Positions 1 through 64,000 of a stretch of DNA of 64,000 bases are shown here, in pieces. The stretch covers positions 1 to 64,000 of the forward strand of contig JAURZI010000076.1 of the NCBI GenBank assembly GCA_030653435.1, read 5' to 3'. Position numbers and translations under genes: made by a program. Below the pieces are notes generated by a model. The model worked only from the letters and a program-made list of their open reading frames with translations, searched no databases and was not told the DNA's origin. This DNA comes from Methylovulum sp. Lineage in GTDB: Bacteria > Pseudomonadota > Gammaproteobacteria > Methylococcales > Methylomonadaceae. The first letter of the stretch is position 1, and every line of letters begins with the position of its first letter.

Positions 1-143
1 TGTGGTTATCCAAAGATTGATAGCAAGGACAGCGGCGTCTGGGGCAAAATAGCGTTGATTCAATATTCAGTGGGGTGGGGGCGGAGTTCATGCCATAAGT
101 GCTGCAAAGTTTGGCGCTGCACTATGTCAAAAATCGCTAATGA

Positions 144-1409
144 ATGCCACCTGCATTGATTTGTAGGGATTACCAATCATCTGATGGTCAACGCAAGATT
201 TTGCAGATGGATTGGAGCCCGATTGTTAACGATCATAATGTAGTAGAAAAGATTTTGCTAATCGTTCAGGATGTCACCGAATTGCGTACTCTTGAGTTGG
301 CTTCTACGCTTCAAAAGGAAGAAATGAGCATCATTTCTCAAATTCTCAAAATTTACATCGGAAAATTTAACGATTTTATTGCTTCGGCAGATAAATTTGC
401 GGCAGAAAATCGAAAGCTTATCGAACAGTCTACCGGCCGAGATACTGACGTTATTGCTGCGCTCTTCCGTAATATGCATACCATCAAGGGCAACGCTAGA
501 ACCTACGAATTCTCTTTTATCACAAATGCTGCCCACGAGGCAGAGCAAGAATACGACCGCATACGCAAGGACGAAAATGCAGAGTGGGATTCAGAAAAGA
601 TGCTTGCAGATCTAAATGCTGTAGTAGCAGCAATTGCCCGCTATGTTGATGTCAATGAAGACAAACTTGGACGTAAGGGCCGAGCTATCGATTTGCTCAC
701 CGCACGCGGAAGTTTTGTTTCCAATGAAGAAATTATTGAGCTCAAGGCTACCGTGGTCAAGTTAGCTGAACATGATAATAATTCCGAGAGCTTGAAGCTG
801 TTGAATATCGTCAACCACCTCGGTCTCATTCCCCTGGAACGTCTGGTGACCGGTGCGTTGGATTCTGTTTCTTCCCTGGCAAAGGAACTGAACAAACCAA
901 CACCCAAATACGAGATGCTCAACGGCGATATCGCATTCAATAATGAATTCGCCGAAGCGCTCAAAAGTTCGTTTATGCATATAGTAAGAAACTCACTGGA
1001 TCATGGTATCGAACCCACCGAAGAACGAAAGCGGGCGAATAAACCTGAGCAAGGCTTGCTCAGGTTCAACTTCGAAAGCAATGATGGACTGCTCGAGTTA
1101 CATATCAGCGATGACGGTCGAGGTTTGGCTCTGCACAAGTTATACGAAAAAGGGATTTCTGTGGGTTTGTATAAGCCCGATGAAAAACCCGCGCCAGAAG
1201 CCATCGCTAATCTGATTTTTAATACCGGATTGTCAACGGCTGGACAGGTGACCCAAGTATCTGGGCGGGGTGTCGGTATGGATGCTGTGCGTTCTTTTCT
1301 TAAGAGACAAGGCGCCGATATACGTATCGTTTTGAACAACCCTGACAGCTTGGGATATGCACCTTTCAAATTCGTTATTAAACTGCCGCCCGAAGCGTTC
1401 AGTATTTAA
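144..1409 (+). CDS. CheA-like Hpt/HATPase sensor kinase, 5' end possibly truncated
   Basis: A 421-residue protein related to CheA-type kinases. Residues 1-47 look like the tail of a PAS-like or other sensory region ending in QDVTEL. Residues about 60-170 form an Hpt domain with the phospho-accepting His near 112 (HTIKGNA). Residues about 275-415 form a HATPase_c domain with the N box (MHIVRNSLDHG), DDGRG and SGRGVGMDAV. The CheY-binding P2 and the CheW-like P5 domain of classical CheA are absent. The ATG at 144 directly follows two in-frame stops (138-143). Another frame stays open from base 1 to 159, so the true N-terminus may lie upstream and be separated by frameshifts. It heads a run of same-strand chemotaxis-like genes. 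Inference: it phosphorylates the CheY encoded at 4121. Confidence 0.75.
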   Translation: MPPALICRDYQSSDGQRKILQMDWSPIVNDHNVVEKILLIVQDVTELRTLELASTLQKEEMSIISQILKIYIGKFNDFIASADKFAAENRKLIEQSTGRDTDVIAALFRNMHTIKGNARTYEFSFITNAAHEAEQEYDRIRKDENAEWDSEKMLADLNAVVAAIARYVDVNEDKLGRKGRAIDLLTARGSFVSNEEIIELKATVVKLAEHDNNSESLKLLNIVNHLGLIPLERLVTGALDSVSSLAKELNKPTPKYEMLNGDIAFNNEFAEALKSSFMHIVRNSLDHGIEPTEERKRANKPEQGLLRFNFESNDGLLELHISDDGRGLALHKLYEKGISVGLYKPDEKPAPEAIANLIFNTGLSTAGQVTQVSGRGVGMDAVRSFLKRQGADIRIVLNNPDSLGYAPFKFVIKLPPEAFSI

Positions 1410-1598
1410 AGAAGTTTTCGGTTCTAATCCCTTCTTACCTAGAAAACGTACAACTTTAAAATGCCGAAATGCTTTATAAGTCATAGGGTACAGCATTGCG
1501 AAAGTATACGATTTGTCACTCAGATGGGAGTAGCAAGCCTGCATCGCGAACGGATTTCTCTAGAGATGGTTGTCAATGAAGTCAATGAGTAGAACAAC

Positions 1599-2537
1599 AT
1601 GGAAATGACAGCGCCGATATTAGTACTTGCGTGTTTATTCACATCCGGCATGATCGCAGGTTTGCTGAGGCACATTAATAATAAAAAGCTCCGCGAAGTG
1701 ACAGACACTCACCAGGTCGCTGTTGCTGATTTGACAGAGCGGCTCGTTATGGCCCAGGAAAAAACAAACCAGCATGCTCAAGAGCTACAATTAAAAATTG
1801 TCGAATTGAATCGCCAATTGAGCCAGTCACAGTCCCTAGCGCAAGACAAAGCCGAACTACTTGTTCAGATTGACCAGCTTCAGCAAAAACATGATATGGA
1901 ACTTCGTATCTTGAAAGATAAAAGCGATAAAAAAGTGGCTTGTTACGAGCAAGATCTGATGTTAACCATTGAAAAGCTGGATCAGCAATTTGAGCAGTCG
2001 AAATACCTGGAACAAGAAAATGCAGATGTACTTATACAAATTGACCAGCTTCAGCAGAAATATGACCAAGATCTTAGTTTCTTGGAAGAGAAGGTAGCGA
2101 AGGAGAAGCAGGATTTTCTTGAAAGTGTCAACTATTTGACGAATGAAATAAATCAAGTGACTAAATTTTCCGAAGTCTTTGAGCGATGGCACACTGAAAT
2201 GAATTCCCTGATGATCCAAAATATGGAAATGCATCTGCAAAATGACAAGTTTTCCATGATCGTTCAAACCGTTGTCATCTTATCGTTAAACGCGGCAATC
2301 GAAGCGGCTCGGGCAGGCGAAAGTGGCCGCGGATTTGCCGTAGTGGCAACAGAGGTCCGCAAACTTGCCAATGTTTCGGAAGAACTCTCTAAGGATTATG
2401 GGAAGAACCTGTACAAGAATGACTTAATCACTACGGCGATTTTTCAGGACATACAATCAGGCGGGAAAATGATCACTTCAGCTTTGGTTGGCATTGATGT
2501 ATTGAGCAAGCAGCTCAAAAATAGTCTCAGTAACTGA
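1599..2537 (+). CDS. short membrane-anchored methyl-accepting chemotaxis-like protein
   Basis: 312 residues. An N-terminal hydrophobic segment (about 3-24) is followed by a long Gln/Glu/Lys-rich coiled coil (about 30-185), then a shortened MCP signalling hairpin with the tip motif [11 protein letters not shown] and [15 protein letters not shown]. There is no periplasmic or PAS sensory domain, and the signalling domain is much shorter than in ordinary MCPs, so the protein is a mini-receptor or scaffold rather than a normal chemoreceptor. The coiled coil contains an internal duplication: the DNA coding IDQLQQK recurs 171 bp apart (about 1867 and 2038). It lies between the kinase and the CheX-like genes, which suggests it couples to that kinase. 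Confidence 0.75.
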
Positions 2538-2548
2538 GGCCATCGGAA

Positions 2549-3103
2549 ATGATCAGTGGGCAGGCAAAAAGTAGTTTCGACCACCTCTTTGAAAAATCTG
2601 TGATGGCGAATATTGTTGCATCTACTGACGATAGCTGTGAAATACAGCCGATTGGCGACCCAGAGGAAATTAGTGAAGATGAATTTGTTGTTTTGACAAT
2701 TTCATCCCCTTTTTTTCGAGTCATGGCATGTTTTCATTTTAGTAACGACAACTCCACGGTCAGCCATTTCGCAAAGCGGTCAAATCTTGATGCGGAAGCA
2801 ATTGACAACAGTGCGTTCCGCGATGCCTTCCTTGAATTTTGTAATATTTGTTGTGGCACCATACAAAGAGATTTGCACAAGCATTACCAGTACTTAGGGA
2901 TGTCAACGCCCTATGTGTTGTTGAAAACATGCTTGTCCTTCATCTCAACCCTTGAGCCGGGATATGTCAGACATTACCGCATTACTATCAACCACTCATT
3001 AGTTTTACACGCAACTCTATGCGTATGTGATTATGGAGTAGTAGATTTCGAAGTGGATACGAGTGCAGCCATAGAAGATACTGGCGAGCTAGAACTTTTT
3101 TAA
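2549..3103 (+). CDS. CheX-like phosphatase-family protein
   Basis: 184 residues, no signal peptide. The segment around 92-106 (FLEFCNICCG) resembles the E-x2-N helix of CheC/CheX CheY-P phosphatases, and the alternating strand/helix pattern fits a single CheX-like domain. The C-terminus is a separate acidic linker ending in GELELF, and exactly the same six residues end the next protein in the operon. It sits 11 bp after the mini-MCP gene and 24 bp before the next one. Known for the family: CheX removes phosphate from CheY-P. Whether this divergent member is active cannot be told from sequence. Confidence 0.6.
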   Translation: MISGQAKSSFDHLFEKSVMANIVASTDDSCEIQPIGDPEEISEDEFVVLTISSPFFRVMACFHFSNDNSTVSHFAKRSNLDAEAIDNSAFRDAFLEFCNICCGTIQRDLHKHYQYLGMSTPYVLLKTCLSFISTLEPGYVRHYRITINHSLVLHATLCVCDYGVVDFEVDTSAAIEDTGELELF

Positions 3104-3127
3104 AAACTGATGCTATAGAAGGTAAAC

Positions 3128-4099
3128 ATGAGTGATGAATCACAACTGGTATGCAAAGTCTTGGTCATTGATACTTCACCTGAGTATTTTGACCAAATTA
3201 AGCAATTCTGTGACCAAAATGGGTTGATTGGCCTGAGGGTTCTCTCCCCAAATATCATGGCGATTTTGAGCTCCAATGTAGACTTGGGTGCGATATTGTT
3301 GGCAGAGGATTATTATGATTCCCTGGATGATGTAATGGTCTTAGCGCAACAAATCAATATTGCCAGGCCGGAATTGCCTATTGTACTGCGCAGGACATTG
3401 CCATCCCATTTTGACAGCCAGCCAGAACAGCTTAGGAAACTATTTTGCGCTACTTACACGATTGATGACATGACACCGCTTCGGAAAGTTATTGATGAAT
3501 ACATTTTTAGCATTGTTTATCCCAATGCATTGGTCAGAGGAATTTCTGAGATTTCAATAAGCACGTTAGCAAGTCAGTTTCAGCACCTTACGATTAGTAC
3601 TGAAACGCCTTATATCGTCAGGGATCGCATCATCTTTGGGGAGTTATTCAGTCTGATCCAGCTGGAAAGTAGTTGGTGCAGGGGGTATATGATGTTACAG
3701 ACGGAAGAGGGGGCTATTCTTGATGTACTCCGAACCGATGATGACTTAAATGTGGGCGATGGCTCCGCAACGTTCAGGACAGTAAATAGTATCTTGGGTG
3801 AAGTGACCAATGTTATCTGGGGTGCTTTCAAAAATCGCTTTATTGCAAATGATGACCTTGGCATTCGTTCCACATCGCAAGTGCCCATTGTTATCAACCA
3901 CCAACATAAATATATCTCGTTCGGATCTGAAAATCCGCAACTCTGTTTTAAATATACGCTTTCGGACGAGAGAAATAGTCATTTCATTTCGATTTATCAG
4001 TGGTTCGTGTTCAATCTATATTGGTCACCTGATGATTTCAAGGAAATCCAAACATCGGTTGACGATTTTATTGATTTAGGCGAACTGGAATTGTTTTAA
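3128..4099 (+). CDS. degenerate receiver plus CheX-like domain protein
   Basis: 323 residues. Residues about 8-125 resemble a response-regulator receiver fold (VLVIDTS at the start, LGAILLAEDYYDS at the phosphorylation loop), but the usual acidic pair and conserved Lys are not clear, so it may be a pseudo-receiver. Residues about 140-300 form a CheX-like domain with LGEVTNVIWG as the likely E-x2-N motif. The tail IDLGELELF matches the C-terminus of the preceding CheX-like protein. Spacing to both neighbours is about 20 bp, consistent with one transcript ending in cheY. Likely role (inference): regulated dephosphorylation, or scaffolding of the CheY at 4121. Confidence 0.6.
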   Translation: MSDESQLVCKVLVIDTSPEYFDQIKQFCDQNGLIGLRVLSPNIMAILSSNVDLGAILLAEDYYDSLDDVMVLAQQINIARPELPIVLRRTLPSHFDSQPEQLRKLFCATYTIDDMTPLRKVIDEYIFSIVYPNALVRGISEISISTLASQFQHLTISTETPYIVRDRIIFGELFSLIQLESSWCRGYMMLQTEEGAILDVLRTDDDLNVGDGSATFRTVNSILGEVTNVIWGAFKNRFIANDDLGIRSTSQVPIVINHQHKYISFGSENPQLCFKYTLSDERNSHFISIYQWFVFNLYWSPDDFKEIQTSVDDFIDLGELELF

Positions 4100-4120
4100 C
4101 CAAGTGTGGAGAATTAATTT

Positions 4121-4486
4121 ATGGGTAAGATTCTAATCGTCGATGATTCAAGCACTGTCAGAGATGAAGTCGGTGGGTTCTTGAAGAAAAATGGTCTGGA
4201 TGTCATTACGGCCGTTGATGGCAAGGATGGCCTCAACAAATTGAAGGCCAATCCTGGCATCACGCTTGTGGTAAGCGATGTCAATATGCCCAATATGGAT
4301 GGGTTAACTATGGTTGAAAAAATTCGCAGTGAATTAGGAAATAACACGGTGAATGTGATCATGCTGACAACAGAAAGCAGTCCCAGCATGAAAGAGCGGG
4401 GCAAGGCCGCAGGTGTAAAGGGTTGGATTGTCAAACCCTTTAAAGGAGAAAGTGTCCTTGCAACATTTAAGAAACTGACAGCATAA
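4121..4486 (+). CDS. CheY-like single-domain response regulator
   Basis: 121 residues, the usual length for CheY. The receiver signature is complete: acidic pair D8-D9 (IVDDSS), phospho-acceptor D53 (VVSDVNMPNMDG), T83 (MLTTES) and K105 (IVKPFKG). No output domain is present. It is the last gene of the operon, 21 bp after the receiver-CheX gene. A purine-rich GTGGAGAA lies upstream of the ATG and serves as ribosome binding site. It is the probable phosphorylation target of the kinase at 144 and substrate of the CheX-like proteins. Whether it addresses the flagellar motor or another output is unknown. Confidence 0.9.
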   Translation: MGKILIVDDSSTVRDEVGGFLKKNGLDVITAVDGKDGLNKLKANPGITLVVSDVNMPNMDGLTMVEKIRSELGNNTVNVIMLTTESSPSMKERGKAAGVKGWIVKPFKGESVLATFKKLTA

Positions 4487-4800
4487 ACTATCGGGAAAAT
4501 GTTGTATCCGGGCTGACACGCCATCATTCCGGCATATACCGTCTTAATTCCAAAAATAAACGGCTATTTGTATGCCCAAACGGAGCAAAAAGCAGACTGG
4601 ATTTAAAGTACGGACAGAGGTGATATGGGTAATCTTGTACATGTCTGCACAGACAACAGGCTTGCCTTTCTGTTTATGTGGAACAATTTATTTCTATTTT
4701 GTTATTTACACAAACATCCAAAGCTTACGCAGAGGCTTCACCAATATAGCAGTTAGGCCTTTTTTTATTTTATTACTTACACAAACTTTGGAGTATTTTC
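4487..4800. other. intergenic region with a direct repeat
   Basis: No convincing gene. An open frame from 4572 runs into the next gene in another frame and resembles no protein. An AT-rich direct repeat (consensus TTACACAAAC preceded by a T-rich run) occurs at about 4695-4715 and 4766-4786, 71 bp apart. It may be a pair of regulator sites or part of the promoter for the gene at 4801. Confidence 0.4.
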
Positions 4801-5223
4801 ATGAGGTTATCGCGAAAAATAGTTGTGATTTCGGTGCTGTGTTCGGCAAGTATCTTTGCCAAAGCAGACGTAGTCGTCATTGTCAGCGCCAGTTCGTCAA
4901 TTAGCCAATTAGATGGTGATCAGGTATCTGATATTTATTTGGGTAAAACGGCTACCTTTCCAGATGGTAGTCAAGCAGTACCGTTAGAACTAGAAAACGG
5001 TTCTGAATTGCGTGATGAATTTCATGAAAAAGTAACCGGAAAGTCTAAATCTCAATTGAAATCTTACTGGTCGAAAATGGTTTTTTCCGGAAAGGGGAAT
5101 CCACCCAAAGATGTAGCCGATGTTAAAGAGGTATTGAAACTTATTGGGGCAAATCCGAACATGATTGGTTATATCGATAAAGGTTCGGTCGATAAAACGG
5201 TAAAAACCGTTTTTGCCCCTTAG
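4801..5223 (+). CDS. small periplasmic PstS-like substrate-binding domain protein
   Basis: 140 residues with a cleavable signal peptide (about 1-22, cut after AKA). The mature part resembles the small PBP-like/PstS-like domain proteins of proteobacteria: ISQLDGDQVSDIYLG near the start and IGYID near the end are typical of this phosphate-binding-like superfamily. It is far shorter than a full PstS, so only one lobe is present. It is followed after 32 bp by a porin gene, an arrangement consistent with outer-membrane uptake of an anion. The ligand cannot be inferred. Confidence 0.7.
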   Translation: MRLSRKIVVISVLCSASIFAKADVVVIVSASSSISQLDGDQVSDIYLGKTATFPDGSQAVPLELENGSELRDEFHEKVTGKSKSQLKSYWSKMVFSGKGNPPKDVADVKEVLKLIGANPNMIGYIDKGSVDKTVKTVFAP

Positions 5224-5233
5224 CCCCCCCCCC
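5224..5233 (+). repeat. poly-C tract (C10) before the porin gene
   Basis: Ten consecutive C residues immediately follow the stop of the upstream gene and lie 22 bp before the porin ATG. Tracts of this length are prone to slipped-strand length change. Here a change would alter the leader of the porin message, not its reading frame. Confidence 0.8.
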
Positions 5234-5255
5234 TTAATTTCAATAGAGAATCATC

Positions 5256-6500
5256 ATGAAAAAAAATTTCTTCCCCTTAATTTGCATTCCTTTGTTATTT
5301 ACTCCCTGCGTGTACGCAGTTGATCTAGGCCACGGTTTTTCATTAAAAGGCTTTGGCACTGCAGGAATGGTTGCCAACACTGATGATCAAGCCGATTATG
5401 TAGCAAACCACGCCTTTCAAAACTATGGGGCGGGTAGGTCTGACCAAGTTACGTACCAAGTCGATACTCGGTTTGGTATGCAAATGGATTGGCAAGCCTT
5501 AGACCGTTTAAGTTTTACGGCACAAGCCATTACCAAACAATACGAAGATAAGACATGGGAGCCTCGGTTAGAATGGGGGTATGCAAAAGTTAAGCTCCTA
5601 GACAACGTGGATGTCCGCGCAGGTCAGATTCGCCCTGCAATCTACATGTTGTCCGATTATCTCGATATCAATTATGCAAACCCTTGGGTACGTCCACCTT
5701 CTGATTTTTATTCCGCAGCATCGATTACTCATATGACGGGTATTGATTTTCTTTGGCGCCCGAAAACGGGTCCGGTGACATGGTTAGTTCAACCCTATTT
5801 TGGAGAAAGCAATGTTAAATTGGTAGGTGGATCAAATCTCGACGCGGAAAATATAGCCGGTATTAATTTGACCGCAAATTATCAAGATTTTACGTTTCGC
5901 TTCGGCTTTGTCAATTATGTACTCACATTGCATTCCAATGATTTTGACACAACACTTATTCCTGCACTCCAAGGACTTTGTTTAACTATTGATCCAGTAG
6001 CCTGTCAGGCAATATCAGATTTTGGTTTAAAAAACGCTGAATCGTCTTTTGGCTCAATCGGGGTTACCTGGGACAATGGAGATTATTTTATAACCAGCGA
6101 AGCGGGAAGGCGAAATTCCACTAGCCGAACTGTTAGTGCTCTAACATCATGGTATATTAGCGGGGGAGCCCGGTTTAATGAATTTACACCGTATGTGACT
6201 TTTTCCAGCAGTAAAAGCGAAGACAATACGGTGTACACCAGTGGATCGGTTTATACCAATCAAATTATAACTGCACTTTTAGCGAATGGCGGCCAAAACC
6301 AAAGTACCTTTACGTTAGGGGTACGTTACGATTTTTATGAAAATTTTGCGTTGAAATTTCAATGGGATCGTATTGATACTCAAACCCGAGGTGGTCAAGC
6401 GGGTACGGGTAAAGGTTTATTCATTAACCCAACAACTGAGTTTGGCAATTCACCAAATACGGTAGATTTGTTGAGCACCTCAATAGATTTCGTTTTCTAA
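5256..6500 (+). CDS. outer-membrane porin-like protein
   Basis: 414 residues with a signal peptide (MKKNFFPLICIPLLFTPCVYA). The rest alternates short polar and aromatic-rich strands and ends in an aromatic residue (STSIDFVF), as expected for a 16-18 strand beta-barrel. Motifs such as VRAGQIRPAIYMLSDYLDINYANPWVRPP resemble porin-like proteins annotated as hypothetical in gammaproteobacteria. It is the second gene after the PstS-like protein, suggesting joint transport. The ATG has AGAGA about 8 bases upstream. Substrate specificity is unknown. Confidence 0.75.
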   Translation: MKKNFFPLICIPLLFTPCVYAVDLGHGFSLKGFGTAGMVANTDDQADYVANHAFQNYGAGRSDQVTYQVDTRFGMQMDWQALDRLSFTAQAITKQYEDKTWEPRLEWGYAKVKLLDNVDVRAGQIRPAIYMLSDYLDINYANPWVRPPSDFYSAASITHMTGIDFLWRPKTGPVTWLVQPYFGESNVKLVGGSNLDAENIAGINLTANYQDFTFRFGFVNYVLTLHSNDFDTTLIPALQGLCLTIDPVACQAISDFGLKNAESSFGSIGVTWDNGDYFITSEAGRRNSTSRTVSALTSWYISGGARFNEFTPYVTFSSSKSEDNTVYTSGSVYTNQIITALLANGGQNQSTFTLGVRYDFYENFALKFQWDRIDTQTRGGQAGTGKGLFINPTTEFGNSPNTVDLLSTSIDFVF

Positions 6501-6536
6501 ATGAATGCTTTTGGGTGGTCATTATCTTAACGAATA

Positions 6537-6642
6537 AGGCGGCTCGGTACCGGAAAAGGCGCGCGCGGCGCGCCCTACGTTTCGCGTGACAATAGGTGTT
6601 GCCGGTTTTCAAAACTTAAACGTTTTTTCGATCAGATGGGAG
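6537..6642 (-). mobile_element. terminal fragment of an IS630-type mini-element (copy A)
   Basis: These 106 bases are the inverted counterpart of 42766-42871 with about ten mismatches by eye. The right edge reads GATGGGAG followed by TA, which matches the terminal repeat and TA target site of the complete element at 42766-43081. The other end of the element is missing here. The centre holds a GC palindrome (GGCGCGCGCGGCGCGCC). Confidence 0.75.
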
Positions 6643-6688
6643 TAATCGGGTTCCATTTTCAAGTTATCATTTGGGTTAGGCTCAATAG

Positions 6689-7630
6689 CTGGAAGTCCAC
6701 TTTCTCAAGTTGCTGGCCGAATTCACAGCGGGCGATCCGATGCGTGAAGGCGTGTTATGGACGAACTTGTCGCGGCGCGAGATTAGTCGGCGGCTGGCTG
6801 AAATGGGCTCAGCAGCGAGTCGACACACGGTGCGCAAGCTGTTGAGAAAGCATGGTTTAGGGCAACGCAAAGCACGTAAGAAAAAGTCGCTGGGCAACCA
6901 TCCAGACCGGGACGCGCAGTTTCAGAATATTACCAAGCTCAAGGCGACGTATCAGGATGCCGGTGACCCGGTCATCAGCATGGACACCAAGAAGAAAGAG
7001 CTGATCGGTAACTTTGCCCGCGAAGGCCACACCTATACGCAGGCTCAGGTGGATACGCTGGATCATGATTTTCCCAGTGCCGGCGAAGGCAAAGTGATTC
7101 CGCACGGCCTTTATGATGTGACTCGCAACGAAGGCTTTCTTCACCTCAACACCAGCCACGACACCAGCGAATTTTGCTGTGACAGTGTCGCCCATGGGTG
7201 GCAACGGCATGGCTGCAAGCATTACCCGAATGCCCGTCGGCTGTTGTTGCTCTGCGATGGCGGCGATAGCAACGCCAGTAACCGGCATGTGTTCAAGGAA
7301 GCCTTACAGAAGCTGGCCGACCGGCTAGGGCTGGACATCCGCATAGCCCACTATCCGCCGTACTGCTCGAAACATAGCCCCATTGAACATCGGTTGTTTC
7401 CGCATATTACCCGGGCTTGCGGGGGTGTTATTTTTCATTCGGTCGCCATTGCCAAGCAATTCATGGAGAAGGCGAAAACGACCACGGGGCTGAAAGTGAC
7501 GATTGATATTTTGACGGGAGTTTATGCGACGGGTAAAAAATGCGCCGCAGATTTCCTCGAAACCATGACTATCCGGTTTGATGACTTCCTTCCCCGTTGG
7601 AACTACCAAGCCATCCCTAAAGATCGCTGA
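6689..7630 (+). pseudogene. 5'-truncated ISAzo13-family transposase
   Basis: The frame is open from 6689, right after an in-frame TAG, and the only start is a weak TTG at 6710. The protein matches the middle and C-terminal parts of ISAzo13 transposases: a helix-turn-helix-like part (LSRREISRRLAEMG), HPDRDAQF, the catalytic stretch VISMDTKKKE, RRLLLLCDGG and PIEHRLFPHI. Family members are about 400 residues, so roughly the first quarter is missing. The break falls about 45 bp after the mini-element fragment at 6537-6642, so insertion or deletion there probably removed the 5' end. Almost certainly inactive. Confidence 0.85.
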
Positions 7631-7956
7631 TTTCGGGAAGTTATTTTTAGCCAAATCCAAAGGGTCGCCATCTGGCAAGCCTTGCCGACATGGCGACCGT
7701 ATCATGTACGCCTATGTCCCGACCGCTAAAGGCGTCAACTGCGCTACGACCACCGCCCCCCGTCTCCGTATAATCATTAAGCAGACAACACTACGCTTTA
7801 TCTTTATAATTTCCTCACCATCAATGGTGGTATTGGGCTTAGTGTGCGATGTTGTGTGCTGCCGATAATCTGCAAAATAATCATAATTCGTTGTTATCTA
7901 TGCTTTTTACAGGTTTCGCACATCATCGCCTAATAATAACGAAAGTGGGGGATATT
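7631..7956. other. intergenic region: IS remnant end with long hairpin
   Basis: No gene is seen. An interrupted hairpin lies at 7663-7698: outer arms GGTCGCCAT/ATGGCGACC (9 bp perfect) and inner arms GGCAAG/CTTGCC. It may be the 3' end of the ISAzo13 element or a terminator-like fold. The promoter of the following oxidase operon must lie in the AT-rich part from about 7790, but no clear boxes stand out. Confidence 0.5.
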
Positions 7957-8100
7957 ATGGATCAAATGAGTGAAGAAGACCGACAACGTATTCTCGAAAG
8001 TTCACCTGTTGGCACTTTTGCCCTGATGTCAGCGGTGATAGGAGGAATGGTCATTGCGTGGCTATTTTTATATTACGGCGTATTTTTGCCCAGAGGCTAG
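7957..8100 (+). CDS. small single-span membrane protein of the ba3 oxidase operon
   Basis: 47 residues: a charged N-terminus (MDQMSEEDRQRILESSPVGT) followed by one transmembrane helix (about 20-42). It starts at ATG 7957, ten bases before cytochrome oxidase subunit II and in the same direction. Position and topology suggest a small accessory subunit like subunit IIa of Thermus ba3 oxidase. That assignment is by context, not by clear sequence match. An upstream in-frame ATG at 7849 would add residues that read like non-coding DNA, so it was not used. Confidence 0.65.
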   Translation: MDQMSEEDRQRILESSPVGTFALMSAVIGGMVIAWLFLYYGVFLPRG

Positions 8101-8109
8101 GATTGGATT

Positions 8110-8703
8110 ATGCAAATAGAGCCACTAAAACAAAAATGCGGAAATCTTGTGCGGGATTGGTTATCCCAATTTAACGCCATGCACATCGACCATCTGGAGC
8201 GGAAATGGATAAGCATCTCGATGCTGGTCATTGCCCTGATGGTCGGCATTATTACCGTGGACGCCTTTTTCCACGGCGTTAACCCGCCCAGCAAGGTTGA
8301 AACCATCAATTCCGCCAGCTTGCATTTGAGCAAGGAATTTGCCGAAGATCATCTGGGTGTGGAAGTCAATGATAAAGGCGAAATCGTTATCCGCATGGTT
8401 GCCGGACGCTATTCTTTTTTTCCAAAACACATTGATGTCCCTGCCGAAACCCCGTTGACTTTCCGTTGGGTGAGCATGGATGTGCTGCACGGCGTCCATA
8501 TCCCAATGACGAATATGAGCACGATGATAGTGCCGGGGTATGTCGCGGAAATCACCACGACATTTCCGAAACCTGGCGAATATCCCTTGTTATGTAATGA
8601 ATATTGTGGCTTGGGGCATAACCACATGTGGAGCAATATTTCCGTTATCGCCAAAGAAGACTGGACAGCGCCGGTAAAACCCTCGGAGAGCAACAATGAA
8701 TGA
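8110..8703 (+). CDS. ba3-type cytochrome c oxidase subunit II
   Basis: 197 residues. There is a single N-terminal membrane anchor (about 34-54) and then a cupredoxin domain in the periplasm. The CuA ligands are visible: a His in DVLHGVH near 120, then CNEYCGLGHNHM (two Cys, His, Met) near the C-terminus. The short size and single helix are typical of B-type (ba3) oxidases, not the two-helix aa3 subunit II. The stop overlaps the start of subunit I by 8 bp, so the two are translationally coupled. It takes electrons from cytochrome c and passes them to subunit I. Confidence 0.93.
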   Translation: MQIEPLKQKCGNLVRDWLSQFNAMHIDHLERKWISISMLVIALMVGIITVDAFFHGVNPPSKVETINSASLHLSKEFAEDHLGVEVNDKGEIVIRMVAGRYSFFPKHIDVPAETPLTFRWVSMDVLHGVHIPMTNMSTMIVPGYVAEITTTFPKPGEYPLLCNEYCGLGHNHMWSNISVIAKEDWTAPVKPSESNNE

Positions 8704-10321
8704 CCTTGTAACAAGAAAGCTGGCGTTAAGCCATTTATGGGTGGCCTTTGCCGCGTTTATCGTGGCTTGCCTTATGGGCGAATATCAGGTGCTGGAGCGT
8801 AGCGGCTTTATTCCGGCGCTAGATTCCGCGCCGGTTTATTTTGCTTCGGTCAGTACCCATGGCGTACTCATGGCGTTTGTGCTGACGACTTTTTTTATCA
8901 TGGGCTTTGGTTATTACATTGCCGCCACCAGCCTGAAACAAGCGATATGGAATCTGCCGCTGGCATGGGGCGGGTTCGGCTTGGCTTTGTTCGGCGTCGT
9001 GCTGGCTGCTATCCCGCTGTTGACCGGCAAGGCTTCGGTGCTGTATACGTTTTATCCGCCAATAGTCGCCCACGCGGCTTTTTATATCGGTGCAACGCTA
9101 CTGGTCGTGGGTTCCTGGGCGTGGTGCGTCATCATGCTGGTGATGTTTAATCAATGGAAAAAAGCCCATCCCGGTTTGCCGGTGCCTTTAGCGATGTTTG
9201 CCACCGCCGCCAATGCCATGTTATGGCTATGGACCAGTGCCGGTGTGGCGTTAGAAGTGCTGTTCCAGTTAATCCCGCTGTCATTGGGCTGGATAGACAC
9301 GGTTGATCCGGGTCTGGCCAGAACCTTGTTCGCATGGACCTTGCACCCGATTGTTTATTTCTGGTTGATCCCTGCTTACACGGCTTTTTATGTGTTTGTG
9401 CCGAAACAGGCGGGCGGTTTTCTGTTCAGCGACGAAATAGCCAGGGCTGCGCTTATCGTGCTGGTCGTGTTCGCTTTACCGATAGGTTTCCATCATCTGT
9501 ACATGGATCCTGAGCAGGCGCAAGGCTGGAAGTTATTGCACGGTATCGGCACGTTCGTCGTCGCCATCCCAACCTTGGTCACCGGCTTTACCGTTATTGC
9601 CTCGTTGGAAATCGCGGGTCGGCTACGCGGCGGCAAAGGGTTGTTCGGCTGGATCATCACGCTGCCCTGGACGAATACGATGGTGCTGTCTGTTATTCTG
9701 GCGCTGCTGATGCTGATATTTGGCGGTTTTGGCGGCATCGTCAATGCCAGTTATGCGATGAATGCGATGATACACAATACTGCGTGGGTACCAGGCCATT
9801 TCCATCTGATTTTTGGCGGCACGACGATCATCATGTATTTCGCTGTGGCTTATTATCTCTGGCCTATGCTGACCGGAAAACCGTTGTTTTCCAATGCGAT
9901 GGCCTTGACCCAGTTGTGGACTTGGTTTATCGGCATGGTTATTTTAACAACGCCCTGGCATATCTTGGGCTTGTTAGGTCAGCCCCGCCGTATTTCCAGC
10001 GTGGTTTACAATAACCTCCTGACGCTGGCATGGAAACCTTATGAATTGGCGATGATATTCGGCGGCTTGGTGCTGTTGGGGTCGGCTTGTCTGTTCATCT
10101 ATATTCTGGTCAAGACCCAGTTCAATCCAACTTCAGAAGCGTTTGACCAAGAGGTTGAGTTTGCCGAGCCTTTACATGCGGTCACCTCGTTGCCCGAGTA
10201 TCTGAATGATCTTACGCTCTGGAATAAGGTGATCGCCGTGTTGATGGCGATTAGCTTCGGGTTTCCGATCTTGCAGTTCTTTTTTATGGAAACCTTTGGT
10301 TCAAGCGGATGGGGATATTAA
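8696..10321 (+). CDS. ba3-type cytochrome c oxidase subunit I
   Basis: 541 residues, about 13 membrane helices. Haem-copper oxidase ligands are present: STHGVLMAF (low-spin haem His), WTLHPIVYFWLIP (CuB His), GFHHLYMDP (CuB His pair) and VPGHFHLIFGG (high-spin and low-spin haem His). The motifs and the pairing with a short subunit II place it in the B (ba3) family of high-affinity oxidases, which suggests growth at low oxygen. It reduces O2 to water and pumps protons in the inner membrane. A cytochrome c gene follows directly. Confidence 0.95.
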   Translation: MNDLVTRKLALSHLWVAFAAFIVACLMGEYQVLERSGFIPALDSAPVYFASVSTHGVLMAFVLTTFFIMGFGYYIAATSLKQAIWNLPLAWGGFGLALFGVVLAAIPLLTGKASVLYTFYPPIVAHAAFYIGATLLVVGSWAWCVIMLVMFNQWKKAHPGLPVPLAMFATAANAMLWLWTSAGVALEVLFQLIPLSLGWIDTVDPGLARTLFAWTLHPIVYFWLIPAYTAFYVFVPKQAGGFLFSDEIARAALIVLVVFALPIGFHHLYMDPEQAQGWKLLHGIGTFVVAIPTLVTGFTVIASLEIAGRLRGGKGLFGWIITLPWTNTMVLSVILALLMLIFGGFGGIVNASYAMNAMIHNTAWVPGHFHLIFGGTTIIMYFAVAYYLWPMLTGKPLFSNAMALTQLWTWFIGMVILTTPWHILGLLGQPRRISSVVYNNLLTLAWKPYELAMIFGGLVLLGSACLFIYILVKTQFNPTSEAFDQEVEFAEPLHAVTSLPEYLNDLTLWNKVIAVLMAISFGFPILQFFFMETFGSSGWGY

Positions 10322-10323
10322 TC

Positions 10324-10995
10324 ATGAAAAATATAGTGTTCGTTAGCGCATTGCTGCTGTCGTTTGCCGTTCATGCCGGGCCTGCTTCTAACATCGCCTG
10401 GACGCCTGAAACCCTGAATGTCGTGAAAAAGGGCGATTTGAATAAGGGTAAGGCGTTGGCTGAATCCTGTAACAGTTGCCACGGTGAAACCGGTGCCGGC
10501 ATCAAGGCAGAAACCCGCGACGATGAAACCATACCCGCCATTCCAGCCCTGGCAGGCCAAGTTGCCACATATACTTACAAGCAGTTGCGTGATTATTTTG
10601 ACGGCAGCCGTAGCCATGATGCGATGACGGCTATTGCGAAAGGCTTGAGCGAACAGGATGCTGCGGATTTAGCGGTTTGGTTCAGTTCATTACCCATGCC
10701 GCAAAACCAAGCGAATAGCCAGATTGCCGTCCGGGCAGAAAAAATGGTCGGGCAGGGGGATGGCAAACGCATTTTGCCGCCGTGTTCGGTGTGCCATGGC
10801 AGCAGAGGTCAGGGGGAGAAAATGGATATTCCGGCATTGGCAGGGCAACAGCGTGATTACTTCGTGAGCAGCTTGTTGGCTTATAAAAGCGGTGCGCGCC
10901 ATAATGATGTCTACAGTCGCATGAGGTTGATAGCACAACAATTGAGCGATGCGGAAATCAAAGAACTGGCTGACTATTATCAGACGCTTAAATAA
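10324..10995 (+). CDS. dihaem cytochrome c (c4-like)
   Basis: 223 residues from ATG 10324, which gives a proper signal peptide (MKNIVFVSALLLSFAVHA). The longer start at 10309 would put five extra residues before it and overlap the oxidase. Two CxxCH haem sites are seen: CNSCHGE in the first half and CSVCHGS in the second. Each domain also has a candidate Met axial ligand, as in two-domain cytochromes c4. It is the last gene of the ba3 operon and is probably the electron donor to the CuA site of subunit II. Confidence 0.9.
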   Translation: MKNIVFVSALLLSFAVHAGPASNIAWTPETLNVVKKGDLNKGKALAESCNSCHGETGAGIKAETRDDETIPAIPALAGQVATYTYKQLRDYFDGSRSHDAMTAIAKGLSEQDAADLAVWFSSLPMPQNQANSQIAVRAEKMVGQGDGKRILPPCSVCHGSRGQGEKMDIPALAGQQRDYFVSSLLAYKSGARHNDVYSRMRLIAQQLSDAEIKELADYYQTLK

Positions 10996-11005
10996 GCCTG
11001 ACGGG

Positions 11006-11041
11006 TTGTCGACCTGAAGGCTACGTCCTACAGGTCGACAA
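11006..11041. terminator. hairpin between convergent genes
   Basis: A perfect 11-bp inverted repeat, TTGTCGACCTG and CAGGTCGACAA, surrounds a 14-base loop. It lies between the end of the cytochrome c gene (+) and the end of the SiaC-like gene (-). There is no T-run, so it may be a transcript-end hairpin for either strand rather than a classical intrinsic terminator. Confidence 0.5.
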
Positions 11042-11086
11042 TATCGGTTAATTGGCGTTAAAGCGGCCGGAGTTAAGATGCGCGGC

Positions 11087-11473
11087 TTATGCGGTCGCGA
11101 CGGCGTTGAAGTCGATCCATGTGAAATCTTCCTGGATGTCTAAGCCAAAGCCCAGGATCGTGTCATCCTCTTCGTCGTGGTACCAGTTTAACGAAACGCA
11201 ATTGGGGTTGGCTTTGGCATACATGTTCAATAACTCAAACATGCTATAAAGAATTTTTGTGCTGACGCTGTTGAAATAAGTGAGCTGAAAGTTAAATTCG
11301 ATTTTTTTGCCGCTGATGGATTGCAAATGGCTTTGTAATTGCTTCAGGATGGGCCGGAAAAATTCAACACCATTTTCAGGGTAAGCTTCACCTGATAGGC
11401 TCAAGGTGTTGCGGGAAAATTGAAAATCGACTTCTGGTGTGTCCGAGCTGGCTGGAATATATAGATCGGTCAT
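11087..11473 (-). CDS. siaC: SiaC-family (DUF1987) partner-switch protein
   Basis: 128 residues, the normal length of DUF1987/SiaC proteins. The family motif around the phosphorylatable Ser/Thr is visible (LTYFNSVSTKILYSMFELL). In Pseudomonas, unphosphorylated SiaC binds and activates the diguanylate cyclase SiaD, while SiaB phosphorylates and SiaA dephosphorylates SiaC. Here the neighbouring minus-strand genes encode SiaB- and SiaA-like proteins, but no siaD follows. The downstream partner must be one of the other GGDEF proteins (inference). It lies 9 bp after siaB. Confidence 0.85.
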   Translation of the reverse strand: MTDLYIPASSDTPEVDFQFSRNTLSLSGEAYPENGVEFFRPILKQLQSHLQSISGKKIEFNFQLTYFNSVSTKILYSMFELLNMYAKANPNCVSLNWYHDEEDDTILGFGLDIQEDFTWIDFNAVATA

Positions 11474-11482
11474 AGTAACCCC

Positions 11483-12037
11483 TTAAATAGTAGCTTTGAG
11501 ATAAAAGCAAGACAATTCATCTTCGTGACCTATCACATCCCTGAAGGCGTATTCGATAGGTTCGGCTGAATCTCTTGCCAGTGTTAAAAATCCTAGGCCA
11601 GCGCCTTTGCTGACGGTGTCGGCACTGTGCTGGTCGTTTTTCAATTGAGCGCGATAAGCTTGTCTGATCTCTTCGGCGGTCATTTTCAGCAGAGGGTCAA
11701 GTTTGTCGCGTATGCGTGGTTCATACTGCCTTTCAATTAAATTGGCGCAAATAATAAAATACTTGTCTTCTTTTCTGCCGACAATGATAGAACCTTCCTT
11801 GGCATCGTCAGAATCAGGCGCAACAGGCGAATAGTGCATCGCGTTTTGTATCATTTCGATAAAAGTGGAAAAGACTTTGCGGGATTTAGTGCCTTTTTCA
11901 TCCTGTTGTTGCAGTTTTTGCTTCAACGATTCCCCCATGGTCTTAATGACATTCTGGGAAATAATGCCGCTATAATAAAAAACAATCCCGTTAGTTTCGG
12001 CTTCCTCGCGGAAGATTGTGAACACATCGATAATCAT
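11483..12037 (-). CDS. siaB: SiaB-family protein kinase
   Basis: 184 residues. A compact GHKL-type kinase: FIEMIQNAMHYS corresponds to the N box (Glu and Asn for Mg-ATP) and KGAGLGFLTLAR to the glycine-rich G2 lid. It matches the SiaB protein-kinase family, which phosphorylates SiaC-type antagonists. It is flanked by the phosphatase gene (15 bp upstream) and siaC (9 bp downstream), the usual order of a SiaABC partner switch, and controls c-di-GMP-dependent aggregation or biofilm in known systems. Confidence 0.85.
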   Translation of the reverse strand: MIIDVFTIFREEAETNGIVFYYSGIISQNVIKTMGESLKQKLQQQDEKGTKSRKVFSTFIEMIQNAMHYSPVAPDSDDAKEGSIIVGRKEDKYFIICANLIERQYEPRIRDKLDPLLKMTAEEIRQAYRAQLKNDQHSADTVSKGAGLGFLTLARDSAEPIEYAFRDVIGHEDELSCFYLKATI

Positions 12038-12052
12038 AAAAATCCTGGTGTA

Positions 12053-13333
12053 TTAAAATCTAAAGCCCATTAGGCAGACATCATCGCGTCGGCGTTGTTT
12101 GCCTTGGTAGTCATAATAGGCCTGCATAACAATAGCTTCCTGCTCCGGCATGGGTTTTTGATAGTTTTCCTGGAGCAATGCCGAAAATCGTTTTTTGCCG
12201 AAAGCAATTTTTTTTGTGCCGCCTATCTGGTCGATGATGCCGTCTGTGGTCAGGTAGATGCACATTCCTTTCGTTAATGCCAGTTCTTGGTTGGCCCATT
12301 CGTAGTCCATAGGCGTGTCGATATACCCGACGCCTTTGCGGTTCGGTTCCAGTGTCTGCACCTCAGGTGATGCGTCACTGATATAAAACAAGGGCGTTTT
12401 TGCTCCGGCGTAAATGAGTGTGTTGTCTTGCGTATTAACCCAGCAGAAAGCCGTATCCATACCATCATCGGATTGCCCGCTCTGCGGTGAGGCAATGTTG
12501 TCAATATTTATTTCGCCAGTAGTCGATACGTTGATTTGGCCCAGTGCTTTCTTGACTTTTTTGTTCATGATCGCGAGCACACCGGCAGGGTTGTGACGAT
12601 TGTCTTTAAGCAGGATATGGTCGAGGAAAGAAGCCATGATCAGTGTCATAAATGCGCCGGGAACGCCGTGCCCGGTGCAGTCGATCAGCGCGAAAAAGAA
12701 CCCGTCGTCAAATTTTTTACAGAAATAATAATCGCCGCCGACTTTGTCGCGCGGTTCCCAGTGCATGAAATAATCCTGCAATACGGCACCCATGTCTTCC
12801 CGCGACGAGCGCAGAAAGGATTTTTGGATGATGCTGGCGTAGTTGATGCTTTCTGTTATCAGGCGGTTTTTTTCCGCCTGTAAGAAAGAGACTATTTTGA
12901 CTAAATCTTCACCGGTGCCCAGGCCCAGATAATTGCCGTTTTCATCGGTGATGATAAAACCGTCGTTAAGAGTTTTCCGGCCCGAATCCAACACTTTAAA
13001 GCTGAGTGCCTGAATGCCCATGTTTTGGTCGACAATAAGCGGCTCTTTGTCCATGAAGGCAATGCAGCTTTTCCGGTCAAACAAATCATGGCGGTAGGGT
13101 TTTGCCATGCCTTCCATAAAAAAGTTTCTGTTGATCAATCCGATAGGTTTGTTGTCTTCGATGACCGCAATAGATACCAAGTCAGGATGTTCGTCTAATA
13201 GCTTGGAGATTTCACTATTAGTCTGTTGTGGCGACACTGGCGGACAGATTCTAAGGAGGCTGCCGGTGATATATCCTGCCTCAATTTCCGACAGTCCGGC
13301 TTTCGATTGATTTAATAAGGAGGGATCAAACAT
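12053..13333 (-). CDS. CBS-like sensor fused to SpoIIE/PP2C phosphatase (SiaA-like)
   Basis: 426 residues from ATG 13333, which has AAAGG about 8 bases upstream. A TTG 30 bp further up is less likely. Residues about 15-165 form a CBS-domain pair (PIGLINRNFF, KPYRHDLFDRK, EPLIVDQN, GLGTGEDLV). Residues about 190-426 form a PP2C/SpoIIE phosphatase with the metal-binding GGDYY, LIDCTGHGVPGAFM and the final DDVCLMGF. Classical SiaA is a membrane HAMP protein, whereas this one has no membrane segment and carries a cytoplasmic ligand-sensing module. It should dephosphorylate the SiaC-like protein. The CBS module is related to that of the GGDEF-EAL protein at 26284. Confidence 0.85.
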   Translation of the reverse strand: MFDPSLLNQSKAGLSEIEAGYITGSLLRICPPVSPQQTNSEISKLLDEHPDLVSIAVIEDNKPIGLINRNFFMEGMAKPYRHDLFDRKSCIAFMDKEPLIVDQNMGIQALSFKVLDSGRKTLNDGFIITDENGNYLGLGTGEDLVKIVSFLQAEKNRLITESINYASIIQKSFLRSSREDMGAVLQDYFMHWEPRDKVGGDYYFCKKFDDGFFFALIDCTGHGVPGAFMTLIMASFLDHILLKDNRHNPAGVLAIMNKKVKKALGQINVSTTGEINIDNIASPQSGQSDDGMDTAFCWVNTQDNTLIYAGAKTPLFYISDASPEVQTLEPNRKGVGYIDTPMDYEWANQELALTKGMCIYLTTDGIIDQIGGTKKIAFGKKRFSALLQENYQKPMPEQEAIVMQAYYDYQGKQRRRDDVCLMGFRF

Positions 13334-13662
13334 GGGCTGGCCTTTGTGATAAAAATGTAACAAAGATAGAGGGCTCTTGTTACAACATGATGAATCAGGG
13401 GATTATCGCAACGGGTCTGTCAATGCCTGGCAAAGGGGTGGGAGGCATTGGCCTTTATGCTTATATCTTCTTTGCGCGTAGGTGGGTATTCATTAAAATC
13501 GGCTAGCAGCGCTATTATAAACCTAATGGCAAACCAGAACGGCTGTAGCGCCCGTTAGTTTGGATAGCGCGTAATCGTGGCCGGCTTATCGCCCTGTTTT
13601 GCAACTGGCGCGGTGCATAAGCCGTGGTCAACAGATATTCTTCTATTATTTAAGGTGTTCAA
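13334..13662. other. intergenic region between divergent genes
   Basis: No gene was found. It must hold the divergent promoters of the SiaA-like operon and the 13663 gene, but no clear -35/-10 pair, sigma-54 site or hairpin stands out. Confidence 0.4.
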
Positions 13663-14283
13663 ATGCTTAGCTTATTCGTTGTCCTGGCCCTGTTGGGAGT
13701 GGTGTGTGCGCTTTATGTCATCGGTAGGCAATTATCGCAATTGGCTTATATCCAGCGTTACCGGTTTCATCCGGCGATTAAGCAAAAACTCAAGAACAAA
13801 CACCCTACGCTTAATGATGAGCAACTGGCGCTAGTGTTTCAAGCCTTGCGCGACTATTTCTATATCTGCAACCGCGCGGGGAGCAGAATGGTCGCCATGC
13901 CTACTCAAGTGACCGATGATGCGTGGCACGAATTTATTTTATTTACCCGGAGTTATGAGCTATTTTGCCAAAAAGCGTTTGGGCGGTTTTTACATCACAC
14001 ACCGGCGGAAGCAATGGCTACGCCGATGATGTCGCAAGACAGCATAAAACGGGCTTGGCGTTTGGCTTGCGTTAAAGACCACATAAATCCCCAAGCGCCA
14101 GCTAATTTACCGTTATTATTTTCGATAGACGCACAATTTGGCATCGCCGGCGGTTTTATGTACAGTTTGAATTGCAGACCGGACGGCAATGGTTATTGTG
14201 CCAGCGATATTGGTTGCGGTGGTGGATGTGGCGGGGGGTGTAGCGCGGATAGTGGTTGCGGGGGCGGTTGTGGCGGTGATTAA
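13663..14283 (+). CDS. membrane-anchored protein with Gly/Cys-rich tail
   Basis: 206 residues. An N-terminal transmembrane segment (about 1-18) is followed by an alpha-helical domain (about 30-150) that resembles the glycine-rich-domain (GRDP/DUF1399-like) proteins. Typical features are TQVTDDAWHEFILFTRSYELFCQKAFGRFLHHTP. The last 30 residues are a repeated CGGGCGGGC-type tail with about eight cysteines. Function is not known. The tail could bind metal or be exposed and cross-linked. It stands alone between the Sia-like module and the pyrimidine cluster. Confidence 0.7.
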   Translation: MLSLFVVLALLGVVCALYVIGRQLSQLAYIQRYRFHPAIKQKLKNKHPTLNDEQLALVFQALRDYFYICNRAGSRMVAMPTQVTDDAWHEFILFTRSYELFCQKAFGRFLHHTPAEAMATPMMSQDSIKRAWRLACVKDHINPQAPANLPLLFSIDAQFGIAGGFMYSLNCRPDGNGYCASDIGCGGGCGGGCSADSGCGGGCGGD

Positions 14284-14474
14284 GCGTTAAGCTATAGCTC
14301 TTACAGCATAATGGTAAAAATCAACACAAGGGTATGCGATACCCATTGGGGCGGTTTCTGCATACCACGAAAGATTGTAAAGCTGTAAGCATGGCCGTAT
14401 GAAGTATGTCCAGTCTGCCCCGCCAAAAAAATTAAAGCTGGTCAGGAAGGCGATGAAGCAGCCTTCGCATCGCC

Positions 14475-15761
14475 TTATGCCTTGTTTAAACAATGAATCA
14501 CTTTACCTGCCTGCAAGGTATGGGTGACCCGGCCTTTCAGCGTGTGGCCCCAAAACGGCGTGTTGGCTCCCCGGCTTTTCCAGTTGTCGGCATTGACCTG
14601 CCATTCCAGATCGGGGTCGAAGATGCAAATGTCCGCCGGTAGGCCAGGCGTTAACGCGCCGCTGTCCAGGCGCAGTATATGCGCCGGATTTTGGCTTAAT
14701 GCGGCAATACCCTGTTCCAGCGTTATTGCATGCTTGGTCACCAGTTTAAGCATTAGCGGCAACAGTGTTTCCAATGCCGAAACTCCTGGTTCCGTTTCAG
14801 GAAATGCGCCCAGTTTGGCATCAATATCATGCGGTTGATGGTCGGAACAAATAGCGCTTAGCGTGCCGCCGGCAAGGCCTTGTCTGAGATACTGTTTATC
14901 CGCTTCGGTGCGGAACGGCGGCAAGACATGGTAGGCGCTGTCAAAAGGCGCCATATCGTTTTCGGTGAGGTGCAGCTGATGGATGGCGACATCGGCGCTG
15001 ACATCCAGGCCGTATTTTATCGCCTGATGGATTTTGATGACCGAACGTTTGCAGCTTAATTGGCCGAAGTGTACGCGGCAACCGGTTAATTCCGCTAACT
15101 CCAGACATTGATCCAGTGCTATGGTTTCAGCCGCTTCGGGAATGCTCGGCAAACCATACCGGGTGGCGAAAGCGCCTTCATGGGCGCAGCCATTATTGCC
15201 CAGCCAATAGTCATTGGGACGGAACATCAGCAATAAGTCATGGCTGGCGGCATATTCCATAGCTCTCCTTAAGATCAGCAGGTTTTTGATCGGCTGGTTG
15301 GCATTGCCGACCGCAATGCAACCTGCCTGTTTAAGCGCCAGCATCGAACTGAGTTCCGTGCCTTCCAGCTTATGCGTGAGCGCAGCGATAGGGTGGATTT
15401 GCGGATAATCGGCTTTGTCGGCCAGCTCCTTGATGAGTTCGGCCACTGCGGCGGTGTCAATGACGGGTATCGTGTCCGGGTGCAGGCACATCGTCGTGAC
15501 GCCGGCGCTCGCGGCAGCCAGCGTTTCGCTGTTGAAGGTCGCTTTGCGGCTTTGTCCGGGTTCGCGCAAACGGGTGCTCAAGTCGATAAATCCAGGGCAA
15601 ACAATCTGCTTGTCGGCATCAATGATGTGGTCGGGCTTGAAACCGTCCGGCACGTTGCTTACCGAAATGATCTTGCCGTCGGCGATATAAACCGTGCCTA
15701 TACGGTCTGTCTCATTGGCGGGATCAATGATTCTCCCGTGCTGGATGAGTATTTTGTTCAT
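14475..15761 (-). CDS. pyrX: dihydroorotase-like PyrX (probably non-catalytic)
   Basis: 428 residues of the amidohydrolase fold. The zinc-binding HxH that follows strand 1 in active dihydroorotases (DxHxHLREPG) is replaced: the sequence reads [11 protein letters not shown]. Another metal-ligand region reads VHFGQLSC without the usual His. The dead PyrC-like partner is known in Pseudomonas, where it forms a complex with and is required by PyrB. The start overlaps the pyrB stop by 4 bp, supporting that partnership. A separate active dihydroorotase must exist elsewhere. Confidence 0.85.
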
Positions 15762-16747
15762 TGCATGCCGCCTTGCGGTTGCATCGCCATCGACATGATC
15801 GCCATGCGTACCGCTATGCCATTGCTGACCTGTTTAAGGATAACCGACTGCGGGCCGTCAGCGACTTTCGAGTCAATTTCCACGCCCCGGTTAATTGGCC
15901 CTGGGTGCATGACGATGGCATCGGGCTTGGCTATTTTGAGCTTGCTTTCGGTGAGTCCGAAGCATTTGAAATATTCGCTTTCGCTAGGCAATAACGCCGA
16001 GGTCATGCGTTCTTTTTGCAGCCGCAGCATGATGATGACATCAATGTCCTTAAGCCCTTCGGCCAAGCTATGCGAGACGCTGACGCCCAGTGTTTCCACA
16101 TGTGCCGGTAATAAGGTTTTCGGGGCGATGACCCTGACTTCAGCGACGCCCAGGGTGTTTAAGGCCTGAATCTGCGAGCGGGCAACCCGGGAATGCAGGA
16201 TGTCGCCAATAATGGCGACGCGCAACGTGGCGAAGTCTTTTTTTATTTGCCGTATCGTGAACATGTCCAGCATGGCTTGCGTAGGATGCGCGTGTTGCCC
16301 GTCGCCGGCATTGATCACGCTGATATGCGGCGCGGTGTGTCGGGCGATAAAATGCGCGGCGCCGCTGATGCCGTGACGCACGACAAACATATCAACAAAC
16401 ATCGCTTCCAGGTTGCGGATGGTGTCGAGCAGGCTTTCGCCTTTCGAGGTCGATGACGTGGAAATGCTCATGCTCAGCACATCGGCGGACAGGCGTTTGG
16501 CGGCGAGCTCGAAGGTGGTGCGGGTGCGGGTGCTGTTTTCAAAAAACAAATTGACTATGGTTTTACCGCGCAACAGCGGGACTTTTTTGATCTGCTGGTC
16601 GGTGATGCCGACAAAAGACTCCGCCGTGTCGAGGATTTCGGTCAATAGCGTTTTGCTAAGGCCTTCAATGGTTATAAAGTGTTTAAGCTTGCCTTCTGCG
16701 TTTAACTGCAACTTGTTTATCATGGCGTCGATGGCGGCTACAGTCAT
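15758..16747 (-). CDS. pyrB: aspartate carbamoyltransferase catalytic subunit
   Basis: 329 residues. Carbamoyl-phosphate binding motif [13 protein letters not shown] near 60, [12 protein letters not shown] in the middle, and [11 protein letters not shown] near the C-terminus, all diagnostic for aspartate transcarbamylase. It joins carbamoyl phosphate and aspartate in pyrimidine synthesis. The longer N-terminus compared with the E. coli enzyme is as in the Pseudomonas class that works with a PyrC-like partner. Its start overlaps the stop of pyrR by 4 bp, so pyrR-pyrB-pyrX are translationally linked. Confidence 0.96.
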
Positions 16748-17259
16748 GGTTTATCCGAGGCTGAGGTTGTCAAATGAATGGCGAGGGGCTCTGGGCCGGT
16801 TAGTTTAATGCGCTGGTTGGCGGCCAAGGCCATGCGGGCCCCTACACAATCCGGTGCGATGGGAATTTGTTTGCCGCCACGGTCTATCAATACCGCCAAC
16901 ACCACCTGATTGGGGCGACCATAATCAAAAATCTCGTTCAGCGCGGCGCGCACGGTTCGTCCGGTATAAAAGACATCGTCCACCAGGATGATGTCGCGGC
17001 CTTCGATATGGGCAGGCATACAACTGGGTTTGACATGCGGGTGTACGCCGATTTGTGAAAAATCATCCCGATAAAAAGAAATGTCCAGCAGGCTCAAGGG
17101 TTCGTCTATCTGTAGCCGTTGGTGCAGTTGTTCGGCTATCCATACGCCGCCGGTACGGATGCCTATCATCAGCGGGTTATTCAGTTTTCTTGTGTCCAGC
17201 GTCTGTTGCAGCTCGGTTTCCAAATGGTTTAACAGGGTATTGATTTCTAACACGGGCAT
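16744..17259 (-). CDS. pyrR: bifunctional regulator/uracil phosphoribosyltransferase PyrR
   Basis: 171 residues from ATG 17259 (MPVLEIN), preceded by AAAAGG. A longer frame exists upstream but overlaps ruvX and lacks similarity. The PRPP-binding loop is complete ([22 protein letters not shown]), and [16 protein letters not shown] is the usual PyrR N-terminal motif. In Gram-positives PyrR attenuates pyr transcription. In gammaproteobacteria the role is less certain. It sits between ruvX and pyrB. Confidence 0.92.
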
Positions 17260-17263
17260 CCTT

Positions 17264-17731
17264 TTAGGTGACGGGGTATTGGGCTTGATGGTTAAGCCAA
17301 GTCTGCAAAATAAGCTGGGCGGCCAATTGGTCTTGGACGGCCCATAGTTTGCCGGCGCTGACTTTGACGTCATCAAACAGCATTTGTTTGGCTTCGAAGG
17401 TCGATAAGGTCTCGTCCTGCTGGTAAACGGGCAATTGGTAACGCCCTTCCAGTTGCCGACAAAACTTCAGCATGCGCGGCGTGACCGGATTGTCGCTGCC
17501 GTCGTGCTGCCTGGAAATGCCGACCACCAAGCCGATAGGCCGCCATTCCTGGATCAAGCCGCTGATGCCGGGCCAGTCGGGAGACTGATTGATTGATCGC
17601 AAGGTTTGTAAAGGGCTGGCGCTGACCGTGATGCTTTGGCCGACGGCGACCCCTATTTTTTTGGTACCGAAATCAAAGCCCAGGTAGGTGTCGCCGTGTG
17701 CCTGCCGCGCTAACGGGTCAGGCTTAACCAT
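17264..17731 (-). CDS. ruvX: Holliday junction resolvase-like RuvX (YqgF)
   Basis: 155 residues from ATG 17731, overlapping the yqgE stop by 8 bp. RNase H-like fold with the catalytic LGFDFGTKKIGVAVG at the start, LVVGISRQHDGS, QDETLSTFEA and a C-terminal DQLAAQLILQTWL. The family processes the pre-16S rRNA 5' end and was proposed as an anti-recombination nuclease. The yqgE-ruvX-pyrR-pyrB order is conserved in many gammaproteobacteria. A longer upstream frame exists but would replace the yqgE C-terminus. Confidence 0.93.
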   Translation of the reverse strand: MVKPDPLARQAHGDTYLGFDFGTKKIGVAVGQSITVSASPLQTLRSINQSPDWPGISGLIQEWRPIGLVVGISRQHDGSDNPVTPRMLKFCRQLEGRYQLPVYQQDETLSTFEAKQMLFDDVKVSAGKLWAVQDQLAAQLILQTWLNHQAQYPVT

Positions 17732-18287
17732 GTCCGGCCAGCGTGGTGAGTTTGTTGATATCAATGCCGATTTGCCCTGCCGCCGCGCTCCAGCGCTGGT
17801 TAATCGGCGTGTCAAACAACACCTGGCTGCCATAGGGTGTCGTCAGCCAGGCATTCTCTATCATTTCTTTTTCCAATTGCCCTTCACCCCAACCGGCGTA
17901 GCCTAAGGCGACCAGATAATGTTCGGGGCCTTCGCCGACGGCAATGGCTTCCAGCACATCGCGGGATGTGGTCAGCGAAATGGTATCGGATACAGCTAGT
18001 GTGGCATTCCATTCGCCGCTGGGGGTATGCAGCACAAAACCGCGTTCCTGCTGTACCGGGCCGCCTGAAAAAACCGGGGCTTCGGCGGCGGCTAACGAGG
18101 TCACCGGGATCTTCATCTGGGCAAATATTTCCCCTAGCTTCATGTCCACCGGTTTGTTGATAACGATGCCTAATGCGCCATCTTTGTTGTGCTGGCATAA
18201 GAATGTGACGGTATGGGAAAACACCGGATCCGCCAGGCTGGGCATGGCAATAATAAACTGATTGTTTAGGTAAGTGGCTTCATTCAT
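17724..18287 (-). CDS. yqgE: YqgE/AlgH family protein
   Basis: 187 residues from ATG 18287 (MNEATYLNNQF). A TTG 15 bases upstream is possible but less likely. Family features: FIIAMPSLADPVFSHTVTFLCQH at the start, GALGIVINKP, VFSGGPVQQERGFVLH, and ALGYAGWGEGQLEKE near the C-terminus. The structure of homologues is known but the biochemical function is not. AlgH was first linked to alginate control in Pseudomonas. Located between tonB and ruvX. Confidence 0.93.
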   Translation of the reverse strand: MNEATYLNNQFIIAMPSLADPVFSHTVTFLCQHNKDGALGIVINKPVDMKLGEIFAQMKIPVTSLAAAEAPVFSGGPVQQERGFVLHTPSGEWNATLAVSDTISLTTSRDVLEAIAVGEGPEHYLVALGYAGWGEGQLEKEMIENAWLTTPYGSQVLFDTPINQRWSAAAGQIGIDINKLTTLAGHG

Positions 18288-18305
18288 AAGGCGTGGTGTC
18301 AAAAG

Positions 18306-19184
18306 TTATCTGGCGGTCATAGATTCATCAGAAAATTTCCATATTCTGGTGATACCCAGAATTTTAGGGTTGAGCTCTTTAAGCAATTCCAGCGGTAAGG
18401 GTGCAAACGGGGCGCTCATCCTAACAATTTGTTTGGCGGCGTCATCCAATGCGGGGTTGCCTGATGAGCGCTTGATAATAATGTCGCGTATGCTGCCGTC
18501 GGCATGGATGGTCACATCCATAGTCAATGTACCTGAAAAATTTTTTTTTGCAGCCACTTCAGGATAATTTAAGTTGCCGACACGTTCCACTTTGCTTTCC
18601 CAGTCTTTTAGATATTGTGCAGCAACATACTTATGGGTGCTGACTTCAGAGACAAAGGTAATGCCGGTGTCCTCGGCGCTTTGTTGGTTTTGCCTGATTT
18701 CCGTGCCGAGCTGCGCCAGTTGTTGCTGCAAGGTTTCGGGCGATAAATGCGGCCGCTCCTTTTGCGAGTGGACAACAGCAGGCTTTGTTGCGGCAATAAC
18801 CTGTTGCTCGGCTTTTCGCCGGGTAATTATTTTGCGAACGGTCTTGGGGGCGCTTTCTTCTTGCGCCTGCTTTTTAAGTTGTTTGCTTTGGCCGTTGCCG
18901 TTGCTGGGCAACTGTTGTGCGGGTAGTTCCGGTTTTTTAACGTGTTCGCCTGCGCTAATTTGATTATCGGGTGCTAAAAATTTGGCCTCTTCAGGGGCTT
19001 TTTTTGCCGGGGTATTGACCAGCGTAATATCCATGGACCGGCTGATTTTTTCCGGCTTGGGTGTCGTGAAGTTAATGCCCAAGACAAGGACGACATGCAC
19101 AATCGCCGCCATAAATAAGGCGACCAGTAAGGAGTCGTTATTGGATAGGGTGCTGTAAGCATTAAATTTACGTTGGTCTGTCAT
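18306..19184 (-). CDS. tonB: TonB-family energy transducer
   Basis: 292 residues from ATG 19184. There is one N-terminal membrane helix (about 20-40), a charged linker rich in Lys/Glu/Pro/Gln, and a C-terminal TonB domain (about 205-292: LNYPEVAAKKNFSGTLTMDVTIHADGSI, RSSGNPALDDAAKQIV). It lacks nearby exbB/exbD, a layout typical of the gshB-tonB-yqgE-ruvX cluster in Pseudomonas-like genomes. Known role: coupling the proton-motive force to outer-membrane receptors. The gshB stop lies 10 bp upstream. Confidence 0.9.
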   Translation of the reverse strand: MTDQRKFNAYSTLSNNDSLLVALFMAAIVHVVLVLGINFTTPKPEKISRSMDITLVNTPAKKAPEEAKFLAPDNQISAGEHVKKPELPAQQLPSNGNGQSKQLKKQAQEESAPKTVRKIITRRKAEQQVIAATKPAVVHSQKERPHLSPETLQQQLAQLGTEIRQNQQSAEDTGITFVSEVSTHKYVAAQYLKDWESKVERVGNLNYPEVAAKKNFSGTLTMDVTIHADGSIRDIIIKRSSGNPALDDAAKQIVRMSAPFAPLPLELLKELNPKILGITRIWKFSDESMTAR

Positions 19185-19194
19185 GCTTGGGTGG

Positions 19195-20142
19195 TTATTG
19201 TAGTGTTGTTTCAATATGGTCCATTAATACGCCGCAAATATTCAGCCCGAATTGGCTGTCCAGTTCCTGGACGCAAGTGGGGCTGGTCACGTTAATCTCC
19301 GTCAGTTTGTCGCCGATGACATCCAAGCCGACAAACACCAACCCTTTGTCGCGTAGCGTAGGGCCGACCTGCTGCGCTATCCAGCGGTCCCGTTCGGTCA
19401 AAGGACGGCCTTCGGCACGGCCGCCAGCCGCCAAATTGCCACGCGTTTCACCGTCAGCAGGAATGCGCGCCAAGCAATAAGGTATGGGTTCGCCATTAAT
19501 GACCAGGATGCGCTTGTCACCGTCTTTGATTTCCGGCAGGTATTTTTGCGCCATTACATAACGGCTATTGTATTGTGTCATGGTTTCCAGAATAACACTG
19601 AGATTAGGGTCATTCTGGCGTAAATGGAAAATGGACGTGCCGCCCATGCCGTCCAGTGGTTTCAAGATGATTTCCCCTTGCTCGTGCAGGAACTGCCTGA
19701 TTCTGGCGGGTTCTCTGGCCACCAGTGTTTCTGCACAGCACTCTGAAAACCACGCCGTAAACAGTTTTTCATTGGCGTCACGCAGCGACTGCGGTTTGTT
19801 GACGACATAAACCCCCATGCTTTCAGCCCGTTCCAGCAAATAGGTCGCATAAATATATTCTTGATCGAAAGGCGGGTCTTTACGCATCATGATGACATCG
19901 AGTTCATCCAGAGGCATATCCTGCTCGGCAATAAATTCGTGCCATTGCTGCGCATCGCGTTGTACCTTTAGCGTGCGTGTCCGTGCGTAGGCCCGGCCAT
20001 TCCTCATGTACAAATCATTCAGTTCCATATAATGCAACTCCCACGCCCTAGCTTGGGCTTCAAGCAACATCGCAAAACTGGTGTCTTTTTTTATGTTGAT
20101 ACGGGCTATGGAGTCCATGACCATACCGAGCTTAATTGGCAT
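19195..20142 (-). CDS. gshB: glutathione synthetase
   Basis: 315 residues, matching the bacterial enzyme length. N-terminal substrate domain begins KLGMVMDSIARINIKKDTSFAMLLEAQ. The ATP-grasp part includes MRKDPPFD, ILKPLDGMGGTSIF and VFVGLDVIGDKLTEINVTSPTCVQEL. It adds glycine to gamma-glutamylcysteine. It is the first gene of the minus-strand run gshB-tonB-yqgE-ruvX-pyrRBX and diverges from the rpmB promoter. Confidence 0.97.
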   Translation of the reverse strand: MPIKLGMVMDSIARINIKKDTSFAMLLEAQARAWELHYMELNDLYMRNGRAYARTRTLKVQRDAQQWHEFIAEQDMPLDELDVIMMRKDPPFDQEYIYATYLLERAESMGVYVVNKPQSLRDANEKLFTAWFSECCAETLVAREPARIRQFLHEQGEIILKPLDGMGGTSIFHLRQNDPNLSVILETMTQYNSRYVMAQKYLPEIKDGDKRILVINGEPIPYCLARIPADGETRGNLAAGGRAEGRPLTERDRWIAQQVGPTLRDKGLVFVGLDVIGDKLTEINVTSPTCVQELDSQFGLNICGVLMDHIETTLQ

Positions 20143-20190
20143 TATGTGTCCTTAATAAGTGTTGTTCTCGGTTTATTTTATAGATTGTTA

Positions 20191-20219
20191 TTTACCTTGA
20201 AAAGATTTTTTGGTATAAA
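20191..20219 (+). promoter_or_regulatory. probable sigma-70 promoter of rpmB-rpmG
   Basis: TTTACC (20191-20196), a 17-base spacer and TATAAA (20214-20219) lie about 37 bp before the L28 ATG. Assigned from consensus and spacing only. Confidence 0.4.
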
Positions 20220-20255
20220 GCTGGGCTATTTTGAATTTAGGTATAGAGGTTAATC

Positions 20256-20486
20256 ATGTCCAGAGTCTGTCAAGTAACGGGTAAACATCCTGTTACGGGT
20301 AACAACGTATCACACGCCAATAACAAAACCAAAAGACGTTTCCTGCCCAACCTGCATCATCACAGGTTTTGGGTGGAAAGTGAAAACCGTTGGGTGCGCC
20401 TCAGGGTGTCCGCCAAGGGTATGCGTATTATTGATAAAAAGGGCATAGACGCTGTGTTGGCGGATGTGCGTAAAAACGGTCTATAA
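20256..20486 (+). CDS. rpmB: 50S ribosomal protein L28
   Basis: 76 residues, standard length. Begins [20 protein letters not shown] with the family [10 protein letters not shown] motif and ends with the basic/acidic tail [10 protein letters not shown]. No zinc-binding CxxC pairs are seen. It binds 23S rRNA. Followed after 28 bp by rpmG in the universal rpmB-rpmG pair. Confidence 0.97.
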
Positions 20487-20514
20487 CAGTCTATTAGGTT
20501 AATGGGGATAAAAA

Positions 20515-20670
20515 ATGCGCGATAAAATTAAGCTGATTTCTACTGAAGGCACCGGCCACTTTTACACCACGACAAAAAACAAAAAAACCATGCCTGAGAA
20601 AATGGAAATCAAAAAATTTGATCCTGTTGTCCGTAAGCATGTGATGTACAAAGAAGCTAAAATCAAATAA
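20515..20670 (+). CDS. rpmG: 50S ribosomal protein L33
   Basis: 51 residues: [20 protein letters not shown] at the start and [18 protein letters not shown] at the end, typical of proteobacterial L33. The CxxC zinc pairs are absent, so this is the zinc-independent (C-minus) form. A good ribosome binding site (GGGGATA) lies upstream. Cotranscribed with rpmB. Confidence 0.96.
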
Positions 20671-21091
20671 CCCGATTGGTTTTGCAAGCTGTTTTTCAAA
20701 TGCCTTTAGCTAACCACCGGATAGTGTGTTGTGGTTAGCAGGTTGGCACCGCTCGTCCCTCCCCCGATTATATTCTTTGTTTTGGTATTGCTTAGGCTAA
20801 GGCAGTGCACCAATTCTAAGCAAAACCTGCTGTTCGCACCAACTTAAAGCAAATGGTGAGCTAATGCAGGATCTGGGCAAATCCTATATCCCATTCGGGC
20901 TTACGTCGTGATAAATGCCCGGCTTTTCTGAAAGGGTTGAAAAAGGCGGTTTTAAAATCATCCCTGTTGTGCTGAGTATGCTATGGTGCTCACGTTGTTT
21001 TAAACAAGCTGAAGGCTGTCATTTTTAGCGATTTAGGTGTGGCATAATTAATGCTTATTTTATTTAAACAAATAAATAGATATGAACAGCT
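20671..21091. other. intergenic region with a hairpin after rpmG
   Basis: A perfect 9-bp inverted repeat GCTAACCAC/GTGGTTAGC at 20709-20739 may end the rpmBG transcript, though no T-run follows. The rest shows no gene. The last 60 bases are AT-rich and probably hold the promoter of the ATP-grasp gene. Confidence 0.5.
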
Positions 21092-22543
21092 ATGAAATCG
21101 ATCTGGGAAAATTACACAACTGACAATGCTTACGATGAGCTGATGTATTCAGAGTTTCAGCCGCGTCCGGTTAGCCACGGCTTATGCCAATATTTAAACT
21201 CCCTGAAAAAAACGGATATAGACAAGCGTAAAATAGCTGCTGAATTGGCTATTATGGAAATGGGTATCAGTTTCACGGTTTATAGTGACGAAGGTAATAT
21301 AGATAGGGCTTGGCCGTTTGACATTATTCCGCGCATCATGGATGCACGAGAATGGAAGGTGATAGAAAAGGGTTTAAAACAGCGCTTGACAGCATTGAAC
21401 TGCTTTATTAGTGACGTTTACGGCGAACAGGCGTTTATTAAGGAAGGTAAGATTCCTAGCGAAACGATAAACAGCTCGAAAAACTTCCGCAAAGAATGTG
21501 TTGGCATGAAACCTAGACATAATGTGTGGGCCAATATTTGCGGCACAGATTTGGTGCGGGATAAAGACGGCACAATGTACGTGTTGGAAGATAATTTACG
21601 CGTCCCTTCTGGTGTCTCTTATATGTTGGAAAACCGCGTGATTACCAAACGGGTGTTTCCTGAGCTGTTGCAAGGCATCGATATATTGCCGATAGACGAT
21701 TACCCTACCCATTTGCAGGACATGTTGTCATCCATTGCACCGCAGCACAACAACAAGCCGCAAATAGTCGTGCTGACCCCCGGCATTTATAATTCAGCCT
21801 ATTTTGAGCATGCTTATTTGGCGCAGCAAATCGGCGCACAGCTGGTGGAAGGTGGCGACCTCATCGTTAAGGAGGACGACTGTGTGTATATGCGTACCAT
21901 TGAAGGCCTGGACAAGGTCGATGTCATTTACCGGCGCATAGATGATGATTTTCTCGACCCTGAAGTGTTCCGTAAGGATTCGGCTTTGGGCGTACGTGGC
22001 TTGATGCGTGCATGGAAGGCCGGTAATGTGGCGTTGGCCAATGCGCCGGGGGCTGGCGTGGCTGATGACAAGGTTGTTTATGCTTATGTCCCGGAAATGA
22101 TCCGTTATTATCTTAATGAAGAGCCGATATTGCCTAATGTGCCGACGTATTTGTGCAGCCATAAAGAGGATCTTGATTATGTGTTGGCGCATTTGGCAGA
22201 GTTGGTTGTCAAACCGGCCAATGAATCGGGCGGTTATGGCATGCTGGTGGGCCCGCACGCAACAGCCAAAGAAGTTGAGGCATTTAGGCAGATTATCAAA
22301 GCCGACCCGCGCAATTATATCGGCCAACCTACATTAGCCATTTCGACGGCACCCACCTTGTGCAAAGGTAAGCTGGAGCCCCGCCATATCGACTTGCGGC
22401 CATTTATCCTGCAAGGTGAAAATACCTTTGTTACGGCAGGTGGTTTAACCCGCGTGGCACTGAAAAAAGGATCGCTCGTCGTCAATTCATCGCAAGGCGG
22501 CGGCAGTAAAGACACCTGGATTATTAATATGGAGGGACGCTGA
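21092..22543 (+). CDS. circularly permuted type 2 ATP-grasp protein
   Basis: 483 residues, matching the DUF404/DUF407 family. Features: NVWANICGTDLVRDKDGTMYVLEDNLRVPSG-like ATP-binding segments, VDVIYRRIDDDFLDPE, KPANESGGYGMLVG (glycine-rich loop), and a C-terminal STAPTL plus SSQGGGSKDTW. Related proteins are predicted peptide or amide ligases of unknown substrate and nearly always sit with an alpha-E gene, as here: the stop overlaps the next ATG (TGATG). The transglutaminase and Ntn-hydrolase partners often found with this pair are not in the window. Confidence 0.9.
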   Translation: MKSIWENYTTDNAYDELMYSEFQPRPVSHGLCQYLNSLKKTDIDKRKIAAELAIMEMGISFTVYSDEGNIDRAWPFDIIPRIMDAREWKVIEKGLKQRLTALNCFISDVYGEQAFIKEGKIPSETINSSKNFRKECVGMKPRHNVWANICGTDLVRDKDGTMYVLEDNLRVPSGVSYMLENRVITKRVFPELLQGIDILPIDDYPTHLQDMLSSIAPQHNNKPQIVVLTPGIYNSAYFEHAYLAQQIGAQLVEGGDLIVKEDDCVYMRTIEGLDKVDVIYRRIDDDFLDPEVFRKDSALGVRGLMRAWKAGNVALANAPGAGVADDKVVYAYVPEMIRYYLNEEPILPNVPTYLCSHKEDLDYVLAHLAELVVKPANESGGYGMLVGPHATAKEVEAFRQIIKADPRNYIGQPTLAISTAPTLCKGKLEPRHIDLRPFILQGENTFVTAGGLTRVALKKGSLVVNSSQGGGSKDTWIINMEGR

Positions 22544-23478
22544 TGTTATCACGTTCAGCAGAGCGCCTGTATTGGCTGGCGCGATACATGGAACGCACTG
22601 AAAATACCGCCAAGTTGGTTAGTGTGCACATGAATTTATTGATGGACTTGCCGAAAGGCGTGGAAATGGGCTGGCAGCAATTGGTGCGTATCAGCGGCTC
22701 AGAACAGGAATATTATGAAAAACACAAGGTAGCCAATGAGCGCAATATCACCCGCTTTTTGTTGACTGATGCCAGTTATTCAGGCTCCTTGTTCTCATCA
22801 CTCAGCGCAGCTAGAGAAAATATACGCACGTCCAGGGAGTTATTGCCCGACGAGGCATGGGAGCAGGTTAATGAAATGTATTTGTTCACCAAATGCAATC
22901 TCGATACTATTGCCAACCGCCGTAGCCGAGTGCTGTTCCTTAAGGAGATCTTAAAAGGCTGCCAGCGCTTTACCGGTTTGTTATCCGGCTATATGAGCCA
23001 TAACCACCCCTACCGGTTTATCCGGCTAGGCAGAAATCTTGAACGTGCGGATATGACTAGCCGTATCCTGGATTTGGCTTCGCTGTTGCTTGCAGAATCC
23101 CGTAGTGACGAATTGCGCCAATACGAGACCATTCTATGGGTTAATATTTTAACCGCCCTGAATGCGTTGTTAATGTATCGCCAGCATGTGCGCAGCCGTG
23201 TCAAAGGCGATGATGTGCTTAATTTTTTATTGCTGGATACCAATCTGCCGCGCTCGGTGAGCCGTTGTCTGGTAGAGATTTCCGATTGTATCAATCAGTT
23301 GCCCAACCATGATGGGTTGCCCCAACGTCTTGCGGAATTGGAGGGCTATGTGCAGGCCATAGATACCCATCAGACTACACAATTGCAGTTGCGGGCGATT
23401 CTTGATGATTTGCAAAACAAGCTCGGCGAGTTGCATGGGCAAATTGCCGACAACTGGTTTTTAAGGGCGGCAGAATGA
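22543..23478 (+). CDS. alpha-E domain-containing protein
   Basis: 311 residues of the all-helical alpha-E (DUF403) family. It starts with the hallmark MLSRSAERLYWLARYMERTENTAKL and contains HPYRFIRLGRNLERADMTSRILD. Translationally coupled to the upstream ATP-grasp gene. Function unknown. The family is thought to act with the permuted ATP-grasp enzyme in a peptide-modifying pathway (inference from gene association). Confidence 0.92.
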   Translation: MLSRSAERLYWLARYMERTENTAKLVSVHMNLLMDLPKGVEMGWQQLVRISGSEQEYYEKHKVANERNITRFLLTDASYSGSLFSSLSAARENIRTSRELLPDEAWEQVNEMYLFTKCNLDTIANRRSRVLFLKEILKGCQRFTGLLSGYMSHNHPYRFIRLGRNLERADMTSRILDLASLLLAESRSDELRQYETILWVNILTALNALLMYRQHVRSRVKGDDVLNFLLLDTNLPRSVSRCLVEISDCINQLPNHDGLPQRLAELEGYVQAIDTHQTTQLQLRAILDDLQNKLGELHGQIADNWFLRAAE

Positions 23479-23788
23479 AGGTTGGATATTCCAGGCGTTA
23501 GTCTGTTTGTTTTCCATTTTTAGCCATTTCAACGGCCCCCGCCTTATCTTGTAGGTAATGCTTAGCTTTTCTGCGTAGCCCTAGCCTGTTTTTAGGGCGC
23601 ATCATAAAGATGCCTCACTCCACCGACTGCCTTAGTTTTATACGCTCTATTCTCTGATTCCTGGGAGCCGGATGGCTCAGGCGTTGACTGACAACAGATG
23701 TTAAATGATGCTGGGATGGGTATAATCAGTCCGTTACGGTTTGCAGTGACTATTTTTGCTGTAGTTTAAACAATGTCGGGGATTAAGA
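23479..23788. other. intergenic region before the MCP gene
   Basis: No gene is seen. A TATAAT at 23721-23726 is a possible -10 box for the MCP, without a good -35 at 17 bp. A weak 6-bp hairpin GCCCTA/TAGGGC lies near 23580-23600. Confidence 0.4.
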
Positions 23789-26053
23789 ATGAAAAGTCTA
23801 AACATCAAAACCAAACTGATACTGCTTGTGCTGTTTGTATCAGTTGCTTTGGTTATTGTCGGCCTAGTCGGCAATTACGGTATCCAGAAAGCATCCGATT
23901 CATTGAAACAGATAGGCGCTAATCGGTTGCAGTCAGTTTATGGGCTGGGTGTCATCAATGAGGGGCAAACTGCAATAAGGTTGGCTAACCGGGATATGTT
24001 CCTTTATCAATATGATTACAACGCCCAGGAAAAATTTGCCGATATTCTGAAAAACAAGCAGCAGATTTGGGAACGCATAGATAAAGGTTGGGCCATTTAT
24101 GCCGCAACCGCCCAGGAACCTGAAGAGCAACAAGTCTGGAATGCCTTTGTTCCGGCCTGGGAAGCATGGAAAAAAAGCCAAGCGGAAGTTAATGCTACGA
24201 TTGAGGCCTTGTCAAAAAATCAGGGCGAGGAGGGGCAGAAACATTTATTCGCCACCTACATCAACCAATTGGAATTAAGGAAAAATCAATCAGCTGAAGC
24301 AAAAAAATGGCTCAACAAGCTTGTAGAGCTTAATAAGCAATATGCCGATAATGATAATAGAATAGCTGAGGATGCGGCCAACAGTTCGCGCCTGTTGATG
24401 ATAATAACAGGGGTGGTTTCCGTTATCATGGCATTGTTTCTGGGTTTTGCTTTAATTCGTTCGATTTTTAGACCACTGGCATTCAGTATTGAAGTCGCCC
24501 AGAAGATTGCCGAAGGTGATTTGAATAGCCGCATTGACGTGGATAGCCACGATGAAATCGGACAATTATTATTTGCCTTGCAGACCATGCAAACCGTATT
24601 GAAAAGTGTTGTGGCGGATATTGAAGGCATTGTTGGTGCCGCCGTTAATGGTGACTTCAGCAAACAAATTGACCTCAACCGTCATAAAGGTTATGCCAAA
24701 GATTTAGGCAGATTATTGAACAAACTTTCCGATACGACGCGTACCGGATTGGATGATGTAACGCGGGTTAGCAATGCGTTGGCGGCAGGTGACCTTAGTC
24801 AGCGTATCACGAAAGACTACCCTGGCGTATTCGGACAGGCTAAAAACGGCGTCAATGACACTGTCGATTCATTGACAACAATTGTCGGTGAAATTCAGCA
24901 TGTCGTCGATGCCGCCGCCAATCGGGGCGATTTTAGCGTCAAAATTGATATGGGCGGCAAGACGGGTTATGCCCAAACCTTGTCTGAACTGCTCAACCGA
25001 CTCTCCGACGTTGTCGATACCGGCCTGAATGATGTGTTGCTGCTAGTCAACGCCTTAGCTAAAGGCGATCTGACCCAAACCATGTCCAGGGACTATCCAG
25101 GTACGTTGGGACAAGTGAAAGCAGGCATGAACGCTACGGTAGAGAACCTCAAAACATTGGTGGCCGATATTAAAAACTCCACCGACACCATCAATACGGC
25201 CTCTAAAGAAATTGCGGCAGGCAATAATGATTTGTCCCACCGTACTGAAGAGCAGGCTGCCAGCCTCGAACAAACCGCAGCCAGCATGGAAGAACTGACG
25301 ACGACAGTGCAAGCCAATACGGTAAATGCCAGGCAGGCCAACCAGTTGGCAATAGGCGCATCCGATGTTGCCGGTAAAGGCGTTACGGTGGTGCAAAAAG
25401 TGATCGCGACCATGAATGACATCAATGACTCGTCACGCAAAATTGTGGATATTATCTCCGTGATCGATGGCATTGCCTTCCAGACCAATATTCTTGCCCT
25501 TAATGCCGCCGTCGAGGCCGCACGGGCGGGTGACCAGGGCAGGGGCTTTGCCGTGGTGGCCGGTGAGGTGCGTAACCTTGCACAGCGTGCCGCCGCCGCT
25601 GCCGGAGAAATCAAAAGCCTGATTGGCGACTCGGAAGATAAGGTTGCCGACGGCAGTAAATTAGTCGCCCAAGCCGGACACACTATGCAGGAAATTGCAG
25701 CATCTATACAACGGGTTACAGCAATTATGGCGGAAATTTCTGCCGCTTCTGTCGAACAAAGCTCCGGTATTGCACAAGTTAATCAGGCGATTGCCCAAAT
25801 GGATGATGTCACGCAACAGAATGCGGCGTTGGTGGAACAGGCTGCCGCAGCGGCAGAATCAATGGAAGAGCAGGCGCAAAACCTGTCGGCTACAGTGGAG
25901 GTCTTTAAAATTGAAGCAAGTGCGTACCGTTCTGTTGCCCATCAAGGCATCAAGCCAGCCACGCCGGTAAAAATTGAAACATATAAAGGCAAGACTGACG
26001 CCTCTGTTAAGTCTCTGCGGCACACTGCCAGCGAGGAATGGGAAGAGTTTTAG
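23789..26053 (+). CDS. methyl-accepting chemotaxis protein with poly-HAMP
   Basis: 754 residues. TM1 about 10-28, periplasmic four-helix-bundle-type sensor (about 30-205), TM2 about 206-226. Then several HAMP-like units in tandem follow, visible as repeated GDL/GDF motifs: [50 protein letters not shown]. The MCP signalling domain has the invariant tip ([42 protein letters not shown]). The C-terminus SEEWEEF is a CheR/CheB-docking pentapeptide (WEEF type), so it is probably a high-abundance, adaptation-competent receptor. Ligand unknown. It is monocistronic and unlike the mini-MCP at 1599. Confidence 0.95.
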
Positions 26054-26130
26054 AGCCTTCCCGCGCATATTTAAAACGTGATAGGCCCGGCAGTTTATGA
26101 AACTATCCAGGTCTGGTTCCTAGGATATTT

Positions 26131-26148
26131 GCCCGGCTTTAGCTGGGC
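26131..26148 (+). terminator. hairpin after the MCP gene
   Basis: GCCCGGC-TTTA-GCTGGGC forms a 7-bp stem with one G-T pair, about 80 bases after the MCP stop. No T-run follows, so it is only a candidate transcript end. Confidence 0.35.
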
Positions 26149-26283
26149 AGGACAGGGGGTTGCCGCTGCTCGCAACCCCGCGAGCCCTCTAAACGCCCGA
26201 ATCGCGCATTTTTGTTGTCACAACGCGTTAACATGACTCATGTAGAACAGAGGCTCTCTCCCCTTCTCTTTCTATGGTTGTTT

Positions 26284-28089
26284 ATGAAATCGTTAACACG
26301 CGCCGCCAAGGATAAGGTATTAGCCGATTTAGATATGAAACGCCCAAACCTGGACGGTTCTTATAACCAGAACCAATCGGCGACAGTTAAGCAGTTGTTG
26401 CATTATGTTGATCCCATCCCTGTACAACAGCGCTGCCTGGATGTTTTAAATATTTTCATCGAAGACAAATCGCTGTTTACTGCGCCGGTTATCAATGACA
26501 ACAACGTCCCTGTTGGCTTAATTGACCGGGGCCGCCTGACTGAAATTTTTTTTAAGCCCTACGCCAGAGATTTGCACCACAGAAAATTGATCGGCGAAAT
26601 TATGACTACGGATCCGGTTATTGTCGATATCAATACCAGCATCGACGATCTTGCCAATATCACGATCAACGCCGGCATGCGGCACATGGCTAATGGGTTT
26701 ATTATTGTCGAAAGCAGCGCTTATGTGGGCATGGCGACAGGCCATAAGTTGCTGGAGGAAATCACGCAGCGCAAGCAACAGGATCTGTATTTTCTTGCCC
26801 ATTACGACCAGCTGACCGGCGTGCCCAACCGCTTATTGTTTAAAGATCGCTTGATGCAGGCCTGCCAATATGCAAAACGCAGTGATAAGCCGTTTGCCTT
26901 GGTTTTTGTCGATTTGGATCGCTTTAAACAGATTAATGACACCTTAGGGCACAGTTTTGGCGATCAATTATTAATCAATTTCGCCCATCGCTTGACGTCC
27001 AGCGTCAGGGAAAGCGACACCGTCGCCCGCATGGGCGGGGACGAGTTCGTTATCATCCTGCAAAATCTGACCGAAGCCGGGCACGCGGAAAAAGTGGCTG
27101 CGACTATTATCGACAATATCAGGCTGCCTATGCTGATTTTTGACCGCGAAATTAATGTGACGGCAAGCCTGGGCGTAGCCTTGTTCCCGCTGCACGATGA
27201 TACCGTCGACGGGTTGATCCGTAAGGCCGATGCCGCGATGTATGAAGTCAAGGCAAAAGGGCGTAACGGTTATATTGTATATTCTGAAGTATACGACCAA
27301 TGCTTGATTGAGCGGAGTTCGCTGGAAACTGACCTGAGAATGGCGCTGAATAATCAGGAGCTGTCAGTATTCTATCAACCCCAAATCCATCTTCCCAGTA
27401 ACCGGGTGATCGGCGTAGAAGCGTTGTTGCGCTGGCATCACCCGAAACGTGGCTTAATATCGCCCGGCACTTTTATTCCGATTGCCGAAGAATCGGGCTT
27501 AATCCTAGCTATCGGTGCATGGGTGCTGCACGAAGCCTGTCGGCAGCATGTCGAATGGGTAAGTCAGGGATTGCCGCTTTTGCGGATGGCTATCAACGTT
27601 TCGGCTATCCAGTTCCGCCAGAAGGAGTTTTGCGCTTGCGTCAAAGATGTTATTGAAGGCACCGGCATAGATCCTAGCTATATCGAACTGGAGTTGACGG
27701 AGAGCGTGGTGATGACTAATCCGCTACAAACGGTAGCAACCTTGAATGAGCTCAGGGCCTTAGGGATTAAACTGGCTATCGATGATTTTGGCACAGGCCA
27801 TTCAAGTTTAAGTTATCTGACCCGCTTTCCGATAGACAGGATAAAGATAGACCAGTCATTTGTACGCAATATCCAAGACGTGCCGGCCAATGAGGCCATT
27901 GTTAAAGCGATCATCGCCATGGGTGGCAGCCTGGGCCTAGAGATGATTGCCGAAGGTGTTGAAACAGTGCATGAATTGGAGTGCATTAAAAATCATCATT
28001 GCCAGGAAGTGCAGGGCTTTCATTTTTCCAAGCCTATTCCTGCAGGGGAATTTAAAGATTATTGGCATCAAAGTCTTAGGAAAGATTAA
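26284..28089 (+). CDS. CBS-GGDEF-EAL c-di-GMP enzyme
   Basis: About 601 residues from ATG 26284 (MKSLTRAAKDKV). TTG 26212 and ATG 26233 are possible earlier starts, and none has a good ribosome binding site. Order: CBS pair (about 35-165: PVGLIDRG, KPYARDLHHRK, DPVIVDIN, GFIIVESS), GGDEF domain with intact ARMGGDEF and DLDRFKQINDTLGH, then EAL domain with intact GVEALLRW, ELTESVV, DDFGTGHSSL, KIDQSFV and EGVET. Both catalytic sites look competent, so it could make or degrade c-di-GMP depending on the ligand bound by the CBS part. That module is related to the one on the SiaA-like phosphatase at 12053-13333. Confidence 0.92.
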   Translation: MKSLTRAAKDKVLADLDMKRPNLDGSYNQNQSATVKQLLHYVDPIPVQQRCLDVLNIFIEDKSLFTAPVINDNNVPVGLIDRGRLTEIFFKPYARDLHHRKLIGEIMTTDPVIVDINTSIDDLANITINAGMRHMANGFIIVESSAYVGMATGHKLLEEITQRKQQDLYFLAHYDQLTGVPNRLLFKDRLMQACQYAKRSDKPFALVFVDLDRFKQINDTLGHSFGDQLLINFAHRLTSSVRESDTVARMGGDEFVIILQNLTEAGHAEKVAATIIDNIRLPMLIFDREINVTASLGVALFPLHDDTVDGLIRKADAAMYEVKAKGRNGYIVYSEVYDQCLIERSSLETDLRMALNNQELSVFYQPQIHLPSNRVIGVEALLRWHHPKRGLISPGTFIPIAEESGLILAIGAWVLHEACRQHVEWVSQGLPLLRMAINVSAIQFRQKEFCACVKDVIEGTGIDPSYIELELTESVVMTNPLQTVATLNELRALGIKLAIDDFGTGHSSLSYLTRFPIDRIKIDQSFVRNIQDVPANEAIVKAIIAMGGSLGLEMIAEGVETVHELECIKNHHCQEVQGFHFSKPIPAGEFKDYWHQSLRKD

Positions 28090-28349
28090 CGCGATGATGC
28101 CAGGGCCGTCTCTTGCCGTAGTTTAATGGGCTAATGACCCGTCATTGAGGCGGCCAAGGCTGATGTGAGGCGCCCAGCTTACCGTCAGAAAGTAAGACAG
28201 CTGGCAGTCCGCTATCAATCCGTTTATGATGATGCCCCCCCGACTAGAGCGGGCGTCCAATAGTTGGCGACGGTTTACATGAGTTTATCCCACCCGGTTT
28301 GACTGGTTAATCCGTAGTGACAACTTACCCATAAAACCCATAGACATAA

Positions 28350-29720
<1,371 letters not shown>

Positions 29721-29927
29721 AGCCAGCCCTGCTGCGTATAATGTTCCGGCAGTTGCCGCTATCCAACTGCCGGATTATTGTCGTTTGGCAATGCCAAAAT
29801 TTCGACACCTATCCGAAGAGCGTTAAGATACGAACATAACCTGCTAATTATTAAGTTGTTTTTTGTTTGGCACAGTATTCGCTTTAGTTATTGCAACGAT
29901 AATGTTTCAAGACACGGAGTAGCGGTA

Positions 29928-30812
29928 ATGCAAAAAACATCAGCAAACCTGGCAATTGTCAGCAACAACACGTTTGAAGCCAGCAAAGTGGTTAATTTGC
30001 ACCACTATGACATCAGTAGCGCTTTGCAAACGACGCTGGAATTTAATGAGCTGATAGCGATCTTCAGCCACAAAATTGACAGCATGATCCCCCATAGCGC
30101 TTATGTTTATACCAACGCTGAATTTGGCCTGGAAGTGAAAAGCGGCGTTTTTACAAAACATTCGTGCAGTTACGCACTTAAGGTTGAGCAGCAACAACTT
30201 GGCGAGTTAACGCTGATGCGTAACTGCCGGTTTACTGAGGCCGAAATCAAATTACTGGAAACGCTGTTGTGTTGCCTGATTTACCCGTTGAAAAATGCAA
30301 CCTTATACCAACAGGCTTTGAAACTGGCGTACACGGATCCGCTGACGCAAATGAACAACAGGGCGTCGTTTAATGACACGCTGAAGCGGGAAATTAACCT
30401 GGCCGTGCGCCAAGCTAAAGCGTTGTCGATCATCTTCGTTGACATTGATAATTTTAAGGCGATCAACGACAGTTACGGGCATGAATGCGGCGATGTAGCG
30501 TTAAGTTCGGTGGCAAAACGCATTAAGGAAAATCTGCGTAGTAGCGATATTGTGTTCAGGGTCGGTGGTGAAGAATTTGTCGTTTTGTTGAGCGACACCT
30601 ATCTTGACGGTGCCAAATTTCTTGCGGAGCGGATACGCAAGTCAATCGAGCTGCATACCTTGTCTTACGATATGGCGGTTATCAAGTTGACGGCAAGCAT
30701 GGGCGTAAGCGTCCTGCACAGTGACGACACCGTCGATACATTTGTCAAGCGTGCCGATGGCGCGATGTACAAAGCCAAACATAACGGCAGAAATCAAGTG
30801 ATGGCGGCTTGA
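29928..30812 (+). CDS. GGDEF diguanylate cyclase with N-terminal GAF-like domain
   Basis: 294 residues from ATG 29928, which has GGAG 9 bases upstream. A longer frame from 29778 has no ribosome binding site. Residues about 25-125 look like a GAF-like sensor (SALQTTLEFNELIAIFSHKID, CSYALKVEQQQLGELTLMRN). Residues about 130-294 form a GGDEF domain with LTQMNNRASF, FVDIDNFKAINDSYGHECGD and an intact VGGEEFVVLL. Soluble, predicted to be an active c-di-GMP synthase. It ends 28 bp before the convergent fliK stop. Confidence 0.93.
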   Translation: MQKTSANLAIVSNNTFEASKVVNLHHYDISSALQTTLEFNELIAIFSHKIDSMIPHSAYVYTNAEFGLEVKSGVFTKHSCSYALKVEQQQLGELTLMRNCRFTEAEIKLLETLLCCLIYPLKNATLYQQALKLAYTDPLTQMNNRASFNDTLKREINLAVRQAKALSIIFVDIDNFKAINDSYGHECGDVALSSVAKRIKENLRSSDIVFRVGGEEFVVLLSDTYLDGAKFLAERIRKSIELHTLSYDMAVIKLTASMGVSVLHSDDTVDTFVKRADGAMYKAKHNGRNQVMAA

Positions 30813-30840
30813 TTGGCCCGCATCACGCTGGCCTGCTAAG

Positions 30841-31941
30841 TTAGGCATACAGGCTTAGCAAGCCTTTTACCACCACCGTCTGGGCATTTTCTGTCTGCCC
30901 GGTGTCGTCAATTCCGCCATCCCCGCGCTGTTGCCACTGTTCGGAGGAGTTGGCAAGGTTTCGGTCTGGGCTGTGCTGTTGTGATGATGAATGTTGCGAT
31001 ACATTGACATCAGCCAGATTGAGCTGTTGGGTATTCAGCATTTCCCTTAATTTGGGCAGCGACGCCTCCAGGGCTTCTTTGACAGCCGCATGCGGGGTCG
31101 TAAAAAGAATCGATGCCTGATCTTGATTGACGTCAATACGCACAGTCATGGGCCCCAGGTGCTCAGGATTCAGTGTGATTTCTGCCGACGGTATCGTCTT
31201 GTTATACATCCATACAATCTGTTCCCCCAGTTCCTTGTTCCAGCCCGGATGGTTTAGCGGTTTGGCTATCGCGGTAAACTCTGTTTTGTTGTCAATAAGC
31301 CGTTGCTGAGGGTTTATGCCGGGTAACGTGTTTTCCGGTTCGGTTAGGGCGGATGGGTCGGACAGCGACGTTTTGTCGGACAGGCCTGCATTATCAAGCG
31401 ATGGCAAGGTTGTTTCCTTTGCATCCGTAGTCGATTCAAGAAAAGCGGCTTTACTAGGCAAGCTGTCAACCAGCGAAATATCATCTTCAGAAAGGCCTGG
31501 ACTGGCTGCTTCAGCCGGGCGATTTGCAACCAGCTGCCCGTTTAACAGCATTAAGGCGCTGCTGCCTTGTGGGTTGATTGCGGTGTCGGCATTCTGCATC
31601 ACAGGTTTTAACACGTCGGCTAATGCCGCTAACGTCGATTCAAGGTCGGTATCGGTGTGCGTTTTGTCCGCTGACTCCAGTTTCTTGTCGGTTATCGCGG
31701 CAACGTCGTCGTTATCGGGTGCGCGCGCTTGCCCGCCATTATCGGTCTGAGGTTTATGTTGTGTTTCATTGGCGTGGCGTTGCTCGGGACGATGATGTGC
31801 TGGTTTTGACAGTTTCATCTGGCTTTTGAATGTGTCAGTAAATTCATGGGCAACAGCCGTTTTTGCCGAGGCAGGACTGGAATCTGTCCGGATGGTATGT
31901 GTGCCGGACAGTGTTGATAAATTGGTGCCTTCGATATTCAT
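30841..31941 (-). CDS. fliK: flagellar hook-length control protein FliK
   Basis: 366 residues. A long low-complexity, Asp/Ser/Thr-rich N-terminal part (the molecular ruler) and a C-terminal Flg_hook domain (about 225-320: ELGEQIVWMYNKTIPSAEITLNPEHLGPMTVRI, LPKLREMLNTQQLNLADVNV) that signals the export switch. The start has AGGAGA upstream. It is transcribed away from fleQ. Flagellar gene location supports motility. Confidence 0.9.
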   Translation of the reverse strand: MNIEGTNLSTLSGTHTIRTDSSPASAKTAVAHEFTDTFKSQMKLSKPAHHRPEQRHANETQHKPQTDNGGQARAPDNDDVAAITDKKLESADKTHTDTDLESTLAALADVLKPVMQNADTAINPQGSSALMLLNGQLVANRPAEAASPGLSEDDISLVDSLPSKAAFLESTTDAKETTLPSLDNAGLSDKTSLSDPSALTEPENTLPGINPQQRLIDNKTEFTAIAKPLNHPGWNKELGEQIVWMYNKTIPSAEITLNPEHLGPMTVRIDVNQDQASILFTTPHAAVKEALEASLPKLREMLNTQQLNLADVNVSQHSSSQQHSPDRNLANSSEQWQQRGDGGIDDTGQTENAQTVVVKGLLSLYA

Positions 31942-32072
31942 AACATTCTCCTGAACATTGTTGTTGCAATATTATGCGCCATGTCATTGCCTGCAAGTAA
32001 AAAATGTTGGTGTTGACATCAGGGATGATTCCGGCACGATGTTGAATCTAGGGCTTTTGTCAGTACATTGGC

Positions 32073-32078
32073 TATAAT
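32073..32078 (+). promoter_or_regulatory. candidate -10 box for fleQ
   Basis: A perfect TATAAT lies about 156 bp before the fleQ start. A good -35 at 17 bp is not evident. Assigned from sequence only. Confidence 0.3.
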
Positions 32079-32233
32079 AAGGTGGCGTGCAGGCGTATTT
32101 TTATGCCGTTCGTGTGGAAGTGGTGGACATCGGGTACGAACGGGGCAGCAGACCATGGTGATGTGTCTATCAAAAACAAATCGCCGTTAGTGGGCAAGTT
32201 TGCATATTAATTTTTAGTGTTGAGTATAAAAAT

Positions 32234-33721
32234 ATGACGTTGCCGCGTATTTTGGTGGTTGATGACAATAAGGCAAGAACCCAGCAACTGGAAATAGTCC
32301 TGCGGTTTATGGAATATCAGGTAGAGACGGCAACTTCGCTGAATTATGATGAATGCGTCGACGAAGCCGCCACGTTGTTGGTTATTTTTTTAGGCAACGG
32401 TATCGCCAAACAGGCGGCCGTGCTCAGGGCGCTTGAAGAACGGACCCATAAGAGCCCGGTTATTTTGCTCATAGACAAAGGCTGTGCCCATCAGCTGACG
32501 ACGGCAATGGGCAATCTGGTGTTTCATGTCCTCGAATGGCCGGTCACCTATCCCGAATTGAAGCGGGTTATCGATCAATTACCAAATGCCTCCTCGCCCC
32601 AGCCTGTGCATCCAGATAACTCAAAGGAAAATCCGGGTACACACAACTTTTCAGCCATTGAGCGCTTGCAAGGCATCAGCCGCGCCATTGCCAATGTCCG
32701 CAAATTAATCCATCAGGTTGCTGAATCGGATGCCACCGTATTAATTCTGGGTGAGTCGGGCACCGGCAAAGAAGTGGTTGCCAGGGCGCTGCATGAAACA
32801 TCCGGGCGTCGGTCAAAATCCTTCGTGCCGATCAATTGCGGGGCCATTCCTGGCGAGTTGCTGGAAAGCGAATTGTTCGGGCATGAAAAAGGCGCGTTTA
32901 CCGGCGCATTAAGCGCAAGGCAAGGGCGTTTTGAAATGGCTGAAGGCGGCACGCTGTTCCTGGACGAAATTGGCGATATGCCGATGACCATGCAGGTCAA
33001 GTTATTGCGGGTTTTGCAGGAACGCACCTTTGAACGGGTGGGCAGCAATAAGACGATACATTGTGATGTCAGGATCATTGCAGCGACACACCGGTCCCTC
33101 GACGATGAGATTAAAGACAATCGCTTTAGGGAGGACTTGTTTTATCGCCTGAATGTATTTCCCATCGAGATGCCGGCCTTAAGGGAACGGCCTGAAGACA
33201 TACCGCTGCTGGTGGCCGATCTGGTTGCCAGAATGCAGGCCTCCAACCGGGGTTCAGTACAGCTGACGAATGCTGCGCTGGCAGTGCTGATGCAGCATGA
33301 ATGGCCGGGTAATATCAGAGAACTGGCTAACCTGATAGAAAGACTGGCCATTATTTATCCCAAAGGCTTGGTTGACGTGGCCGATTTGCCGGAAAAATTC
33401 CGGCATTACAACGTGCCTGAAGGTCTGGTCGCGACGGCGGTTACCGAAGCCGTTGTCTGCGATACCGATGATGATAATGAGCCGGTGGTGCTAGCCGGGG
33501 TGTCAGAGGATTTTATCGGCAATGGTGCAGGGGCTGTGCATTTGGCACAATTGCCGGAACAAGGCATTGATCTGAAAGAATACCTGAATATTATGGAAAT
33601 TGATCTGATACGCCAGGCATTAGAAGAATGCAACGGCGTCGTTGCACATGCCGCCAAACGTCTCAATATGCGCCGCACCACATTGGTTGAAAAATTGCGT
33701 AAGTATGAGTTGCAACGTTAA
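32234..33721 (+). CDS. fleQ: FleQ-type sigma-54-dependent flagellar regulator
   Basis: 495 residues. The N-terminal receiver-like FleQ domain (ILVVDDNKARTQQLEIVL) has no clear phosphorylation site. The AAA+ domain has Walker A GESGTGKEVVARALHE, the sigma-54 contact loop GAFTGA, Walker B GTLFLDEIGDMP and an Arg-rich sensor region. The C-terminal Fis-type helix-turn-helix is NGVVAHAAKRLNMRRTTLVEKL. FleQ is the master flagellar activator and a c-di-GMP sensor in Pseudomonas. A sigma-54 promoter lies just downstream at 33944, in front of the glycan-type operon. Confidence 0.93.
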   Translation: MTLPRILVVDDNKARTQQLEIVLRFMEYQVETATSLNYDECVDEAATLLVIFLGNGIAKQAAVLRALEERTHKSPVILLIDKGCAHQLTTAMGNLVFHVLEWPVTYPELKRVIDQLPNASSPQPVHPDNSKENPGTHNFSAIERLQGISRAIANVRKLIHQVAESDATVLILGESGTGKEVVARALHETSGRRSKSFVPINCGAIPGELLESELFGHEKGAFTGALSARQGRFEMAEGGTLFLDEIGDMPMTMQVKLLRVLQERTFERVGSNKTIHCDVRIIAATHRSLDDEIKDNRFREDLFYRLNVFPIEMPALRERPEDIPLLVADLVARMQASNRGSVQLTNAALAVLMQHEWPGNIRELANLIERLAIIYPKGLVDVADLPEKFRHYNVPEGLVATAVTEAVVCDTDDDNEPVVLAGVSEDFIGNGAGAVHLAQLPEQGIDLKEYLNIMEIDLIRQALEECNGVVAHAAKRLNMRRTTLVEKLRKYELQR

Positions 33722-33859
33722 ACCCGCCCCAGCTCTTCATTTTATCCTGCTTCCTGGCCGGAATGCCGGTTTTCATGTCACGCACAGGCCTCTGGCTCCG
33801 TGGCCAGCTGTTAAGCTGCCAGACCCGATTTTTCCAGCCTGCTGTTGACCTATCAACAG

Positions 33860-33896
33860 GCAAGCAACAACTGTTGCTTGCCAAGCAACAGTTGTT
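33860..33896 (+). terminator. overlapping hairpins after fleQ
   Basis: Two mutually exclusive perfect stems share bases. GCAAGCAACA/TGTTGCTTGC (33860-33869 with 33872-33881) has a 2-base loop. AACAACTGTTGCTT/AAGCAACAGTTGTT (33866-33879 with 33883-33896) has a 3-base loop. The second, 14 bp, is the likelier end of the fleQ transcript. Confidence 0.6.
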
Positions 33897-33943
33897 ATGC
33901 GGTAATTAAAAAAATAATACTTTTTATTCAATGGGTTGTGGTT

Positions 33944-33959
33944 TGGTATGGCGATTGCT
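33944..33959 (+). promoter_or_regulatory. sigma-54 (-24/-12) promoter
   Basis: TGGTATG-GCGA-TTGCT matches the consensus TGGCACG-N4-TTGCW with the invariant GG and GC elements exactly 12 bases apart. It is 40 bp before the ATG of the Mop-domain gene and 223 bp after the fleQ stop, so FleQ is the obvious candidate activator. Identified by eye. Confidence 0.65.
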
Positions 33960-33999
33960 TTAGTGTTTTTTATCTCAACCTACCATTGTGAGCAAGACT

Positions 34000-34209
34000 A
34001 TGAACATTTCTGACATTAACACTAATAATCACATCAAAGGCAAAATTCGGCACATCCATACCCGTGATGTCATTTCTGAAGTTGAGCTGGACACTTCAGC
34101 GGGCATCATCACCTCAATCATTACGACCAGCTCACTAAAGTCGTTAGGTCTGGTGGTTGGGCAAGAAGCCGTCGCGGTAGTAAAAACTACCCAGTTTGCG
34201 TTGGCTTAG
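34000..34209 (+). CDS. Mop/TOBE-domain molybdate-binding-like protein
   Basis: 69 residues from ATG 34000. A GTG at 33988 would add four. One Mop domain is recognisable: NNHIKGKIRHIHTRDVISEVELDTSAGIITSIITTSSLKSLGLVVGQEAVAVVKTTQF. Single Mop proteins (molbindins) bind molybdate or tungstate as oligomers. It is the first gene after the sigma-54 promoter, 20 bp before the next gene. Why an oxyanion binder should lead a glycan-type operon is not clear; it may be an independent gene sharing the promoter. Confidence 0.85.
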   Translation: MNISDINTNNHIKGKIRHIHTRDVISEVELDTSAGIITSIITTSSLKSLGLVVGQEAVAVVKTTQFALA

Positions 34210-34229
34210 GCTTGGTCCGTATCCGTGCC

Positions 34230-35396
34230 ATGGCAGAAATCAGGAGTTTGATCCGTGCGCCTGTGATCCGGTTACAGGGCGGCGAGTTTGTTATTGAGCT
34301 GGATTCGCATGATTTGATTGCGCCCAATACCCGCGGGATACGCGTCACGTGCCAAGACGGCGATGGGTTTACCGTCGGCGTGGAACCTTACGATGTGCCC
34401 GCAGCGGATATTTGTGGGATTCGCGTCAGTTGTGGCGATGATAAGGTATTTTCCGTTAACTGCAGGTCGCAGTTAGGCGACAATGGCAAGCAGTGCTTGG
34501 TGTTTTCGTTGGCGGAACTGGGCATACCGTCGTTGACTAAAGTGGAGTTGGTCTATGCCAATGGCTGCATCGATATCAGCGACAGTTTTTTGCATTATCA
34601 GTTGGACAGCTCCAGGCTGAATGATAATGTCTACCTTACCAGCGTATTGTTCAATGCGTCTGCCCGGCCTTTTTCCGGCGATGACCTGTTTGTTATTACC
34701 TATGCGTATCTGAAGGCATTACCGCTGGATAACCCGAATTTCGGCGGTTTGATAACTTTGCTGTCCTATCGCATCACCGACAGGTTGGATGACAGGGAGC
34801 ATGTGGTTAACGAGGTCTACGGGGTTTATCGGCGCTACCGGGATGTGGTGCATAGCCATGATGCTATCGCCTTTCGATGGTTGGTTTCCTGCTCCAGCGC
34901 CTTGGCGACGTCGTTGCTGTCTATCGGGTCGGTTACCCAGGCTGAGGATGTTGTCGATGTTGCGCTTAACATGATTATCCATCCCAGCTTTAATCCGCTG
35001 GTGCATCAAAACTATACCCTGCTGTTGTTCCAGGCCGGTTTAATCAAGGCTTGGAAAGGACGTTTTGACGAGGCATCCAGTTTGTTTATCGCGGCCGTCA
35101 ATGCCGGGCGTTATGGCATGATCGATTTGTTGCATCCTCAAAACAGTTGGGTGCTGGGGCAAATCAGCGATTGCCATAAATTCCTGTACATCATAGAGGC
35201 GGCACATAGCTCGGCGCTGGCATGCACCCGCAACCATCTGCCGCCCCAGTCGCGTTTCGCGCCGCTAAAAACGGCACCTAAACTACAGATCAATTACAGG
35301 ACTATCTTTGACAGGTTTGCCTGTTTCAAAAAAAAGTCCCCGCCTTTTTTTGAGCAAGTGTTGCACAAAATGCAAACCCGCCAGAGCGGTCAGTAA
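34230..35396 (+). CDS. uncharacterised protein with duplicated beta motif and helical repeats
   Basis: 388 residues from ATG 34230 (MAEIRSLI). TTG 34212 is an alternative. I do not recognise a family. The N-terminal 130 residues are beta-rich and contain a duplicated unit (GIRVTCQDGDGFTVGV and GIRVSCGDDKVFSVNC, about 37 residues apart). Residues about 150-345 are helical, TPR-like, with segments such as LVHQNYTLLLFQAGLIKAWKGRFDEASSLFIAAVNAGRYG. The tail is basic. No signal peptide or membrane span. It lies between the Mop gene and the aldolase (23 bp before it) and probably shares their transcript. Function unknown. Confidence 0.75.
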   Translation: MAEIRSLIRAPVIRLQGGEFVIELDSHDLIAPNTRGIRVTCQDGDGFTVGVEPYDVPAADICGIRVSCGDDKVFSVNCRSQLGDNGKQCLVFSLAELGIPSLTKVELVYANGCIDISDSFLHYQLDSSRLNDNVYLTSVLFNASARPFSGDDLFVITYAYLKALPLDNPNFGGLITLLSYRITDRLDDREHVVNEVYGVYRRYRDVVHSHDAIAFRWLVSCSSALATSLLSIGSVTQAEDVVDVALNMIIHPSFNPLVHQNYTLLLFQAGLIKAWKGRFDEASSLFIAAVNAGRYGMIDLLHPQNSWVLGQISDCHKFLYIIEAAHSSALACTRNHLPPQSRFAPLKTAPKLQINYRTIFDRFACFKKKSPPFFEQVLHKMQTRQSGQ

Positions 35397-35419
35397 ATTA
35401 ATACATCCAATTAATATCA

Positions 35420-37003
35420 ATGAAAACATTATCGAAGCAGTCCAAGCTGCTGGATTGCACGTTGCGTGATGGGGGCTATTACACCCAGTGGGAATTCGAC
35501 CCGGATTTTGTCAATGAGTATCTGGATCTGGTTGCACGCAGTCCGATAAACGATATAGAAATCGGTTATCGCAGCCCTGAAAAAGACAGTTATTTCGGCC
35601 GGTTTTTTTACCTGCCGAGACAGGCGCTGATTGAAGCCAAGCAGCGTTTGCGCGAAGACCAACGGCTGGGCCTGATGCTAAATCTTAAAGATGTTGATGA
35701 AGAGAGCATTGGGCATTTTCTCGGCGATATACAAGGGGTTGTCGATCTGGTCCGATTTGCAGTGGCACCCGGCGAGATAGAGCGGGCTTTGCGTTTGCAC
35801 CAGTGTGTTTTGCGCCAGGGCTTTGCTTGCGGCCTGAACATTATGCACTTGAGCAAATGGAGCCACGAGGTTGAGGCCGTGCTCGCTCCGTTGGCGGAGG
35901 TCGAACATCTGGATTGCCTGTCGCTGGTTGACAGTTATGGCGGTTGCTTTCCCGATGAAGTCGGGGCGGCCATCACCCGCGCCTGTGCGATATTTCCCGG
36001 CGATGTCGGTTTTCATGGCCATGATAACGCAGGGTTGGCTTTTGCCAATTCGCTCAGGGCCTTGCAAGCGGGTGCACGGTCAATTGATGCGACTTTTATG
36101 GGCATGGGGCGCGGGGCGGGGAATCTGAAGACCGAGTTGATGCTGACCTATATGGGCATCGCAACGGGTACCGAGATACCTTATTTCGAGTTGAGCAAAT
36201 TCCTGGACAGAATGGCAAAGCTGCATGCGGTCTATCAATGGGGGACATCGCTGCCGTATATGTATTCCAGCCTTTCTGGCCAGGAACAAGGCAAGGTCAT
36301 GGATTGGTTGATCAAAGACCGCTTTGACCCGTCCGTGGTCATGGGCGCGTTGCAGGATAAACTCGTTGTGCATGGCGGCTCGGATGGCCTGTCGTTCCCT
36401 AAGCTGGCCGATTATTCGGTAATTTCAGGTCGCCGCCGCTTTATTCTGGTCGGCGGCGGTGACAGTGCGCGCCGCGCCGCTTCGGCTATCGGCCATTTCG
36501 GCCTTGATGACACCGTTATCCTGCACACCAGCCTTAAATCGACCGACTATTTCGACGATCTGACCGGGCATTGCATAGCCTTGTCTGGGCACGAAATCCA
36601 GAAGAGTTCCGAGGCGAGGCTGGCAGTGTTGGCCCGGCACATTGCCTGTTGGGTGATCTCGCCGCCGCCGCGCTTTGCCGGCAGTGTGCCTAACGTCGGC
36701 ACCGTCCGTCAGGTTAATCCGGCGGCCTTGTTTGCCATTGCACAAATCGCCGGCGTAACTGTGCCCAGTCCGATGCAGCTGGGCTTAAGCGCCGCTGTCG
36801 AATGCGGCGCAGCAGATGTCATGCTGATCGGTTTCGACGGTTATACCGACGACGGCGAATCCGCCCATGCCAAAAACGACGAAACGGCGTCAACCATCGC
36901 CGAGTATTTCTCGGTGGCCAATGTGCCCCGATTGCTCAGTCTGGCGCCGACCCTGTACCGGATTCCGGTGCGTTCGTTGCATGCCATGGTACAGGCGTTT
37001 TGA
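35420..37003 (+). CDS. DRE-TIM aldolase with extra C-terminal domain
   Basis: 527 residues. Residues about 8-290 form a TIM barrel of the HMG-CoA lyase/4-hydroxy-2-oxovalerate aldolase superfamily: LLDCTLRDGGYYTQW (metal-binding D17), LSLVDSYGG, GFHGHDNAGLAFANSL (metal-binding HxH) and GMGRGAGNLKTELML. These enzymes make or break carbon bonds next to a 2-keto acid such as pyruvate. Residues about 335-527 are an additional Rossmann-like domain (ILVGGGDSARRAASAIG, IGFDGYTDDG) absent from normal aldolases. The following HAD phosphatase and CMP-sugar synthase suggest it builds a 2-keto sugar acid (inference). The stop is 11 bp before the HAD gene. Confidence 0.85.
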   Translation: MKTLSKQSKLLDCTLRDGGYYTQWEFDPDFVNEYLDLVARSPINDIEIGYRSPEKDSYFGRFFYLPRQALIEAKQRLREDQRLGLMLNLKDVDEESIGHFLGDIQGVVDLVRFAVAPGEIERALRLHQCVLRQGFACGLNIMHLSKWSHEVEAVLAPLAEVEHLDCLSLVDSYGGCFPDEVGAAITRACAIFPGDVGFHGHDNAGLAFANSLRALQAGARSIDATFMGMGRGAGNLKTELMLTYMGIATGTEIPYFELSKFLDRMAKLHAVYQWGTSLPYMYSSLSGQEQGKVMDWLIKDRFDPSVVMGALQDKLVVHGGSDGLSFPKLADYSVISGRRRFILVGGGDSARRAASAIGHFGLDDTVILHTSLKSTDYFDDLTGHCIALSGHEIQKSSEARLAVLARHIACWVISPPPRFAGSVPNVGTVRQVNPAALFAIAQIAGVTVPSPMQLGLSAAVECGAADVMLIGFDGYTDDGESAHAKNDETASTIAEYFSVANVPRLLSLAPTLYRIPVRSLHAMVQAF

Positions 37004-37014
37004 CAGGGCAGGGC

Positions 37015-37683
37015 ATGCCGTTGCCGGCCATTGTCATCGTCGATTGCGACGGTGTGTTGCTGGATTCGAACACGATGAAAATCGCCGCTTTCCGGACGAC
37101 ATTGGCAGATTATCCAGATGACGCCGTGGCTCGGTTTTCGACGTATCAGGCGCGCAATTTTGGTCGTTCGCGCTATGTGTTGTTCAAGGAGTTTTTCGGG
37201 TTTCTGGGACGGGAACCGGATGCCGGCGAAGTGGATGGCTTGCTTGGGCGCTATGCTTCGGTGGTCCGCGCCGCTTATCTGGATGCGCCGCTGACGCCGG
37301 GATGTGTGGACACCTTGCAACGCTTGGCCGACTTGAGGCCGGTTTATGTCGCATCCGGTTCGGATCAGGAGGAGCTGCGTTGGGTCATGCAGCAACGCTC
37401 GCTAGCGCCTTATTTTGCCGGGGTATTCGGTTCGCCGCAGAGCAAGGCCGATATTTTGGCGTCATTAACCCCGGCTAACGGCGGACGGGCGTTGTTTATA
37501 GGCGATGCCAGGGCCGATTTCGACGCGGCGCAACGCTACGATTGGTGTGATTTTATTTACATGAGCCGATTTTCGACAGCGGCCAGCGACATGGATAGCC
37601 TAGCCAGACAGGCGGGCTTACCGGTTATTGACGTGTTGCCCGAACTTTGGTCGCTACTGTCTGAAGAGCCTGCGTTTAACTAG
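37015..37683 (+). CDS. HAD-superfamily sugar-phosphate phosphatase
   Basis: 222 residues from ATG 37015, which keeps it downstream of the aldolase stop. A longer overlapping frame was not used. Motif I VIVDCDGVLLDSN has the nucleophile D10 and acid/base D12. Motif II is VASGSDQ, the motif III Lys lies in SPQSKADIL, and motif IV is LFIGDARADFDAA. The cap (about 17-90) is like phosphoglycolate phosphatase/beta-phosphoglucomutase. By analogy with the KDO-8-phosphate and Neu5Ac-9-phosphate routes it probably removes phosphate from the aldolase product before CMP activation (inference). Confidence 0.85.
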   Translation: MPLPAIVIVDCDGVLLDSNTMKIAAFRTTLADYPDDAVARFSTYQARNFGRSRYVLFKEFFGFLGREPDAGEVDGLLGRYASVVRAAYLDAPLTPGCVDTLQRLADLRPVYVASGSDQEELRWVMQQRSLAPYFAGVFGSPQSKADILASLTPANGGRALFIGDARADFDAAQRYDWCDFIYMSRFSTAASDMDSLARQAGLPVIDVLPELWSLLSEEPAFN

Positions 37684-37738
37684 GCGTATCCTTAAAACCC
37701 ATCCTGCAAGACTGACATTAACCTGTGAGGCGCCAGCC

Positions 37739-38503
37739 ATGAACACCACCAAAGTGACGGCTATTGTCCCTTGCCGCAAGGGTAGCCAGCGCGTTCTTAA
37801 CAAGAATACCCGGCCTTTTGGAGGCTTACAGCACGGATTGCTGGAACTCAAGCTGAAGCAACTGGATGCGGTTCCCCGTATAACCGAAATTGTCGTCACG
37901 ACGAATGATCCTGCCGTTATCGCGATAGTTGAGGCTATCCGCACGCAATTGGTCAAACCGGTCATCCTCGACCTTAGGCCCGATGAATATGCTGCCGATG
38001 ATTCGCTGCAAGGGTTGATCGGTTATCTGGCCGACGCCATCGACACCGATGTGGTTGCATGGACGCACGTCACGTCGCCGCTGTTTACGCCGCCGCTTTA
38101 TGAAGCCGCGCTGGCAGCATACGCGCAAGCCAGGCAAACACAGTCTGCGGACAGCCTGATGGCGGTCGATGTCGCGCAAACCTTTGCGTTGCGTTCGGGC
38201 ACGTGGATCAGTCATGACAGTAGCGTTAAGCGCTGGCCGCGCACCCAGGATCTGGAAAAAATCTTTCTCGTCAACAGCGCGTTGTTTGTCATCGACCAGC
38301 CATTGATGAAAGCGCTACAAGATCGTGTCGGGCTTCAGCCGTTGCTGTTCGAAACGCCGTCTATACACGGCTTTGACATTGATTGGGAAGAAGATTTTAC
38401 GTTGGGTGAAGTCTTGTACAAGGCATTGGCCGACGGCATCCCTCAAGTCAATAGCCCCGTAGCGGTAACCTATGGAGTGGATAAAGCCTATGCACCCGCC
38501 TAA
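37739..38503 (+). CDS. acylneuraminate-type cytidylyltransferase
   Basis: 254 residues from ATG 37739 with TGAGG 9 bases upstream. Nucleotide-binding motif AIVPCRKGSQRVLNKNTRPFGG near the start and the C-terminal FDIDWEEDFTLGEVLYKAL are diagnostic of the CMP-NeuAc/KDO synthetase family, which transfers CMP from CTP to a 2-keto sugar acid. No NeuB, PseI, Leg or Kds synthase lies nearby, but a DRE-TIM aldolase does, so the sugar may be unusual. The stop overlaps the start region of the glycosyltransferase gene. Confidence 0.88.
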   Translation: MNTTKVTAIVPCRKGSQRVLNKNTRPFGGLQHGLLELKLKQLDAVPRITEIVVTTNDPAVIAIVEAIRTQLVKPVILDLRPDEYAADDSLQGLIGYLADAIDTDVVAWTHVTSPLFTPPLYEAALAAYAQARQTQSADSLMAVDVAQTFALRSGTWISHDSSVKRWPRTQDLEKIFLVNSALFVIDQPLMKALQDRVGLQPLLFETPSIHGFDIDWEEDFTLGEVLYKALADGIPQVNSPVAVTYGVDKAYAPA

Positions 38504-41435
38504 AAAAATAGCTATAGTGGGTTCATCGCATGTGTCATGGTGGGAGCATGCGATAGCAACCCGGCAAATCCCCGCCCCCTATCACGATATTAGCTTTATT
38601 GGTCGTGGTGCAACGCCGATTTGGGGGGATTTTATCCGTTCAGGCATAGCCGGTATCGAAGATCAGGTCGATCAGGTGTTCTTGTTGCTAGGCGATTTTC
38701 GCCACGGTAACCGTATCTTGAAAAACCCTAATTTCTTACGCACCGGCGATATTTCAGGTAATTTTCATAATATTGAGAAAGAACTGATTTCTGATGAGAA
38801 CGACAAGATTCTGTTGGAATTGATCGTGAAAGCCTTGCAGGGACTGCGTGACAGATTGGGCCCAAAACTCCGCATCCTGTTTTGGTCGCTGACTTTTCGC
38901 GAATTTCAGAGCCTTGAAAATGGTCGTTATGGCGGGCGAGGACATTATCGGCATCCCGTTTGGAACCTCGGCGATCTGATAGAGCAGTTCCGCGATGTCG
39001 CCATCGATACCTTACCGTTGACGTCCTTGCCTATCCACAGTTTTTACCTGGATGCCAGCGGCCATCCCAACGTCAAAGGGCACGCGTTTTTATACCGCTT
39101 ATTAAACGGGCAGGACGCGTTAGCCGCTTATGAATCGGTGTGCGCCGATTTTGAAACCTTTAGCCCACTGTTGTTTCCGCCGGACGCCGACCGTTATCGG
39201 GTCAATATTACCGGCGATTCCATAGCCTATAAAGCCTTGGAGAAAGCGGTGCGTACGCGTTATTTCCTGATGCCGGCCAGTTGGGAAGTCAATGGCTTAA
39301 AAACCAGTCTGGCGGCCGGCAACGCGTATGACCGCATTATTTATCTGTCAGGGCTGCATTTTCAGGACGAAGACCCTCAGCAAATCAAGGCCAGGATTGC
39401 CGAAGAAAGGGCACTAGTCGGGCAACTGAGTCTTGGCGGGCCAGTGAGTGTTATTTTTTGGGACCAGTGGGCGCGTGAAGTCGTATCGACACGGCCTGAA
39501 TACGCCAAGCATTATTTGCCTAAATCGGCTGAAGCTTATGCCGAACGCATCGAACAGGCGTTTGCGCCCTATCAAGTCAGGCGCTTGAGCGCCATTGCCA
39601 GCGATGACGCCAATGGCTTGGTTGAATTCGGCGGCTCTTTCAATCCTAGCGGTAAAGGTTATACGGTATTGTTCCATCTGATGTTGGCCGGGACCGGGTT
39701 GGAGACGGCTTTTGCGCGCTATGGGCAATTGGTCGCAGCTTGTCTGGAGCAGTCGCAAACCGCTCTTGTGGCAGGATTGCCGTCGCCTGGAAGTATATCA
39801 GTTGGTACACGGCTGGCGCGATTACGGGGTGGTTTTGACGGTGTGGGCGCTACCGGCGAACTCAGTGGTTGGGCAATAGATCCTGACGAGCCCGGATACC
39901 GGGTTCCCGTCCATTTGTTGGTCGGCAATCAAGCTATAGCAAGGCTGGTCGCCGATCAGTTCTATGAGGATCTTGAACAGGCCGGTAGCAACGGCGGATA
40001 TTGGGGTTTTTCGTCAGGCCCATTAGCTTTGTCGGCGCTGAGACATCTGCATGCCGGCATTGAAATTTCTGCGTGTTTCGACCCGGAAGGTCGGTTTGCC
40101 TTATCCGGCAGCCCGGTAAAACTCGACCAGGACGCGCTGACCCGGCTGGCGCTGGCTGCATTAAAACCGTGGCAAACGGCGTTTCATGCGCCGGGACAGC
40201 AGGGCGGCGATTTCCGTGTGCCGCGCGATGGCAGCAGTTTGTTTATAGCCAAAAAAATGGCGGCAGAGCATGATCCGTCGATTTACCCGCGCAGTGATGT
40301 TGCGCTGGATTATGGCGTGGTCGAAAGCGTCAAACGGTTACCGGCCTTCTTCAAAGCCGTCGTCCGGGCGCGGGTGATCGGCGGCGTTTATTGCGAAGAC
40401 GGCAGTCTGGAGATCTCGGCCTTAGGCAGCAGTGCATTGGGGCAATTCCAGCTTGCCGATAAAATGCTGAGCACAAAGATTACCCGCCATATCGACACCG
40501 AATGTCTGTATGGCGGCATGATACTCAACCATTACGGCCATTTTATTATCGAGGGCTTGGCGCGCGCCCATGCCTTTTATCGGCACGCAGCGCTGCCTAT
40601 CGTTTTTACCTTGCCTTACGCGGACATCACTTGCGCCACTGGGCTTCCGACGTATATCCGGTCTATGTTTGAACTGCTGGGCATACCTCTGGAGCGGATT
40701 ATGCTGATCCAGGAAACGACCTCTTTTAAGAAACTGGTGATTCCCAAAGTCGGCATGCGCTGGTGGGATTATCTCGATGTCGACCATCAGCGCATTATGG
40801 CGGCGCAGGTCAAAGCGTCTATGGGACCGGATTATCCGCGCGGCAAGCACGGCAGCGTTTATCTGTCCCGATCCAGATTAAGCACCAACCATGACGGCAA
40901 TGTCATCTGCGGCGAGGCCGAATTTGAAAATTATCTCAAGAGCGAAGGTTTTACTGTGGTGTATCCCGAAACCCTGACGGTCAAGGAGCAGGTTGGCCTA
41001 TTATGTGCCGCGCAACATGCCGTCGGCTTTGTCGGCAGCGCCTTCCATACTTTGCTGTTATGTGCAGATGCGCCGGAAAAAATAGTCTACCTGAACCGGA
41101 AAAAAGCGGCTGTTAACCCACAGTTTCCGTTGATCGATAAGGTCTTGGGCATCGACGGCCAGTATCTCGACGGTGTTGTCCGCCATTCAGCCCGGATAAC
41201 CTTGGTGGACTTTGAATCTGTCTCAAGGTCTTTGATGGCCTTAGGCTTGGTGCAGAAACCTTTTGATGCCGGACAGCATGATTTGGAAACAGAGTTCAGT
41301 TTATTGTCCGATTGGCTGGCTATAAAAAGGCAGGGCAAGGGCTTGTCGGCACAGGACAGGATGCGCCTGGAAGCCATTTCGGACCGATGCCTGAACCAAA
41401 TCGTCGTGCAAGAAGCGCAGGCTTTGTTGTGCTAA
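38490..41435 (+). CDS. SGNH-like/GT61 fusion glycosyltransferase
   Basis: 981 residues from ATG 38490 (MHPPKKIAIVG). Residues about 6-200 start with IAIVGSSHVSWWEHAI and look like an SGNH-type hydrolase fold. A second, related segment (about 225-420) begins YRVNITGDSIAYKAL. Residues about 455-545 (GELSGWAIDPDEPGYRVPVHLLV) resemble the beta-sandwich insert of large surface glycosyltransferases. Residues about 575-960 form a GT61/DUF563 domain (GGMILNHYGHFIIEGLARAHAFY, VYLSRSRLS, HAVGFVGSAFHTLLLC). Its donor may be the CMP-sugar made by the upstream genes. The N-terminal half is paralogous to the next protein. Confidence 0.75.
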   Translation: MHPPKKIAIVGSSHVSWWEHAIATRQIPAPYHDISFIGRGATPIWGDFIRSGIAGIEDQVDQVFLLLGDFRHGNRILKNPNFLRTGDISGNFHNIEKELISDENDKILLELIVKALQGLRDRLGPKLRILFWSLTFREFQSLENGRYGGRGHYRHPVWNLGDLIEQFRDVAIDTLPLTSLPIHSFYLDASGHPNVKGHAFLYRLLNGQDALAAYESVCADFETFSPLLFPPDADRYRVNITGDSIAYKALEKAVRTRYFLMPASWEVNGLKTSLAAGNAYDRIIYLSGLHFQDEDPQQIKARIAEERALVGQLSLGGPVSVIFWDQWAREVVSTRPEYAKHYLPKSAEAYAERIEQAFAPYQVRRLSAIASDDANGLVEFGGSFNPSGKGYTVLFHLMLAGTGLETAFARYGQLVAACLEQSQTALVAGLPSPGSISVGTRLARLRGGFDGVGATGELSGWAIDPDEPGYRVPVHLLVGNQAIARLVADQFYEDLEQAGSNGGYWGFSSGPLALSALRHLHAGIEISACFDPEGRFALSGSPVKLDQDALTRLALAALKPWQTAFHAPGQQGGDFRVPRDGSSLFIAKKMAAEHDPSIYPRSDVALDYGVVESVKRLPAFFKAVVRARVIGGVYCEDGSLEISALGSSALGQFQLADKMLSTKITRHIDTECLYGGMILNHYGHFIIEGLARAHAFYRHAALPIVFTLPYADITCATGLPTYIRSMFELLGIPLERIMLIQETTSFKKLVIPKVGMRWWDYLDVDHQRIMAAQVKASMGPDYPRGKHGSVYLSRSRLSTNHDGNVICGEAEFENYLKSEGFTVVYPETLTVKEQVGLLCAAQHAVGFVGSAFHTLLLCADAPEKIVYLNRKKAAVNPQFPLIDKVLGIDGQYLDGVVRHSARITLVDFESVSRSLMALGLVQKPFDAGQHDLETEFSLLSDWLAIKRQGKGLSAQDRMRLEAISDRCLNQIVVQEAQALLC

Positions 41436-41451
41436 ATCGCGGGTAGAGGAC

Positions 41452-42753
41452 ATGGCTAAAAAAATACTGGTGATCGGCCCCAGCCATGTCAAAAGGCTGG
41501 AACATGCGTTGCTTTGCGGCATACTGCCGGCACCTGAAGTTACCGTCGATTTTTTAGGGCGCGACGGCATGCCGGTTTGGCACCCGGTGTTTAGTCGGCA
41601 TTTGCAATCGGTCGATTACGACCATATTTTGGTGATAGTCGGTGATTTTCGGTTTGGTAATAAGATTTTTGCCAACACTGAAGCAAAAAATGCCGGTGGT
41701 GTCGGTGTTGCCAAGGCGCTGATAAACCTTGATAACGATGACAAGCTGTATCAAAAAAGTCTGGCTAAAATTGATGAATGGATAGCCGTTTTCGGCAATA
41801 AGATACGGTTTTTATTCTGGGATTTATTGGGTAGGGAATTCGCCAACAGACGGGACAATAAATATACCGTCGCCGGGCAATATAGCCACCCTAGCTGGAA
41901 TTATGACGCTATAGCCGAACGTTACCGTAGCCATATCGTCGATGTCGGCTTTCTTAAGGATATCTTCATGGACAGGTTGACGGTGGACAGCGCCAACCAT
42001 TTCAGCATGTTTGCGTACTTGATGATGGTGGATGCGCTTCGGCGCACCGGGCATGAAACTGCGGTTAAAAAAGAGGAGCTGGCATTCAAAATCAAGGTAT
42101 TGGATGAAAAATTTAACCGTTTGCCGCTGAGCGGTATCTATCTGGTTTGCGATCCGCCCATCCTTAACCGCTTGACCCAAGCCTTGGACAAAGGCGCTTT
42201 GCCTCGTCATAACGGGTTGACACTGATCAGCACGCAGGCATTTATTGCCCGGAAACTGCCGTCCACTCTGGACGCTAGTGCCAAAGTGCTTTATTTAAGC
42301 AGTTTCAGGCGGGTTGAGGGTGAAGACAATACCGCCAAATACCAGCGCTTAGTCAATACCCTAGCCAAGTTTGGCCTGCGTCAAGACAGGTTTAACATCG
42401 TATTTTATGATTATTCGTGTGATTACGTTTTTGAGTTGAGAAAACAACATAGCAAACAGCCCTGCCACTTGCCAGATTCGGCGGATGTCTATTCGTTGGC
42501 AAGCTTGCAGAAAAGGTATCCGAACACTATCGGCTATCCACTTGATAATTTTCAGTTTATACATTCGCTGTTTGAATTGAGCGGAAGATTGCCCAATTTT
42601 AAAGGTTATTTCTTTATCTTGATGTCAGCCAGACTGGGGCAAACTTCAGCGGAATATGCCAATTTTTATTATGATTATTTTATCGACGATGTATTTGCAA
42701 CGGCAGACAAGGGTGTAGCTGATATTCCCGACATTTCATCGGTAGCTTGCTAA
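41452..42753 (+). CDS. SGNH-like paralogue of the preceding protein's N-terminal half
   Basis: 433 residues. ILVIGPSHVKRLEHALLCGILPAP, LVIVGDFRFGNKIF, FLFWDLLGREF and GQYSHPSWNYD align in order with the preceding protein (IVGSSHVSWWEHAI, LLLGDFRHGNRIL, LFWSLTFREF, GHYRHPVWNLG). A second domain begins near 225 (LSGIYLVCDPPILNRL). The glycosyltransferase part is absent. The conserved GxSH start and GDFR block define a family I cannot name; an acyl- or glycan-modifying role is possible. Last gene of the operon, 17 bp after the previous stop. Confidence 0.7.
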   Translation: MAKKILVIGPSHVKRLEHALLCGILPAPEVTVDFLGRDGMPVWHPVFSRHLQSVDYDHILVIVGDFRFGNKIFANTEAKNAGGVGVAKALINLDNDDKLYQKSLAKIDEWIAVFGNKIRFLFWDLLGREFANRRDNKYTVAGQYSHPSWNYDAIAERYRSHIVDVGFLKDIFMDRLTVDSANHFSMFAYLMMVDALRRTGHETAVKKEELAFKIKVLDEKFNRLPLSGIYLVCDPPILNRLTQALDKGALPRHNGLTLISTQAFIARKLPSTLDASAKVLYLSSFRRVEGEDNTAKYQRLVNTLAKFGLRQDRFNIVFYDYSCDYVFELRKQHSKQPCHLPDSADVYSLASLQKRYPNTIGYPLDNFQFIHSLFELSGRLPNFKGYFFILMSARLGQTSAEYANFYYDYFIDDVFATADKGVADIPDISSVAC

Positions 42754-42765
42754 GAGACGTTTTTA

Positions 42766-43081
42766 CTCCCATCTGATCGAGAAAACGTCTAAGTTTTGAA
42801 AACCGGCAACGCCTACCGTCATACAAAACGTAGGGCGTGCCGCGCGCGCCTTTTCCGGTACCGAACCGCCTCACCACAGCTCAATCCTGCCGAATACCTG
42901 AACCGTGAAGCGTTGCGAAACGGTTTATACCAAGCGCCTTGTACGTTAACTCTGCAAGAAAAGACCGCGCGTATCAAAGCTCAGCTGACACGCGGTTCGC
43001 CCACGAACGACCAGAAAATGTGCAATCTGATCGGTTTCATTGCCCGTTCTAAGATTAAACGGTTTTAGAGTGAGGTGGGAG
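42766..43081 (+). mobile_element. IS630-type mini-element (internal deletion derivative)
   Basis: A 316-bp element with imperfect terminal repeats (CTCCCATCT at the left, AGGTGGGAG at the right) flanked by TA, the target-site duplication expected for IS630/Tc1 elements. The left 106 bp match the inverted copy at 6537-6642. The right part holds the last 65 codons of an IS630-type transposase. An internal deletion joined the two, so it could move only with a helper transposase. Confidence 0.8.
42872..43068 (+). pseudogene. IS630-type transposase C-terminal remnant
   Basis: The reading frame gives SPQLNPAEYLNREALRNGLY and continues to RSKIKRF before the stop at 43066. SPxLNPxEYLN, with the final catalytic Glu, is the C-terminal DDE signature of IS630-family transposases. 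The N-terminal and central parts are missing. Confidence 0.75.
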
Positions 43082-43173
43082 TAATATTCATCTGATTGTT
43101 AAATGTTCAAGGTTGAAGCAAAAAACTGTTACCCTGATTTGAACTAGGCCACACTTATCATCATGTAGCTCTT

Positions 43174-44629
43174 TTAATTCGTTGGAGGTGCCTTGTCCAA
43201 CTTCCGACAAGTTTCTCCTCGACAATGACCAAAAGCAATGGCCCAACGCAACATCTCGCGCATTTTGTCCGTCCAGAGTGGATTTGCCTGTTGACTCTCC
43301 ATTTCATAGGGATCGGAAGTGTTAAGATAAAACTCCTGCTCCAATGTGATGTAGTGGATATATTTTTCTGTTGTCGTTAGCAACCCAAAGTAACTGGGCG
43401 GCCAAGCGTAATTTAAATCAGGGAAAGGGTGATACAAGTCTTCTTGATAGGATAGGACAATCGCTTGCCGCCATTCACTGGCTGGAATAGGCTCCGGTCT
43501 TAGCACAGGCACGAGACTACGACCATCGACGAAAGACGCGGCGCTCCCCCCCCCCCCACTCGACGAAAGTCTGAGCAAGGTCGGAGTTGGCAACAAGATG
43601 ATCCCGACTAACACCGGCTGGAATTCCAGGCCCCCATATCCATGCGGGAACTATATTTGCTGCTTCGTAAGGCGTAATCTTAGCATCCGTGATGCGATGC
43701 TCACCATAATGCCAGCCATTATCCGAAACAAAAACGAAATAAGTGTTATTGAGAACGTCATGCTTGGCGAGCGCCTCCATTACCGATTTGATCAAATCCT
43801 CAACCGAAAGTAAAGAACGCAACCGATTGCGAAATTGATTTAACCTCGTGGGAAAATTGGCCGGTTTCTTGTGTGATTTCTGAACATACATAGGTTTATC
43901 TGAGACATCTTCTTCGTTGAATGACGGGCTTTGCGGCGTACTCTTGGCCTGGCTGAACCTCTCTTCATGGCGATGGGCAGGGATTGCTGGTAAATGAGGG
44001 GATGTGCTAGCTATATAAAGAAACATTGGCTCATTGTAATGATTATCGATAAAGCGTACAGCAAGGCGAGCCAATTCATCATCGACGTGGGGTCCGGGCT
44101 CTTTGTATTCCACTACAACACCGTTCTCGTTGAGGGTAAAGTTGTAACCTTTTGGTTGGGCGCCTGCATACCATTCGCTCCATCCAGGCGGAACATAGCT
44201 CTTTTTAACCGAGTTTTCCTGCATGTATCCATTAAGATATTTCCCAAATAGTCCGGTAGTATAGCCGGCCCGTTGAAGCCAAACGGCTACTGTTTCTTTC
44301 TCAAAGCCCAGTTGGTAAAAAGTATAGAAGCCTGGGTCAATATCCATATGAGTATTGCTGGAATACTGACCCCTTAATATCGACGCTCTCGACGGAACGC
44401 ACCAAGGGGTAGGCGTAACAAACCGTGTGAACTGTATACCAGCTTTAGCTAACTGGCTAAGATAAGGCATATATTTAATATCAGCTGTAGCCATATCATC
44501 AACAAGAAACAGAACTATGTTCGGTTTTGCAACTGTGGTTGTCTGGCTAACCGATGACTCTCCTTGCGCCAACTCAAAGTAAATTGTTGTTACAATCACA
44601 GAAATCAAAATTAGCAGATGTTTGTTCAT
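43174..44629 (-). pseudogene. arylsulfatase split by a G12 tract (possibly phase-variable)
   Basis: From ATG 44629 there is a signal peptide (MNKHLLILISVIVTTIYFELAQG), the metal-binding VLFLVDDM and the sulfatase formylglycine motif CVPSRASIL, with GKYLNGY and FVSDNGWHYGEH further on. The frame runs into a G12 tract (minus strand of 43546-43557) and then stops at 43517. In another frame the protein continues directly after the tract (SAASFVDGRSLVPVLR) to 43174. With 11 G the whole protein of about 485 residues would be in frame. So it is either an off-phase contingency gene, a sequencing error or an early pseudogene. It lies next to the mini-element. Confidence 0.8.
43546..43557 (-). repeat. 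G12 homopolymer inside the sulfatase gene
   Basis: Twelve consecutive C on the plus strand. Length 11 (or 14) would restore the sulfatase reading frame; the present length gives a premature stop after nine more codons. Confidence 0.85.
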
Positions 44630-45011
44630 ATTAGTGTTTATGCACAATTAGACAAGGTACTTAACGGATTGAAATAAATGGTTTTTTATTTAACTAAAAA
44701 AGGCTGGGCTATGAGATTTACAATAACCTTTGGAGTGATGCTTTGCCTCTCCTCCCGTATTTCGTGGGCTGTATAAAGATTCTGTGTTACGACAAACTAT
44801 GTTCAGCAGTTATTGTGCATAAGCTCTATTGTAAAGTAAAGTGAGTAAGACGCAGGTAAGCAAAAAATAGGATAGTGTTATCAGTTAGCCCTCCTATCCG
44901 CATACTGCTTGGATAAGATGCCAGGTCATCGGCTTTTTTCCGGCTGCGATAAGCGGAATTAGGGCGGGCTTAGCTTGCAATCTGCAATATTTTCCTTTAA
45001 CTTAAGCGGTC
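44630..45011. other. intergenic region upstream of the thiC riboswitch
   Basis: No gene was found. A possible thiC promoter is TTGCAA (44975-44980), a 17-base spacer and TAACTT (44998-45003), just before the riboswitch. The sulfatase promoter must also lie here on the minus strand. Confidence 0.4.
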
Positions 45012-45112
45012 ATCCGTAAAGGCTAGGGGTGCTTCATGAGCTATCATGAGGCTGAGAGAAACCCTTCGAACCTGACTCCGGTTAATACCGGCGTAGGAAA
45101 GCCATGACTTCC
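45012..45112 (+). promoter_or_regulatory. TPP riboswitch (thi box) of thiC
   Basis: The conserved core is complete: GGGGTGC, then GGCTGAGAGAAACCCTT, GAACCTGA, CCGGTTAATACCGGCGTAGGAAA. It is placed 36 bp before the thiC ATG, as usual. On binding thiamine pyrophosphate it should lower thiC expression, probably by masking the ribosome binding site since no T-run terminator follows. Confidence 0.95.
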
Positions 45113-45144
45113 CTGCGCCTTGTTGTTTTTGTTGATGGAGATAA

Positions 45145-47016
<1,872 letters not shown>

Positions 47017-47068
47017 ACGCTGTTTGCGGGCTTTATTCCGGTATCTGCAGGGGATAAAGCTCAGGCAC

Positions 47069-47094
47069 AAAAAAGGGCCTTGCGGCCCTTTTTT
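47069..47094. terminator. bidirectional intrinsic terminator (thiC/pnp)
   Basis: AAAAAAGGGCC-TTGC-GGCCCTTTTTT is a strong GC stem with an A-run and a T-run on both strands, lying between the convergent stops of thiC and pnp. Confidence 0.92.
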
Positions 47095-47112
47095 AGTGAT
47101 ACAAGCAGCGTT

Positions 47113-49191
47113 TTATTCTTTTTCTACTTCTTTGATGCTGAGCCTGACCCGGCCTTGGCGGTCAATTTCCAGCACCTTGACTTTAACCAGATCGCCTTCA
47201 TTCAGTTTGTCACTGACTTTATCAACATGCTCGTCAGAAATTTGCGAGATATGCACCAAACCGTCTTTGCCGGGAAGTATGGTCACAAAAGCTCCGAAGT
47301 CCATTAATCTGACGACTTTACCTTCGTAAACTTTACCGACTTCGACTTCTTCGGTGATTTCTTCAATGAGGCGGCGCGCTTCTTCTCCGGCAGCTTTATC
47401 GACCGAAGCCACTTTGACTATGCCGTCATCGGTCAAATCAACGCTGGCGCCGGTAATTTCGGTAATGCCGCGTATCGTAGCGCCACCTTTACCAATGACT
47501 TCACGGATTTTACTAGGATCAATTTTGAAGGTGATGATACGTGGCGCGAAATCGGACATTTCTTCGCGGGTGCTCGACAAGGCCTTGTTCATCTCGGACA
47601 GGATATGCAAACGGCCGTGCTTGGCTTGTTCCAGCGCCGTTTTCATAATTTCTGCGGTAATGCCGTCAATTTTGATGTCCATTTGCAGCGCGGTGATACC
47701 TTGCTCCGAACCGGCGACTTTAAAATCCATATCGCCTAAATGGTCTTCATCGCCCATGATGTCGGACAAGACGGCAAAGCGGTCGCCTTCTTTGATTAAA
47801 CCCATCGCAATGCCGGCAACAGGCGCAGAGATAGGCACGCCAGCATCCATTAATGCCAAACTGCTGCCGCAAACCGAGGCCATTGAGCTGGAACCGTTGG
47901 ATTCGGTGATTTCAGAGACGACGCGTATGGTATAAGGAAATTCATCCATATTTGGCAACACGGCAGTGACACCACGTTTGGCCAAGCGACCATGCCCGAT
48001 TTCACGGCGTTTAGGCGAACCGACTTGGCCGGTTTCCCCTACGCTGTAGGGAGGAAAGTTGTAATGCAGCATAAAGGGCTCTTTGTACTCGCCCGCCAGC
48101 GCGTCAATAATTTGTGCGTCGCGCTGGGTGCCCAGCGTGGCGACGACCAAGGCTTGGGTTTCGCCGCGGGTAAATAGCGCAGAACCGTGGGTTCTGGGCA
48201 ATACGCCAGTCCTGACTGTAATCGGTCTGATCGAATCCAGCGCACGTCCGTCAATACGCTTGCCGTCATTAAGAATGGCGTTGCGGACGATTTTGGATTC
48301 CAGATGTTCGATAATGCCGCGGATATCATTGGCGGCATAACCGTGGTCTGTCGTCAGCTTGTCAACCACAGCGGTCCTGATGGCTTTTAATTGCTCTTGT
48401 CTGACCAGTTTTTCAGGCACTTGGTAAGCTGCGGTTATGCCGGCTTCAACTTCCGAAGTAACCAAACCGACTAATTCTGTGTTCGCTTCCGGTGCTGTCC
48501 ATTCGACCACGCCTTTACCGGCGGCATTGGCAAAGTCATTGATCGCTGCGATAGCGACCTGCATCTGCTCATGCCCGAACAATACCGCGCCTAGCATGAT
48601 GTCTTCTGACAGGCCTTTGGCTTCGGATTCCACCATCAATACGGCATGGGCGGTACCGGCAACGACCAGCGTCAAGGCAGATTCTTTTAAGGTGGCTGGA
48701 GATGGGTTCAACAAATAAACGCCGTCTTTATAGCCTACACAACTTGCGCCGATGGGGCCGTTGAAGGGCAATCCTGATACGGCTAAAGCCGCAGACGCCC
48801 CCAACAAGGCCGGGATTTCCGGATCAACATTAGGGTTCAGCGAAATCACCGTGGCAACGATTTGAACTTCGTTAGTATAGCCTTCAGGAAACAGTGGGCG
48901 TATAGGTCTATCTATCAAGCGGGACGTTAACGTCTCTTGTTCGGAAGGACGTCCTTCTCTCTTGAAAAAGCCGCCCGGAATTTTTCCGGCTGCATAAGCT
49001 TTTTCTTGATAATTTACGGTTAATGGGAAAAAGTCGCCGCCATTGGCTTCTTTTTTACCGACGACGGCGACCAGTAGGCTGGTGCCATCAACATCAATCA
49101 TGACAGCGCCGTCGGCCTGCCGTGCTATTTCGCCCGTTTCTAGCGTGACTTTTTGATCGCCGTACTGAAATTCTTTCCTAATAGGATTCAC
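47113..49191 (-). CDS. pnp: polyribonucleotide nucleotidyltransferase (PNPase)
   Basis: 692 residues. Two RNase PH domains (first opening [24 protein letters not shown]; second with [15 protein letters not shown] and the active-site [14 protein letters not shown]), then a KH domain ([25 protein letters not shown]) and an S1 domain ([29 protein letters not shown]). 3'-5' phosphorolytic RNase of the degradosome. It lies downstream of rpsO, as in E. coli. The leader (49192-49331) contains the rpsO terminator; RNase III-type autoregulation is possible. Confidence 0.98.
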
Positions 49192-49294
49192 TATGGGGGG
49201 TCCTTTGCGTAGGTTGGTTAAGAGTGGTTGTCAGGTTATACCGGCATAAAAGCGGCTATTGCCTATGCTTTTGGCGGTAAGCCCGACCTACAGC

Positions 49295-49321
49295 AAAAAC
49301 GGCACTCAGTTCGTGCCGTTT
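49295..49321 (-). terminator. intrinsic terminator after rpsO
   Basis: On the minus strand ACGGCAC-GAACTGA-GTGCCGT is followed by TTTT, about 11 bases after the rpsO stop. It corresponds in position to the rpsO t1 terminator known between rpsO and pnp. Confidence 0.85.
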
Positions 49322-49331
49322 CCAGATAAAC

Positions 49332-49601
49332 TTACTTACGTAAACCCAGCCGTTCAATCAATGAGCGGTAGCGGTTGCTGTCTTTGTTTTTTAAGTAATC
49401 CAGCAACTTGCGGCGCTGGTTAACCATGCGTAATAAGCCGCGACGAGAATGGTTGTCTTTTTTATGTGCGGCAAAGTGCGGTGTCAAATGGGTGATGTGC
49501 GCGGTCAATAAGGCAACTTGCACTTCAGGCGATCCGGTATCGGTTTCTGATAAGCGGTATGCTTCGACAACCGCTTTTTTTTGTTCTGCTGTAAATGGCA
49601 T
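49332..49601 (-). CDS. rpsO: 30S ribosomal protein S15
   Basis: 89 residues, standard. [43 protein letters not shown] and [22 protein letters not shown] are the family signature. Binds 16S rRNA. Between truB and pnp in the conserved order. Confidence 0.98.
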
Positions 49602-49740
49602 TGCTAATCCCTATAAGATTAAAAAATAAAAGAAAGCCGCCAAAAGACGACTTGTAAAAATTCCTGTCCACGATAGGGTGTAGAGCAGGACGGGTAGGTG
49701 TGGAGCTCACAAGCGCTTGTTTTTCATTGCTTGTTCAGCC

Positions 49741-50646
49741 TTACACATCATTCATATTGAACAATTTTTTCGGTGCTATTCTACCATCCAATAGCCTTTC
49801 CCCCAAGCCTAAAAAATCCGCCCCGTGGTAGAGTCGCACGGGGCCAAGTTCATGGTCTGATGCAGGGATGCTCTGTCCATAGCGGATACATGTCGCTTGG
49901 GTGTCAGAAAGGTGCACGGCCGGAATGGCCGCTAGCGGTTTATCGACAGCGATGAGGCAGTTAAACAAAGCCTGTTCATCCATATCGGATAGCTCTTCAA
50001 TAGTCTTCGCTTCCGCGATGCCAAACTGCCCCGCAGTCAATCGCCGTAATATCTTTACTGTGCCGCAACAGCCTAAAGCATGGCCTAGGTCTTCTGCTAA
50101 AGAACGGATATAAGTGCCTTTTGAACACGCGACATCAAGCGTCAATTGGTCGTTGGAAAAATGCAGCAAGGCCAATTCAAAAATATGGATGCGGCGGGCT
50201 TTACGCTCTATGGTTATGCCTTCCCGTGCCAGTTCGTAGAGTTTTTTGCCCTGATGTTTTAATGCCGAATACATCGGCGGCACTTGCTCGATCTCACCGG
50301 TAAAGCGTTGTAAACAGATCTCTATTTCACTGCGGGATAACTGTGGCACGGGCTGGGTGTCGATAACCGTTCCTTCCGCATCGCCGGTATCGGTCATGAC
50401 CCCAAGTTGCACTGTAACTTGGTAACGTTTGTCGTCATCCAGCATTAATGCAGACACTTTGGTGGCTTCACCAAAACACAGCGGCAGCAAGCCGGTGGCC
50501 AACGGATCCAGGCTACCGGTATGTCCCGCCTTATTGGCATTGAATAAGCGCCGGACTTCCTGCAAGGCTTTGTTTGATGAAATGCCCAGGCGCTTGTCCA
50601 GCAGCAATATGCCATGCACATTGCGTCCCGATTTACGTTTGCCCAT
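49741..50646 (-). CDS. truB: tRNA pseudouridine-55 synthase
   Basis: 301 residues. GILLLDKRLGISSNKALQ at the start; catalytic HTGSLDPLATGLLPLCFGEATK (Asp in GSLDP); KDFGE-type central part CSKGTYIRSLAEDLG; PUA-like C-terminal part. Makes pseudouridine 55 in the T-loop of tRNAs. 6 bp after rbfA. Confidence 0.97.
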   Translation of the reverse strand: MGKRKSGRNVHGILLLDKRLGISSNKALQEVRRLFNANKAGHTGSLDPLATGLLPLCFGEATKVSALMLDDDKRYQVTVQLGVMTDTGDAEGTVIDTQPVPQLSRSEIEICLQRFTGEIEQVPPMYSALKHQGKKLYELAREGITIERKARRIHIFELALLHFSNDQLTLDVACSKGTYIRSLAEDLGHALGCCGTVKILRRLTAGQFGIAEAKTIEELSDMDEQALFNCLIAVDKPLAAIPAVHLSDTQATCIRYGQSIPASDHELGPVRLYHGADFLGLGERLLDGRIAPKKLFNMNDV

Positions 50647-50652
50647 GGACGG

Positions 50653-51018
50653 CTAGCCGTCGTCGTGAGGGTGCTCTATATCGCTTAACAGCTCAGCAAC
50701 ACGCATCCCGTTATCAAAGGAGTCGTCATAGTAAAAGCGTAATTCCGAGATATGCCGTAAACGCATCCTTTTTGCCAGCTGATGCCGGATGACCGGCGCC
50801 AGCTCGTTAAGGCATTTAACATTGGTTTTTTTGCCTTGAGCATCGGCATTCAACACCGTGACGTAGATTTTTGCTACGGCAAGGTCTTTCGAAACCTCAA
50901 CCTCGTTGATGGTTACAAAACCCAGTCTGGGGTCGTCAATATCGCGTTGTAAAATGAGCGACAGCTCCTTTTGCATTTGTGAAGAAACGCGGGCGTTACG
51001 GCCAAATTCTTTTGCCAT
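50653..51018 (-). CDS. rbfA: ribosome-binding factor A
   Basis: 121 residues from ATG 51018 (MAKEFGRNARVSSQMQKEL), 4 bp after the infB stop. A longer frame upstream overlaps infB. Family motifs: DPRLGFVTINEVEVSKDLAVAKIYV and ELRFYYDDSFDNGMRV. Late 30S maturation factor. Confidence 0.96.
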   Translation of the reverse strand: MAKEFGRNARVSSQMQKELSLILQRDIDDPRLGFVTINEVEVSKDLAVAKIYVTVLNADAQGKKTNVKCLNELAPVIRHQLAKRMRLRHISELRFYYDDSFDNGMRVAELLSDIEHPHDDG

Positions 51019-51022
51019 AAGA

Positions 51023-53686
51023 CTACAATACCCGTCTGACTTCAGTGCGCTCAAACACTTCGATCTGATCGCCGGCCTGGACATCGTTGTAATTTTTTAC
51101 GCCAATACCGCATTCCATGCCCATTTTGACTTCTGCGGCGTCATCTTTAAAGCGGCGTAACGATTCCAGTTGCCCTTCAAAGATAACCACGTTTTCACGC
51201 AATACGCGTATCGGCAGGTTGCGTTTGACAAAGCCATCGACAACCATACATCCGGCGATAGCGCCAAATTTTGGTGAACGGAACACATCGCGAACTTCGG
51301 CCAGTCCAACGATATGTTCTTTGATTTCTGGCGCCAACATGCCGCTGATGGATTTTTTGACTTCATCAATGGCGTCGTAAATGACGCTGTAATAATGTAA
51401 GTCTATGCCTTTTTCTTCGATCAGTTTGCGTGCCGTGGCATCTGCCCTGACATTAAAGCCCATCAGGATAGCGTTTGATGCCAATGCCAAGTTGGCATCG
51501 CCTTCATTGATGCCGCCTACACCGCCAAAAATGACTTTGACTTCAACTTCTTCATTTGAGAGAGCGACCAATGAGCCGCGCAAGGCTTCCAAGCTGCCTT
51601 GCACATCGGTTTTGATGACCAGGTTGACGCAAGCCAATTCGCCGCTAGTCATCCTGGAGAAGACCTCATCCAGCTTGGATGCTTGTTGTGCCGCATGGCG
51701 GCTGAATTTTTTGCGGTCTTCACGGTGCTTGGCCAGATCTTTGGCGATGCGTTCGTTTTGTACGACCAGGAACTCGTCGCCCGCATTTGGCGTGCCTGAA
51801 AGCCCAAGGATTTCCACCGGCGCACAAGGACCGGCTTCTTTGATGGCCTTGCCGTTTTCGTTGAACATTGCCCGGACACGACCGTATTCATGACCACACA
51901 ACACCATTTGACCATTTTCCAGCGTGCCTTTTTGGATTAACACGGTAGCGACAGCGCCTCGTCCTTTATCCAGGCGTGATTCAATGACTATACCCGATGC
52001 TGCGCCTTCAACCGGTGCCGTCAACTCCAGGATTTCGGTCTGGACGATCAGCGCTTCGATCAATTCATCAATACCTTCACCGGTCTTGGCCGAAATCTTG
52101 AGGAACTGCACGTCGCCGCCCCATTCTTCAGCCAACACATTAATGGTTGACAGTTCTTGCATCACTTTGTCGGGATTGGCGTCGGGCTTGTCGATTTTAT
52201 TCATCGCGACAATAATCGGTACGTTAGCTGCCCTGGCGTGTTCGACGGCTTCTTTGGTTTGCGGCATTACGCCGTCATCTGCTGCGACGACGACAATGAC
52301 CACGTCGGTCACGTCAGCGCCGCGCGCCCGCATCGCAGTAAATGCGGCATGCCCCGGCGTATCTAAAAATGTCACCGAGCCGTGGTCGGTTTTTACCTGA
52401 TAAGCGCCGATATGCTGGGTAATGCCGCCCGCTTCGCCGGCAGCCACCCGCGTCTTGCGGATATAATCCAATAACGAGGTTTTGCCGTGGTCTACATGGC
52501 CCATGATAGTGACGATAGGCGCACGCGGCAGCGCGATGCGGTTATCTTCTTCCAGGACTTCCGCCAGCATTTCCTGCTCAAGGTCGTCATCACTCTGCAT
52601 GATGGCTTTGTGGCCCATATCCTCAACCAGGATGACCGCTGTATCTTGGTCTATGCTCTGGTTGATGGTCGCCATAATGCCCAGCTTCATCAGGTGCTTG
52701 ATAACCAGGGCTGCCTTAACATTCATTTTTTGCGCCAGATCAGAAACGATGATCATTTCAGGGATCGTGACATCATAAACGATAGGCGCAACCGGCATTT
52801 CAAACTGGTGTTTGCTGTCAGAGTGCGGCGCGGCACGCTGGGTTTGCTTGCCTTTTTTCTTGCTTTTCTTGGCATCTTTGCCTTGAACGCGTTGGGTGCC
52901 TTCTTCTTGTTTTTTTCTATGCAATTGTTCCTGCTTGACAGCGGCCTGCTGCCTTACTTTGTCGGCATTTTTCTTAATGGATTCTTCAAGACGGCGTTCT
53001 TTTTCCTGCTGTTTTTTCCTGACTTCTTCCGCCTCTTTGGCTTTAATCGGCTTATCCTGTTTTATTTTTTTATCTTCCTTGACTTTTACCGTTGCAAATT
53101 TTTCATCGGCATCGAGTTCGAGTTCCATGTCAGCCGCAGGTTTGTCTTTTTCTACAGGCTCTACGCTTGCATCAATCGCTGCCGTTACTGCTTCTTCCGC
53201 AATCAGTACCGGTTCTGCGGCAGGCGCGTGTCCGGTGGAAACGGCGGTGGTGTCAAGCGTAGGTTGGATGTCAATAGCTTGGGCCGGTTCGATGGCTGCT
53301 GTTGGCTTTTGCGCTTCAGCGACGACTGGCTTCGCCGGTTCGACAAGCTTGGGTTCGTCTGCTTCCGTATCAGCCCGCTTGATATAGGTTTTCTTTTTGC
53401 GTACTTCAACGCTGATGGTTTTCGTCGAACTGCCAGGTACATTGGCTTGCTTGATTTCCATCACTTTTCTGCGCTCCAGCGTCACCCGTTTAGGGGCGTT
53501 GCCTGACTCGCTTTCTGCTTTGCCGTGACGCTTACGCAAGTGTCCCAGTAATTGCATTTTTTCGTCTTCACTAATCACATCATCAGCGGTGCTGGCAGAT
53601 AACCCTGCTTCTTTCAGCTGCTCCAATAACCGTTCCAGTGGTATTCTGACCACTTCAGCCAACTGCCGTACTGTTTTATCGCTCAT
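51023..53686 (-). CDS. infB: translation initiation factor IF-2
   Basis: 887 residues. N-terminal IF2N module ([25 protein letters not shown]), a long Lys/Glu-rich linker (about 90-290), a second IF2N ([23 protein letters not shown]), then the GTPase: G1 [21 protein letters not shown] and SAKTGEG, followed by domains II-IV with [15 protein letters not shown]. Intact. Part of rimP-nusA-infB-rbfA-truB. Confidence 0.98.
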
Positions 53687-53713
53687 ATCCTACCCCTTCT
53701 ATCGCTATGTGCC

Positions 53714-55213
53714 TTAAGCAAACCAAGGCTCACGCGCCTTCATAATCAACTTTGCAGCCCTATCTTCATTCATGCCCGGAAGTCCCAGCAAATCATCTAC
53801 CGCCTGCTCCGCCAAATCGTCCATCGTGATGATGCCCTGATTTGCCAGCGCATAAGCCAAGTCCTCGTCCATACCTTCCATGTCCAATAAATCCTGTGCC
53901 GGATGCGCCGTTTCCATGATTTCTTCGGCCGCAATCGCGCTGATCAGCAAGGCGTCTTTAGCCCTACTACGCAGTTCATGGACCAATTCTTCATCGAAAC
54001 CTTCAATTTCCAGCATTTCACTGACCGGCACATAAGCAATTTCTTCGACGGTGTTAAAGCCGACTTCAGCCAAAATGAGTGCAATGTCTTCATCGACATC
54101 CAGTTGGTCAACAAACAACTGTTTGATTTTTAAGGTTTCCGCTTCGCTGTTGAGCGTCGCTTTTGATGCGTCGATAACATTCAATTCCCAACCCGTCAAC
54201 TGCGATGCCAAACGAACGTTTTGCCCACCGCGGCCTATGGCCTGGGATAAGTTTTCTGAGTTCACCGCCAAATCCATGCTGTGTTTGTCTTCATCGACGA
54301 TAATCGACTGGATTTCCGCAGGTGACATGGCATTGATGACGAATTGCGCTTCGCTAGGGTTCCACAGGATAATGTCGACACGTTCGCCAGCCAATTCGTT
54401 AGTCACCGATTGCACGCGCGCTCCTCTCATGCCGACACAGGATCCGACCGGATCCAACCGCGGATCATTGCTTTTTACCGCTAGTTTTGCCCTGGAGCCG
54501 GGGTCACGCGCCGCAGCCATGACAGAAATCAGGCCTTCGCCAACTTCCGGCACTTCAAGGCGAAACAGTGCAATCAGCAATTCCGGTGCTGTGCGGCTGA
54601 CAAACAGTTGCGGGCCGCGGGCTTCCAGGCGCACGTCTTTGAGGTAGCCTCTAATCCGGTCGCCTATGCGTATGGCTTCGCGCGGTATCATGTCTTCACG
54701 GGCAATATAGGCTTCGACGTGACCGCCCAAGTCCAGATAGACGCTGCCTTTTTCAATGCGTTTTACAATACCGGTGACCAATTCGCCAATGCGTGACTTA
54801 TAAGCGTCAACGATTTTTTTACGTTCCGCTTCCCTGACTTTCTGGATAATAGCTTGTTTGGCATGCTGCGCCGCGATGCGGCCGAAATCGACCGACTCTA
54901 TCTCTTCTTCCACCAAATCACCGACTTTGGCTTCGGGGTTGTCAAGCTGAGCCACTTCCAGCAGCACTTGCGTCGTTGGAAACTCAACATCACCGGCACA
55001 TAAGGGATTGGCTGCAACAACCTCCCATTGCCTATAAGTAGTATAGTCGCCGGTTTTTCTGTTAATCGCAACACGCGCTTTGATTTGGTTAATGTGACGC
55101 TTGACAGTTGCCGCTTCCAGTGCGGACTCTATTGCCTGAAAAACGATTTCCTTATCAATTTCTTTCTCATTGGAAAAAACCTCCACCACCAACAGAATTT
55201 CTTTATTTGCCAC
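53714..55213 (-). CDS. nusA: transcription termination/antitermination factor NusA
   Basis: 499 residues. N-terminal polymerase-binding domain, S1 ([28 protein letters not shown]), KH1 ([29 protein letters not shown]) and KH2 ([24 protein letters not shown]). Two C-terminal helix-hairpin repeats (about 365-425 and 440-499, each with a GFDEEL/GMNEDR-type motif), as in E. coli. 26 bp after rimP. Confidence 0.98.
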
Positions 55214-55239
55214 TTCGAGCTCCTTTTTCGATGCTTTGA

Positions 55240-55701
55240 TTAAATTGTCAAATCGGGTGCCAAACGCGCTTTACTCATCGCGCTAAACGGCACCTCATAA
55301 AGCTGATCCGCTTCTTTGAGTGTAATGATGTCCCCATCAACTTTTTCAATCAGCCCTTTAATTTTTCTTCGGCCTGCCACCGGCATAAACAGCGTGACCG
55401 TAACGGTGCTACCGATATAACGCTCAAACTGGCTTATTTTAAAAAACGGTCGATCTTCACCAGGCGAAGAAACTTCCAGTTGATAGTTGCCAGGAATAGG
55501 GTCTTCGACATCCAGTATGCCACTGATTTGGTGGCTGACTTTGGAGCAGTCCTCGACTAGAATGCCATTTTCACTATCGATATAAATTCTTAACAGACCA
55601 TGTTTGGGGTGTGGGTTATAGTCAATACCGACACATTCATAACCTAAACCCTCAACAACCGGCTCGATCAAGTTGATCAAATGCTCAGGCGCCTGCCTCA
55701 T
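55240..55701 (-). CDS. rimP: ribosome maturation factor RimP
   Basis: 153 residues from ATG 55701 ([22 protein letters not shown]). The longer frame would start inside the terminator. Family motifs: [37 protein letters not shown]. First protein gene of the nusA operon; needed for 30S assembly. Confidence 0.96.
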
Positions 55702-55722
55702 TATTTCCTCGCTTACTTTCGC

Positions 55723-55748
55723 ACAAAAAAAAAGAGCCAAAGGCTCTT
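55723..55748 (-). terminator. terminator in the rimP-nusA leader
   Basis: On the minus strand AAGAGCC-TTT-GGCTCTT runs into a long T-run (nine A on the plus strand at 55725-55733). It lies between tRNA-fMet and rimP, so some transcripts stop before the nusA operon. Confidence 0.9.
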
Positions 55749-55795
55749 CCATTAACAATCAGTTGTCGGCTTCTAATGACTGAAGCCCATAAAAT

Positions 55796-55819
55796 AAAAA
55801 ACCCCATAAAGGGGTTTTT
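55796..55819 (-). terminator. terminator after tRNA-fMet
   Basis: On the minus strand AAAAACCCC-TTTAT-GGGGTTTTT, about 6 bp after the tRNA 3' end. With the second terminator at 55723-55748 it gives the tRNA leader two stop signals, like the metY-nusA leader of E. coli. Confidence 0.88.
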
Positions 55820-55824
55820 CTGTC

Positions 55825-55901
<77 letters not shown>

Positions 55902-55914
55902 ATTGATTCAAGGT

Positions 55915-55942
55915 ATTATAATGAGTTATTAATATATAGCAA
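55915..55942 (-). promoter_or_regulatory. sigma-70 promoter of tRNA-fMet/nusA operon
   Basis: On the minus strand TTGCTA (55937-55942), a 16-base spacer and a perfect TATAAT (55915-55920), ending 13 bases before the mature tRNA 5' end. Position fits the start of a stable RNA gene. Confidence 0.65.
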
Positions 55943-56080
55943 GCTAAATTATTGGCTAAGACAAGACTGAACAGTGTGGGCGGATGCGGGCAGGGCCGGT
56001 GCGGCTGGTAACCGGCACCCGCAAGGGAATTTTTAACGACACCAGCAAATGCTTATAAATCGAAGCAAACTGCCGGACGC

Positions 56081-56593
56081 CTATCCTGTCAATCCCCATT
56101 GAGATGCCAAATGCAATAATCCGGCAGCGAACACTCCTGCCAGGACATCATCAAGCATGATGCCGAAGCCGCCATGCACCCGTCGATCTATCACGCTGAT
56201 AGGCCAGGGCTTAAGAATATCGAATGCCCTGAACAAAACAAAACCCAACAACAGGGCCTGCCAAGTACAAGGCACCAGCCACATCGTGACCAAAAATCCG
56301 GCGATTTCATCCCAGACTATGCCGCCAAAATCATGCTCTCCGAGTTTGTCTGCCGCCTTACCGCAGATCCATACCCCGGTTATCGTCACTGTTATCGTCA
56401 ACAGGCTATAAATAAGCGTGTCGGCTTGTATCAGCAGCAGGTATAACGGGATTGCCGCCACAGTGCCCCATGTGCCGGGCGCTTTTTTCGCCAGACCTGA
56501 GCCAAAGCCGAAAGCCAGAAACAGCACCGGGTCGCGTAAAATCTGCTTAGGTGTCAGCTGGTTTTTGCCTGCCGCATCAAGAAAAATGTTCAT
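56081..56593 (-). CDS. pgpA: phosphatidylglycerophosphatase A
   Basis: 170 residues. FLAFGFGSGLAKKAPGTWGTVAAIPLY is the typical N-terminal motif, then IVWDEIAGFLVTMWLVP and a C-terminal FGIMLDDVLAGVFAA with the catalytic acidic residues. Integral membrane phosphatase of phospholipid synthesis. Overlaps the end of thiL by 17 bp. Conserved nusB-thiL-pgpA order. Confidence 0.95.
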   Translation of the reverse strand: MNIFLDAAGKNQLTPKQILRDPVLFLAFGFGSGLAKKAPGTWGTVAAIPLYLLLIQADTLIYSLLTITVTITGVWICGKAADKLGEHDFGGIVWDEIAGFLVTMWLVPCTWQALLLGFVLFRAFDILKPWPISVIDRRVHGGFGIMLDDVLAGVFAAGLLHLASQWGLTG

Positions 56594-57512
56594 AACCTTT
56601 TACCTTTAATAATTGGATGGTACCGGATTTATTAAGGCGCAAACCTGGAGTCGCTTCAATGAGTCCTATTTTTCGGCAGTAAGCAGGCAGCGACGGCGCT
56701 TGTTCGGGGCTTACGGTAAAGCATAGTTCGTAGTCGTCACCCGCCACCAGCGGCATCAGCCAGTCACCGGTGGCTACAATATAGCCTAGAACGGCATCCG
56801 ACAACGGCAAGGCGTCCCAATTGATGCAGGCTCCGACTTGGCTTTGTCCAAGGATATGGCCAAGATCGCTGGCAAGGCCATCCGATATGTCAATACAGGC
56901 ATGGGCAATGCCGCGTAAGGCCAGGCCGGTTTCAATACGCGGTGTAGGCGTGTTAAACCGCGCCAAAGCGGCATCTGGGTCGCCGCAGCAATAACCCTGG
57001 GAAATTTTTAACCCTAAACCGGCATCGCCCAGATTGCCGGACACATAAATAAAATCGCCAACCTGGGCCGCTGACCTCAACAAGGCCTGGCCGCTTGGGA
57101 CCAAACCCAGCGCCTGAACGCCCAAGGTCAACGTGCCTGCGGTGGTGTCGCCGCCGATCAAATCGACGTTATGCTGCCCGGCCAAGCCCAAGAAGCCTTG
57201 GGCAAATGCGGCCAGCCAAGTCTCATCAACCTGCGGCAAGGTTAAGGCCAGCATCACTGAAATTGGCCTCGCCCCCATGGCGGCAAGGTCGCTCAAATTA
57301 ACAGCCAATAATTTGTGCCCTAATTGCCTAGGTTCAGCCCCGGCAAAAAAATGCACGTTTTCGACCATCGTGTCGGTGGTCACCGCCAATTCATAGCCAT
57401 CTGGAATGGTCAACAAGGCGCAGTCATCACCTATGCCCAAGCGGGTGGATGGATTTTTGACGGCTTGCTTGGTGAAGAAACGCTGGATAAGCCCGAATTC
57501 GGAAAGGGACAT
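56577..57512 (-). CDS. thiL: thiamine-monophosphate kinase
   Basis: 311 residues. Motifs: FGLIQRFF, GIGDDCALL (Mg-binding Asp pair), TDTMVENVHF, KLLAVNLSDLAAMGARP, LIGGDTTAGTL and ACIDISDGLASDLGHI, DDYELCFT. Converts TMP to TPP. Links to the thiamine route of thiC elsewhere in the window. Confidence 0.96.
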   Translation of the reverse strand: MSLSEFGLIQRFFTKQAVKNPSTRLGIGDDCALLTIPDGYELAVTTDTMVENVHFFAGAEPRQLGHKLLAVNLSDLAAMGARPISVMLALTLPQVDETWLAAFAQGFLGLAGQHNVDLIGGDTTAGTLTLGVQALGLVPSGQALLRSAAQVGDFIYVSGNLGDAGLGLKISQGYCCGDPDAALARFNTPTPRIETGLALRGIAHACIDISDGLASDLGHILGQSQVGACINWDALPLSDAVLGYIVATGDWLMPLVAGDDYELCFTVSPEQAPSLPAYCRKIGLIEATPGLRLNKSGTIQLLKVKGYEHFS

Positions 57513-57551
57513 CGTGTTTTCAAGCCTGCAACAGTAACCAAGTTATCGACA

Positions 57552-57989
57552 TTACTGGGATGTCCTTTTTGCGTTAATCTCCACGGTACGCTTCTGCTGG
57601 GCGATTTTATCGAGTATGCCGTTAACATATTTGTGGCTGCCATCTGCACCAAAGCATTTGGCCAGATTTATGCTCTCATTGATAACGACCCGATAAGGCA
57701 TGTTCAGCCTATACAGCAATTCGTAAGCACCTATCCTTAAAATCGCCCGTTCGACCGGATCGATAATATCGACAGGCCTATCGACAAAATCGCTTAAGAT
57801 CTGGTCGATAGCCGCCAGATTGCCCGGAACGCCATGAAACAATTCATTAAAGTAGCTTTTCTGGGCGTCTTTGAGCCAGTCTTCATCTAAAAACTGTTGC
57901 TCGATTTCATTCAGATCCTGACCGGTCATTTGCCATTGATATAATGCCTGTACAGCCGCTTTTCTGGCATTGGTACGCGCTATACTCAT
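57552..57989 (-). CDS. nusB: transcription antitermination factor NusB
   Basis: 145 residues. ARTNARKAAVQALYQWQMTG and the C-terminal RVVINESINLAKCFGADGSHKYVNGILDKIA are family signatures. Forms the antitermination complex on rRNA transcripts. Its ATG overlaps the ribH stop by 1 bp. Confidence 0.97.
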   Translation of the reverse strand: MSIARTNARKAAVQALYQWQMTGQDLNEIEQQFLDEDWLKDAQKSYFNELFHGVPGNLAAIDQILSDFVDRPVDIIDPVERAILRIGAYELLYRLNMPYRVVINESINLAKCFGADGSHKYVNGILDKIAQQKRTVEINAKRTSQ

Positions 57990-58465
57990 TAGTTTTCCAG
58001 GTTTTTAAACAGGCTGACCATTTCTATGGCGGATAACGCGGCTTCCGCGCCTTTATTGCCGGCTTTGGTTCCTGCACGCTCTATCGCCTGTTCTATCGTA
58101 TCAACGGTCAGCACACCAAAGCTGACCGGCACATCATATTGCAGCGACACGTGCGCCAAGCCTTTAACGCATTCGCCTGCGACATATTCAAAATGCGGGG
58201 TGCCTCCACGTATCACCGCGCCTAACGCGATAATCGCATCATACTTTTTGCCTGCGGCGATGCGTTGCACGACCATGGGCAATTCAAATGCGCCAGGCGC
58301 TTTGACCAGATGGATGTCGTCTTTTTCTGCGCCATGACGCAGCAACGCATCAATGGCGCCAGCTTCCAATTGTTCCACGATAAAACTGTTAAAACGGGAC
58401 GCGACTAGGCAGAATTTACCGCCTTGCGCGGAAAAAATTCCTTCAAAGGTTTTTATTTTCGACAT
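57989..58465 (-). CDS. ribH: 6,7-dimethyl-8-ribityllumazine synthase
   Basis: 158 residues. [56 protein letters not shown] (catalytic His near 90) and [14 protein letters not shown] are typical. Condenses the ribityl-uracil with 3,4-DHBP in riboflavin synthesis. Located between ribBA and nusB. Confidence 0.97.
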
Positions 58466-58498
58466 TATGTTTCTCTACAGACATTATTGATATAAATC

Positions 58499-59602
58499 TC
58501 AACCCACATGCTCGGCAACTTCCAGATCAAATCCGGATAAGCCCACATATTTTTTCTGCGTACCCAGCACTTTCAATTTGTGCACGCCCAAGTCAGCCAA
58601 TATTCTGGCACCGGTGCCGGTCATGCGCCAGTCCGTTGCATTAAGCGCTTGCACAGCGCTTTTGATGCCGTTATCTTCCAGCCGATAGCGATGGATGAGC
58701 TCCACCAACGCCTTATTACTTTCCGTTTGTCTGACGACCACCAGCACGCCGCGGCCTTCATCGGCTATTTTCTGCATGGCTTCACGTATTGAAACCGTGC
58801 TGTCACTGCGTTTTGACGCAAAAAGATCGTCCAGTAAATTCCGTGCATGAACCCTGACCAGAACCGGCTCATCGCCGGAGACTTGGCCCATAACCAGCGC
58901 CAGATGCAGATTATTGTCATGCTTGTCCTGGTACGCATAAAGACGAAAATCGCCAAAATCTGTCGGATAAGCGCATTCGCTGACGCGCTCCAGCGTGTTT
59001 TCATGCTGGATACGGTAATGGATCAAATCGGCAATCGTACCGATTTTAAGATTGTGCTGCTCGGCAAAGACTTCCAGATCAGGCAGCCTGGCCATCGAGC
59101 CGTCTTCATTAAGTATTTCAACGATGACGGCCGCGGGTTCGACGCCGGCCAACCTAGCCAAGTCGCAGCCCGCTTCGGTATGTCCGGAACGGCTTAAAAC
59201 GCCGCCGGACTTCGCCATTAACGGAAAGATATGCCCAGGCTGAACCAAGTCGTCGGCTTTGGCATCCTTTGCTACAGCGCATTGCACGGTACGCGCCCTG
59301 TCCGCCGCCGAAATGCCGGTCGTGACGCCGGTTGCCGCCTCGATGGATACGGTAAAATTGGTTGAATGCGCCGTCTTGTTTTCATTGGTCATCAACGGCA
59401 GGCGTAACTGCTGGCAACGTTCACTGGTCAAGGTCAGGCAAATCAGGCCGCGACCGTAACGCGCCATGAAATTAATATCTTCCGGGCGCGTAAAAGCTGC
59501 CGCCATGACCAGGTCGCCCTCATTTTCACGGTCTTCATCATCCATAATGATGACCATTTTGCCCTGGCGTAAATCGTCTATGATTTCTTCAATGGTGTTC
59601 AT
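58499..59602 (-). CDS. ribB: 3,4-DHBP synthase with degenerate GTP cyclohydrolase II domain
   Basis: 367 residues. The RibB part (1-205) is complete: MDDEDRENEGDLVMAA and RSGHTEAGCDLARLAGV. The C-terminal RibA-like part lacks the zinc cysteines of GTP cyclohydrolase II: where active enzymes read SxRCDC after a CLTGD-type motif, this protein reads VRVHARNLLDDLFASKRSD. So it is probably a RibB with a pseudo-RibA tail, a known arrangement in gammaproteobacteria. A separate ribA is expected elsewhere. 33 bp before ribH. Confidence 0.92.
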   Translation of the reverse strand: MNTIEEIIDDLRQGKMVIIMDDEDRENEGDLVMAAAFTRPEDINFMARYGRGLICLTLTSERCQQLRLPLMTNENKTAHSTNFTVSIEAATGVTTGISAADRARTVQCAVAKDAKADDLVQPGHIFPLMAKSGGVLSRSGHTEAGCDLARLAGVEPAAVIVEILNEDGSMARLPDLEVFAEQHNLKIGTIADLIHYRIQHENTLERVSECAYPTDFGDFRLYAYQDKHDNNLHLALVMGQVSGDEPVLVRVHARNLLDDLFASKRSDSTVSIREAMQKIADEGRGVLVVVRQTESNKALVELIHRYRLEDNGIKSAVQALNATDWRMTGTGARILADLGVHKLKVLGTQKKYVGLSGFDLEVAEHVG

Positions 59603-59614
59603 GTGCCCTCAGGG

Positions 59615-60271
59615 TCAGTTAAAAAATCCGCTGTTTTGCAATAATGCTTCGGTAATACCACCACAGGGGTTAGCTGCCGCCTCGCCTTTCATCAGGCGCT
59701 CCATATATCGCGCCAAAATATCGACTTCCAGGTTCACCGGCGTGCCGACGACCGCATCGCCCAACGTTGTTTCGTTAAGCGTATGCGGAACGATATTGAC
59801 GCCGAAAACGGCGCCATTGACCTCATTGATGGTCAGGCTAATGCCGTTGATGCAGATAGAACCTTTTTCGGCGATGTATTTGGCTAAGTTGTCCGGCGCT
59901 TTAATGTTAAAACGCACGGAGCGTCCGTCCGGCTTTTTTTCCGTTACCTTGCCGATGCCGTCGACATGCCCGCTGACGATATGCCCGCCCATGCGCGTGC
60001 TCGGCGTCAATGCCAGTTCCAGGTTGACCCGCGTACCCGTTATTGCTGCACTGAGCGTGGTCCTGGACCAGGTTTCATTGGACACATCGGCGCAAAAATA
60101 ATGCGCGCCGAGTTCCACCGCCGTTAAACAAACGCCGTTGACGGCAATGCTGTCGCCCAGTTGCACATCGCTGAGCGCTAATTTTCCGGTGTCTATTTTC
60201 AAACGAAAATCGCCGGACTTGCGCTCGATGGCGGAGATTTTGCCTATGGCTAGGATGATGCCTGTGAACAT
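59615..60271 (-). CDS. ribE: riboflavin synthase, alpha chain
   Basis: 218 residues with the two homologous halves of the family: MFTGIILAIGKISAIE with GDSIAVNGVCLTAVE, and GGHIVSGHVDGIGKV with SICINGISLTINEV. Dismutates two lumazines to riboflavin. 12 bp before ribBA. About 160 bp of intergenic DNA, with no visible FMN riboswitch, separate it from ribD. Confidence 0.97.
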   Translation of the reverse strand: MFTGIILAIGKISAIERKSGDFRLKIDTGKLALSDVQLGDSIAVNGVCLTAVELGAHYFCADVSNETWSRTTLSAAITGTRVNLELALTPSTRMGGHIVSGHVDGIGKVTEKKPDGRSVRFNIKAPDNLAKYIAEKGSICINGISLTINEVNGAVFGVNIVPHTLNETTLGDAVVGTPVNLEVDILARYMERLMKGEAAANPCGGITEALLQNSGFFN

Positions 60272-60433
60272 GGTTGTTTAGCTTTATTCGTTGAATGAAG
60301 AATGCGTTTGTAGACTCAAGAACAGCGGCAGGTGAAGAGATCATGACATCACGCAATGTATTTAATACAAGTAAATCGCTATCGGCAGTTATGAGGTAAT
60401 GCGCTTTTTCGCTTTTATTTCATATTACATGGC

Positions 60434-61528
60434 TCAATAACCGTTACCTGCCTGTGGTTCTAGTGTCAAACGCAAATCCCCGCCCACCTGCCTGACATCC
60501 AATAATTTCAAGTCTTTTTTATCCGCCATCGCCGTCACACCTGGCAGGTGAAACAATCCGCGCCCTTGATCGCCCAACACGGAAGGCGCCATATAAACCA
60601 CCAATTCATCGAGCAAATTTGCCGTCAATAACGCACCGTTAAGCACCGCACCGGCTTCAACCAATACCTCGTTAATTTTTTGTTCGGCTAAAAAACGCAA
60701 GACCTCGTGCAAATCCAGGCGACCGTTTTTATCGGGCAAACGGTAGATTTCAAATCCTGCTTGCTGCAATGCCTGTTGCTTAGGCTCATTGTCCGAACAG
60801 GTCAGGATTAATGTCCGCCCCGGCAACTTAGCCATTTGCACATGAGACGACATTTGTAACTGCGTATCCAGAACTACGCGCACCGGCTGTACGACATCGA
60901 AATCCACCCGCGCTGTCAAGGCCGGATCGTCGGCCAGTACCGTGTTAATGCCGGTTAAAATCGCCGAACTCTCCGCCCTCAATCGTTGTACATCGGCGCG
61001 CGCGCAGACTGAGGTAATCCACTGACTTTCGCCGGACGCCATTGCGGTACGGCCATCCAGGCTCATCGCCAGCTTGCTGCGTACAAACGGACGGTTTTCG
61101 GTCATCCTTTTAATAAAGCCCCGATTCAGCAAGCGGGCATCGGCTTCCAGTATGCCGACGACAACATCGCAACCTGCCGCTCTAAGCTTGTCCAGGCCTC
61201 GGCCTGAAACCAAGGGATTCGGGTCCTGCATCGCCGCAACCACGCGACTGACACCGGCTGCTATCAGCGCATCGCAGCACGGCGGCGTTTTGCCGTGATG
61301 GCTGCAAGGTTCTAATGTGACATAAGCGGTTGCGCCTTTGGCGTCCGGCACGGTTTTTAACGCCTCGACTTCGGCATGCCCCAGTCCTGATCTGGCATGC
61401 CAGCCTTCGCCGATGATGGCATCATCCCTGACCAGCACACAGCCGACCCTAGGGTTGGGGTCGGTGGTATAACGGCCGTTGTTGGCGAGTTGTAGCGCCC
61501 GCGCCATATAAAAAGCGTCTGAGCTCAT
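60434..61528 (-). CDS. ribD: bifunctional riboflavin deaminase/reductase
   Basis: 364 residues. Deaminase part (1-145) has HAEVEAL and [17 protein letters not shown] (zinc His and Cys ligands). Reductase part (about 146-364) has [22 protein letters not shown] and [12 protein letters not shown]. Catalyses the second and third steps of riboflavin synthesis. Overlaps the nrdR stop by 4 bp. Confidence 0.97.
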
Positions 61529-61977
61529 TTGTTTTGCAGATGCGCGATCATATCGGTGAACTCGCTGACATCCTGAAAACTGCGGTAAACAGACGCGAAA
61601 CGCACAAAAGCGACATGATCCAGCACACTTAATTCTTTCATGACTTTTTCGCCCAGCTCTTGGGCTGTTATTTCCCTTTCGCCCAACGCCCGCAATTCTT
61701 TTTTTATCCTGCTAAGCGCCGTCTCAATTGCATCACTATCCACAGGCCTTTTTTCCAAAGCTTTGAGCATGCCCGAACGCAGCTTGTTTTCATCAAAAGG
61801 CTCACGGATACCGTCACGCTTGACTACGCGCGGCATAGTCAATTCGGCTGCTTCAAAGGTAGTAAACCTTTCTTTGCACGCATTGCATTCACGCCGGCGG
61901 CGGACCTGGTCGCCGTCATTCGCCAGTCTGGAATCGAGAACCCGTGTGTCGTGCGCCGCACAAAACGGACATCGCAT
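61525..61977 (-). CDS. nrdR: transcriptional repressor NrdR
   Basis: 150 residues. N-terminal zinc ribbon ([15 protein letters not shown] and [12 protein letters not shown]) and an ATP-cone ([24 protein letters not shown]). Represses ribonucleotide reductase genes according to the bound nucleotide. First gene of the minus-strand nrdR-ribDE-ribBA-ribH-nusB-thiL-pgpA run. Confidence 0.97.
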
Positions 61978-62207
61978 AAAACTTAAGCCCCTGTTTTTAG
62001 ATACCGAAAAGAATCGGCCTTCATATTCAAAACTGCTGATTCTATAACATTTCTGTGTGTCGGCATTTTTTTATTTGTACCCGGCTGTTACATCTGGGTT
62101 TATGGCTACGTTGCGTGTCGGCATGGCATATCGTTTTCCGCAGGTGCTACGGGGCGTTGTGGAAGGGCTAACATCTTCGGTTTTTAAACCGGGCGGCAAC
62201 ATTTCGA

Positions 62208-63194
62208 TTAGCCGATGATGGTAATCCAATCGCTTAGGTGGGTTATGGTTATCGGCAAGGCCTTGGTTAATGAATCGATCATACCCGCAGTATCATGTAG
62301 GTTGATGCGCCCGTTGATCCTGAATTGGCGCAAACTGTCATCCTTAAAAATCACGACGCCATTCCGGTAACGTTGCACCTGATCGAGCGCATCGCCCAAT
62401 GGGGTGTCCTGAAACACCAGATAACCGTCCAGCCACGAACTGGCCAGGGCCGGGCCAGGATTGCTGGTTTTGCTGAGTGTTGCTTTGTTGACCAAGGCGC
62501 TATCGTGGTCATGCAAAATGACCGATTCTTGCCAGCGAACATGGTTAGTGACTTCTACCCGGCCGGACACGACGGTAATTGCGTCGCTGGCGGCCTGGGT
62601 ATGGACAAAGAATCGCGTCCCCAGTACGCGGGTCGCGGAGTGGCTTGCATAAACAATAAAAGGGCGGCGTGCATCGGGCTGCACATCAATATAAGCTTCA
62701 CCTTTAAACAACTCAACTGTGCGTTGGTCATCGCTCATGGTCACGGCAAACGCACTGTTGGTGTTCAGGGTAATTACCGTGCCGTCAGCAAGGTGCACGG
62801 TTTGTTGCCGGCCTACGACTGTCGAATAATCGGCCTGGAATAAAACGGTCAATTCGGTCTGGAAGATAAACAATAAGGCAACGCAGGCAGCCATCAGCAA
62901 GGGTTTTGGCCAGTAAGGGACGGAAGCTTGTTGGGGTGGACGCTGTGACGAAAGGCCGCCGGTTCTGCTGGCTTGCTTTAATTGGACGCCGTTCCATAGC
63001 ATAGAGATTTCATGATAGGCTAGACTATGGGCTTCATCCTGGGCCAGCCAATGCTCAAACGCTAGTTTTTCTTGGTCAGATACCTGTCCAGTCCGTAACC
63101 GTGCAAACCAACTGGCAGCCTGCCCGTCAACCCGGTCTGTAAGCTCTGCTTCAGCTTGGGTAGGGTGCCGCTGGGTTTCGTCAATATCATTCAT
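62208..63194 (-). CDS. FecR-family anti-sigma/signal transducer
   Basis: 328 residues. N-terminal DUF4880-like cytoplasmic part with WFARLRTGQVSDQEKLAFEHWLAQDEAH, one membrane helix (about 100-118) and a periplasmic FecR domain (VVGRQQTVHLADGTVITLNTNSAFAV, VLGTRFFVHTQ, VVSGRVEV, LDGYLVFQDTPLGDALDQVQRY). Normally an ECF sigma factor (FecI) is encoded directly upstream and a TonB-dependent receptor downstream. Neither is seen here, so it is an orphan or the sigma gene was lost. Confidence 0.88.
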   Translation of the reverse strand: MNDIDETQRHPTQAEAELTDRVDGQAASWFARLRTGQVSDQEKLAFEHWLAQDEAHSLAYHEISMLWNGVQLKQASRTGGLSSQRPPQQASVPYWPKPLLMAACVALLFIFQTELTVLFQADYSTVVGRQQTVHLADGTVITLNTNSAFAVTMSDDQRTVELFKGEAYIDVQPDARRPFIVYASHSATRVLGTRFFVHTQAASDAITVVSGRVEVTNHVRWQESVILHDHDSALVNKATLSKTSNPGPALASSWLDGYLVFQDTPLGDALDQVQRYRNGVVIFKDDSLRQFRINGRINLHDTAGMIDSLTKALPITITHLSDWITIIG

Positions 63195-63532
63195 AATATC
63201 ATTTTACATGAATTGTGAACTATGCACGATGCTTAGGCATGTTGTAAATGCGGGCTCGGATAACATTTGTCCACTCCGGCGCTTCTAAGGCTTGATTGCA
63301 TTTTGTGGGGTATCGCATGCTTGGAAATCCGACATAAAATACTGGACGTACTTGACGACATTCGGTTTTGCCGCTAACAACGGTATGATAGGACCAGTGC
63401 ACGGCGTAAACCGCCCCGTTTTGACATTAGTTTTGATGGGACCGTGCTGGGGGGCATATCAGCGCCCTGTTGCTTGACTTGGCGAAGAATGTCCATGCCG
63501 AAAAATGATGCGTTAATGTGTAGGGCGACTTA
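63195..63532. other. intergenic region between divergent genes
   Basis: No sigma-factor gene or other credible coding sequence lies here. It must contain the promoters of the FecR-like gene (minus) and the sensor gene at 63533 (plus). No clear boxes or hairpins stand out. Confidence 0.4.
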
Positions 63533-64000
63533 ATGAAGCGACAAAAATTCAACGACCTTCCTATCACCGACAAGCTTAGGCGTTTGCAAGCGGTTACCGT
63601 TGGCTTGGCGTTGGTGTTCACGTTATTGCTGAGCAGCCTTACGGAATTCTGGGAAGAGCGGCGGCAAATGTTGGCCGATGCCGATTCAACCGGCAATATG
63701 ATAGGTTTTAATGCCGCCGCAGCGTTACTGTTCAATGATAGCAAATCGGCTGGCGATATTCTGGCGGCATTGCACAGCAAGCCCGTCATCATTAGCGCAC
63801 AGCTATACACGCTCAATGGTGCGCCCTTTGCCCACTACAACGCAGAATACAGTGATGATTCATTAGGTGTTGCGTTGCCCGCCTCATTAGCCGACGCCGA
63901 AAGCCAGGCGCAGCAAAACCGTATCGCAGAGCTGTCCCATATCGCCATTCAAACGATCAGTCATAATGGCGAGGCGGTGGGTTATTTAGGCTTAGTCATA
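63533..64000 (+). CDS. CHASE8-type membrane sensor, 3' end beyond window
   Basis: 156 codons are present and the gene continues past the window. One membrane helix (about 20-42) is followed by a periplasmic segment that resembles CHASE8: ADSTGNMIGFNAAAALLFNDSKSAGDILAALHSKPVIISAQLYTLNGAPFAHY. Such sensors carry HAMP plus a histidine kinase, GGDEF or MCP output, but the output domain is not in view. Confidence 0.75.
   Translation, partial: MKRQKFNDLPITDKLRRLQAVTVGLALVFTLLLSSLTEFWEERRQMLADADSTGNMIGFNAAAALLFNDSKSAGDILAALHSKPVIISAQLYTLNGAPFAHYNAEYSDDSLGVALPASLADAESQAQQNRIAELSHIAIQTISHNGEAVGYLGLVI

Follow-up and report, generated by a model that had tools for sequence, protein, structure and literature searches.

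A Methylovulum gene set that probably builds an acidic surface sugar with an aldolase in place of the usual sialic-acid synthase

The methanotroph Methylovulum sp. carries, within a window of 64,000 nucleotides (the whole stretch of DNA that was analysed), a gene set that probably builds an acidic surface sugar and uses a pyruvate aldolase in place of the usual sialic-acid synthase. The core genes encode an aldolase, a HAD phosphatase and a cytidylyltransferase, which together would supply a CMP-activated 3-deoxy-2-ulosonic acid in a pathway that parallels those of NeuB and KdsA, and we put the probability of this reading at roughly 0.6. The gene association, the folds, the conserved metal and enolate residues and the lack of a NeuB match in the genome were computed here. 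A parallel CMP-ulosonic-acid route via a pyruvate-type DRE-TIM aldolase had been proposed in a first-pass annotation of this DNA, and it is supported as genomics by the frequent pairing of the aldolase with a cytidylyltransferase, by the lack of a NeuB match and by the location of KdsA and KdsB elsewhere.

The locus and its recurrence

Seven ORFs without internal stops occupy positions 33988-42753 of the + strand (Table 1). The intergenic gaps from gene 1 to gene 7, taken from the ORF coordinates, are 2, 23, 11, 55, -14 and 16 bases, which bears out the earlier description of seven same-strand genes separated by about 55 bp or less. The HAD start at 37015 was used, for which the ORF list has a longer start at 36802, and the cytidylyltransferase start at 37739, for which the list gives 37628. 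Promoter-like sites (9, against 9.9 in shuffles, s.d. 3.0) and terminator-like sites (18, against 13.1, s.d. 3.8) were near chance, therefore a single transcript is neither shown nor contradicted. A scan of the window for sigma-54-type patterns returned 15 matches at two mismatches, fewer than the 29.9 that shuffled sequences gave on average, and Rfam yielded only a TPP riboswitch between 30500 and 45500.

Table 1. Features of the locus and its two upstream neighbours.
Feature	Position	Strand	Evidence
fliK	30841-31941	-	PF02120
FleQ-like regulator	32234-33721	+	PF06490, PF00158
Mop-like small TOBE protein	33988-34209	+	GTG start; PF03459 40.3 bits, cut-off 22.3
394-aa protein	34212-35396	+	no Pfam/NCBIfam match at E<=1
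Aldolase, 527 aa	35420-37003	+	PF00682 HMGL-like 68.5 bits, cut-off 29
Aldolase N-terminal DRE-TIM/HOA-like catalytic barrel (predicted), residues 1-315	35420-36364	+	
Aldolase C-terminal Maf/CstII/MptE-like domain (predicted), residues 332-527	36413-37003	+	
HAD phosphatase	37015-37683	+	PF00702 45.7 bits, cut-off 26.4
Cytidylyltransferase, NeuA/PseF-like class	37739-38503	+	PF02348 28.1 bits, cut-off 22.6
GT61 protein, large	38490-41435	+	PF04577 at residues 682-859, 48.5 bits, cut-off 27
Last gene, paralogue of the N-terminal part of the GT61 protein	41452-42753	+	no Pfam match

Recurrence was examined in 80 loci, kept from at least 570 aldolase relatives and picked by aldolase sequence alone. 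The cytidylyltransferase and HAD profiles were built from recurrent neighbours, so that the families are defined by recurrence, and with them a six-frame search placed a same-strand cytidylyltransferase within 3 kb of the aldolase in 72 of the 80 loci (70 of 75 when counting those where the aldolase is followed by 1 kb or more). NCBIfam confirmed the first recurrent neighbour family as cytidylyltransferases, and the pairing far exceeds chance adjacency. A related HAD lies within 3.5 kb in 45 loci; the other 35, some cut by contig ends, have none near the aldolase, and no relative of the window's HAD at E<=1e-5 turned up anywhere in genomes G050 and G103, both of which keep the aldolase and the cytidylyltransferase. 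These absences count against the proposed route, as do four two-domain loci (L066, L081, L086 and L103) that have no same-strand cytidylyltransferase though the contig continues; in L103 a cytidylyltransferase is on the opposite strand. The flanking genes vary from locus to locus, and none but the aldolase, HAD and cytidylyltransferase genes is seen in at least half of the loci.

Among a further 13 loci, all three two-domain homologues, two of them from Leisingera, adjoin a cytidylyltransferase and a HAD, and the Leisingera records are annotated as aldolase, Kdo cytidylyltransferase and HAD. Representatives of two neighbour clusters of 7 loci each match the sialyltransferase families PF00777 and PF07388. 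The window's own genome holds a second aldolase/cytidylyltransferase pair (33% and 77% identity). Aldolase matches were found in at least six of 398 genomes in a phylum sample, a lower bound given that the threshold was E<=1e-40 and at most three candidates were scored per genome; G000 and G575 have two-domain lengths (open frames of 533-567 aa), and the other four have 357-400 aa. The gene set is not peculiar to the window and is found in several bacterial phyla. The wide spread, the second pair, the absence of the HAD from some relatives and the sialyltransferase-like domain of the aldolase were not part of the first reading. A candidate cytidylyltransferase-HAD fusion in L097 and L102 was rejected because the long HAD ORFs were out-of-frame calls; the six-frame search recovers the cytidylyltransferase in L097, L102 and L072.

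The two-domain aldolase

Structure searches with predicted models indicated that the aldolase consists of two domains, of which the N-terminal one has a DRE-TIM pyruvate-aldolase fold; with the model of the whole 527-aa protein, the barrel alone was detected. R16, D17, H199 and H201 (R-D ... H-x-H) are invariant in 74 of 74 family members, and with an alignment to 1nvm we take these residues to be the enolate Arg and the metal ligands. The catalytic His of HOA, which follows D-G-S and is presumably His21 of DmpG, is replaced by Tyr20 in the window aldolase, the position being Tyr in 73 members and Phe in one, and this replacement counts against the route. Compared with DmpG/BphI/HsaF (4-hydroxy-2-oxovalerate aldolase), the window enzyme has the common DRE-TIM fold and the invariant Arg-Asp and His-x-His, but it differs in the Tyr and in the extra C-terminal domain, and its seven-gene set has no aldehyde dehydrogenase and biosynthetic neighbours instead. 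Neither the 4-hydroxy-2-oxovalerate aldolase equivalog TIGR03217 (64.5 bits, cut-off 286) nor NF006049 (81.8 bits, cut-off 229) was reached. PDB 3dxi, which is named as a putative aldolase (BVU_2661, Bacteroides vulgatus) and of which only the N-domain was solved, belongs to the same subfamily with an N-domain 39-40% identical; a search of open PMC text on 3dxi/BVU_2661 found nothing relevant. No aldolase relative was detected in the viral contigs and phages searched.

An HpaI/GarL-type pyruvate aldolase is also present in six loci (two identified by NCBIfam), hence the role of the DRE-TIM enzyme may lie in a different step. It would then carry out a different pyruvate- or ketoacid-dependent reaction that does not form the sugar skeleton, and the cytidylyltransferase would activate something else. 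The replacement of the HOA base by Tyr and the inconstant presence of the HAD would also fit this alternative, which we regard as quite unlikely, and we favour formation of the ulosonic acid skeleton by the DRE-TIM domain.

The second domain (residues 332-527) was modelled alone; the whole-protein model did not reveal its fold. Foldseek gave weak top matches to SteA (E 6e-4) and CstII (E 1e-3), and VIA re-ranking, which covers only families present in VIA, put Maf, CstII and MptE on top. In the predicted model, the fold is closest to the Maf and CstII (GT42) sialyltransferase folds. The window domain matched no family in the search for PF01973 (Maf), and 23 of the 74 family members match PF01973 at E<=0.01 (best 1.2e-6). 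Relative to the Maf flagellin glycosyltransferase and CstII, the domain has a like fold and GFDGY against their GIDFY motif, but it is fused to an aldolase and, judged by sequence alignment, shows no conserved His where the catalytic residue would be expected. No column of this alignment conserves the CstII-type His, presumably His188 of CstII (H at position 483 in 4/74). Homologues lacking the second domain are seldom near a cytidylyltransferase (1/11). The domain probably binds the CMP-sugar, as transferase or regulator. It is conceivable, though doubtful, that it is instead an MptE-related kinase or pyrophosphokinase, which would be compatible with the rest of the proposed route.

Known synthases and the proposed route

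The first-pass annotation had noted the absence of a NeuB- or KdsA-type synthase from the gene set. A search with PF03102 (NeuB) gave no match in the window's own genome, with 9 of 14 control genomes matching, and none in four same-genus genomes and G010; G030 and G575 do have NeuB. Among 50 other aldolase-bearing genomes, 17 have no NeuB match, which favours the route; the 33 that have NeuB somewhere, and the 7 of the 80 loci with NeuB within the locus stretch, count against it. Searching the own genome with PF00793 found only one canonical KdsA, outside the operon (G000:C156), and one AroG-type synthase, and a canonical KdsB (300.6 bits) is encoded separately from the window at G000:C4. Since no NeuB-type synthase was found in the genome, the window cytidylyltransferase is unlikely to serve Neu5Ac-type sugars with a synthase elsewhere. 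It is also unlikely to serve ordinary Kdo in this way, because KdsA and KdsB are elsewhere and the window cytidylyltransferase belongs to a different class.

Clustering assigned the window cytidylyltransferase to the NeuA/PseF-like class. It scores 43.5 bits against the PseF equivalog, under the cut-off of 205.7, passes the PF02348 cut-off, and is no KdsB equivalog (best KdsB model E 0.0048, 16.1 bits). NCBIfam and clustering together classed the partners as NeuA/PseF-like in 39 of 71 and KdsB-like in 32 of 71, and 38 of the 71 matched the PRK13368 model at E<=1e-5. CMP-3-deoxy-ulosonic acids are known products of both classes. On a quick aldolase tree with 72 labelled rows, the partner class changes at least 13 times, which would be expected if either class can use the product of the aldolase route.

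The KdsB-like partners and PRK13368 matches, the weak PseF match, and PseB beside the module (record of L011/L015/L105) are also consistent with a non-orthologous replacement, in which the aldolase uses pyruvate to make an acid that is already known (Kdo, Kdn, Neu5Ac or pseudaminic acid); the chemistry would then be new but not the sugar. We consider this unlikely. A second Kdo route is unneeded given the canonical KdsA and KdsB, and no hexosamine-modifying Pfam family was matched among the seven window genes, two of which lack any match. Moreover, a further cytidylyltransferase in four of the seven NeuB loci (none found in three) suggests two different products.

The parallel aldolase route resembles the NeuB routes to Neu5Ac, pseudaminic and legionaminic acid in ending with a NeuA/PseF-like cytidylyltransferase and in an expected CMP-3-deoxy-ulosonic acid product for surface glycans, but a pyruvate-type DRE-TIM aldolase stands where a PEP-dependent NeuB would be. 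It shares with the Kdo pathway (KdsD, KdsA, KdsC, KdsB) the logic of C-C bond step, phosphatase and cytidylyltransferase, and many aldolase relatives pair with a KdsB-like enzyme; the DRE-TIM aldolase would replace KdsA and a different kind of HAD would replace KdsC. We infer every reaction of the route, its aldehyde, its product and the use of the product. In the DRE-TIM domain, the metal enolate of pyruvate would be added to a phosphorylated aldehyde; the HAD would then remove the phosphate, the cytidylyltransferase would make the CMP-ulosonate, the C-terminal domain probably binds this CMP-sugar, and the ulosonate would be delivered to a surface glycan. Because only the core genes recur widely, housekeeping metabolism probably supplies the aldehyde, as a triose, tetrose or pentose phosphate or, in loci that have no HAD, as a free sugar. 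More speculatively, and with considerable doubt, the protein may be bifunctional, making the acid with its aldolase domain and transferring it after separate activation with its sialyltransferase-like domain, in a third, widespread CMP-3-deoxy-ulosonic route to short ulosonic acids of six to eight carbons that NeuB-based surveys do not count.

Bacterial surveys of sialic-acid-like sugars generally look for NeuB, and no published description of the aldolase/HAD/cytidylyltransferase gene set was found in open PMC text. If the module is a NeuB- and KdsA-independent CMP-ulosonate route, counts of these sugars are too low in Bacteroidota, marine Pelagibacteraceae, methanotrophs and other groups. 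A function would then be at hand for the structural-genomics orphan 3dxi, glycan assembly would offer a new instance of pyruvate-aldolase chemistry, and the fusion of an aldolase to a sialyltransferase-like domain could be put to the test.

Flagellar neighbours and accessory genes

Pfam confirmed fliK and a FleQ-like gene directly upstream of the gene set, as first annotated. This position had suggested that the locus modifies flagellin or flagella, which is very unlikely: the gene set recurs, but no fliK or fleQ homologue was found beside it in five relatives (L018, L020, L026, L028 and L029, each with at least 4.5 kb upstream of the aldolase), and elsewhere the module is often among polysaccharide genes. 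Six window proteins from the 21092-30812 interval were scanned: a chemotaxis receptor, c-di-GMP enzymes and purB account for four of them, and the other two have no match.

Pfam also supported the initial labels of the Mop, aldolase, HAD, cytidylyltransferase and GT61 proteins, and the predicted GT61 identity passes its cut-off, but the 'SGNH-like' label of the last two proteins gained no such support, with nothing at E<=1 in Pfam outside the GT61 part and only motif-like GSSH/GPSH, GDFRxGN and D...H blocks visible. Homologues of the Mop-like protein lie directly upstream in G050, G115, G024 and G103 (partial), as found by tblastn to L006-L009; this conserved upstream neighbour in the genus is unlikely to have a role in the sugar route. 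The 394-aa protein accompanies the Methylovulum-group version of the locus, with 57-75% identity to six relatives. The GT61 protein is 62-65% identical to homologues in L018, L020 and L021, and the protein of the last gene is 65% identical to L020:14052-15380.

Recurrence of the aldolase, HAD and cytidylyltransferase core

The seven genes of the operon exist in the arrangement described by the first-pass annotation, with intergenic gaps of 2, 23, 11, 55, -14 and 16 bases. Pfam backed the names of five of them (TOBE/Mop, HMGL-like aldolase, HAD, CTP_transf_3 and GT61), the second protein (394 aa) matched no family in Pfam and NCBIfam searches, and the SGNH label for the last two proteins was not confirmed by the Pfam search. 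The closest named relative of the aldolase among the matches listed was from a Methylovulum MAG (86%), with M. psychrotolerans at 78%, which places the organism near Methylovulum.

An alignment of ten aldolases from the window's own genome and its family (A1) was used to scan the genome_contigs collection. At least 570 relatives were found and the best 80 were analyzed as loci (L-numbers), which are not 80 independent events since some are near-identical (e.g. L038/L039 and L091/L104 in the aldolase tree). Because the search patterns were built from the aldolase alone, the neighbours in these loci are unselected. Six-frame profile searches placed a cytidylyltransferase on the same strand within 3 kb of the aldolase in 72 of these best 80 loci; in 45 of the 80, all of which also carry the cytidylyltransferase, a related HAD lies no more than 3.5 kb away. 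Where the contig extends 1 kb or more past the aldolase, the cytidylyltransferase was present in 70 of 75 loci and was not found on the same strand in L066, L081, L086, L098 and L103 (5/75); it adjoins the aldolase on the other strand in L103, and the L098 aldolase has no second domain. In two Leisingera plasmid records, the three genes are consecutive and annotated as aldolase, 3-deoxy-manno-octulosonate cytidylyltransferase and HAD. Annotated hosts include Bacteroidota, Pelagibacteraceae, Gamma-, Beta- and Alphaproteobacteria, Campylobacterota, Bacillota and a Microthrix. In a Pseudomonadota sample the aldolase is rare, with matches in at least 6 of 398 genomes; two of the six, the window's own genome among them, have two-domain lengths. 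The gene set is real and unusual, and the earlier proposal of a parallel CMP-sugar route holds up better than expected. The module is widespread and, in the literature searched, apparently undescribed; it varies the known CMP-ulosonate scheme by placing another enzyme at the carbon-bond step and is not peculiar to the window.

The Pelagibacteraceae loci L081 and L086 have a two-domain aldolase with no cytidylyltransferase within reach and another protein next instead; the L081 version of this protein has matches to radical SAM and B12-binding families. On Mesorhizobium and Paraburkholderia plasmids (L119, L120), single-domain relatives adjoin SDR, HAD-IA and amino-acid-type genes and probably belong to a different, non-glycan pathway.

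Cytidylyltransferase classes and the proposed product

The window's cytidylyltransferase was compared with 70 of those from the 72 loci, after two fragments had been omitted. These 71 comprise 39 NeuA/PseF-like enzymes, including the window's and the distant members L071, L096 and L101 (17-25% identity to it), and 32 KdsB-like enzymes. At E<=1e-5, 63 matched PseF and 38 the KdsB subfamily PRK13368, in overlapping sets. A quick aldolase tree has 78 rows, 72 of them labelled with a class (L005, L014 and L016 by BLAST similarity, L017 because that gene matched in NCBIfam, the others by clustering). The labelled rows require at least 13 class switches; the exact figure is soft, since branch support is from SH-aLRT alone and two rows are very long. 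If unlabelled rows are treated as a separate third group, the starred branches by themselves require 12 switches for either class. Clear switches place KdsB-like L058 beside NeuA-like L038/L039, and L040 beside L044, both in clades with support 100. Both families activate 3-deoxy-ulosonic acids, and on the simplest interpretation the aldolase would therefore yield such an acid. Two neighbour clusters, found in 7 loci apiece, each had one representative with a match to a sialyltransferase family (PF00777 and PF07388). The proposed route is inferred throughout, from the aldehyde to the product and including every reaction.

Two observations count against parts of this route. Whole-genome searches of G050 and G103, where aldolase and cytidylyltransferase are retained, gave no HAD relative at E<=1e-5, so dephosphorylation there is either performed by another enzyme or unneeded. 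Near the DRE-TIM aldolase in six loci lies an HpaI/GarL-type pyruvate aldolase (L014 and L016, called by NCBIfam via L010 and L012; L071, L073, L094 and L096, by BLAST clustering), which could be the true C-C enzyme in those six.

NeuB and Kdo synthases in module genomes

The first-pass annotation had reported no NeuB, and a search of the window's own genome (99.95% complete) likewise gave no match. A PF00793 search there returned two synthases, a KdsA and an AroG-type DAHP synthase, and a canonical KdsB is present. Contig 143 of this genome carries a second pair, whose aldolase (567-aa frame) has 33% identity and whose cytidylyltransferase has 77%; NeuB and HAD searches gave no match there. 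NeuB was not found in four same-genus genomes or genome G010, and is present in G030 and G575. A sample of 50 genomes drawn from the 80 loci contains 33 with NeuB somewhere and 17 with none; NeuB lies inside the fetched stretch in 7 of the 80 loci, four of which have a further cytidylyltransferase match. Since NeuB is present in some module genomes and absent in others, the module coexists with NeuB routes and is independent of them.

Genomic surroundings

The Mop-like gene and the 394-aa protein also lie upstream of the aldolase in other Methylovulum-group genomes. FliK and FleQ-like genes are direct neighbours of the operon in the window, as Pfam verified. Their homologues were not found ahead of the aldolase in five relatives (L018, L020, L026, L028 and L029), so the suggested flagellar link is unsupported.

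Features downstream of the operon in the window
Feature	Position	Strand	Observation
Short ORF	42796-43068	+	right after operon; impression of a transposase end
Sulfatase-like gene	43174-44647	-	looks split into two overlapping frames
First frame	43517-44647	-	
Second frame	43174-43614	-	
TPP riboswitch	45015-45116	+	RF00059, 69.1 bits
622-aa ORF	45148-47016		

The first sulfatase-like frame, the one scanned, matches sulfatase models below their cut-offs. The riboswitch lies just upstream of the 622-aa ORF, which resembles thiC.
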